Shown in pieces: positions 1 through 34,049 of a DNA stretch of 34,049 nucleotides. The translations under genes were made by a program, and so were the position numbers. Position 1 is the first letter of the stretch. The number at the start of each line of letters is the position of its first letter. The notes beneath the pieces were generated by a model. It saw nothing but the letters and a program-made list of their open reading frames with translations. It searched no databases and was not told the DNA's origin. This stretch comes from a virus. The stretch spans positions 1-34,049 of the IMG/VR virus record IMGVR_UViG_3300035458_000073; one strand, 5' to 3'.

Positions 1-355
1 TATGACGAGAACCTATTTTGTTTCTTGTACTTTCATTAAGATGTCCTCCAGATTTTCCACCTGAAGTTAAATTATAACCATATTCGCTATTATTACTTTT
101 ATAAAATCTGATCCAATATTTTTCTTTATTATCTAATTGTTTTTTATTATAGATTTTTTCTATTACTTTCCATTTGAAATTTTCTTTGCCATATTTTTTT
201 ATTGCTGAATAAAAATAAGTGTCTATTCCATAAAGAGCACTAAATATATGTTCTTTTTTTCTTTCACGTAGTGTCTTTATAGTTTGTCCAATATACACTT
301 TGTTATTCATAACATTTCTAGCTCTATAAATAATCCCATAAAGTTTTTTTTTCAT
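1..355 (-). CDS. GIY-YIG homing endonuclease, copy 1 (3' end outside window)
   Basis: The first 118 codons of a GIY-YIG nuclease are present and the rest lies beyond the window edge. Near the N-terminus the protein reads GIIY followed about 11 residues later by VYIGQT, the two halves of the GIY-YIG signature. The expected downstream elements are an Arg-containing helix (LRERKKEH), a Glu-containing helix (NKEKYWI) and the GYNLTSGG segment. Enzymes of this family cut DNA and usually spread their own gene into related genomes. No Shine-Dalgarno sequence precedes the ATG. The start lies 20 nt after a terminator-like hairpin and U-tract, the same layout as the other two GIY-YIG genes here. The domain call is firm; free-standing homing activity is inferred. 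Confidence 0.88.
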   Translation of the reverse strand, partial: MKKKLYGIIYRARNVMNNKVYIGQTIKTLRERKKEHIFSALYGIDTYFYSAIKKYGKENFKWKVIEKIYNKKQLDNKEKYWIRFYKSNNSEYGYNLTSGGKSGGHLNESTRNKIGSRH

Positions 356-365
356 AAATATTTGT

Positions 366-493
366 TAAATAAAAAGCCATTAATGAAGCGGGCTGGCAGG
401 CCTTCATAGGAATGCACGTTCCTATTCGCTTCACTAATGGCTCTATTTCCTCCGTGCAAAGTTTTAGATTAGTTACTGCCATAACTATTCCAT
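366..493 (-). ncRNA. Structured leader RNA of GIY-YIG copy 1
   Basis: Read on the minus strand, a 6-bp hairpin with hexaloop TGGCAG (470-487) comes first. The segment TGCACG (458-453) follows. Then comes a 15-bp stem (441-427 with 390-376, one G-U pair) enclosing a 6-bp hairpin (424-419 with 412-407). That hairpin's loop, CGTGCA (418-413), is the exact complement of TGCACG, which gives a pseudoknot. A 16-nt single strand, TGAAGGCCTGCCAGCC (406-391), joins the inner hairpin to the closing strand and is almost identical in copy 3. The RNA ends in TTTTTATTT, like an intrinsic terminator, just before the nuclease start codon. The ends are estimated from the promoter and the U-tract. Function is unknown. 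Confidence 0.72.
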
Positions 494-499
494 ACATAT

Positions 500-528
500 A
501 ATATATACTCCTTTCGATAAGATGTAAA
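500..528 (-). promoter_or_regulatory. Promoter of GIY-YIG leader 1
   Basis: TTTACA (528-523) and TATATT (505-500) are separated by exactly 17 nt on the minus strand. The same two hexamers at the same spacing precede the other two GIY-YIG leaders. Transcription would start near 493, a few bases before the first hairpin. Confidence 0.65.
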
Positions 529-533
529 GAGGA

Positions 534-941
534 TTAAACAGACTCTATTGGACTACTATTTTCTATTGCTTCTACCTTCGGCTTTGCCCTACTCTTCCTT
601 GGCGTCTTTGGTTTTGTCTCAATAATCTTTTCTGCCAATCCTTCTACTTGCTTATTACTACATGAAGTGATCTTAGTAATATATTCTGTTACTGCCTTTC
701 GGCATTCGTGATTTGGCAATGCTACAATTCTGCCATCGGCAAAAGCTCCCCAAAGAAATTGCACAAGGCCAAATAGATCAACCCTGCCATTTTCATCGAT
801 AAACAGCTTTTCTACCTTTGCCCGCTCGAGCCCCTTATAGAAATATTGCTCATTTACATAACTATGGATCTTGTGATTTGTCGGATCGTTTTCCTTTACG
901 TCCATGTAATACTTTACCATCTGGCCATTCATTTCCATCAT
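534..941 (-). CDS. Hypothetical phage protein, basic proline/lysine-rich tail
   Basis: This protein of about 135 residues is not recognised. The body is mixed in charge, and the C-terminal 30 residues are rich in Lys, Pro and Arg (KPKTPRKSRAKPK), which suggests a flexible tail that binds nucleic acid or another acidic partner. Three ATG codons follow one another at the start (944, 941, 938). The ribosome site AAGGAG lies 3, 6 and 9 nt before them, so 941 or 938 fits better than 944. The site overlaps the stop codon of the small membrane protein gene upstream, which suggests translational coupling. Confidence 0.7.
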   Translation of the reverse strand: MMEMNGQMVKYYMDVKENDPTNHKIHSYVNEQYFYKGLERAKVEKLFIDENGRVDLFGLVQFLWGAFADGRIVALPNHECRKAVTEYITKITSCSNKQVEGLAEKIIETKPKTPRKSRAKPKVEAIENSSPIESV

Positions 942-951
942 CATTTACTCC

Positions 952-1125
952 TTAATTAAAATAATTAATTGCTACAAGATAACCAAAACATATAAAACCA
1001 ATTGACATTAAATATATAGTAAATTTATCCTTTTTATGATTTCTACAATATTCTATATTACTCGCCACTACCATTCCAAGAAAAAATGTACTGATAATAA
1101 AAGCAACAAAAGCATAAGTTTTCAT
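952..1125 (-). CDS. Small two-helix membrane protein (57 aa)
   Basis: A 57-residue ORF has a strong AGGAGG site 5 nt before its ATG. It encodes two hydrophobic segments (about residues 4-22 and 35-53) joined by a polar loop, RNHKKDK. The stop codon overlaps the ribosome site of the next gene. The family is not recognised. It probably sits in the host membrane as a hairpin. A GAAAGA-N5-TATAAT promoter-like motif lies just upstream. Confidence 0.6.
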   Translation of the reverse strand: MKTYAFVAFIISTFFLGMVVASNIEYCRNHKKDKFTIYLMSIGFICFGYLVAINYFN

Positions 1126-1146
1126 ATTATCCTCCTATCAATCTAT

Positions 1147-1163
1147 ATTATATACATTCTTTC
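1147..1163 (-). promoter_or_regulatory. GAAAGA-N5-TATAAT promoter-like motif
   Basis: On the minus strand GAAAGA (1163-1158) is followed after 5 nt by TATAAT (1152-1147), about 22 nt before the start of the small membrane protein gene. The same arrangement occurs at 9155, 9227 and 11428. It overlaps the 3' end of the preceding gene. Confidence 0.45.
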
Positions 1164-1471
1164 TTCAATTTTTTATATTCCACAACAAAACTATTTTCCA
1201 GTATTTTTATAATTTCCTCCTTATTTTGCCAAATATCGTTATTGACAATTGCCCTTTCAAGCTTTCGGCATTCGTCATATCGATGCAATGGCCTAAGTAT
1301 ATTTCGCATGGCAGGCCAAAAATCAAAGCCAGTTCCCCAATGCCTAGATATTTTCAATACAGGCTTTTCATATACTTTTACTTCAATAGGCTTATTCCGC
1401 TTTTGTATCCGTCCTATTCGCATCTTGTCTTTTTGCTCTTGGGATAATTTAGTGCCGGGTTTTCTACCCAT
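1148..1471 (-). CDS. Small protein with NUMOD3-like N-terminal motif
   Basis: This 107-residue protein is not recognised as a whole. Residues 2-22 (GRKPGTKLSQEQKDKM and onward) resemble the short NUMOD3-type DNA-binding motif that also occurs in GIY-YIG copy 3 and in the protein ending at 3128. The C-terminal half is charged and helical. The gene starts inside the last codons of its upstream neighbour (8-nt overlap), with only a weak AGGG as ribosome site, so translation is probably coupled. DNA binding is an inference from the motif; there is no nuclease domain. Confidence 0.7.
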   Translation of the reverse strand: MGRKPGTKLSQEQKDKMRIGRIQKRNKPIEVKVYEKPVLKISRHWGTGFDFWPAMRNILRPLHRYDECRKLERAIVNNDIWQNKEEIIKILENSFVVEYKKLKKECI

Positions 1472-1643
1472 TATTTTGCCCTAATAATTTTAATAAACCA
1501 TTTTTAGTGCCATCTTTATATTGCCATTCTTTATATTTACTTATAACTATATTTGTACTTAAATCAACTTTACAAACTAATCCATTGAATTCATCTAAAG
1601 AATCAAATCCACTTTTTGATATTGCAGAAAGTAATTCTTCCAT
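1464..1643 (-). CDS. Hypothetical small phage protein
   Basis: About 59 residues from the ATG at 1643. Longer readings are possible from 1661, but the GGAGG ribosome site sits 7 nt before 1643 and would lie inside the longer ORF. The gene begins 2 nt after the stop of the sigma-like gene. The sequence (DSLDEFNGLVCKVDLS and onward) has no family I recognise. Confidence 0.65.
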   Translation of the reverse strand: MEELLSAISKSGFDSLDEFNGLVCKVDLSTNIVISKYKEWQYKDGTKNGLLKLLGQNNG

Positions 1644-1645
1644 TT

Positions 1646-2239
1646 TCATACCTCCATGCAAAATTGATCTTTATTAGAATTTTGCCACCATAACTTTATT
1701 TCGTTCCAGCTATTTATAATCCTATTCCCTGCCCATCCTTTAGTTGCATATACCATTTTTATATATGAAAATCTCGGTATCCAATTAGTTTCAACATCTT
1801 CCCATTCTCGTGACAAAATATATTGTAAAATATCTTTAGCATCATCGGATAGAGATATTTCATAATCTATTTTATTTAATACTTTTTCAAATACTTTGTA
1901 ATCATACTTTATGGTTTCTTCCACATAAAGGCGATTGATGAATATATTATGCCCATATCCTCTAATATGGTTATGTTTGATTCTCTGTACTGATTTTTTA
2001 TTCTTTCTATACTCGCATTTACAATAATTATCTAAGCGATTCAATTCATTAAATAGATACGTGGAAAATGATGCCTTATCTGGATTCAATTTTTCCAATG
2101 CTTCGCAGAAAATAAGATACGCTTGTCCTGATACTTCCTCTCGATCCAAATGGTATTTTTTTGAATATTTCCAGACAGCCTTCTCGACCATCGGGTGGAA
2201 TTGTAAAAATTGCTTGGTGGAATATTCTTTTGTTATCAT
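1646..2239 (-). CDS. RNA polymerase sigma-70-like factor (left)
   Basis: The 197-residue protein has a region 2-like segment at about residues 30-75, with a helix containing LDREEVSGQAYLIFCEALEKL and then FSTYLFNELNRLDNYCK, the pattern of the core-binding and -10-recognising helices of sigma-70 factors. A clear region 4 is hard to see, although the C-terminal third is helical and basic. Its start overlaps the upstream zinc-ribbon gene as ATGA. It could direct host polymerase to phage promoters such as the GAAAGA-N5-TATAAT set, which is inferred. It could also be a sigma-like transcription accessory factor. Confidence 0.62.
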   Translation of the reverse strand: MITKEYSTKQFLQFHPMVEKAVWKYSKKYHLDREEVSGQAYLIFCEALEKLNPDKASFSTYLFNELNRLDNYCKCEYRKNKKSVQRIKHNHIRGYGHNIFINRLYVEETIKYDYKVFEKVLNKIDYEISLSDDAKDILQYILSREWEDVETNWIPRFSYIKMVYATKGWAGNRIINSWNEIKLWWQNSNKDQFCMEV

Positions 2240-2415
2240 TTGTTTATCTTATCATAATCGGGAGTACATTCAGGGCAATCTATTAGAATAGAATAACCCG
2301 GTTTGTTAATATCGGGAATATGTGACTTACCAGTACATTTACAAGTAGAACAATAATGTCTATTTTTTAATCTATATTTACCAGAAATAGTTAAATAACT
2401 ATCTTCATTATTCAT
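2236..2415 (-). CDS. Small zinc-finger protein (59 aa)
   Basis: A 59-residue ORF with a GGAGG site upstream carries Cys22, Cys25 and Cys27 followed by Cys47 and Cys50, a likely zinc-binding knuckle pair (CSTC and CPEC). It overlaps both neighbours by ATGA junctions, upstream at 2415/2412 and downstream at 2239/2236. Small zinc ribbons of this sort are common in phage early regions. The specific role is unknown. Confidence 0.65.
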   Translation of the reverse strand: MNNEDSYLTISGKYRLKNRHYCSTCKCTGKSHIPDINKPGYSILIDCPECTPDYDKINK

Positions 2416-2588
2416 TCTACTTCCTCCATATACGGTATTTCATTCTCAGAAAAAATAAGTCTTGCAAGTTCCTTCGGCACCCTGGCAATTTCCTCATGGT
2501 GATTGTAAATCGAAATATAGCCATCGCCTAGATTCTCGTACATCGTGCCGTGAAAAACTTGCTTTGTGGAAATGTTCTGTACGCGCAT
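2412..2588 (-). CDS. Hypothetical small phage protein (58 aa)
   Basis: The ATG lies directly after the TAA of the upstream gene, and that gene's last codons supply the GAGGAGG ribosome site. The 58-residue product (FHGTMYENLGDGYISIYNHH and onward) is not recognised. It ends in an ATGA overlap with the zinc-finger gene, so the run is probably one translation unit. Confidence 0.62.
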   Translation of the reverse strand: MRVQNISTKQVFHGTMYENLGDGYISIYNHHEEIARVPKELARLIFSENEIPYMEEVE

Positions 2589-2810
2589 TTAGTCCTCCTC
2601 GCACCAAGTTGAAATTACTGTAACTGCGAATTGAGTACATTTTGAATCATCATAAAAACAATCCGAAATAGTCCCACAAAGTTTTTGATATAATGGCTTA
2701 TCAATCTCAATTAATGCAGACATCATCGCTTGGCCATATCGTATATTATCAGGAAATTTAGAAGCTAATCGTTGCAGATTTTCCCATTTCTCCATAGGGC
2801 TCAACCTCAT
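2589..2810 (-). CDS. Hypothetical small phage protein
   Basis: I place the start at 2810 (MRLSPMEKW) because AAGGAGG lies 5 nt before it. An in-frame ATG at 2858 would add 16 residues that overlap the upstream gene. The 73-residue product is helical and acidic, ends CEED, and is not recognised. Confidence 0.65.
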   Translation of the reverse strand: MRLSPMEKWENLQRLASKFPDNIRYGQAMMSALIEIDKPLYQKLCGTISDCFYDDSKCTQFAVTVISTWCEED

Positions 2811-2974
2811 TTCTTCCTCCTTGTTTCTGCAACAATCTTGAAAATATTTTCCTTGCATAATGGAACGCCAAATACTTTTTCAATAGAACCATCTGGCATA
2901 GTTACTAATGTTAATAAACTTTCATTAGCTTCATTTTGCCGTAGGACATAGCCGGATGCAGATAGTTTAATCAT
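2807..2974 (-). CDS. Hypothetical small phage protein (55 aa)
   Basis: A 55-residue ORF with GGAG 5 nt before its ATG ends in a basic ETRRKK tail and shares an ATGA overlap with the next gene. The sequence (VTMPDGSIEKVFGVPLC) suggests a small beta-rich fold. No family is recognised. Confidence 0.58.
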   Translation of the reverse strand: MIKLSASGYVLRQNEANESLLTLVTMPDGSIEKVFGVPLCKENIFKIVAETRRKK

Positions 2975-2975
2975 A

Positions 2976-3131
2976 TCAGCTCCAATCTAAAATACAAGTT
3001 CCTTTATAAACAGATATTTTCTTATTTTTGCTATTTTGTAAATATTCAAATAATTGTTCCTCGGTTCTTAAAACCATAACTAACAATTTTTCAGTTTCTC
3101 CCCACTCAATTACAAAATAATCTTGATTCAT
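2976..3131 (-). CDS. Hypothetical small phage protein (51 aa)
   Basis: A 51-residue ORF is preceded by AAGGAG, 8 nt from the ATG, and overlaps its upstream neighbour as ATGA. Its stop lies 1 nt before the next start. The product (DYFVIEWGETEKLLVMVLR) looks like a small alpha/beta protein of unknown role. Confidence 0.58.
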   Translation of the reverse strand: MNQDYFVIEWGETEKLLVMVLRTEEQLFEYLQNSKNKKISVYKGTCILDWS

Positions 3132-3391
3132 TTCTTTAACTCCTTTGCCTCTTTAGCAGAAGCAAAAATCCGGCCTCGGTATTCCTTTTCCTCCGAAGCA
3201 AAAATTGGATATGGTCTTTCATTTTCGCCCTTATCCATCCCATAACCTATAATGTGTACTTCAACTTTTACCTTTTTTACTTTTACTTCGGTATCGATCA
3301 AACCTTCCTGAGCCCTTGCCTTGGCGGCTTTCCTGCCTGCTTGCATTCTGGCTTTTTGCTCAGGTGATAATACACGTTTTTGCTTATCCAA
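3128..3391 (-). CDS. Small protein with NUMOD3-like motif
   Basis: The frame is open from 3448, but an ATG there lacks a ribosome site and would lie inside the zinc-ribbon gene. A TTG at 3391 with GGAG 9 nt upstream, overlapping that gene's stop, is my preferred start. Near the N-terminus, LSPEQKARMQAGRKAAKARA matches the short NUMOD3-like motif seen in the 1148-1471 gene and GIY-YIG copy 3. The rest includes a Lys/Val-rich strand region. A nucleic-acid-binding role is inferred only from the motif. The start is uncertain. Confidence 0.6.
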   Translation of the reverse strand: MDKQKRVLSPEQKARMQAGRKAAKARAQEGLIDTEVKVKKVKVEVHIIGYGMDKGENERPYPIFASEEKEYRGRIFASAKEAKELKK

Positions 3392-3590
3392 TTTGTAGCG
3401 CTCCACATTTAGGGCAAGCATAAATAGAGGTTTCCATATTTCTTCCATAATCTTGTTCTATATAAAATGATCCTTTAATGTTTATAAATTTTTCATCACC
3501 ATTATTTTTTATTAAATAATCTTGAAATACTGTATCTTCCATTTCTATTTGATATTTTTCTAATCGATAATATCCACAATTACATTTCAT
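3384..3590 (-). CDS. Small zinc-ribbon protein (68 aa)
   Basis: The protein starts MKCNCGYY and ends with ACPKCGALQIG, giving two Cys pairs (CxC and CPKC) at the two ends of a beta-rich sequence, as in single-domain zinc ribbons common in Firmicutes phages. A perfect AGGAGG lies 5 nt before the ATG, within the repeated leader TTGATAGGAGG. The role is unknown. Confidence 0.72.
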   Translation of the reverse strand: MKCNCGYYRLEKYQIEMEDTVFQDYLIKNNGDEKFINIKGSFYIEQDYGRNMETSIYACPKCGALQIG

Positions 3591-3602
3591 AAAATCCTCC
3601 TA

Positions 3603-3719
3603 TCAATTATAATTTTTGATCGATTCTTGCCAGAGAATTATGGCAAATATTAGCTCCGATTTTTGGATCATGTCTTTTCTGTATAGTTTCATATATTCAA
3701 TCAATTGAATATAGCTCAT
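3603..3719 (-). CDS. Hypothetical micro-protein (38 aa)
   Basis: The ORF is open from 3827, but the ATG at 3719 follows the previous stop by 4 nt and has a G-rich ribosome site (GGGGG) 8 nt upstream, so I use that start. The product is a single amphipathic helix with a hydrophobic patch (ELIFAIILW). No function is recognised. Confidence 0.5.
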   Translation of the reverse strand: MSYIQLIEYMKLYRKDMIQKSELIFAIILWQESIKNYN

Positions 3720-3723
3720 ACTT

Positions 3724-4059
3724 TTATCCCCCAATACTCTTGTGATATTCCATTGTATCTTCAAAAGGTGAATATGATTTATTTTTACTTTTGTTATTTT
3801 TATTAAATTCCTTGATGGTCCTTTCAACTAGATCGGCCGATATTTCTTTCCAAAAATGATTTCTATAATTCAATGCCTTGCGATTTTCATAAATGTATTC
3901 CGCTGCTCTATTCGCGCCAGTTCGGCTATAGCCCATTGCCATATACCGATTTTTTACTTCATCGATATCAATAAGCTTTTTGAAATATAGGATTTTTATG
4001 ATTGTTCGCTTTTGCTCGTCCCGGTCGAATTGGCTTTGCGTTTTCATCGGAAGATTCAT
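3724..4059 (-). CDS. Hypothetical phage protein (111 aa)
   Basis: The start at 4059 is set by AGGAGG 4 nt upstream in the repeated TTGATAGGAGG leader; the upstream ATG at 4074 precedes that site. The product is helical and basic, with the helix SRTGANRAAEYIYENRKAL in the middle and a Lys/Asn-rich stretch near the C-terminus. It may be a helix-turn-helix-like DNA-binding protein, but I cannot assign a family. Confidence 0.65.
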   Translation of the reverse strand: MNLPMKTQSQFDRDEQKRTIIKILYFKKLIDIDEVKNRYMAMGYSRTGANRAAEYIYENRKALNYRNHFWKEISADLVERTIKEFNKNNKSKNKSYSPFEDTMEYHKSIGG

Positions 4060-4132
4060 ATAACCTCCTATCAAATTACCAATATAAATATATCATACAT
4101 TATTCAAATAAAATAATAAATCGTAAAAATAA

Positions 4133-4366
4133 TTACCAATAGATATTTCTGGCTAGAATATCTGACTTGTATTTTGCTATGGCATTTATCAGATTGATAT
4201 TTTCCTCATCGATGAGGGAATGTCTGATTACTCGCCGATCATGTCGGGCAAGCAATGGGCATTTGGTTGACGGACATCGCTTGGAATATTCTTGCTTCCA
4301 AGGATCGGCAAAACCATCGCTGTTCAATTCCAATCGCATCGGCTTGTCTCTGAATGTCCTGCTCAT
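4133..4366 (-). CDS. Hypothetical small phage protein (77 aa)
   Basis: The start has AGGAGG 5 nt upstream in the TTGATAGGAGG leader. The sequence begins MSRTFRDKP, similar in style to the MSRSFKHNP start of the protein at 14975. A Cys pair (RCPSTKCPLL) near residue 30 is too short alone to define a zinc finger. The gene lies just downstream of the tRNA on the same strand. No function is recognised. Confidence 0.62.
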   Translation of the reverse strand: MSRTFRDKPMRLELNSDGFADPWKQEYSKRCPSTKCPLLARHDRRVIRHSLIDEENINLINAIAKYKSDILARNIYW

Positions 4367-4392
4367 AACAACCTCCTATCAAATTAACTAAT

Positions 4393-4475
4393 TGCCGGGA
4401 ACCGGACTTGAACCGGCACGCCATTACTGACAAGGGATTTTAAGTCCCTGGTGTCTGCCATTCCACCATCCCGGC
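4393..4475 (-). tRNA. tRNA-Leu (anticodon UAA)
   Basis: The minus strand folds as a class II tRNA. A 7-bp acceptor stem is GCCGGGA with TCCCGGC. The D-arm is GTGG...CAC, and the anticodon stem AGGGA/TCCCT carries loop CTTAAAA, so the anticodon is TAA. A long variable arm and a T-arm with TTCAAGT follow. The discriminator is A and CCA is not encoded. It would decode UUA (and UUG by wobble), the leucine codon that dominates the AT-rich genes here. Confidence 0.93.
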
Positions 4476-4486
4476 CGGATTCATTA

Positions 4487-4783
4487 TTATATCATCGATA
4501 CATAATCAGGATCATAGCACGATCCCATAGTTTCGTGGTACGATTTATTGATATTGGAAATCAGACTTTTCAAAGTCTTGGGATTCCTATTTATTTTGGG
4601 ATTCCAGGAATGTCCACATTCAAGGGTATAGCCGAAATAAGATGTCAGATACTCCAAAGTGCCTTCTACGATTCGTTCTCGGCCTCGATGATATGAATTG
4701 ATTTTGTATGTTTTTTCTTTCTTATCAATGATTTTATACATCTGTTCATCCGTCTCGGGGCAATCACCATCATGAATGTTCAT
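4487..4783 (-). CDS. Conserved hypothetical phage protein (98 aa)
   Basis: The start at 4783 (MNIHDGD) has AAAGGAG 6 nt upstream; the frame is open further to 4810 without a ribosome site. The central segment, with EYLTSYFGYTLECGHSW followed by KINRNPKTLKSLI, resembles a small protein I have seen repeatedly in phage genomes, but its function is unknown to me. It overlaps the Cys-rich ORF upstream by 14 nt. Confidence 0.72.
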   Translation of the reverse strand: MNIHDGDCPETDEQMYKIIDKKEKTYKINSYHRGRERIVEGTLEYLTSYFGYTLECGHSWNPKINRNPKTLKSLISNINKSYHETMGSCYDPDYVSMI

Positions 4784-4913
4784 TAGTAACTCCTTTTGCC
4801 TTCTTGGCAATTTGTGAACATTTGCCTATAGCTACGCATCCTCGGCATCCACGAAGTTGCTTGCGCTCGCAGGTTGGATTATGGATTATTTTAGTTCCCG
4901 AAAGCCTTGGCAT
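4770..4913 (-). CDS. Small Cys-rich protein (47 aa)
   Basis: This ORF bridges the gap between its two neighbours and overlaps both. It encodes four cysteines in the pattern C-x8-C-x2-C-x5-C (CERKQLRGCRGCVAIGKC) followed by a basic tail, which suggests a zinc- or metal-binding peptide. The ribosome site before its ATG is poor, so translation may be coupled to the upstream gene. No family is known to me. Confidence 0.48.
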   Translation of the reverse strand: MPRLSGTKIIHNPTCERKQLRGCRGCVAIGKCSQIAKKAKGVTNEHS

Positions 4914-5172
4914 AGGCGATATCCATCTCGGTCATTTCTCGTTGATACTCGATATAGGAGTTATATTCGGTTTCGGTAGTTTCGATGATATCGGCATACA
5001 GATTCTCGATACTCTCATCCTTGGCGAATCTGATCCACTCGGCCTTTGCAGTTTCCTCGGATTCAGAAGTAGTAAGATAGATATCATAGCCGATATCATC
5101 TTCACTGGGGCCATTCTCTACGTCGGGCTCATTCGCGTAGAAGTTGTATCGGACTTCAAAAAACTTGTTCAT
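4891..5172 (-). CDS. Hypothetical acidic phage protein (93 aa)
   Basis: The start has AGGAGG 5 nt upstream within the TTGATAGGAGG leader, and a TTTACA-N16-TATACT promoter lies 30-57 nt further up. The product is strongly acidic (ENGPSEDDIGYDIY, TTSESEETAKAEW) with helical C-terminal segments. Acidic phage proteins of this size sometimes mimic DNA, but nothing here shows that. Confidence 0.68.
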   Translation of the reverse strand: MNKFFEVRYNFYANEPDVENGPSEDDIGYDIYLTTSESEETAKAEWIRFAKDESIENLYADIIETTETEYNSYIEYQREMTEMDIAYAKAFGN

Positions 5173-5201
5173 AAGAACCTCCTATCAATCAACTTAATAA
5201 T

Positions 5202-5229
5202 AGTATATATCATAATCGGATTCTGTAAA
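5202..5229 (-). promoter_or_regulatory. Sigma-70-type promoter
   Basis: TTTACA (5229-5224) and TATACT (5207-5202) on the minus strand are 16 nt apart. They stand ahead of the acidic protein gene, in the largest gene-free gap of this stretch (5173-5292). It may drive the leftward run down through the tRNA. Confidence 0.55.
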
Positions 5230-5292
5230 CGATTAAAAACAATAAAACGATGATTTTTCATCCTTTTATTCAAATAATATACTTAACAGATT

Positions 5293-5433
5293 TTAAGTGA
5301 ATAAATCTCTAAAATCTCTAATTGCTATAGAATCCCACGGAATCCAGTAATCAATCAACCCTCTAAACCTGTCTATACTAAATGCTATAATGGCTATGCT
5401 TAATGATCTAGCCAGGATCGATACTTTACTCAT
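5293..5433 (-). CDS. Hypothetical micro-protein (46 aa)
   Basis: A 46-residue ORF overlaps the end of its upstream neighbour by 8 nt. It has a hydrophobic segment (SILARSLSIAIIAFSI) and a Trp-containing C-terminal half. The ribosome site is weak, so it may be coupled. It could be a small membrane-associated peptide; the assignment rests only on the packed gene arrangement. Confidence 0.4.
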   Translation of the reverse strand: MSKVSILARSLSIAIIAFSIDRFRGLIDYWIPWDSIAIRDFRDLFT

Positions 5434-5575
5434 TCACAGGCTCAAACGTTATTCCTGCCAGTATTTCAATTGCTTGATTATACAATTCCATTCCTTTCAT
5501 ATCGCTTGCATGGGTTTCTAAATAATCTATAATATCTCTAATATAGTCATAGCACTTTTCAAGATCGGAGTTCAT
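5426..5575 (-). CDS. Hypothetical micro-protein (49 aa)
   Basis: A strong GGAGG site precedes this 49-residue ORF. The product is helical and acidic (NSDLEKCYDYIRDIIDYLE) and is not recognised. It overlaps the genes on both sides. Confidence 0.58.
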   Translation of the reverse strand: MNSDLEKCYDYIRDIIDYLETHASDMKGMELYNQAIEILAGITFEPVNE

Positions 5576-5699
5576 TCATTCCTCCTTCAAAATAAACAGC
5601 TATTTGCCACAACAAAACAGTAAAATGAATGGAAACAGGTTTGATAAATATTTCAATTCCAAAACCAAATCCACCATGCTTCATAAAATATATTTTCAT
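5559..5699 (-). CDS. Hypothetical micro-protein (46 aa)
   Basis: GGAG lies 8 nt before this ATG, which follows the SLOG-family gene stop by 5 nt. The product is largely hydrophobic and aromatic, with a possible membrane segment (SIHFTVLLWQIAVYF). Its last 17 nt overlap the next gene and supply that gene's ribosome site. Confidence 0.5.
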   Translation of the reverse strand: MKIYFMKHGGFGFGIEIFIKPVSIHFTVLLWQIAVYFEGGMNELRS

Positions 5700-5704
5700 C
5701 CTTC

Positions 5705-6046
5705 CTACTCCGCATCATATAATATTTTCTTCCCATGAATCAACATTTCCTTTCTCATTGAATCTGTTCCTTTGCCTCCTGGAAATAAAATTGCATAATC
5801 AGTATATTCTGCCATTTGCCTATTGCGTAGCGGTCTGGCTTTAGGCCCATATTTTTGCCAATCAGCAGGGAATAAAGTTAACTTCAATTTCAGTTGTTTT
5901 GCCAATTGCTCGCCGAATAAATCACTTGCACCAGAATTGCCAGAAACTATTTTATCAATCTTATAATGCTTGATGAACATTATCACCAATTCCTTATCGC
6001 TTGGAGTAGGAATATAATCGCGGCCACCAGCTATAATACATTTCAT
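5705..6046 (-). CDS. SLOG-fold protein, DUF2493/YspA family
   Basis: The 113-residue protein has the DUF2493 layout: MKCIIAGGRDY at the N-terminus, the nucleotide-loop segment VSGNSGASDLFGEQLA at about residues 34-50, then RNRQMAEYTDYAILFPGGKGT. SLOG proteins have a Rossmann-like fold and bind nucleotide-derived ligands; several sense or process such signals. This family is frequent in phages, where the role is not settled. It overlaps the upstream gene as ATGA. Confidence 0.86.
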   Translation of the reverse strand: MKCIIAGGRDYIPTPSDKELVIMFIKHYKIDKIVSGNSGASDLFGEQLAKQLKLKLTLFPADWQKYGPKARPLRNRQMAEYTDYAILFPGGKGTDSMRKEMLIHGKKILYDAE

Positions 6047-6312
6047 TTTGGTTCCTCGGTAATTACTGTAACTATTCTTTTTGTTTGCTTATCATATAAA
6101 AAATAAACAGTAGAATCATTAATCTTTCCCTTCCACCATTGTCTATATTTATTTGCCTTTTTATAAAATGATATGGATCCATCTTGTTTATCTGAATTAA
6201 TTTTAATTATCAATTCATATGTATCATGTCTATTAAAATCTATTCCCAATCTTTGCTTCATGCGTTTATCAAAATGAATTTGTTGGCAAGCTTTATGATC
6301 TAAATTGTTCAT
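6043..6312 (-). CDS. Hypothetical small phage protein (89 aa)
   Basis: The product starts with a helix carrying HFDKRMKQRLGI and continues as a beta-rich sequence ending TVYFLYDKQTKRIVTVI. This outline resembles small toxin-like or nuclease-fold proteins of the DUF4258 kind, but the match is too loose to name. It is coupled to the SLOG gene by ATGA. Confidence 0.66.
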   Translation of the reverse strand: MNNLDHKACQQIHFDKRMKQRLGIDFNRHDTYELIIKINSDKQDGSISFYKKANKYRQWWKGKINDSTVYFLYDKQTKRIVTVITEEPK

Positions 6313-6316
6313 CTAT

Positions 6317-6526
6317 TTACCACATTAGTAAAGATTTTGACTTAGATATTTCTAATTTTTCTTTTGTTACTGGATCTTTAGGCCAAGTATTAGGACCGTC
6401 CGGAAAATATTCAGGATAAAAAACATAATCACAATCTGATGAATAAAAAATAGTATCATCGTCAAAATATAATTGCGGATACCTTCCCCAACCTAAAGTA
6501 ACTCCCATTACTTTTGATTTTCTCAT
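6317..6526 (-). CDS. Hypothetical small phage protein (69 aa)
   Basis: This 69-residue ORF overlaps the 427-residue gene's stop as ATGA, with GAGG just before the ATG. It is aromatic and acidic (YFDDDTIFYSSDCDYVFYPEYF) and not recognised. Confidence 0.58.
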   Translation of the reverse strand: MRKSKVMGVTLGWGRYPQLYFDDDTIFYSSDCDYVFYPEYFPDGPNTWPKDPVTKEKLEISKSKSLLMW

Positions 6527-7806
6527 TCCTCAATCCCATGTTCTTCTTTTTTAGAACTTATAAACCAATTCCAAGTAGGATTGTTTATCCCAAAATGTTT
6601 AAGATATTTTGTTCTTGAAAGCATATTGATAAAATCATAATATCCATCCATAAACTTATTCACCGATTGGAACCAATACCTGTAATTGTTATTTTCTTGT
6701 ATCAATTCCTCACTATTGTCCTTATACCATTTATAGACTGAATATATCTTGTTCCAATATGCGAGGCCATCCCATTCATCTTTATAGAAATCTGAAAACT
6801 TGTTTGAGATATAGGCAGGGAGCTTGTTGTACATATTTTCGGCAACTTTTTCTCGTAATAAGGTTGATTTATAAAGAATAGATAATAAAAACATAGAACC
6901 ATGTTTCATAGGATCGTACATCCAAGTTCCAATATCGCGTGGCAGCCAAGTTTTATTTTGTGGTTCTCGTCCTTCTTCAAACCAGGTCAAATAATGTTTA
7001 GCAGAATCTATTATCAATTTTTTTACTTTATCCCAATCATTTTTACATTCTTTTATTTTTTTGTATGTTACATCAGTTATATAATATTTATTCCTTTCTA
7101 GGAATTTTTCTTCAATAATATACATATCTTCAAATGTTCCTAAATAAATATTTTGTACAGCTTTTTGAAATCTATGAACACTATCAGTATGAATAAAATG
7201 ATCTATTGGTTTTGGATAACTAAACAATGTCTTTTTATCGTCTAACTGCAATTCATTTAAGTCAATTAATATACTTTCTACTTGCGGGAACAATTTACAA
7301 ATTATTTTTGTTTTATCTTGTTTAGGTGGATTTAATTTTAATAATTCCTGTGAACTAAAAATACCAACATTATTCATTTCAAAAAACTCCTTTATGAAAA
7401 TTTTTCTTTTTGGAGTTAAATAATCCCAAGCTATTATTTGATTCATTACACCTTTTTCAAATCCAAAATATGATTTCCATATATTATTTTCTTGTTTAGT
7501 TATTCGCATTAATGGAAATTTTAGCATAGTGGTAACGCCTTGACCTAACGAGCCTGATAAATGAAGCATAATTTTTTTTAATAGAATAACAGACATCCCC
7601 CATGAAGGAGCAATACGCTTATAATCTAATAAATAAAATTGAGTGTCCTTTATTTCTATAAAAGTCATTTGTCCAGATATAGCCCAATTAAAAAATCTAT
7701 CAAATGTAAACAACTCAATAATTCTAAAATTATATTGGGCCCAATATTCTTTTACATATAATCCTAGTAAAATCTGTTTTGGTTTTTCCTGAATCAAATT
7801 ATTCAT
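6523..7806 (-). CDS. Unrecognised 427-aa protein coupled to GIY-YIG gene
   Basis: This is the largest protein of the left arm and I do not recognise it. It is helical and rich in aromatic residues, with no signal peptide or membrane segment. The N-terminal 120 residues have a mixed strand/helix pattern that could hold winged-helix-like units (SWGMSVILLKKIMLHLSG, then LKFPLMRITKQE). The C-terminal half is rich in Trp and Tyr. Its start lies inside the last codons of the GIY-YIG gene, an 8-nt overlap, so the two are probably translated together. Roles in replication initiation or in regulation are only guesses; a structure prediction would be the natural next evidence. Confidence 0.75.
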   Translation of the reverse strand: MNNLIQEKPKQILLGLYVKEYWAQYNFRIIELFTFDRFFNWAISGQMTFIEIKDTQFYLLDYKRIAPSWGMSVILLKKIMLHLSGSLGQGVTTMLKFPLMRITKQENNIWKSYFGFEKGVMNQIIAWDYLTPKRKIFIKEFFEMNNVGIFSSQELLKLNPPKQDKTKIICKLFPQVESILIDLNELQLDDKKTLFSYPKPIDHFIHTDSVHRFQKAVQNIYLGTFEDMYIIEEKFLERNKYYITDVTYKKIKECKNDWDKVKKLIIDSAKHYLTWFEEGREPQNKTWLPRDIGTWMYDPMKHGSMFLLSILYKSTLLREKVAENMYNKLPAYISNKFSDFYKDEWDGLAYWNKIYSVYKWYKDNSEELIQENNNYRYWFQSVNKFMDGYYDFINMLSRTKYLKHFGINNPTWNWFISSKKEEHGIEE

Positions 7807-8566
7807 TATCTATATCTCTAAAATGCATACACATATCATTTTCACCAGAAAAGGTTATTTCTCGCATATGTACTATTTTATTTGAAATTAAAAATGCTAA
7901 TTTATTGTCATTATCCCAAACATTAATTTTATCATATAACATAGAATATTCTTTTTTTAATATTAATATTCCATATTGATATAAATCAAATAATGCTGTG
8001 TCAATTTCTTCTTCTGGTAAATAAAAACATTCTTTTATTAATTCATTTATACTTATTCTAATTACTCTTTTTCTTAATTTATATTTATCTTTTCTAGCCA
8101 AACTCTTTAAAAATCTATTGAGAATACAAAGTTGATTTTTACTTAAATTAGTTCCATTAGAATTTTTTATATATATTTCGTCCATTGAACACTTATCCAT
8201 ATATAAATAAGTATTAATAGAATTTTTTATTTTATAATTAAATGAATTAGAATTGGAATAATGCGTAATTTTATATTTGTTTTTTGCTCTATCGGACATT
8301 TCGCCGACGCCCAATTTTTCATTAAACCCTTTTTTAGGATTCATAGAATCATATTTATTTATCCAATAAATTTCTTTTTCATTTAATTCATTTTTAGATG
8401 TGGCTGTATCTATAATAGTCCAGGTAAAACTTATTTTTCCAGAGTCAATATGTTGTTTTATTCTCTGATTAAAATTAGATATTGTTTTGCCTACATAAAT
8501 TTTTCCAGTTACTGGTTCTACGCCTTTATAAATTCTTCCATAAATTCTTCCATAAATCTTTTCCAT
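7799..8566 (-). CDS. GIY-YIG endonuclease, copy 2, with novel C-terminal domain
   Basis: The N-terminal 90 residues form a GIY-YIG nuclease: GRIY, then KIYVGKT, an Arg helix (FNQRIKQH), a Glu helix (LNEKEIYWINKYDS) and GFNEKLGVGE. The remaining 160 residues do not match a NUMOD motif; they are helical and may be a winged-helix DNA-binding unit (around ISINELIKECFYLPEEEIDTAL). No Shine-Dalgarno sequence precedes the ATG, which directly follows the terminal hairpin and U-tract of its leader RNA. A short tandem duplication encodes IYGRIYGRIY at the N-terminus. Nuclease fold is firm, target unknown. Confidence 0.86.
   Translation of the reverse strand: MEKIYGRIYGRIYKGVEPVTGKIYVGKTISNFNQRIKQHIDSGKISFTWTIIDTATSKNELNEKEIYWINKYDSMNPKKGFNEKLGVGEMSDRAKNKYKITHYSNSNSFNYKIKNSINTYLYMDKCSMDEIYIKNSNGTNLSKNQLCILNRFLKSLARKDKYKLRKRVIRISINELIKECFYLPEEEIDTALFDLYQYGILILKKEYSMLYDKINVWDNDNKLAFLISNKIVHMREITFSGENDMCMHFRDIDNE
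8528..8558. repeat. 12-bp tandem repeat in GIY-YIG copy 2
   Basis: The unit ATAAATTCTTCC occurs at 8528-8539 and 8540-8551, followed by a partial third copy. It keeps the reading frame and repeats the residues IYGR at the start of the nuclease, next to the GIY motif. Replication slippage is the likely cause. Confidence 0.8.
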
Positions 8567-8738
8567 AAATAAAAACCCCTTTATGGTCTACGGCTTGCTT
8601 GGATCATAGATGCTCTCTTTCTAATAGCTTCTATAAATCCCCGTAGCCCATAAAAGGGCTTCAAAGTTTCATAGAAAGAGTAAATAATAAAAAAGATCAA
8701 ACTAGAAATTCCCGGCAAGAAGGCTTTCTAGTGCGTAC
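8567..8738 (-). ncRNA. Structured leader RNA of GIY-YIG copy 2
   Basis: Read on the minus strand, an 8-bp hairpin (8732-8725 with 8708-8701) is followed by CTCTTTCTA (8680-8672). A long closing stem comes next (8658-8641 with 8593-8576; 16 Watson-Crick pairs, one G-U and one mismatch). Inside it is a hairpin (8640-8631 with 8609-8601). That hairpin's loop holds TAGAAAGAG (8623-8615), a perfect 9-nt complement of CTCTTTCTA. The RNA ends in GTTTTTATTT directly before the nuclease ATG. The helices match those of copies 1 and 3 in order while the sequence differs. Ends are estimated. Confidence 0.7.
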
Positions 8739-8744
8739 CTTTAT

Positions 8745-8773
8745 AATATATATCAAAATTCATTCCTTGTAAA
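8745..8773 (-). promoter_or_regulatory. Promoter of GIY-YIG leader 2
   Basis: TTTACA (8773-8768) and TATATT (8750-8745) lie 17 nt apart on the minus strand, identical in sequence and spacing to the promoters of the other two GIY-YIG leaders. The first hairpin begins 12 nt after the -10 element. Confidence 0.65.
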
Positions 8774-8950
8774 GCTCTTTTCATAGAAAGTTTTTGTTTT
8801 AATAAAATAGATACTCTAAATAAAATAGAAATTCAAGAAGCTTTAGCTTCTATATATTTAATTACTATTAAATATTATCTATTGTATTTGTATTATATTC
8901 TTCTAAGGCATATATGAAATGAGGTACCCACCATATATATCCATATACGC
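8774..8950. other. AT-rich spacer with two hairpins
   Basis: No gene is seen here. A short perfect hairpin (AGAAGC with GCTTCT, 8836-8851) and an imperfect one (AGGCATATATG at 8906-8916 with CATATACGCCT at 8942-8952, covering the stop of the next gene) could act as weak terminators for the leftward gene ending at 8951. Neither has a clear U-tract on that strand. Confidence 0.35.
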
Positions 8951-9133
8951 CTAAACGCTATCTTTCATTTCTTTTTCTATTAATCTAATTACATCATTCA
9001 TAAAAATTGCTTGTCCAGTATGGTCTAAAACTAATTTTCCCATATTTTCTGAATAGCTAAATCTATCGATTTTCAATATCTTTTTAATCAATTTCTTTCC
9101 ATCTAAGAATTTACCATTATAATCATTTGACAT
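8951..9133 (-). CDS. Hypothetical small phage protein (60 aa)
   Basis: The start at 9133 has AGGAG 7 nt upstream; the frame is open to 9163 but that stretch holds the promoter and ribosome site. The product (FLDGKKLIKKILKIDRFSYS and onward) is helical and not recognised. It is the first leftward gene after the divergent promoter pair. Confidence 0.65.
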   Translation of the reverse strand: MSNDYNGKFLDGKKLIKKILKIDRFSYSENMGKLVLDHTGQAIFMNDVIRLIEKEMKDSV

Positions 9134-9154
9134 TTTTATACTCCTTGTTCTTCT

Positions 9155-9171
9155 ATTATACACTATCTTTC
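9155..9171 (-). promoter_or_regulatory. GAAAGA-N5-TATAAT promoter, leftward
   Basis: On the minus strand TGAAAGATAGTGTATAATA (9172-9154) matches the motif at 9227 and 11428 on the plus strand. No TTGACA-like -35 element stands at the usual distance. It faces away from the 9227 copy, giving a divergent pair. Confidence 0.6.
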
Positions 9172-9226
9172 ATTTTTTAAGGATATTTTTCATATTTATT
9201 ATTTATCAAATTATGCTAAAAATCCC

Positions 9227-9243
9227 GAAAGACAATGTATAAT
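9227..9243 (+). promoter_or_regulatory. GAAAGA-N5-TATAAT promoter, rightward
   Basis: CGAAAGACAATGTATAATA (9226-9244) is followed by an AAGGAG site and the start codon at 9263. It matches the leftward copy at 9155 and the copy at 11428 in GAAAGA, 5-nt spacing and TATAAT. Confidence 0.6.
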
Positions 9244-9262
9244 AGTGATAAGGAGAAAATAA

Positions 9263-9433
9263 ATGATTCTACTTGTTTACCTTTTTGTTGTTGTCGCGGC
9301 TTTGATTTTGCTTCTTACGATTGGTAAAATGCTCGCTTGTTGGTATTTCAAGATCAATGAAAGGATAGATATTGAAAATAAAATATTGGCTGAATTAATC
9401 AAAATGAATAAGAGGAATAATGTCCCCAACTGA
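9263..9433 (+). CDS. Small single-pass membrane protein (56 aa)
   Basis: AAGGAG lies 8 nt before this ATG. Residues 2-21 are hydrophobic (LLVYLFVVVAALILLLTI), followed by a charged helical tail of about 30 residues. It overlaps the next gene by 14 nt. The N-terminal anchor and cytoplasmic tail suggest it may pair with the following membrane protein; this is inference from position. Confidence 0.62.
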   Translation: MILLVYLFVVVAALILLLTIGKMLACWYFKINERIDIENKILAELIKMNKRNNVPN

Positions 9434-10472
9434 TTTTTATACTATCATCAAAACCCTTCCTCGCGGCCAATCAGGCTTCCCGACAAAAAAGGCAATGTCA
9501 GAAGCTACAGGATTGAATATCTGGAATGTGAAGTTGTTCTTGAAGGGCTTGGTGAAAAGTGGCAGGATAAGGATGGAAGGGAATTGGTACAAGTTCAATA
9601 ATATAAAAATCGATAATGGATTTCCTATAAAAGTAACCGATGAGCAGGCAAAAGATTATTTAGATCATATTACTGAAGAAAACAAACATGATTCGATAGA
9701 AGCCGATTTATATTTACCTAAAATAGCTATGCCTAAGCGATTTCAAAATAAACTAGAATCGTTTACAATACTTCGCTGGGTAATGCTATTGGTTGGAATT
9801 ATTTCCGCTGGCCTTCTAATTTATTACATATCTATTTATGCGAAGGAAAATCTTACAACTACTTTGGCGTATATTCGATCTATTGTTATTGTCACTTTTA
9901 GTTTTACTTCGTTTCAGGCTATAATCATTTTACTCAAGCAAGTAAAAAGTTTCATTGGTTATATAGGAATAATTCTATTGTTTATGTTTTGGCTGATGGT
10001 AGTAACATTTTCAATGATTTCTACTATTGCAGGCCAGTTTCAATTATTTTCTGGAAAGCAAGATATCATTACAATTAGTTCTACAGAATATAATGATACG
10101 ATAGCTCGGGAAAAGGAATTAGTCAACAATAGGAATATTTTATTAAATCAGATAAATCCATATTTGAAAATATTGAATACTGAATTGGATGACAAGCAAT
10201 TATCAGATGTACAATATCGAATTACTATTTATAATAAGGCGGTACAAAAAATAGATGATGAATTGAAAGTAATCCGGGATAAAAAAGTGAAGCTGTCAGA
10301 TGGCAAGCAAATAGAGCAAAATAATAATTTCTATTCATGGCTATCAGGTATATTGAAAATATCAAGCAATAGTTTGCAATTATTTCTATATATCTTGCCA
10401 GCCTTATTTTTGGATCTGATAGGCCCAATCAGTTTTTCAATTTTTTTATTTCTAAGACGTAAGGAAAACTAA
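9420..10472 (+). CDS. Winged-helix protein with four membrane segments
   Basis: Residues 1-65 look like a winged helix (QSGFPTKKAMSEATGLNIW, then VKLFLKGLVKSGRIR and a strand pair). Four hydrophobic segments follow, at about residues 118-140, 150-172, 176-200 and 322-346. Between the last two is a polar stretch of some 115 residues with heptad-like helices. A DNA-binding head on a multi-pass membrane body is unusual for a phage protein and could tie a DNA site to the membrane or sense the envelope. No named family is recognised. The C-terminal segment resembles the 25-residue peptide encoded beyond the GIY-YIG element at 11343. Confidence 0.78.
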   Translation: MSPTDFYTIIKTLPRGQSGFPTKKAMSEATGLNIWNVKLFLKGLVKSGRIRMEGNWYKFNNIKIDNGFPIKVTDEQAKDYLDHITEENKHDSIEADLYLPKIAMPKRFQNKLESFTILRWVMLLVGIISAGLLIYYISIYAKENLTTTLAYIRSIVIVTFSFTSFQAIIILLKQVKSFIGYIGIILLFMFWLMVVTFSMISTIAGQFQLFSGKQDIITISSTEYNDTIAREKELVNNRNILLNQINPYLKILNTELDDKQLSDVQYRITIYNKAVQKIDDELKVIRDKKVKLSDGKQIEQNNNFYSWLSGILKISSNSLQLFLYILPALFLDLIGPISFSIFLFLRRKEN

Positions 10473-10475
10473 GGC

Positions 10476-10504
10476 TTTACATTTATGCAAAAGGAGTATA
10501 TATT
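10476..10504 (+). promoter_or_regulatory. Promoter of GIY-YIG leader 3
   Basis: TTTACA (10476-10481) and TATATT (10499-10504) are 17 nt apart, 3 nt after the stop codon of the membrane protein gene. The spacer ends with AAAGGAGTA, also found in the copy 1 promoter. Confidence 0.65.
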
Positions 10505-10510
10505 ATATAT

Positions 10511-10640
10511 GAGTAGGAATATCATGGTGGTGATGTTCTTAAATTTATACACGGAGGCGATGAGAATCCTTATTGGAGTGAACGCATTATCCGTGATGCG
10601 TGAAGGCCCACCAGCCCACTCCAATAAGGATTTTTATTTA
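10511..10640 (+). ncRNA. Structured leader RNA of GIY-YIG copy 3
   Basis: A 7-bp hairpin with hexaloop TGGTGG (10518-10537) precedes CACGGA (10550-10555). A perfect 16-bp stem (10565-10580 with 10617-10632) encloses a 5-bp hairpin (10583-10587 with 10596-10600). The loop of that hairpin holds TCCGTG (10590-10595), the exact complement of CACGGA. The joining strand TGAAGGCCCACCAGCC (10601-10616) differs from copy 1 at only two positions. A TTTTTATTT tract follows, 8 nt before the nuclease ATG. The pseudoknot, hexaloop and joining strand are shared with copy 1 although the closing stems differ in sequence. Confidence 0.74.
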
Positions 10641-10647
10641 TTACAAA

Positions 10648-11346
10648 ATGATTGGATATATCTATATGACAACTAATCTATTAAATGGCAAAATTTATAT
10701 TGGTCAAAAGAAAAGTAAAAAATTCTTGCCTAATTATTATGGTAGTGGTAAAGCTTTGTTAAATGCAGTTAAAAAATATGGCAAGGAAAATTTTAAGATA
10801 AAGATAATTCATACTTGCTATAAAATAAAATGTCTAAATAAATGGGAAATTTATTATATAAAAATATACGATTCTACAGATAAAAAAATAGGTTACAATA
10901 TAGCTAAGGGTGGTAATTTAGGGGCACTAGGATTAATTGCCTCTGATAAAACAAGAAAATTGATAGGTAAAGCAAGTAAGAAAACATGGGTAAAATTAAA
11001 AGCTAAGGGTTTTGTATCTCCTTTGAAAGGAAGAAAACGACCCCCATTTTCTAAAAGACATTTACAAAATTTATCTAAAGGCCATATTGGTATTGCTATT
11101 TCTGAAGAACAGAAAGAAAAGCTTAGAATTTCTATGCTTGGTAAAAAGAAAACACAAGAAAATAAAAATAATTCCAGTATAGCCGCTAAAAAACGTTGGG
11201 CTAAAATACCAAAATATAAACGCAAACAAAGTGATGAATATATAGAAAAAAGAAAATTGGGTGTTAAGTTGTTTTTACAAAATAATCCTGATGCTAGAAA
11301 GGGACATAATAAAGGCGTGAAATATAAAAAGAAAGGTAAAAAATGA
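10648..11346 (+). CDS. GIY-YIG homing endonuclease, copy 3, with NUMOD3 motifs
   Basis: The N-terminal domain shows GYIY, then KIYIGQKKS, the YGSGKALLNAVKKYGKENF helix, the Glu helix (NKWEIYYIKIYDS) and GYNIAKGGN. Behind it are NUMOD3-type DNA-binding repeats (PPFSKRHLQNLSKGHIG, then SEEQKEKLRISMLGKKK) and a basic tail. I use the ATG at 10648, where the nuclease fold begins. The frame is open back to a GTG at 10600, but that stretch is the 3' half of the RNA element. No Shine-Dalgarno sequence precedes 10648. The stop overlaps the next tiny ORF as ATGA. Confidence 0.9.
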   Translation: MIGYIYMTTNLLNGKIYIGQKKSKKFLPNYYGSGKALLNAVKKYGKENFKIKIIHTCYKIKCLNKWEIYYIKIYDSTDKKIGYNIAKGGNLGALGLIASDKTRKLIGKASKKTWVKLKAKGFVSPLKGRKRPPFSKRHLQNLSKGHIGIAISEEQKEKLRISMLGKKKTQENKNNSSIAAKKRWAKIPKYKRKQSDEYIEKRKLGVKLFLQNNPDARKGHNKGVKYKKKGKK

Positions 11347-11420
11347 TAGATATAGCAAGTCCGATTGCTTTGGCAGTATTCATGTTTTTAGGAAGAAAGA
11401 AAAATAATGAAAGTTTATAA
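11343..11420 (+). CDS. 25-aa hydrophobic peptide, possible remnant of the membrane gene
   Basis: A 25-residue ORF overlaps the endonuclease stop as ATGA and encodes a hydrophobic stretch ending in a basic tail (DIASPIALAVFMFLGRKKNN). This resembles the C-terminus of the membrane protein ending at 10472 (DLIGPISFSIFLFLRRKEN). It may be the displaced original 3' end of that gene, separated by the GIY-YIG element. It could instead be an independent membrane peptide or not be translated. Confidence 0.4.
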   Translation: MIDIASPIALAVFMFLGRKKNNESL

Positions 11421-11427
11421 AAATACT

Positions 11428-11444
11428 GAAAGATGATGTATAAT
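11428..11444 (+). promoter_or_regulatory. GAAAGA-N5-TATAAT promoter
   Basis: TGAAAGATGATGTATAATA (11427-11445) is followed by AAGGAG and the start at 11462. It matches the motifs at 9155 and 9227 and likely drives the recombination module. Confidence 0.6.
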
Positions 11445-11461
11445 AATAGTAAGGAGATAAA

Positions 11462-11650
11462 ATGACTGAAGGTACTATACTGTTATGTACCGATAACAAG
11501 CATCATGTAACCGTCAAAAAAATAATATCAAATCAGAGTTTCATTGTTGAAAGCACGGATAAGCAATTGTCGTTTACAAAATTGATCGAATATGATACTA
11601 TCGGGAATATCCAATTCGGTTCATGGATTTGGTTATTAAAAGGTAGATAA
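11462..11650 (+). CDS. Hypothetical small phage protein (62 aa)
   Basis: AAGGAG lies 5 nt before the ATG. The 62-residue product is beta-rich (GTILLCTDNKHHVTVKKI and onward) and ends directly before the SbcC-like start. It is not recognised; it could be a small SH3-like or OB-like protein. Confidence 0.62.
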   Translation: MTEGTILLCTDNKHHVTVKKIISNQSFIVESTDKQLSFTKLIEYDTIGNIQFGSWIWLLKGR

Positions 11651-12727
11651 ATGATTTCAGAGCTTTCTATTCAAAATTACCAATCTCATAAAAAATCAAC
11701 TCTTAATTTTACTCTTGGTGTCAATTCAATTGTAGGCTCTAGTAATTGAGGCAAGACCGCAATACTTCGCGCATTGTATTGGGCAATATATAATCGTCCT
11801 GGCGGTATTTCATATATTTCTCATTGGAATAGAGACAAGAACGATAAGCCGATTAAATCAACATTTGTAAGAGTAACTAATGAAAATAATGTAATTGAGC
11901 GCAGGAAAGGCAAAGTAAAAGTTAACGATGAATCAAAAGATTTTAATGGGTATATAGTAAAGGGGAAATATTTAGAAGCGATAGGGCAAGACGTTCCCGA
12001 TGAAGTTACGAAATTATTTAATTTAGATTCTGTCAATATACAAAGGCAGATGGATGCCCCATTTTTATTATCTGAAAGTGCTGGCGAAGTAGCTAGGTTT
12101 TTCAATTCAACAATAAGGCTTGATTTAATTGATCGAGTATTAAGCAAAGCAGAAAGCAAGCGACGAGAAGCAAATAAGGAAAAAGTCAGATTAGATAACG
12201 AAAATATAGAATTATCAAAAGAGATAGAAACATTCAATTGGCTTGATGATGCAGAATTATTAGCTGATAGAATTGAGAAAATAGAAAATAGGGTTAATGA
12301 TAATGAAAATAAATTAGAAAGTTTATCAGAAAATATAAATAATTATAATGAAAGTTTTGCTATAATAGAGTGTCAGGAGGTTATTTTATCCGCCGTTCCA
12401 ATAGTTAATAAAATAATTTCAGTACAGGAATCGCTAGAACAAAATATTGAAAGATGCGAGCGATTACAAAATCTGTCTGAACAGTGGGAAGAACAAAATA
12501 CTATAATCGAAGGAACGGCGGATTTTTCTAAAGCTTTATTGATGATAGAAAATATAGATATTTTTAGAAAAGAGATTTATGAAAAAGTGCAATTATTAGA
12601 AAAGATCGAAGAGACTATTGAAGATTATGAAAATAAAAATGATGAAATATTAGAATGTGCAAATAAAATAGATAAATTAGAAGAAGAATTACCTTCAATT
12701 TGTCCTTTATGTGGTAATGAAATATGA
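11651..12727 (+). CDS. sbcC: SbcC/Rad50-like ATPase, N-terminal half, with in-frame TGA
   Basis: Starting at the ATG directly after the previous stop, the protein has the Rad50/SbcC N-terminus (ISELSIQNYQSHKKSTLNF) and a Walker A motif GSSNxGKT. The x is a TGA codon at 11747-11749. Downstream come RALYWAIYNRP, the Q-loop-like region (NLDSVNIQRQMDAPFLLSESAGEVARFFN) and a long coiled coil. The ORF ends at the zinc hook CPLC (residues 351-354 counting the TGA). The partner half with the signature, Walker B and H-loop is the gene at 14030. The TGA may be a nonsense mutation, a sequence error or recoding; the frame is otherwise intact. SbcC works with SbcD in processing DNA ends. Confidence 0.78.
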
Positions 12728-13614
12728 GTAAATTTGTTTTATGTGCCGACTTGCATATCCGCAATGACCGTCCTCGTTGCCGTATAGATGAAAATTGGGA
12801 AGAAACTCAACGATTAATGATTCAAGAAATAGTATCTATCGCAAATAATAAAAAATGTCCTTTAGTCATTACCGGTGATTTGTTTGATTCTCCAAATATC
12901 CCGGCTCGATTCATCGTCATGCTTATTGAGGAGTTTTCTAAGATAAATACTAAGGTTTATTTTTTGGCTGGCAATCATGAACTTCCTTATCATTCCATAG
13001 ATAATGTAGAAAATAGTTCAATAGGTATTCTAAGCGAATTATCGAAAGAGCATATGAAAATATATGAAGGAATGTCCGATTTCGGAGAATGGCAACATTT
13101 CAATTCTAAAATAATGGGAAAGAAAACTGGGTTATTGTTCATTCATAGATTAGTATTTGAAAGCATTAAGACAATTCCTCCTAGCGTTTCCGCTATTACT
13201 GCGAGCGATTTACTGAAAGAATATCCTGATAGCAATTGGATCTTTTTAGGTGATAATCACCAATTTTTTCATTATAATAAAAATGGCAAGCATGTTCTAA
13301 ATCCAGGATGTACTATCAGGCAAAAAAGCGATGAGCAAGAATACCAGCCAAGCGTTTGTTATGTGGATATTGAAAAGGAAACAGTTGAAAGAATATTACT
13401 AAATGATAATATCACAATGGTGAACGATAGCTACTTGGTAGAAGAAAATGAGCGAGAAAATAGGATTGAAGCATTTGTCGAAGGTATAAAAAAGAATGGT
13501 CGAATAAGTTTGGATTTCATGGAGAATCTGAATACTGCAATTACTAAAAATAAAAAGACAATGGATCAATATACAATAGATATGATATACGAGCTTTGCG
13601 AGGAGGAAAAATAA
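12724..13614 (+). CDS. sbcD: SbcD/Mre11-like nuclease (metallophosphoesterase)
   Basis: The 296-residue protein carries the calcineurin-like phosphoesterase motifs in order: ADLH (Asp9, His11), GDLFD (51-55), GNHE (83-86), the His of LFIHR (141) and GDNH (176-179). These residues bind the two metals that cut DNA. The C-terminal 80 residues would form the capping and ATPase-binding part and are shorter than in cellular SbcD. It overlaps the ATPase N-half as ATGA, so the two are made together. It probably acts in replication- or recombination-linked DNA end processing, like T4 gp47. Confidence 0.9.
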   Translation: MSKFVLCADLHIRNDRPRCRIDENWEETQRLMIQEIVSIANNKKCPLVITGDLFDSPNIPARFIVMLIEEFSKINTKVYFLAGNHELPYHSIDNVENSSIGILSELSKEHMKIYEGMSDFGEWQHFNSKIMGKKTGLLFIHRLVFESIKTIPPSVSAITASDLLKEYPDSNWIFLGDNHQFFHYNKNGKHVLNPGCTIRQKSDEQEYQPSVCYVDIEKETVERILLNDNITMVNDSYLVEENERENRIEAFVEGIKKNGRISLDFMENLNTAITKNKKTMDQYTIDMIYELCEEEK

Positions 13615-13857
13615 ATTACCCCAAAAGAGTTTTCTGATATTAAATCAAAGATCGAATCAGCAAAAGAGAAAAAGGCTAGGGCCGAGGGAGCTTTGGCGAA
13701 AATCGAGGAAAGCTGGTTATCAGAGTTTGAAATAAATAATATTGACGAAGCCAAGGAAAAAGTGAAGGAATTGGAAACTGAAATTGAATCAGATAAGAAG
13801 AAACTGGAAAAGCAATATTCAGCTTTAGAAAAAATCACTTCATGGGATGAGATATGA
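13615..13857 (+). CDS. Coiled-coil protein with probable ATT start (80 aa)
   Basis: The frame is open without ATG, GTG or TTG near its start. An AGGAGG site inside the end of the nuclease gene stands 8 nt before an ATT codon at 13615, directly after the TAA, so ATT is the likely start. The 80-residue product is almost entirely heptad-patterned (SKIESAKEKKARAEGALAKI, then ELETEIESDKKKLEKQ). It lies between the two halves of the ATPase, where the descending coiled coil would be expected. It may replace part of that coil or bind it. The ATT start is an inference from spacing. Confidence 0.55.
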   Translation: MTPKEFSDIKSKIESAKEKKARAEGALAKIEESWLSEFEINNIDEAKEKVKELETEIESDKKKLEKQYSALEKITSWDEI

Positions 13858-14033
13858 CGTTTAATTTATTATCGTTCGGTAAGGATAAAAAAGATTATCA
13901 TTTTTATTTTATGTGTTTTGATAATCCATTCTGGAGATGTTCGGGAATAATTTATATTAACAAAGAATATGGATTTTTAGACTGGGATTTATTTGGTATT
14001 AGATGGATAATTAGGGAATTTAGAAATAAATGA
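13854..14033 (+). CDS. Hypothetical small phage protein (59 aa)
   Basis: A 59-residue ORF is joined to the coiled-coil gene and to the ATPase C-half by ATGA overlaps on both sides. It is aromatic (YHFYFMCFDNPFWRC, then GFLDWDLFGIRWIIREF) and not recognised. Its position inside the recombination run suggests co-expression with those genes. Confidence 0.55.
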   Translation: MTFNLLSFGKDKKDYHFYFMCFDNPFWRCSGIIYINKEYGFLDWDLFGIRWIIREFRNK

Positions 14034-14641
14034 ATAATATCCAAACATATAAAACCAAAATATCAAAATGCCAAGGTAAGCTAGAATCTTTGCAGTCAAG
14101 GCAAAGCAAAATTGTAAATGATTTAGATAATTTGATTATAAGACAAAAGGCATTAGAGGAAGCACAAGTATTCATCCAAACCGTTGCCCAGGCCACGCAA
14201 GAGCAACTCAAATTTTCTATTTGTGATATAGTGAACCTTTCATTGCAAACTTGCTTCCCTGGAGAATATGTGTTTGATATTGATTTTAAGATTGAGCGGG
14301 GTAAGACATCGGCTAAATTATTATTTTTGAAAAATGGTATTGAAGTTGATCCTATCGATGCTTCGGGCGGGGGCGTAGTGGATTTGGTTTCATTCGCCCT
14401 TCGCTTATCTGCTTGGAGTTTGGGGCATACCGATAATGTGATTATATTAGATGAACCATTCAGGTTTTTATCAAAAGATTTACAACCTCGCGCTGGTGAA
14501 ATGATGAATAAACTATGTAAGTCATTAGGATTACAAATAATCTGTGTGACTCACAGCCAAGAAATCATAGAAAATAGCGATAGGATTTTTGAAGTGACTA
14601 TCAAAGATGGGATATCTAAAATAATTTCCAAGGAGGTTTGA
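14030..14641 (+). CDS. sbcC: SbcC/Rad50-like ATPase, C-terminal half
   Basis: The 203-residue protein begins with a coiled coil (about residues 1-60). It then contains the ABC signature SGGG (112-115), Walker B with VIILDEP (137-143) and the H-loop VTHSQEI (His175). These complement the Walker A and zinc hook of the product encoded from 11651. The split falls at the hook tip, with the nuclease gene and two small ORFs between. Two chains could pair through the coil and rebuild one ATPase head. The SbcC family call is strong; the working arrangement is inferred. Confidence 0.85.
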   Translation: MNNIQTYKTKISKCQGKLESLQSRQSKIVNDLDNLIIRQKALEEAQVFIQTVAQATQEQLKFSICDIVNLSLQTCFPGEYVFDIDFKIERGKTSAKLLFLKNGIEVDPIDASGGGVVDLVSFALRLSAWSLGHTDNVIILDEPFRFLSKDLQPRAGEMMNKLCKSLGLQIICVTHSQEIIENSDRIFEVTIKDGISKIISKEV

Positions 14642-14806
14642 ATGGACGTATCGGAATTGGAATTGTTGCCTTATGCCACAAAAGTGATAGACAACAGGAC
14701 GGGAGAGGAATTGACGTTCAACAGATATTTAAATCCATATGTTCAATGCACTGATGCTAGAGGGCTTACGATTTGGTTATCAACCGATAGGATAGAAAGG
14801 AAATGA
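14642..14806 (+). CDS. Hypothetical small phage protein (54 aa)
   Basis: The ATG follows the TGA of the ATPase C-half directly, with AAGGAGG just inside that gene. The 54-residue product (VIDNRTGEELTFNRYLN, then RGLTIWLSTDR) looks beta-rich and is not recognised. Confidence 0.58.
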   Translation: MDVSELELLPYATKVIDNRTGEELTFNRYLNPYVQCTDARGLTIWLSTDRIERK

Positions 14807-14958
14807 CGTTAAAAACATTCGTATTCAGAAAATATATCATAATAAAGAAATGGAAAGGAAGCATATTTGGTATTGGTAGCGTAAAGTCACGCAGGAAAGT
14901 CGGCGAGCCTTTATTAAAACATCTTTGTACGGTACGCTTTGGAGTATATAGGACATAA
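14803..14958 (+). CDS. Hypothetical basic micro-protein (51 aa)
   Basis: An ATGA overlap joins this 51-residue ORF to its upstream neighbour, with GAAAGG-type ribosome bases before it. It is strongly basic (FRKYIIIKKWKGSIFGIG, KSRRKVGEP), which suggests nucleic-acid contact. No family is recognised. Confidence 0.5.
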   Translation: MTLKTFVFRKYIIIKKWKGSIFGIGSVKSRRKVGEPLLKHLCTVRFGVYRT

Positions 14959-14974
14959 AATATAGGAGATTAAA

Positions 14975-15229
14975 ATGAGCAGAAGCTTCAAGCACAATCC
15001 TATAATCAAAGATGATACTTGTAAAAAGTTTGGTAAGAAGTCTGCAAATAAAAAAGTAAGAAAAACAGATTTAGATAGCGGTAACAACTATAAAAAAGTT
15101 TACCAGAGCTATGATATTTGCGATTATAGTTATGGTCTTTACGGCTGTAGGAAGGAGGATGGAATACCGGTTATGTATAAAGGCAGAAAAATGACTTATA
15201 ATGAGATAATGGAATATTGGAGGAAGTAG
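14975..15229 (+). CDS. Conserved small phage protein, MSRSFK type (84 aa)
   Basis: The start MSRSFKHNP and the basic segment KKSANKKVRKTDLDSGNNYKK match the outline of a small protein common in Firmicutes phages and mobile elements, whose function is unknown to me. A Tyr/Cys-rich middle (SYDICDYSYGLYGC) follows. AGGAG lies 7 nt before the ATG. Its stop overlaps the GTG start of the mutase gene. Confidence 0.72.
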   Translation: MSRSFKHNPIIKDDTCKKFGKKSANKKVRKTDLDSGNNYKKVYQSYDICDYSYGLYGCRKEDGIPVMYKGRKMTYNEIMEYWRK

Positions 15230-16314
15230 TGAAATATGATTATGTAATTATTGGTGCAGGATTAGCCGGAATAACTATTGCTAATATTTTGGCTAATAAA
15301 AATAAAAAAGTATTAGTTATAGAAAAATGCGATCATATAGGTGGGAATTGCTATGATGAATATGTGGATGGGGTTTTAGTTCATAAATATGGACCACATA
15401 TTTTTCATACCGACAGCAAGATAGTTTGGAATTACTTATCGCAATTTACAGAATGGAACGATTACAAGCACAAGGTAAAAGTATCTGTTGAAGGTAAATT
15501 AATCACTTTGCCAATCAATCTAAACAGTATAAAAGAATTGTTCCCTGATGATTATAAGATGTATTATGATGCCTTAAATGAAGTATTCAAGAAAAAAGAA
15601 ATAGTCATAGGCGATTTGCTTGATTCCTACAATACGGTCTTGGTTGTTTTGGGTTCTTATTTATATAGAAACATCTATGAAAATTATTCATTAAAGCAAT
15701 GGGGAGTTATCCCGGATAAGTCTGTATTGAATCGTATTCCGATCAGATTGAATTATAATGATGATTATTTTACGGATAGGTATCAAGGGTTACCGATTAA
15801 TGGGTATACTAAGATGTTTGAAAATATGTTATTCCATAAAAATATAGAAGTAAGATTAAATGAAACGTGGAACGTGGAATATGATGATTTTCATAAAATT
15901 ATTTATACTGGTTGCATAGATGAATTATTTGATTATCAATATGGGAAATTGTCGTATCGATCTTTAGATATTTACTTTGAAAATTATAATATACCTTTTT
16001 ATCAAAAACATCCAGTCGTAAATTATCCAGATAAAAAATCATTAACCAGAATTACCGAATATAAATATATGACTAAAAATAGTATAAATACGGTTATATC
16101 AAAAGAATATCCAAAAGCTTGTGAAGAAAATGATATTCCATATTATCCAATAAATAATGAAGAAAATGATACTTTATATAAAAAATATAAACAATTAGCG
16201 GATAAAATACCTAATTTAACTTTATTAGGAAGATTGGCGGAATATAAATATTATGATATGGACGATGTGGTGCTAAAAGCAATAAAGGAGAGCGAAAATT
16301 ATGTTAATGACTAA
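15229..16314 (+). CDS. glf: UDP-galactopyranose mutase
   Basis: This flavoenzyme ring-contracts UDP-galactopyranose to UDP-galactofuranose. The N-terminus has the FAD dinucleotide fold (YVIIGAGLAG, glycines at 9, 11 and 14), then VIEKCDHIGGNCYDEYVDG and the hallmark GPHIFHTD. Further on are YTGCIDELFDYQYGKLSYRS and the C-terminal GRLAEYKYYDMD. At 361 residues it has the usual bacterial length. I use the GTG at 15229, with GGAGG 5 nt upstream and overlapping the previous stop; the frame is open from a TTG at 15217 that includes the ribosome site. It opens the sugar cassette. Confidence 0.95.
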   Translation: MKYDYVIIGAGLAGITIANILANKNKKVLVIEKCDHIGGNCYDEYVDGVLVHKYGPHIFHTDSKIVWNYLSQFTEWNDYKHKVKVSVEGKLITLPINLNSIKELFPDDYKMYYDALNEVFKKKEIVIGDLLDSYNTVLVVLGSYLYRNIYENYSLKQWGVIPDKSVLNRIPIRLNYNDDYFTDRYQGLPINGYTKMFENMLFHKNIEVRLNETWNVEYDDFHKIIYTGCIDELFDYQYGKLSYRSLDIYFENYNIPFYQKHPVVNYPDKKSLTRITEYKYMTKNSINTVISKEYPKACEENDIPYYPINNEENDTLYKKYKQLADKIPNLTLLGRLAEYKYYDMDDVVLKAIKESENYVND

Positions 16315-17338
16315 TGTAAATTGGGATAAAGCTAGAAATTGTAACGTATGGATCAACAATAAAAAGTATATAGATTTCACCTCATCTATTTTCTGTCAAA
16401 ACTTTGGGCATAATAATCCATATGTAATTAAGGAAGTCGATAAGCAGATTGATAAATGCATGCATGCTTATGGATATACTACCGAGATACAAACCAAATA
16501 TATAGAAAAATTAAAGGAAATGTTGGGATATAAACATATTTTATTATTTTCTACAGGATCAGAAGCAACAGAAGCGGCAATAAAGATAGTTCAAAATAAT
16601 GGTTATAATTGTGTAGGAATTAAAGGTGCGATGCATGGGCGGACGCTAGGGGCTGAAGCATTAGTAGGAAAGCGAAAAGCATTAGGCATAGATTCTGTTG
16701 AATCTTTGTTTTGTGTTTCTGGATTTAACAATCCTTCTTATTTTATTGAAGGTTATCGTGGATATGATTGCAAATTATTAAATAAAGAAGAAATAGATAA
16801 TATTAATTATTTACAAAAAAACAATAGTTTAATTATTTTTGATGAAATTCAATCAGGTTTTTATCGTACTAATGAGATGTTTATTCACCAGCATTATAAA
16901 ATTAAACCAGATATTTTATTAATTGGTAAATCAATGGGCGGTGGTTTCCCATTATCGGCAGTTTGTTTTAATAGGGATTTTAATTTAGATAATATTGAAT
17001 TAACGTCTACGCATTCAGGACAACCACTACAGATGGCAGCTGGATATGGTATACTAAAATATATTGAAAATGAATTTGATAGAACTAATTATTGGGAAAA
17101 TATAAAAATAATGGATAAGTTTTTTAGCAAATTAAAAATAGAACATAATAATTTGGGAATGGTGGGTGCTGTCAAATGTGGTGAAATTGATGAGGAATTA
17201 TTTTATAAAAATTGTTTTGACCACGGATTATTAGTTACTAAAACAGGAAAGGGTTGGATTAAGATCGCTCCGCCTGTAGTTATTGGCAACAATAAATTAA
17301 ATAAGGGATTAAATATAATTAGGGATTATGTATGTTGA
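16301..17338 (+). CDS. PLP-dependent class III aminotransferase
   Basis: The 345-residue protein has the class III pattern: the PLP-phosphate segment FSTGSEATEAAIK (83-95), FDEIQSG (Asp181, Glu182, Gln184), the Schiff-base lysine in LIGKSMGGG (Lys210) and STHSGQPL. Relatives include acetylornithine, glutamate-1-semialdehyde and sugar-pathway aminotransferases. It is short for the class (usually 400 or more). Within this cassette it probably aminates a keto intermediate of the unusual sugar or its side chain. It overlaps the mutase gene by 14 nt. Confidence 0.88.
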   Translation: MLMTNVNWDKARNCNVWINNKKYIDFTSSIFCQNFGHNNPYVIKEVDKQIDKCMHAYGYTTEIQTKYIEKLKEMLGYKHILLFSTGSEATEAAIKIVQNNGYNCVGIKGAMHGRTLGAEALVGKRKALGIDSVESLFCVSGFNNPSYFIEGYRGYDCKLLNKEEIDNINYLQKNNSLIIFDEIQSGFYRTNEMFIHQHYKIKPDILLIGKSMGGGFPLSAVCFNRDFNLDNIELTSTHSGQPLQMAAGYGILKYIENEFDRTNYWENIKIMDKFFSKLKIEHNNLGMVGAVKCGEIDEELFYKNCFDHGLLVTKTGKGWIKIAPPVVIGNNKLNKGLNIIRDYVC

Positions 17339-17691
17339 TTCGGCATACTGGTATTTATGTAGATAATATTGTACAATACGATCATATATTTACTCGGTTA
17401 GGTTTTATTAAAATATATGATGAATGGGAAAAAGTAAATGGGGACGATGTTAATATAAAAAAGTATTTTGATAAAGAGAATAATTATTTATTAGAATTAT
17501 TATATGATAGAAAATTTGATATAGTAAAAAATTCCAGTCATTTATGCTTTTATGGTGAATTACCTGATTGCATGAAATGTCATTATGTAGTTGAAGGTAA
17601 GCCATTTAATAAAAAGTATAAACAATGGTTTGTATATGTAGATGACTCAATATATTTTGAATTCGTAAAGGAGAAAGATATTGAATTATAA
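17332..17691 (+). CDS. VOC-superfamily (glyoxalase-fold) protein
   Basis: The 119-residue product begins RHTGIYVDNIVQYDHIFTRLGF and has IKIYDEWE next, the first beta-alpha-beta unit of vicinal-oxygen-chelate proteins such as methylmalonyl-CoA epimerase and glyoxalase. It ends with VYVDDSIYFEFV, where a metal-ligand Glu is usual. VOC enzymes act on small vicinal oxygen substrates, so an epimerase or isomerase step in the cassette is plausible. It overlaps both neighbours by 7-11 nt. Confidence 0.7.
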   Translation: MLIRHTGIYVDNIVQYDHIFTRLGFIKIYDEWEKVNGDDVNIKKYFDKENNYLLELLYDRKFDIVKNSSHLCFYGELPDCMKCHYVVEGKPFNKKYKQWFVYVDDSIYFEFVKEKDIEL

Positions 17692-18295
17692 AGAGTATTC
17701 ATATCCTAAACGTAATTTAAATTTTGTACAAGATTTAATTAAATATATTACTACGATTTGTCAAATAGGATTTAGTGATTTAGGATTATCTATTGGTGGC
17801 GAGGATTTAGTTCATGAAAAAGTATTTTTTGATTATGGGCTGAAATTAGCTATATTAAATGATAAAGAAAAATACGATGCTGAATGGATGATGATCCCTT
17901 ATGAAGATAATACTTTTGATTATGTATTTATTAAATCTGTAATTGAGCATATTTCAAATACCGATTTATTTTTATCTGAAATATATCGAGTGTTAAAGCC
18001 AGGCGGCAAAGTAATTATTTTAACTCCTGATTATCAAAAACAGAAAGATTTCTTTTATGATGATTATACACATATCAAGCCATTTACATTAAATAGTTTG
18101 AAAATGGCAGTACAGTTAAATGGATTTAAAATAATGATAGGAAAATGGTTTTATTATTACAAAAAAATATGGGAGGGCAAAATGTTTCCTAATGGATTGA
18201 ATTGTCGATTGGGATATTGGTTGACTAAGGTTACTGGAATTAAATATTTTCGTTGGGGTTCAGATAGGCAGTTGTTTGTAGTAGGTATTAAGTGA
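17681..18295 (+). CDS. SAM-dependent methyltransferase (class I)
   Basis: The 204-residue protein has the class I methyltransferase core seen in Methyltransf_11: DNTFDYVFIKSVIEHI (about 76-91), then EIYRVLKPGGKVIILTPD. The glycine-rich SAM loop is degenerate (LGLSIGGEDL). The start is a TTG with AAGGAG 7 nt upstream, overlapping the previous stop. Here it probably methylates a sugar or its carrier. Confidence 0.85.
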   Translation: MNYKEYSYPKRNLNFVQDLIKYITTICQIGFSDLGLSIGGEDLVHEKVFFDYGLKLAILNDKEKYDAEWMMIPYEDNTFDYVFIKSVIEHISNTDLFLSEIYRVLKPGGKVIILTPDYQKQKDFFYDDYTHIKPFTLNSLKMAVQLNGFKIMIGKWFYYYKKIWEGKMFPNGLNCRLGYWLTKVTGIKYFRWGSDRQLFVVGIK

Positions 18296-19122
18296 ATAAA
18301 ATAGTTGTAATCGCCAATAGTAGATTTGAAAAAGGATTGGTAGCGTTTATCAATTCATATAGAAAAGTTAATATGCAAAGTCCATTAGTAATTATCGATA
18401 CCGGATTAGAAAATAAATACCATTATGAAACTATTAAGCGTTATAACAATTCATTTAATTTTAAGAAAGCCCCATGGATGCTTGATTGCTCGCCATATCA
18501 TCAATTACAATTAGCGGAAATTGAAGCTGACAAGATAATTTACCTGGAAGCTGATATGTTGCTGTTGAAAAATATAGATCATTTATTCGACGAGATAATA
18601 ACTGGCAACGATGACATGGCTATTTCTGTAATGGATGATGCCGCTTTCGCTACGATGCAAGGCAATAATTATATAGATAATTGTGGAAGATATTTTATAG
18701 AGGGTTCTGAATTAAGGAATAAATATGCTAGATGCAAAGGATATAACGGCGGATTAATCGGAGGAACAAAAGGTTTTTACGAATGGCTAGAAAAACATTT
18801 TAATGAATATCTATCTGAATATGAAGGACAATACAGATTATTGGCGCAGAGTTTATTGAATCAGATTTTCATTCAAGAGGATATAGCGGTTTATGACGTA
18901 GGGTTGGAATATAATTTTTCTGGTATAAATGAATATTATGATAAGCCGGAATTATATAATATTAAGGAAGGCAAAAATGGATATGATATATATTTTAATA
19001 ATTTGCCTCTTAGTGTGGTACATTTTACGGGGAAGAACAAACCATTTTTAATTGACGATAAAAACATTATGACTCCTGTATTTGATTATTACTATAATAA
19101 AGGAGAATTATTTAATGTTTAG
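18292..19122 (+). CDS. GT8-like glycosyltransferase (GT-A fold)
   Basis: The 276-residue protein has IIYLEADMLLL (84-92), which stands where GT8 enzymes have the metal-binding DxD. The C-terminal VVHFTGKNKPF matches the HxxGxxKP of the family. A GTG start overlaps the methyltransferase stop. Residues in between (YNGGLIGGTKGFYEWLEKHF) fit the acceptor/donor part of the fold. It should move a sugar from a nucleotide-sugar to an acceptor, possibly one made by this cassette. Donor and acceptor are unknown. Confidence 0.82.
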   Translation: MNKIVVIANSRFEKGLVAFINSYRKVNMQSPLVIIDTGLENKYHYETIKRYNNSFNFKKAPWMLDCSPYHQLQLAEIEADKIIYLEADMLLLKNIDHLFDEIITGNDDMAISVMDDAAFATMQGNNYIDNCGRYFIEGSELRNKYARCKGYNGGLIGGTKGFYEWLEKHFNEYLSEYEGQYRLLAQSLLNQIFIQEDIAVYDVGLEYNFSGINEYYDKPELYNIKEGKNGYDIYFNNLPLSVVHFTGKNKPFLIDDKNIMTPVFDYYYNKGELFNV

Positions 19123-19873
19123 CGAGTTAAACCTAGAATTAACTTCTCGCTGCAACAAGCACTGCCAGATTTGCCCCCGTTGGGGTAACAATATACAAAA
19201 AGGTGATATTCCTTTAGCATTATTAGAAATTATAGAAAAGCAATTGGAAGATAATATTATTATTCATTTTCATAATAATGGTGAGCCATTAGTTTATCCT
19301 TATTTGAAAGAGGCATTTGATATTTTCACTCGGCAGATAAAGCATTTTGATACTAATGGAATTTTATTATTAGAAAAGGCCGAGGAGATTCAAAAGGTAA
19401 ATATCATTTCTGTTTCTATAATTCAAGACGATCCTTTAGGCTATGAGCAAATGAACATCTTATATAGGTATTTGAAAATTAAACCTGATAATCAAAAAGT
19501 GATTGCCCGATGTGTCGGTGATATTGATGATAAACGGATGGTAATGATTAAACAAATGAATATTCCTATAGTAAAAAGGGTTATTCATAATAAGATTGGC
19601 AGGGTTAATTATACTAAGGAAACAATTAAGCCGGAAGATTTCATTTGTAGGGATTTCTTGAATCATCCTGCTATTGATTATCTAGGTAATTTTTATATGT
19701 GTGTCAAATACGATCCTAAAGGCGAAGGGATATTAGGCAATTTGTACAATATTACAATTAAGGATTTGTGGTATGGAAAGAAACGGATGGAATTTTTAGA
19801 GAAACATGTACAGGATAGAAATGATGTAGAATTTTGTAGCAATTGCGAATATTATGGATATCCAAATTATTGA
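19115..19873 (+). CDS. Radical SAM/SPASM domain protein
   Basis: From the ATG at 19115, with AAAGGAG 9 nt upstream, the protein reads ELNLELTSRCNKHCQICPR, giving the CX3CX2C cluster at Cys13, Cys17 and Cys20. The C-terminal part has ICRDFLNHPAIDYLGNFYMC, then GNLYNITIKDLWY and FCSNCEYYG, which is a SPASM domain binding extra iron-sulfur clusters. Such enzymes modify peptides or small substrates by radical chemistry. The frame is open further up to 19082, inside the previous gene. It probably makes or edits the unusual sugar or its attachment site. Confidence 0.9.
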   Translation: MFSELNLELTSRCNKHCQICPRWGNNIQKGDIPLALLEIIEKQLEDNIIIHFHNNGEPLVYPYLKEAFDIFTRQIKHFDTNGILLLEKAEEIQKVNIISVSIIQDDPLGYEQMNILYRYLKIKPDNQKVIARCVGDIDDKRMVMIKQMNIPIVKRVIHNKIGRVNYTKETIKPEDFICRDFLNHPAIDYLGNFYMCVKYDPKGEGILGNLYNITIKDLWYGKKRMEFLEKHVQDRNDVEFCSNCEYYGYPNY

Positions 19874-19885
19874 AGGAGGAATAGA

Positions 19886-20062
19886 ATGTTAGATAAAAAT
19901 ATAAGTGAATTAACAAGTGATTTATTTTCTATATTTTTACCAATGGATATAAAATATAAAGAAAGGCTAAATATGTTTTTGTTAGAATATAAAGACCTTA
20001 TTAAAAAAGAAATAGCAAATGAAATAGCTAACAATACTTTGAATTTAAGGAGAAATAAATGA
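19886..20062 (+). CDS. Hypothetical small helical protein (58 aa)
   Basis: AAGGAGG lies before this 58-residue ORF, which joins the NeuB-like gene by an ATGA overlap. It is helical and charged (YKERLNMFLLEYKDLIKKEI) and not recognised. Its place suggests co-expression with the cassette. Confidence 0.58.
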   Translation: MLDKNISELTSDLFSIFLPMDIKYKERLNMFLLEYKDLIKKEIANEIANNTLNLRRNK

Positions 20063-20889
20063 ATAATTGTATTTATGTGGCAGAATTAGGAATTAACGGG
20101 AACGGTTCATTAAACTTATATCTGCAACTAATTGATTTGGCAAAAAAGCACAATTTTGATTATGTAAAGTTTCAAAAGCGTGATATTGATTCATGCTATA
20201 CTAAAGAATATTTAGATGGTCCCCGCGAATCATCTTGGGGAAAAACACAACGTGATCAAAAACTAGGATTGGAATTATCCATCGATTCATATAAAATCAT
20301 AGATGAATATTGTAGAAAAATTGGAATAGGTTGGTATTATTCTCCTTGGGACGTAAAGAGTGCGGAATTAATGTCGCAATTCAAAACAGATTATATCAAG
20401 ATTGCTAAGGCGTGTTTAACAAATAATGAATTAGCGGAGTATTATCGTGATACAGGAAATAAATTAATTTTATCTATTAATTATGATAATAATTTTGCAA
20501 TTAATATTGGATATCTTCATAATTTTGGTAAAATTGAATACTTATTAAGCTGTATATCATTATATCCGGCTCCCAATAATTTTAATGGTCTGGAAAATAT
20601 TTCTATATTACAGGAAATTTGTATTAATACAAATTATAAAGTTGGCTATTCTAATCATTCTAGTAATTGGATTCATCCTGTAATTGCTTCATATCTAGGT
20701 GCAGAAATGATAGAATGCCATATTACTTTAGATAAAAAAATGTATGGCTCAGATCAATCAGCTTCTTTAGATGATAATGATTTAACTAATATGATGAAGT
20801 ATAGATATAATCCGCCGAGTCAAGATGAAGTGAATAAATATATATTACAAGAAGCAGAAGTATTAAAGAAACTTAGACAAACATGGTAA
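20059..20889 (+). CDS. neuB: NeuB-like N-acetylneuraminate/nonulosonate synthase
   Basis: NeuB enzymes condense a sugar with phosphoenolpyruvate to form a nine-carbon nonulosonic acid. This protein has VAELGINGNG (7-16), VKFQKRD (36-42), LGLELS (69-74), the metal-ligand region VGYSNHS with His200, and ECHITLDKKMYGSDQSAS with His221. It has 276 residues, so the TIM barrel is complete but the C-terminal antifreeze-like SAF domain of typical NeuB (about 340 residues) is missing. The SAF domain normally closes the partner subunit's active site. The exact product cannot be told from the sequence. Confidence 0.9.
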   Translation: MNNCIYVAELGINGNGSLNLYLQLIDLAKKHNFDYVKFQKRDIDSCYTKEYLDGPRESSWGKTQRDQKLGLELSIDSYKIIDEYCRKIGIGWYYSPWDVKSAELMSQFKTDYIKIAKACLTNNELAEYYRDTGNKLILSINYDNNFAINIGYLHNFGKIEYLLSCISLYPAPNNFNGLENISILQEICINTNYKVGYSNHSSNWIHPVIASYLGAEMIECHITLDKKMYGSDQSASLDDNDLTNMMKYRYNPPSQDEVNKYILQEAEVLKKLRQTW

Positions 20890-20899
20890 GGAGGATAAA

Positions 20900-21070
20900 A
20901 TGAAAGTATATGATATTGAAGATGGATATTCATATTGTCAAATTCATTCTGTAGTAGCTGAATCAATGGCAGAAGCAGAAAGGATATTTAAGAATAAATA
21001 TAAAATGGTTACTATAAAATCAATCAAGCTACATAGTGAATATGTCCAAATTCAAAAATATGATGAATAA
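20900..21070 (+). CDS. Hypothetical small phage protein (56 aa)
   Basis: AAGGAGG precedes this 56-residue ORF, which ends directly before the next ATG. The sequence (SVVAESMAEAERIFKNKY and onward) resembles small alpha/beta phage proteins of unknown role. Confidence 0.58.
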   Translation: MKVYDIEDGYSYCQIHSVVAESMAEAERIFKNKYKMVTIKSIKLHSEYVQIQKYDE

Positions 21071-22306
21071 ATGAAAGTATTGTTGATCTATACCCATCAG
21101 AACAAAGAGGCATGGGTACCTATAGGATTATTATATATAGCTGCTAATTTACGAAAGAATAATATTGATGTAAAAATAATTGATTCTAAATACGATAATG
21201 TGTTTGATGAAATAATTCATTATAATCCAGATATTATTGGTTTAGGTGGGATGACTATTAATGCTAATAGTGCTATTGAATTAGGCAAACAAATTAAACA
21301 AAACTTCCCTAATATCATTTTAGTATTTGGTGGTGTTCATTTTACATTTTTACCACAAGAGGCTTATGACGTTGCCGATATAATAATTAAGGGCGAAGGC
21401 GAAAAAGTATTTGTAGATATTTGTAAAATATATAATAGATATTGTGATATAAAAGGAATATTATATAAAGATTATTGGAACTATGGTGATTGGATAGATA
21501 CTGATGATTATGAATTAATTAATGATTTGGATGATCTACCTTTGCCAGCTTATGATTTAATTAACATGTCAAGATATTCAGATGAATTAGTGACAGGCGA
21601 ACATGCTATAAGTATTTTAACTGGTCGGGGATGCCCATATAATTGTAGTTTTTGTGCTTCACCTAAATTATGGCGGAGGAAAGTTAGATATCATTCAATT
21701 GAATATACTATTAATCACATTAAGTATTTAATTGATAATTATAATTTACAGAATCTAAGAATAATGGATGATACTTTTACTTGTGATAATGGAAGAGTAA
21801 TAGAGTTTTGTAATGCTATTATAGAAAATAATTTCAAGTTGAATATGACGTGTTTAACTAATGTTCATAATGCAGATTTAGAAGTGTTTAAGCTAATGAA
21901 AAAAGCAGGGTTTAGTATTGTGGCTTTTGGATTAGAAAGTGTTGACGAAAATGTATTAAAATTATGTAATAAACAGAATACTAGAGAGAATATGACTAGA
22001 GCAGTTAAAATAGCACATGAAGCTGGATTAAAAACTGAATTATTATTTATGGTTGGGAATATGGGAGATACAGAAAAAAGTCTAAATGATAGTTTACAAT
22101 TTGCTAAAGAATTAAATGGGTATAAAACATATTTCCAGTTAGCTACTCCATTTCCAGGATGCGAATTTTATGATAAAGCAGAACAATATGGGAAAGTAGT
22201 TGATAGGAATTGGAAAGATTATAACCATAAAAAAGTTACTTATATTCCTAATGGCCTTACTGAAGACATAATGTATGATACAATTAAAAAAGGATGTGTG
22301 AATTGA
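21071..22306 (+). CDS. B12-binding-type radical SAM enzyme
   Basis: The N-terminal 130 residues have the cobalamin-binding-like Rossmann unit of this class (PIGLLYIAANLRKN, then DIIGLGGMTIN and FGGVHFTFLPQEA, ending IIKGEGE). The radical SAM cluster is GCPYNCSFC (Cys188, Cys192, Cys195). The middle and C-terminus (FGLESVDENVL, then LLFMVGNMGDTEKSLNDS) follow the family pattern. The His-loop DxHxxG of base-off B12 binders is not seen, which is common in this group. Members methylate unactivated carbons or rearrange substrates. Confidence 0.9.
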   Translation: MKVLLIYTHQNKEAWVPIGLLYIAANLRKNNIDVKIIDSKYDNVFDEIIHYNPDIIGLGGMTINANSAIELGKQIKQNFPNIILVFGGVHFTFLPQEAYDVADIIIKGEGEKVFVDICKIYNRYCDIKGILYKDYWNYGDWIDTDDYELINDLDDLPLPAYDLINMSRYSDELVTGEHAISILTGRGCPYNCSFCASPKLWRRKVRYHSIEYTINHIKYLIDNYNLQNLRIMDDTFTCDNGRVIEFCNAIIENNFKLNMTCLTNVHNADLEVFKLMKKAGFSIVAFGLESVDENVLKLCNKQNTRENMTRAVKIAHEAGLKTELLFMVGNMGDTEKSLNDSLQFAKELNGYKTYFQLATPFPGCEFYDKAEQYGKVVDRNWKDYNHKKVTYIPNGLTEDIMYDTIKKGCVN

Positions 22307-22923
22307 AATTATCAACGATAGATATTGTGGATGATTTAATAAAAAGAAAATCAGAGTTAGATATTGTTTGTAGTGAACAAATATATCAAACAATAGAAAG
22401 TTTAGTTGATTGTTTTAATAATGGTAATAAGTTATTAGTATGTGGAAATGGAGGTAGCGCTGCCGATGCCCAACATATTGTTGGGGAATTGATGAAGCCA
22501 TTTAAATTAAAAAGAGATTTGAGATATTCATTAAATAACTGGTATTTAGATAAAAATATAAAAGGTTCCTTGCCTGTAATTTCATTAATATCAGAAAATC
22601 CATTAATTACTGCAATTGCAAATGATATGGATAAAAATTTAATTTTTGCTCAACAAGTATTTGGGTTAGGAAAAGAAAACGATTGTTTATTGGCAATTAG
22701 CACTTCTGGTAATTCTAAAAATATTATTTGTGCTTGTCAAATTGCAAAAGCATTAGGGATGAAAGTTATAGGATTAACAGGAAGAATTGGTGAGGAGTTA
22801 AAACAATATTGCGATATATGTATATGCGCGCCTGCCGATGAAACATATTTAATTCAGGAATTGCATTTACCAATTTATCATACAATATGTCTGGCAATAG
22901 AAAATGAAATATTTGGAGAATAA
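22303..22923 (+). CDS. GmhA-like SIS-domain sugar-phosphate isomerase
   Basis: The protein has the sedoheptulose-7-phosphate isomerase motifs: LLVCGNGGSAADAQHIVGE, then ITAIANDMDKNLIFAQQ, the phosphate-binding STSGNSKN, and ETYLIQELHLPIYH with catalytic-type Glu and His. GmhA makes heptose phosphate; DiaA relatives share the fold but not the catalytic residues. I prefer the TTG at 22303 (AAGGA 8 nt upstream, overlapping the previous stop); an ATG at 22294 is directly against that site. It may supply a heptose or other sugar phosphate for the cassette. Confidence 0.88.
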   Translation: MKLSTIDIVDDLIKRKSELDIVCSEQIYQTIESLVDCFNNGNKLLVCGNGGSAADAQHIVGELMKPFKLKRDLRYSLNNWYLDKNIKGSLPVISLISENPLITAIANDMDKNLIFAQQVFGLGKENDCLLAISTSGNSKNIICACQIAKALGMKVIGLTGRIGEELKQYCDICICAPADETYLIQELHLPIYHTICLAIENEIFGE

Positions 22924-22925
22924 TA

Positions 22926-23090
22926 ATGAAAAGAATAATATTAGAAAAGGGGCAAATAGTTAGGCATAAAGGCGAGCGTAAAATAATTAAAACAGCATTT
23001 AAGGATAGATTTGATAGGTTTACTGTGCAGTTTTTAGACAATACTGTTTGTACAGATATGAAAGATATCGAATTAGATGGGAGAAAATAA
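22926..23090 (+). CDS. Hypothetical small basic protein (54 aa)
   Basis: GGAG lies 7 nt before this ATG, and the stop is directly before the cytidylyltransferase start. The 54-residue product (KGQIVRHKGERKIIKTAFK and onward) is basic and beta-rich, perhaps a small SH3-like fold. It is not recognised. Confidence 0.56.
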   Translation: MKRIILEKGQIVRHKGERKIIKTAFKDRFDRFTVQFLDNTVCTDMKDIELDGRK

Positions 23091-23936
23091 ATGGTTATAG
23101 CACTTCTTACGGCGCGCGGAGGGTCAACCAGACTCCCTAGAAAAAATATTCGTGATTTCGCAGGATTACCCTTAATTGCATGGTCAATTATTCAGGCAAA
23201 ATGCACACGGCAAATAGACAAAGTTTTTTTAACCACCGATTCTGAGGAAATCGCAGATATTGGCAAAAAGTATGGAGCTGAAATTATATTTAGACCGGTT
23301 TATGATAACGATGTTTCTGCCGGATATGTATTAAAATTAGCTGTAGAAGAATTAAATAAAAATGAAATATTCCCTGATGAAATTGTATATATGCTTCCCA
23401 CATCTCCATTAAAAAAACCACGAGATTTAGACAATTTAATTTCATCATTTCATGATATAAAAAAGATTAATGATTTGGGAGTTTATGCACCAGATAGAGA
23501 ATGTTATATATATAAAAATGTAGATAATATGTTGGATCATTATGGAATAGTTTATCAATTAGTTCCAGTAATTAAGGATAAAAGATGGAATTATTCTAAA
23601 TTTGTAGGAGGATGGGGAATAGCAAAAATAAAATATTTAATGGACTTTTGGAATAAGCAAGGAATGTATGATTCTAAAATTGATTCCGAATTAAATTATT
23701 TTGATCATAAAGATATAGAATATGGGTATGCTATTGAACCGTGGCAATGTTTTGAAACTGATTATGAGGATCAATTTAAATTATGTGAAATTATCATGAA
23801 GCAATTTATATTAAAAGACAAAGGAATAAAAGTATATACAGATTATGCAGAATTATGCGGTAAGATAGTTGATATTGACGATGGAAAGCAATTAAGTTTA
23901 ATAGAAAAATATGCGGGCAATTCAAAACAATTATAA
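23091..23936 (+). CDS. neuA: NeuA-like acylneuraminate cytidylyltransferase
   Basis: The N-terminus has ARGGSTRLPRKN (8-19), the nucleotide-binding signature of CMP-sialic acid and CMP-KDO synthetases, then FLTTDSEEIADIGKKYGAE and MLPTSPLKKPRDLD. These enzymes activate nonulosonic acids as CMP-sugars. The N-terminal domain is typical; the last 60 residues are less conserved. Lying two genes after the NeuB-like enzyme's radical SAM neighbour, it likely activates that enzyme's product. A different nucleotide-sugar is possible. Confidence 0.88.
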   Translation: MVIALLTARGGSTRLPRKNIRDFAGLPLIAWSIIQAKCTRQIDKVFLTTDSEEIADIGKKYGAEIIFRPVYDNDVSAGYVLKLAVEELNKNEIFPDEIVYMLPTSPLKKPRDLDNLISSFHDIKKINDLGVYAPDRECYIYKNVDNMLDHYGIVYQLVPVIKDKRWNYSKFVGGWGIAKIKYLMDFWNKQGMYDSKIDSELNYFDHKDIEYGYAIEPWQCFETDYEDQFKLCEIIMKQFILKDKGIKVYTDYAELCGKIVDIDDGKQLSLIEKYAGNSKQL

Positions 23937-23946
23937 AGGATAAAAA

Positions 23947-25227
23947 ATGGCAGAAAATATTGAATCCCAAGTTAGGGCAGAATCAAATTTATATAATGAC
24001 GGAACAAAAGGGGCACAATTAATACATGAAATATTAAATAGCGGAATGAATTGGGCTCCTATAGTCGATAAAATAAAAAAAGGAATTGCTAAAGATATTA
24101 CAGATGAACCTAAAGTAACTGGGAATAAATGTTGTTTTATTTTAGGATCAGGGCCTTCACTTGATGATTCTATTCAATATTTAAAAGATTGGAACGGTGG
24201 TATTATATGCACCCCTAGTCAAGCATTAACATTAATATATTATAAAATTGAACCTACATATATTTTAATATTAGATCCATTCGAGCAATGGTCAGATTTA
24301 TCGGGAATTAATTGGAAAAAAACTAAAACAAAATTAATAACTCATCCTGGTTGTAGACCTGATTTAATAGAAAATTGGCCTAATGAAATATTATTATATT
24401 TAGAAAATGCTGGGCGTAAAGATGCTTTTTATCAAGATGAACAGCAAAAAATGTATTCATATAGAACGGGAGATTTTAGATTATCTACGTTTAATTTTTA
24501 TATTAGAACAGCTATAACTATTTTTGCATGTAGCCCCCCAATGGAATTATTTGCAGCTGAAATACTTGGATATGATAAAATGTATTTAGCTGGTTGTGAT
24601 TTTGCTTTTCATACAGATAAAGAAAGATTTACTGATTATACAATTAATAAACAGTTAAATGAATTTGGTGTTTATTCTGATGATATTGAATGGATTAAAA
24701 ATGAACATCCATTTAATAAAGATGATCCAGAATTAGTATTAACAAATAGTGGGTTATACTCTAAAAAGATTCATTTATATTATCTAAAAAATTTAATGTC
24801 TGCATGGCGATTATGTGGAAAGACTGTATATACAACTGATCATGGAGCTGCTATTCAAATTCCTTATCATGATATAAAAGCAGTAATAAAAAATCAAGGT
24901 AATTTTCCATTTCAACATAAATATTTTATTGATAATACATGCGATTCATATTTAGCTTCTACAGGAGCTTATGTAATAGAAACGAGTATGGGAGTATCAT
25001 TTGTAGAAAGTACTGATTATGAAAAAGAAATGCCTTTATTTATGCAACATGTAATGAGAAGATATGTATGTCCAATATGTAATATTGAGGTAAATTCTGA
25101 AGATGATTTTGACCATACCGGGGATATTTGCCCCGCTTGTAAAAATGGTAAAATAGGAAGGCTTGTTTATATTGATATAGATAAAAATATGGAACGAATT
25201 AATCGCTATTCAAAAAAGGATAAATAA
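23947..25227 (+). CDS. DUF115/Maf-like protein, with C-terminal zinc ribbon
   Basis: The 426-residue protein has the DUF115 core: CCFILGSGPSLDDSI (62-76), GGIICTPSQALTLI, then EPTYILILDP and later MYLAGCDFAFH. DUF115 includes the Maf proteins that attach pseudaminic or legionaminic acid to flagellin, and archaeal pterin kinases of the same fold. Together with the NeuB- and NeuA-like genes just before it, a nonulosonate transferase is the best guess. Two Cys pairs near residues 376-402 (CPIC, CPAC) form a zinc ribbon not usual for Maf. AAAGGA precedes the ATG. Confidence 0.8.
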   Translation: MAENIESQVRAESNLYNDGTKGAQLIHEILNSGMNWAPIVDKIKKGIAKDITDEPKVTGNKCCFILGSGPSLDDSIQYLKDWNGGIICTPSQALTLIYYKIEPTYILILDPFEQWSDLSGINWKKTKTKLITHPGCRPDLIENWPNEILLYLENAGRKDAFYQDEQQKMYSYRTGDFRLSTFNFYIRTAITIFACSPPMELFAAEILGYDKMYLAGCDFAFHTDKERFTDYTINKQLNEFGVYSDDIEWIKNEHPFNKDDPELVLTNSGLYSKKIHLYYLKNLMSAWRLCGKTVYTTDHGAAIQIPYHDIKAVIKNQGNFPFQHKYFIDNTCDSYLASTGAYVIETSMGVSFVESTDYEKEMPLFMQHVMRRYVCPICNIEVNSEDDFDHTGDICPACKNGKIGRLVYIDIDKNMERINRYSKKDK

Positions 25228-25521
25228 ATGGAAAAAGTTTATATTTCAGGCCCAATTACAGGATATAAAAATAATAATGAAAACTCTTTTGCCAATGCTG
25301 AATATACATTAAAACATAAAGGATACGAAGTAATTAATCCTTTAGATGTTTGTGCATCGCTACCTAAAGATACTATTTACACTGAATATATGCGTTTTGA
25401 TATTCGTGCATTAACATTTTGTGATAGTATTTATATGTTAAAAGGATGGGAGAAAAGTAAAGGAGCTAATATTGAATTAACAGTAGCAAAAGCAATCGGG
25501 TTAAATATATTATATGAATGA
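25228..25521 (+). CDS. DUF4406 / nucleoside 2-deoxyribosyltransferase-like protein
   Basis: The 97-residue protein starts VYISGPITGY and continues FANAEYTLKHKGYEVINPLDV, YMRFDIRALTFCDSIYML and KGWEKSKGANIELTVAKAIG. This is the DUF4406 pattern, related to nucleoside deoxyribosyltransferases. The family is frequent in phages and may trim or exchange nucleotide bases. The ATG follows the previous TAA directly. Confidence 0.88.
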   Translation: MEKVYISGPITGYKNNNENSFANAEYTLKHKGYEVINPLDVCASLPKDTIYTEYMRFDIRALTFCDSIYMLKGWEKSKGANIELTVAKAIGLNILYE

Positions 25522-26059
25522 TTATTCAAATATAGATAATAAATTCATAAAAGACAATGAAGGAATAATTTATATTGCATTGAATAAAATTAGTTGGCTT
25601 CCTGATTTTGAAGATATATTACAAGAGGCTAGAATATGGTTACTTGAAGCCAAATTAAAATATAATAAACAAAGGGCATCATGGACAACATTTGCCAAAT
25701 ATTATATTCAGCATAGTTATAAAAATTATCAAAGAAGAAACTTTATACAGAAAAAATCATTAGATAAAAATGGGTATACGAGTTTTTGTATTGATGATAT
25801 GGATGATGATGATTTATATAAAATATCAAATAGTGAATGTATTGATGATAGTATATTTGCAGAAAGTTTTTATAATTATTGGATGAATACTATTAAAGAT
25901 GAAAAAATTAAAGATATAGTTAAAATGAGATTAGAAGGTGCAGGATTTAGAATAATAGGATATAAATATGGATTTTCTCATCAATATGCCTGGGAATTAT
26001 ATACTAATGAAATAAAAAGAATTAAAAAGGAGTTTTGTAATGATAAAATTAAGTTTTGA
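25514..26059 (+). CDS. RNA polymerase sigma-70-like factor (right)
   Basis: The 181-residue protein has a region 2-like part (DFEDILQEARIWLLEAKLKY, then SWTTFAKYYIQHSYKNYQRR) and a region 4-like helix-turn-helix (KMRLEGAGFRIIGYKYGFSHQYAWELYTNEIKRIKK) joined by an acidic linker (DDMDDDD). This is the layout of short phage and ECF-type sigma factors, of the kind that switch on late genes. It lies just before the packaging and head genes, which fits a late activator. It overlaps the previous gene's stop. Confidence 0.78.
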   Translation: MNDYSNIDNKFIKDNEGIIYIALNKISWLPDFEDILQEARIWLLEAKLKYNKQRASWTTFAKYYIQHSYKNYQRRNFIQKKSLDKNGYTSFCIDDMDDDDLYKISNSECIDDSIFAESFYNYWMNTIKDEKIKDIVKMRLEGAGFRIIGYKYGFSHQYAWELYTNEIKRIKKEFCNDKIKF

Positions 26060-26249
26060 ATATACAATAGTTAATACAGATATTATAAAAGTAACACCAA
26101 TAATAATTAAAGATGATACGACAACTACAGTAGAATTATGCATTGCGGGATCAACTAAAGAATATGTAATGGATCAGATAGAAAAATCTAATTTGATAAA
26201 AGAACCAGGAGTTAATGAAATACTAAACAATATAGGGAAAAATATATGA
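26040..26249 (+). CDS. Hypothetical small phage protein (69 aa)
   Basis: AAGGAG lies 7 nt before the ATG, inside the end of the sigma-like gene. The product is beta-rich and mildly acidic (YTIVNTDIIKVTPIIIKDD) with a short C-terminal helix. It resembles the next gene in length and layout. No family is recognised. Confidence 0.6.
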   Translation: MIKLSFEYTIVNTDIIKVTPIIIKDDTTTTVELCIAGSTKEYVMDQIEKSNLIKEPGVNEILNNIGKNI

Positions 26250-26458
26250 TCGAATTAACCATTCAAATAAAAGAATGTCCTAAAGATGAAGTTATTATAG
26301 ATGCCAATTTTGATATTGATGAAAATCCTACGGGGACTGAAATAGAATTAGAAGCTGCTAATTTATTATTGGATGAAATAGATGAATATATAAAAGATAT
26401 TAATATTATAGATGCAAAATTATATACTCAAGAAATATGCAAGAAGATAGGAAAATAA
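26246..26458 (+). CDS. Hypothetical small acidic protein (70 aa)
   Basis: An ATGA overlap joins it to the previous gene. The product is strongly acidic (DANFDIDENPTGTEIELEAA, then DEIDEYIKDI) and not recognised. Confidence 0.6.
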   Translation: MIELTIQIKECPKDEVIIDANFDIDENPTGTEIELEAANLLLDEIDEYIKDINIIDAKLYTQEICKKIGK

Positions 26459-26583
26459 AACGTTTAGATAAAATTCCCTATTGTAATATATGTAAAAAAT
26501 CAACAGAAAATTCTTATAGATTTTTAATAAATAGTAAAATGTATTGTCCTGATTGTATGGATAAATATTTAAATAAAAAGTAA
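26437..26583 (+). CDS. Small zinc-finger protein (48 aa)
   Basis: A 48-residue ORF overlaps the acidic gene's end. It has two Cys pairs (CNIC at 16-19, CPDC at 37-40) about 18 residues apart, as in a single zinc ribbon, followed by a basic tail. The ribosome site is weak (AAGAAA). Zinc-finger micro-proteins of this type recur through this genome. Confidence 0.52.
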   Translation: MQEDRKIKRLDKIPYCNICKKSTENSYRFLINSKMYCPDCMDKYLNKK

Positions 26584-26643
26584 TATATAGTTTTTAATAT
26601 ATAGTACTTTATTTTTATTTGAAAATCGTTTATATTTTATAGT

Positions 26644-27162
26644 ATGAACGAGAAAAAAGCAATAATAAAAATTAAAACAAAAAAATTAGATAAATCAATT
26701 AAAATCGATGGGAGAGGAAATCCTAAATATGCTAAATGGATGAATGAAGTAGCAAAAATATTAGCAAAAGAAGGAAAGAATCAAAATTATATATTTAAAG
26801 TATTGGGAATATCAGACGCTTCTGGAATAAAATATAAAAAATTATATCCAGATTTTGCTAAAAGCTTAGAAGATGGTTATAAAGATCCAATAAAAGTAGC
26901 AGAAGAAAAATTAGTAAAATTAGTAAAAGGTTATGAGTTTGATTCAGAGCAAATAGTAGTTGTAAGCGATGGTTCGGTTATTGGGGCGCATGTGGAACGT
27001 GTTCCAATTAAAAAAAGAGTAGAACCTAATCTAAGGGCAATTGAATATTTTCTAAACAATAGAAAGAGTAGGAAAGAAAATCCTAAAGATGGTTGGGGCA
27101 ATACAACTGAAATTGATTTAGGTAATAGTAATGGTGAACCATTTATCATAGAGATTAAATAA
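26644..27162 (+). CDS. Terminase small subunit
   Basis: The 172-residue protein has an N-terminal helix-turn-helix-like part (AKWMNEVAKILAKEGKNQ, then IFKVLGISDASGIKYKK). The C-terminal block typical of small terminases follows: KLVKGYEFDSEQIVVV, a strand pair, then RVEPNLRAIEYFLNNRKS and WGN. Small terminases bind the packaging site in phage DNA and load the large subunit, which lies two genes downstream. A 60-bp AT-rich gap precedes it, likely with a late promoter (TTGAAA and TATATT-like bases near 26620), and no clear ribosome site. Confidence 0.82.
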   Translation: MNEKKAIIKIKTKKLDKSIKIDGRGNPKYAKWMNEVAKILAKEGKNQNYIFKVLGISDASGIKYKKLYPDFAKSLEDGYKDPIKVAEEKLVKLVKGYEFDSEQIVVVSDGSVIGAHVERVPIKKRVEPNLRAIEYFLNNRKSRKENPKDGWGNTTEIDLGNSNGEPFIIEIK

Positions 27163-27163
27163 T

Positions 27164-27461
27164 ATGAAAGAAATTATTAATGGTGAAAATTATATTATAA
27201 ATGATTTTGGATATTGTTGCTTTGATTTTGGTAAATATAATATTTTTGATATAGATAAAGCAATAATATATAATTTATATGTATATCCAGAATATAGAAA
27301 ATGCGGACAAGCAAAAAAGTTGTTAAAAGAAACTATTGATGAAATAAGAAAAAGCAATTAATAATTTAGATATTTTTATTGAAGCTAAACCAAGAGATAA
27401 TAGCATATCTATAAATAATTTAATTAATTTTTATAAAAGCATTGGATTAAGGATTTTGTAA
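27164..27461 (+). pseudogene. GNAT acetyltransferase, frameshifted
   Basis: The first frame (27164-27361, 65 residues) contains the GNAT acetyl-CoA motif NLYVYPEYRKCGQAKKLLKE and stops. The next frame continues without a gap as NNLDIFIEAKPRDNSISI, then NLINFYKSIGLRIL, the C-terminal part of a GNAT fold, up to 27461 just before the terminase gene. The break falls at a run of five A near 27350, so one base more or less would restore a protein of about 98 residues. It may be a real frameshift, slippage during expression, or a sequencing error. Confidence 0.68.
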
Positions 27462-28856
27462 ATGTCTGATATTATAGCTCCGAAGAAATATACAATCCCC
27501 AAAGATTCATTTAATGATGCATTCTTTCCATATTTAAGATCAAATGCCAGAACAGAAATATTTTATGGTGGTGGTGGATCTGGTAAATCATATTTTTTAG
27601 CACAAAGAGATATACTAGAAATATTAAGCAAACCAGAAAATAATGTTTTAATTATGTCTAAAGTAGCAGCATCTAATCATAATACTACATTTTCTGATTT
27701 ATGCTTTGTTATAGATAATTGGAATAGAAAATATTTTAACAATACATTATCTAGACAATTTCATATTAATCATTCTAAGGGTGATGAAAGAATTATTTGC
27801 AATAGAACAGGAAATGCTATTTTGTTTGGTGGTTGTAAAGATGATAATGAACTAGAAAAAGTAAAAGGTATTCGCGCACCTAACGGGCCTATTACTCATG
27901 TTCGTTGCGAGGAGATGACAAATTTTAATCAACGAGATATTTATCAATTATCTACTGTCCGTTTACGCGGTGAGACAAAAACTAGAAAGCGATTTACTGG
28001 ATCGATGAATCCTATATTAGCTACACACTTTATTAAAAAAGATTATATAGATAATGCTCCGCCTGGAACTTTATTTTATGAACATTGCAATACAAACGCT
28101 AAGGTAATTCAAAATAATCCTAATTTAGTTGTATTAAAAACAACGCATGAAGATAATAAGTTTTATGGGGAAGAAGAGCGAAAGGAACTATTAAAATTTA
28201 AGGAAATAGATAAATACTATTATGATGTTTATGTTTTAGGTAATTGGGGAGTACTTGGGAATATAGTATTTAACAATTATGTTATAGAATATGGGGAAGA
28301 TAATAAATATACCATTAATGATTTAGAAAATGTATTTACTGGAATGGATTATGGTTATGTTCACGCATCTGCCATAGAATTAGGTGGATTTAAGGATGAT
28401 GAATTATATATTTGTGAAGAGACATATGGGAAAAAATGGACAAATCAAGATTTTATAGATAATGCTAATGAACAATATGCAGAAGATCATATGATTCATT
28501 ATTTAGAAATAGTTGCTGATAGCGCCGAGCAAGATCGTATTGAAGAATGGAATAGAAATAATTATAGAGTAGTTGGAGCGAAGAAAGGCCCCGGATCATT
28601 AAAATATGGAATTGATTATTTAGTTTCTATTCCAAAAATACATATTAATGGCGATATGTGCCCAAACTTAGCTAGGGAAATACAGACATTCAAGCGGAAA
28701 GAAGATAAAAATGGTGATGCAATGGATTCATTTGTAGAAATAAATGATGATGCTATTGCAGCATTACGATATGGAACTGAAAGTATATGGTCTAATCAAG
28801 GAATGTATTTAGATTATTCAGATAATGGAATATCAGCATCAGATTTAGGATTATAA
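27462..28856 (+). CDS. terL: Terminase large subunit
   Basis: The packaging motor ATPase-nuclease. Walker A is GGGGSGKS (36-43), Walker B has the catalytic Glu pair CEEM (149-152), and FTGSMNP (178-184) is the coupling motif. The nuclease part shows GMDYG (Asp296), VADSAEQDRI (Asp353) and DDAIAALRYG near residue 435. The layout fits the PBSX/Terminase_3 group. At 464 residues it has the normal length. It pumps DNA into the empty head through the portal and cuts the concatemer. Confidence 0.95.
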   Translation: MSDIIAPKKYTIPKDSFNDAFFPYLRSNARTEIFYGGGGSGKSYFLAQRDILEILSKPENNVLIMSKVAASNHNTTFSDLCFVIDNWNRKYFNNTLSRQFHINHSKGDERIICNRTGNAILFGGCKDDNELEKVKGIRAPNGPITHVRCEEMTNFNQRDIYQLSTVRLRGETKTRKRFTGSMNPILATHFIKKDYIDNAPPGTLFYEHCNTNAKVIQNNPNLVVLKTTHEDNKFYGEEERKELLKFKEIDKYYYDVYVLGNWGVLGNIVFNNYVIEYGEDNKYTINDLENVFTGMDYGYVHASAIELGGFKDDELYICEETYGKKWTNQDFIDNANEQYAEDHMIHYLEIVADSAEQDRIEEWNRNNYRVVGAKKGPGSLKYGIDYLVSIPKIHINGDMCPNLAREIQTFKRKEDKNGDAMDSFVEINDDAIAALRYGTESIWSNQGMYLDYSDNGISASDLGL

Positions 28857-28867
28857 AGGAGCATAAA

Positions 28868-29086
28868 ATGGGTGGACCAGGATCAGGAAGACATCCTAGT
28901 GGGAACACATTAGCACAATCTAGTAAAATTATAAAAAAATCAATTAAAAAAGGCAATACATTTTCACTTAATTTGACTAAAATGAAGGCCAACCCAATAC
29001 CTACGGCATTAAAAAAGAAATTTATGAAATCTGGTGGAGTAAATAGTCCTACATATAAAGCATGGATAAAAAAGAATTGGACTTAG
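28868..29086 (+). CDS. MGGPGSG-type small protein 1 (72 aa)
   Basis: The protein starts MGGPGSGRHPSGN and is basic overall. Three more genes (30841, 31089, 31324) begin with the same MGGPGSG residues, and three of the four share the upstream bases AAGGAGCATA. The rest of the protein (lysine-rich, LKKKFMKSGGVNSPTYKAWI) shows no known domain. The interspersed position among portal and head genes suggests a virion or assembly role. Confidence 0.66.
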   Translation: MGGPGSGRHPSGNTLAQSSKIIKKSIKKGNTFSLNLTKMKANPIPTALKKKFMKSGGVNSPTYKAWIKKNWT

Positions 29087-29215
29087 ATGAAAATAAAAAC
29101 ATTTCATTATCCTAAACGTGATAAAGGCCAAAAGTTGATAGTTAAGAATGATTTAGAATATCAGTTTGCCAAATTGAATTTCAATGAAAACGTAAAGATC
29201 ATAAGGAAGTATTAA
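29087..29215 (+). CDS. Hypothetical basic micro-protein (42 aa)
   Basis: A 42-residue ORF exactly fills the gap between the first MGGPGSG gene and the portal gene, starting directly after one TAG-bounded end and ending directly before the next ATG. It is basic (TFHYPKRDKGQKLIVKN) and not recognised. Confidence 0.5.
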   Translation: MKIKTFHYPKRDKGQKLIVKNDLEYQFAKLNFNENVKIIRKY

Positions 29216-30829
29216 ATGGTATTACAAAAAACATCTAAAACAGTTCTATCTAACGATGATATATTAAAATATATATCTGATTATGAAACTAAAACTGTTC
29301 CTCATTTAAATGATTTATGGGAATATTATAAAGGGAAGAATGTTTCTATATCAAATAGAAAGGCTCCTGATTCGAGCAATCCTGATAATAAGATAATCGT
29401 TTCATATGCTAGAAAAATAATTAATACATATACTGGGTATGCATATAGACCTAAGTATATTTCATATAAACCTAATGTAAAGGTAGAAGATTCAGAAGAT
29501 ACAGAAACATCAGATACTAATCAACCATTATCTATAGAAGAAAACTTTACAAATGAATTAAAGAAATTATTTGATTTAAATAATGAACATGTCAAGACAA
29601 ATAGGGCAGGACGTAATACGGGGATATTTGGTTTATCTTATGAAATATTATATATAGATTCAGATACTATAGATGGGCAAATAAAAGCAATTCCCAAATT
29701 CTTTACTGTTGATCCTAGAGAATTAATTTGTTTATATAACTTTGAACCTGAACCTGATATCATAATTGCTATTAGGTATTATATGATGGACGATCCCACT
29801 AAATATAAAGTGGATGTATATTATCAAGATCATATTGAACATTATATTAGACAAAAGAAAGATGTAAATAGTAATACATGGCTATTAATGCCTGATGTTA
29901 TTTCAAATGAAAAAAACCCATTTGGTGAAGTTCCTATTGTTGCTTATTATATGGGTGATGAGATACAATCAATATTTGAAAATGTATTATCATTAATTGA
30001 TGCATATGATGTATTATTCTCAGATAGTATGAATGAATTTGATAGATTTGCATTTGCTTATTTAATAATGAAAAGAATAAGTTTAACTAATCCTATTGAT
30101 AAGAAAGATCCAGTTAAATCTAATAACGCATTAAAAGAATTAAAGAGAAGAAGGATATTTGAAGGACTAGATAAAGATGCTGATATAAAGTTTTTAACAA
30201 AAGATATCCCCACGGCATTTATTGATTCTATTGGATTGAAATTGCGCGAACAAATACATATACAATCCCATGTTCCTGATTTCAGCGGGGATAGGATGGC
30301 TGGTGCAAGTGGTATCGCTATTCAAAGATTGATGTTTGATTTTGAAAATCTAGTGTCAAGTGCAGAAGCAGATTTTGATATTGGATTGAATAGGCGAATA
30401 GATTTAATTTGTAGAGTATTGGCAATATTGGGCAAAGATGGTGGGCATGAAATGGTTACTATTCAGCATAAACGAAATATGCCTGTTAATAATAAAGAGT
30501 TTGCTGATACTGCATTGACTATGATGCAAGCTGGATTTAGTAGGCGGGCGATTATAGGAATAATGCCAGAGGATATCATTCCTGATATTGAAAAAGAATT
30601 AGAGTATGAGCAAGAAGAACAACAGCAAATGCTAGGATCATTTCCACCAACTGATTTAGGAAATAATGATTTAAGTACACAAGATACTAGTACAATTGAT
30701 CCTGATAAGCAAAAACAAATAGATCAATTAGTTCAAGGAGGTATGGATTTATCAACAGCACAGATAAAAGTATTAGGGAGCAATGGGCCACAGCAATTTT
30801 CAGATAGTGGAAAATTATCTAACGGATAA
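29216..30829 (+). CDS. Portal protein, SPP1 Gp6-like
   Basis: The 537-residue protein follows the SPP1 Gp6/DUF1483-type portal pattern: a helical N-terminus with HLNDLWEYYKGKN, then DNKIIVSYARKIINTYTGYA, a strand-rich wing (VDPRELICLYN), NPFGEVPIVAYYMGDEIQSI, the helix SDSMNEFDRFAFAYLIMK and the crown-side QSHVPDFSGDRMAGASGIA. The C-terminus is Gln/Asp-rich. The portal dodecamer forms the DNA entry vertex of the head and binds the terminase. Confidence 0.93.
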   Translation: MVLQKTSKTVLSNDDILKYISDYETKTVPHLNDLWEYYKGKNVSISNRKAPDSSNPDNKIIVSYARKIINTYTGYAYRPKYISYKPNVKVEDSEDTETSDTNQPLSIEENFTNELKKLFDLNNEHVKTNRAGRNTGIFGLSYEILYIDSDTIDGQIKAIPKFFTVDPRELICLYNFEPEPDIIIAIRYYMMDDPTKYKVDVYYQDHIEHYIRQKKDVNSNTWLLMPDVISNEKNPFGEVPIVAYYMGDEIQSIFENVLSLIDAYDVLFSDSMNEFDRFAFAYLIMKRISLTNPIDKKDPVKSNNALKELKRRRIFEGLDKDADIKFLTKDIPTAFIDSIGLKLREQIHIQSHVPDFSGDRMAGASGIAIQRLMFDFENLVSSAEADFDIGLNRRIDLICRVLAILGKDGGHEMVTIQHKRNMPVNNKEFADTALTMMQAGFSRRAIIGIMPEDIIPDIEKELEYEQEEQQQMLGSFPPTDLGNNDLSTQDTSTIDPDKQKQIDQLVQGGMDLSTAQIKVLGSNGPQQFSDSGKLSNG

Positions 30830-30840
30830 AGGAGCATAAC

Positions 30841-31077
30841 ATGGGCGGACCAGGATCAGGTAGACATAAATTAGGTATTGGTCCAAAAGCAAATACTAAA
30901 GGATTATCCAAAATGAAATCAAATGGGAAGTTATATAGAATAACTGCAATAAATAAAGGTGCAAAAAATAGTTTTAAGAGTAATTATGATGCAAAGTCAT
31001 CATTACAAGCTGTTCAAAGGCAACGTAAAACAACAATGGGAATTGCAAAAGCAATCAAGGTACAAAAATTATATTAA
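30841..31077 (+). CDS. MGGPGSG-type small protein 2 (78 aa)
   Basis: It begins MGGPGSGRHKLGIG behind AAAGGAGCATAAC and is basic, Lys/Asn-rich and low in Cys. Residues 30-60 (LYRITAINKGAKNSFKSN) may form a small beta unit. It lies directly after the portal gene. The function is unknown. Confidence 0.66.
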   Translation: MGGPGSGRHKLGIGPKANTKGLSKMKSNGKLYRITAINKGAKNSFKSNYDAKSSLQAVQRQRKTTMGIAKAIKVQKLY

Positions 31078-31088
31078 GGATATGAAGT

Positions 31089-31313
31089 ATGGGTGGACCA
31101 GGTAGTGGAAGAAAGAAAGGCAGCGGCGATAGCTCTACTGTTATTATAAATACTAAAGGTGGAAAGATGGAAGTTCCACGCAATGGAGTATTACATAAAA
31201 GATTTTTACAAACTGGAAGTGTAATGAAGAAATCTGGAATAGAAGTAACTAAACATGATTTTAGTAAAGTAACTAAAAAATATAATAAAAGAAAAAGAAT
31301 GGGATTGGAATAA
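31089..31313 (+). CDS. MGGPGSG-type small protein 3 (74 aa)
   Basis: It begins MGGPGSGRKKGSGD and is basic. The upstream bases (AAGGATATGAAGT) differ from the other copies, which have AAGGAGCATA. No domain is recognised. Confidence 0.64.
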   Translation: MGGPGSGRKKGSGDSSTVIINTKGGKMEVPRNGVLHKRFLQTGSVMKKSGIEVTKHDFSKVTKKYNKRKRMGLE

Positions 31314-31323
31314 GGAGCATAGC

Positions 31324-31548
31324 ATGGGTGGACCAGGATCAGGGCCGCAAAAGGGTGGAACTAAAAAATTAACTCCAGGACAATTAGCTAAAAAGAAATA
31401 TGGAAGTTCAAAAAGAATTAATGCAAAAGTAGCTAAAATGGCAAAGAAATATCCAGTAAAGAAAAGTGGTTCATCTAAAATGAAAAGCAATTTATTTATT
31501 CCGTTTGGTGAACGTGGTATGACAGATAGTCGAGGACATTTAGATTAA
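31324..31548 (+). CDS. MGGPGSG-type small protein 4 (74 aa)
   Basis: It begins MGGPGSGPQKGGTK behind AAGGAGCATAGC and is Lys-rich (LAKKKYGSSKRINAKVAKMAKK). Its stop overlaps the first base of the next ATG. The function is unknown. Confidence 0.65.
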   Translation: MGGPGSGPQKGGTKKLTPGQLAKKKYGSSKRINAKVAKMAKKYPVKKSGSSKMKSNLFIPFGERGMTDSRGHLD

Positions 31549-32513
31549 TGGATTTATCAAAGTTAGAGCAACAAGCATTAAATACTTTATTAAAAAATGA
31601 GGCAAAGTATTCTAAACAAATACAACAGGCTTTGCTCGATGCTCTGACTTCTATTTATGGCGAGATGACAAAAATATATGATAAGTATGCTATTGATGGG
31701 TTGTTGACTAAAGCTGAAATGACTAAATATAATAAATATCAGACAATGGAAGAACAGATATTGAAGAAATTAGACCCAGCATTGAAAGCAAATATAGAAA
31801 CTATAAAAAAACTATTACCTGATCAATTTCAACAATCATTCTTTCAAACTGCATGGGCACTGGATAATGGTACGGGGCTGCGATTGTCATATGGACTTGT
31901 CAATCTAAAATCTTTATTAATGCCTTTTGATATCACTAATCCTAAAAACATAGAATTACAAAATTCTTTAAAAAATTATACTATCAATGGGAAGAAAGCA
32001 ATACGTTCAGCATTATTGAATAATCTATCGCAGGGAAAATCATTTGCACATATGGTAAAGGATTTGAAAAAGGCAGTTGAAATAACTTCTAATGATGCAA
32101 TTAGGGTAATTAGAACAGAAGGAATGAGAGCGATAAATAGTGGAACTAATTACGCATATTTACAAGCCGAGGATATGGGAATAGAAGGTAGTAAGGTTTG
32201 GACATGCACTAAAGATCAAAAGACGCGGGATACACATAGAGAAATGGATGGAGCGGTTAGAGTACAAGATGATTCGCAAGATGGTTGGATATTGCCTGAT
32301 GGATCATTTACAGAAGGGCCAGGAGATAACTACGCGGCATTCCCAGGCGATCCTCAATTGCCACCAGAAGAATGTATAAATTGCAGGTGTACGTTGCGAT
32401 ATGAAGTGACAGGATATAGTCCACAATTGATGAGGACGCGTGAAGAAGGAATATTGCCGTATATGGATTATAACTCATACGCAAAGCAATATCACCCGGA
32501 TTGGTTGGAGTAG
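31548..32513 (+). CDS. Head morphogenesis protein, SPP1 Gp7/MuF-like
   Basis: The N-terminal 180 residues are helical. The MuF domain follows at about 185-290: RVIRTEGMRAINSGTNYAYL, then WTCTKDQKTRDTHREMDG and the Cys-containing PPEECINCRCTLRYE. Proteins of this family enter the head with the portal and affect DNA ejection; some carry toxins at the C-terminus, which is absent here (321 residues). Its order after the portal is as in SPP1. Confidence 0.92.
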   Translation: MDLSKLEQQALNTLLKNEAKYSKQIQQALLDALTSIYGEMTKIYDKYAIDGLLTKAEMTKYNKYQTMEEQILKKLDPALKANIETIKKLLPDQFQQSFFQTAWALDNGTGLRLSYGLVNLKSLLMPFDITNPKNIELQNSLKNYTINGKKAIRSALLNNLSQGKSFAHMVKDLKKAVEITSNDAIRVIRTEGMRAINSGTNYAYLQAEDMGIEGSKVWTCTKDQKTRDTHREMDGAVRVQDDSQDGWILPDGSFTEGPGDNYAAFPGDPQLPPEECINCRCTLRYEVTGYSPQLMRTREEGILPYMDYNSYAKQYHPDWLE

Positions 32514-32591
32514 GTTATATATGAAAACTGCCACAAAACGTCATGGCTAAATGATTTAATAGGTTTTAGCAAGGTTTAGGAGGGTAATTTT

Positions 32592-32918
32592 ATGGGTGTT
32601 GACCAGATTCCAGGCGATTGCCCTCTAAAGATAGTACAAGGTGATGATTTATTATTATCATTTTCAATTCCATTTGATATTTCTGGATATACATGGACAG
32701 TAATGGCTCATCATGTAAACGAAGGAAATATAAATATTCCTTTTAATACGCAAGTGCAAAGTTCTGTATTATCTATTATTCAAACAAATTTTTATTCTTC
32801 AATTACTTCCTTATTGGATAGGACAGAAAATAATAAATATCATTCATGGGTTATGTCATATGTAGATTCTAATCAATTAGTTAGAACATTAATTACTGGA
32901 ATTATAGAAGTAATATAA
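32592..32918 (+). CDS. Hypothetical virion protein (108 aa)
   Basis: AGGAGG stands 7 nt before the ATG. The product is beta-rich (KIVQGDDLLLSFSIPFDISG, then WTVMAHHVNEGN), much like the N-terminal strand domains of small baseplate or neck-associated proteins. No named family is certain. The 78 nt before it hold no gene. Confidence 0.6.
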   Translation: MGVDQIPGDCPLKIVQGDDLLLSFSIPFDISGYTWTVMAHHVNEGNINIPFNTQVQSSVLSIIQTNFYSSITSLLDRTENNKYHSWVMSYVDSNQLVRTLITGIIEVI

Positions 32919-32919
32919 T

Positions 32920-33165
32920 ATGTCAGATACTATAGTTTTTGTCCAAGTACAATCACCCGATAAAATAGAAGTATCTACATCTAATAATATTGATTATACT
33001 TTATCATTAATTAATCCAAATCCAATTCAAATATCAGTATCACCACAAGCAGGATTACCAGGAATGGGTGCAGATAATTTAATAAAGGAGTGTGATAGTT
33101 TAATTACTGAAAATATTGCATTTGCTAGTGGAACAAAAATCGTGATCCGCACGGATCTTTTGTAA
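32920..33165 (+). CDS. Hypothetical virion-module protein (81 aa)
   Basis: The ATG lies 1 nt after the previous stop. The product alternates strand-like and polar segments (DYTLSLINPNPIQISVSPQAG) and is not recognised. Its place between structural genes suggests a virion part. Confidence 0.58.
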   Translation: MSDTIVFVQVQSPDKIEVSTSNNIDYTLSLINPNPIQISVSPQAGLPGMGADNLIKECDSLITENIAFASGTKIVIRTDLL

Positions 33166-33175
33166 GGAGTAAAAA

Positions 33176-33562
33176 ATGGCTTTACTTGTACCGGATAGTG
33201 GCGAAAAAGAATTAATGACAAGGGCGATGACCTATGAAGGATCGAAATTAATTTTATATACTAATAACTATACGCCAACTGAAGGCACTGTCATTGGTTC
33301 ATTAACGGAGGCTGCGGTTGCTGGTTATGCAGCGATTGCATTGGCTTCTGGATCATGGAATATTACTACGACTACCAATATAACTACAGTGAATTATGCT
33401 CAGCAATCATTTACACCAACTACAGCGGTTACTTGTTACGGATATGGTGTAACTAATTCTGCTAAATCTATTTTATTATGGGCCGAGGCTTTTGGTTCTG
33501 CATATACATTACCAGCAGGCGGTGGAACTATTAATGTAACTTTATCGTTAACAGCGGATTAA
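33176..33562 (+). CDS. Putative virion structural protein (128 aa)
   Basis: AAGGAG lies 6 nt before the ATG. The Gly/Thr/Ala-rich, beta-strand-rich sequence (SKLILYTNNYTPTEGTVIG, then CYGYGVTNSAKSILLWAEAFG) resembles small decoration or minor structural proteins of environmental phages. Function is inferred from composition and place. Confidence 0.65.
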   Translation: MALLVPDSGEKELMTRAMTYEGSKLILYTNNYTPTEGTVIGSLTEAAVAGYAAIALASGSWNITTTTNITTVNYAQQSFTPTTAVTCYGYGVTNSAKSILLWAEAFGSAYTLPAGGGTINVTLSLTAD

Positions 33563-33566
33563 TTTT

Positions 33567-34049
33567 ATGGCTATTACGTCATTAGATACTTATATCGCAG
33601 GGTATAAACAACGGGCTCAATTTTATAAATCAGCGGCCGTGACAACCGTTGCTAACATCCCATTTACTATGTTTAATCAAGCAGGAGTACCGGGGGCAGG
33701 AACATTAGCGGGAACTACAGTTGCTTCTGCTATTTTACAAGATGATACTGTAGCAGGATATATTGCAATTGATGTAGCGACAGGAGTAAATAGTTATTTA
33801 TCTAAAGTTGAATTTTCATCTCCGGTTGCTTGTCGATTTAGATTAGTTGATGTAATAGCCAAGGGTGGTGCCTATAGTTATGCAACGGGAACTACATCTA
33901 TAACATCATATCCAACTATTACTGGGCGTTGCCCTGATTTTACTACAACCACATCACCATATGGTAATGGATTAGAAATTTGGGTAGAATGTACAGCGGC
34001 ATTTACGAATGCTACGGCATGGCAGGTACAAGTTACTTATACCAATCAA
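33567..34049 (+). CDS. Putative virion structural protein (3' end outside window)
   Basis: 161 codons are present and the ORF is still open at the window edge. It begins MAITSLDTYIAGYKQRAQFY, a start I associate with minor structural proteins in phages, followed by FTMFNQAGVPGAGTLAG and many Thr/Ala/Gly residues. The complete length and role cannot be judged from here. Confidence 0.68.
   Translation, partial: MAITSLDTYIAGYKQRAQFYKSAAVTTVANIPFTMFNQAGVPGAGTLAGTTVASAILQDDTVAGYIAIDVATGVNSYLSKVEFSSPVACRFRLVDVIAKGGAYSYATGTTSITSYPTITGRCPDFTTTTSPYGNGLEIWVECTAAFTNATAWQVQVTYTNQ

Follow-up and report, generated by a model that had tools for sequence, protein, structure and literature searches.

The SbcC (Rad50) protein encoded in a tailed-phage contig is divided at its zinc hook into two separately encoded halves, and this gene module is a real and recurrent split variant of Mre11-Rad50 (SbcCD). 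Our reading, to which we assign a probability of roughly 0.8, is that it encodes a naturally split SbcCD, with an ATPase head formed from two chains and a small protein, S, as a fixed extra subunit. Part-by-part homology, the split point, the co-occurrence of the genes, their position beside recA and an imbalance in the lengths of the arm strands were each established directly.

Mre11-Rad50 is described as having one continuous ATPase chain, with an arm that leaves the head and returns to it by way of the hook. Canonical members (E. coli SbcCD, P. furiosus MR and T4 gp46/gp47) have in common with the split set the head lobes, the coiled-coil arm, the CPxC hook, the Mre11-type nuclease and the phage recombination neighbourhood, T4 46/47 being the functional analogue. 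The difference lies in the chain. Canonical Rad50/SbcC is one polypeptide with the hook mid-chain, as in the single-chain controls (CPVC at approximately residue 470 of 921, 550 of 1074 and 531 of 1025) and in T4 gp46 (CPTC at approximately residue 291 of 564), whereas the split set is cut at the hook, carries an extra small subunit and has an unbalanced arm.

In this study, we examine a window of 34,049 nucleotides, positions 1 to 34,049 of the IMG/VR virus record IMGVR_UViG_3300035458_000073. It is a 34-kb contig of a tailed phage, with a terminase at 27462.

Results

Composition of the module in the window

Positions 11651 to 14641 carry, in this order, the N-half of SbcC, an SbcD-like nuclease (D), an 80-residue helical ORF (S), a 59-residue ORF and the C-half (Table 1), and the genes are linked chiefly through ATGA overlaps. 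An earlier, sequence-only reading of this DNA had proposed a split of SbcC/Rad50 at the hook, which proved correct: the N-half ends ICPLCGNEI, so that the hook is located at its C-terminus, and relatives are split in the same way. The C-half was likewise expected to bring the signature, Walker B and H-loop, and SGGG, LDEP and TH are all present; the signature lacks the usual acidic or Gln residue. No ATG, GTG or TTG start exists for the full length of S, which begins with ATT behind AGGAGG at a position where the aligned relatives have ATG. The 59-residue ORF exists as described but is not part of the module, having no relative in any locus compared and no Pfam or PHROGs match, and was rejected as an arm component.

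Table 1. Features of the split SbcCD module and their positions in the window
Feature	Position	Strand	Evidence or remark
SbcC/Rad50 N-half (N-lobe of ATPase head, outgoing arm, C-terminal zinc hook)	11651..12727	+	358 codons, TGA at codon 33
Walker A GSSN*GKT with in-frame TGA at 11747-11749	11735..11758	+	sequence, relatives' alignment
Zinc hook CPLC, residues 351-354 of 358	12701..12712	+	four residues short of N-half end
D, SbcD/Mre11-like metallophosphoesterase, 296 aa	12724..13614	+	PF00149 E=4.2e-10; ATGA overlap with N-half
GDNH replacing the usual Mre11/SbcD GHxH metal motif	13249..13260	+	GDxH in about half of family
AGGAGG, ribosome-binding site of ATT-started S ORF	13601..13606	+	sequence
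S, 80-residue helical-hairpin/coiled-coil protein, ATT start	13615..13857	+	family profile match E=4e-20
59-residue ORF overlapping S and C-half	13854..14033	+	no Pfam/PHROGs match
SbcC/Rad50 C-half, with return helix (74 residues) and the signature, Walker B and H-loop motifs	14030..14641	+	phrog_15167 E=1.2e-26
SGGG, ABC signature-equivalent	14363..14374	+	alignment
Walker B VIILDEP	14438..14458	+	alignment
H-loop Thr-His	14549..14554	+	alignment

Homology and predicted folds of the parts

Searches and fold prediction for the N-half used the window frame read through its in-frame TGA. The N-half matches PF13476 (E=1.7e-12), and a profile of its relatives finds the Rad50 N-lobe in the PDB (best E=1e-10). 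The best PDB match of the C-half family profile is Rad50 (3aux, E=7.5e-17), and that of the D family profile is Mre11 (1ii7, E=1.6e-12). AlphaFold2 models the N-half (pLDDT 86) as a head lobe followed by helices 157-194, 197-288 and 293-346 and then the hook, and the C-half (pLDDT 94) as a single helix, residues 2-75, followed by a head lobe. Rad50 or SMC half-heads occupy the top Foldseek ranks for both models, the N-half retrieving Rad50 N chains and the C-half Rad50 and SMC C chains. The top fold matches include the P. furiosus Rad50 head entries 1f2u and 1ii8, in which the N- and C-lobes are separate chains of one head as in the split set; a two-chain head is therefore physically workable. 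These entries are laboratory constructs without the hook, whereas the division here is natural and lies at the hook rather than at the head.

The family thus has a Rad50-type N-lobe with Walker A, interrupted in the window copy by the TGA, and a Rad50-type C-lobe with signature, Walker B and H-loop. CPxC, the predicted zinc hook, occurs in almost all N-halves compared, and Rad50_zn_hook (PF04423) matches the end of a cellular N-half weakly, under its cut-off. The linked Mre11/SbcD nuclease is found in nearly every complete locus, and its metal-binding residues (D9, H11, D52, H85, H141 and H179) are invariant in the family. GDxH replaces GHxH in about half of the D family, and is therefore a family trait and not damage. 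Assignment of S to a known coiled-coil family was tried and rejected, as the PDB and Pfam gave generic coiled-coil matches only.

Recurrence of the split and of S

A scan of viral sequences with the single nuclease sequence returned no relatives, and two-sequence alignments used as queries returned one or two. A five-sequence alignment of the N-half worked: it identified 33 bacterial-genome loci as well as 226 confirmed viral-contig relatives, and 80 of the latter were retained; the C-half alignment yielded at least 543 relatives, of which 80 were retained. Of the 114 N-half ORFs of relatives that are complete, 113 have CxxC no more than 20 residues from their C-terminus, the sole exception (L043) being off-family, and 74 of 75 N-halves in a second, overlapping set end within 20 residues of CxxC. 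N and C were not found in one ORF in any locus examined, nor were both lobes found in one chain with a mid-chain hook. The single fused gene in related phages that would have marked the window's arrangement as a local accident is therefore absent from all loci, and the repeated occurrence of the split in independent genomes, which the sequence-only reading had named as support, is evident: the split point and linked S are found in the isolate genomes of Tissierella praeacuta DSM 18095 and phage vB_BboS-125 and in scores of contigs.

The idea that the 80-residue coiled-coil ORF belongs to the module also held. Of the 96 loci that have both halves, 95 also have S, which invariably precedes C and in most cases is its direct neighbour. 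Its profile gives one match per locus in 98 of 99 loci and is thus not a generic coiled-coil detector.

Gene order is less constant, with N-D-S-C in 56 loci, D-N-S-C in 27, N-S-C-D in nine and D-S-C-N in two. On a Brevibacillus plasmid and a Geobacillus plasmid, D is fused to N (L008 3915-6470 and L010 3918-6323), and the fusion is followed by individual genes for S and C. Mre11 and Rad50 parts share an ORF only as this D+N fusion, on these two plasmids, and do not do so in the window. The nuclease gene does lie between the halves in the window, as had been stressed, but with several orders in use, including the fusion, that position has no general meaning. Bacillus phage vB_BboS-125 has an AP2-domain gene, probably a mobile element, that separates the N-half from S, and the nuclease gene of this phage (L002 9247-10227) is unannotated.

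In a tree rooted on three single-chain SbcC proteins, an outgroup too small to prove a single origin, the 89 split members form one group (support 0.87) with two clades, one of phages and one of Bacillota (support 0.95).

Separate C-halves were also seen in Microbacterium phage Magritte, Tunturiibacter phage Tunturi_5 and Microcystis phage Mvi-JY20 (L123, L124 and L125). N, D and C were all found in Mvi-JY20, and an unclassified 94-residue gene precedes C.

A chromosomal version in Tissierellia

The split module is chromosomal and lies beside recA in about two dozen Tissierellia genomes and MAGs, which runs counter to the earlier claim that cellular homologues are single chains. It is located between recA and rny in genome contigs L013-L042, for example at L015 5006-8349, and the flanking genes belong to the same clusters across loci. 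The order in T. praeacuta DSM 18095, according to NCBIfam, is ftsK, rimO, pgsA, cinA, recA, the module (D, N, S, C) and rny; no NCBIfam model is over cut-off for D, N, S or C themselves.

The C-half was detected at E<1e-70 in 17 of 245 genomes of the class. Canonical SbcC is scarcer in these carriers, its Walker-B domain being over cut-off in 2 of 17 as compared to 113 of the 228 others (Fisher p=0.002, in a test that ignores shared ancestry). One of the two positive carriers has a 1397-residue frame that may be a different SMC-like protein. Because canonical SbcC is mostly absent from split carriers, these cells probably have the split set as their own SbcCD.

Length of the arm strands

The outgoing strand, from coil start to hook, measures 198 residues in the phage (short) clade and 300 in the Bacillota (long) clade. 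The returning coil, taken as S plus C-half, measures 155 and 160 residues, respectively, which gives return/out ratios of 0.79 and 0.54; in a single-chain SbcC control from the same class the outgoing strand measures 292 residues and the returning strand 312. The equal-length antiparallel strands of an SbcCD arm were thus not found. N-halves range from 300 to 532 residues, with S steady near 80 and C near 203-217. The return coil is too short for a continuous three-chain arm with one copy of each chain, and the misfit is worst in the long clade. Either more than one S is present per arm, or the distal N arm is folded back, or part of the arm is unpaired. The three-chain arm suggested by the sequence-only reading consequently survives in part: the coiled-coil ORF is conserved, but a plain 1:1:1 arm is unbalanced in length and the 59-residue ORF drops out.

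A stop codon in Walker A of the window copy

Codon 33 of the window N-half is TGA and falls inside Walker A, a point on which the earlier reading was silent. The frame is not open under table 11, and the ORF listed after the TGA is a 317-codon remainder from TTG 11774. A recoded sense codon was considered and rejected because TGA ends 15 of the 38 window ORFs checked. In 116 relatives the codon here encodes an amino acid, which is Ser in 96 and Cys in five. The N-half is therefore interrupted in Walker A, by mutation or by sequencing error; unless it is the latter, the window copy is expected to be inactive. Many relatives are intact. Four other loci (L036, L058, L119 and L199) show sporadic breaks in N- or C-halves (frameshifts, one TAG and one altered hook), which are probably sequence errors or decay.

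Genomic neighbourhood

In 67 phage loci the module has a RecA-like gene in its vicinity, with one representative confirmed as PF00154, and clamp loader, RuvC, 5'-3' exonuclease and DNA polymerase A genes lie nearby in fewer. By analogy with T4 gp46/47, the likeliest role would be DNA-end processing for recombination. A defence system was considered and rejected, as only weak generic ATPase matches were obtained; PADLOC gave no specific model match or defence partner, with Lamassu LmuB, GajA and others considered.

Discussion

From these parts we infer a physical assembly, a hook dimer, a role for S and a nuclease activity. The ATPase head would be composed of two chains, with Walker A from the N-half and the signature, Walker B and H-loop from the C-half. 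The N-half would bear the outgoing arm and the terminal CPxC hook, such that two N-halves would be joined through zinc at their free chain ends, and the C-half would contribute just some 75 residues of returning helix. SbcD would dock at the base of the arm as the nuclease. S most likely packs on the arm and replaces part of the missing return strand, although its place there is a guess because its profile matches generic PDB coiled coils only. The complex may then act as SbcCD, with ATP-controlled opening, trimming of DNA ends and feeding of the adjacent RecA pathway. A bolder proposal, which we advance tentatively and with the odds somewhat against it, is that a three-chain SbcC with arm subunit S is the only SbcC of the class Tissierellia, encoded beside recA, and is common to a large phage lineage. 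Its arm would be discontinuous, with the hook on a free chain end and with S in more than one copy, or a folded-back N arm, completing it; its ring opening and stoichiometry would be unlike those of every studied Mre11-Rad50.

Two other accounts dispute that the halves form a natural pair. In the first, an ordinary single-chain sbcC would have been broken up in this contig alone, by a recent insertion or through an assembly artefact; in its favour are the premature stop in the window N-half and a gene for a SegE-type GIY-YIG homing endonuclease immediately upstream, at 10600-11346. This account is already refuted by the recurrence of the same split point and linked S in isolate genomes and in scores of independent contigs, with no N+C fusion found, and its probability is close to nil. 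The halves might instead be independent ABC-type proteins, such as defence or partition ATPases, that merely stand side by side, and each alone does weakly match many ABC-type families, including defence ATPases. Such an arrangement is very unlikely given that the halves are complementary, non-overlapping parts of one head with Rad50 N- and C-lobes as their best matches, that their linkage with SbcD and S is near-perfect, and that specific defence matches are lacking while RecA, clamp loader, RuvC and DNA polymerase are the phage neighbours.

A different doubt accepts the split family-wide and concerns the window copy, which may be a decaying pseudogene in an unused locus. An in-frame TGA within the catalytic P-loop, in a genome where TGA is a normal stop, kills Walker A, and there are other sporadic breaks in the family (N-half frameshifts in L036 and L058 and a TAG in the C-half of L119). 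Set against this, the other 325 codons of the N-half and the whole of D, S and C are open with their motifs kept, and a base-call error in a metagenome would look identical; we place the chance of decay only slightly below even. Readthrough, or decoding of the TGA as selenocysteine, would restore a full-length N-half and draws on the Cys found in five relatives. It is scarcely credible, since Ser prevails in 96 of 116 relatives, a SECIS-like fold was not found downstream of the TGA (z=0.31), TGA closes 15 ORFs, and the sole tRNA found in the contig is tRNA-Leu(UAA).

A split Rad50/SbcC did not turn up in full-text searches, which covered open-access papers. The nearest prior hint is two SbcD-SbcC fusions, of Anaerostipes and Bacillus phage 0305phi8-36, that lack one SbcC P-loop segment (Yoshida et al. 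2011, PMC3175470). These Mre11/Rad50 fusion proteins resemble the D-N fusions on plasmids, and the account, in the portion of that paper considered here, covers the fusions and the missing segment and mentions neither a C-half with a gene of its own nor an S subunit. The same portion gives Asp in place of His206 in Mimivirus R555, which is the change seen as GDxH in the split-module nucleases. The N- and C-halves are already contained in phrog_16465 (exonuclease) and phrog_15167 (ATPase), which are annotated separately and with no stated link. What is new is that two defining features of SbcC, a single chain through the hook and a balanced arm, were tested for and are absent from proteins whose parts are homologous to SbcCD.

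Natural division at the hook in phages, on megaplasmids and on the chromosomes of a bacterial class shows that the complex can do without an unbroken chain across the hook. The split set is also a natural experiment on the role of the arm, in which the distal part of the return strand has been cut short or has given way to a small protein encoded separately. The SbcD-SbcC fusions reported without one P-loop segment would thereby be explained, and families whose current annotation is that of unrelated ATPases or hypothetical proteins gain likely names and partners.

Elsewhere in the window, the ORF at 7799-8566 is GIY-YIG-like by eye. The region 15217-23936 appears by eye to encode sugar synthesis (mutase-, aminotransferase- and sugar-acid-synthase-like proteins and radical SAM proteins), the aminotransferase being the only family match found there. 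A membrane protein encoded at 9420-10472, with no Pfam match, has relatives near the module in about nine other loci (cluster 9).
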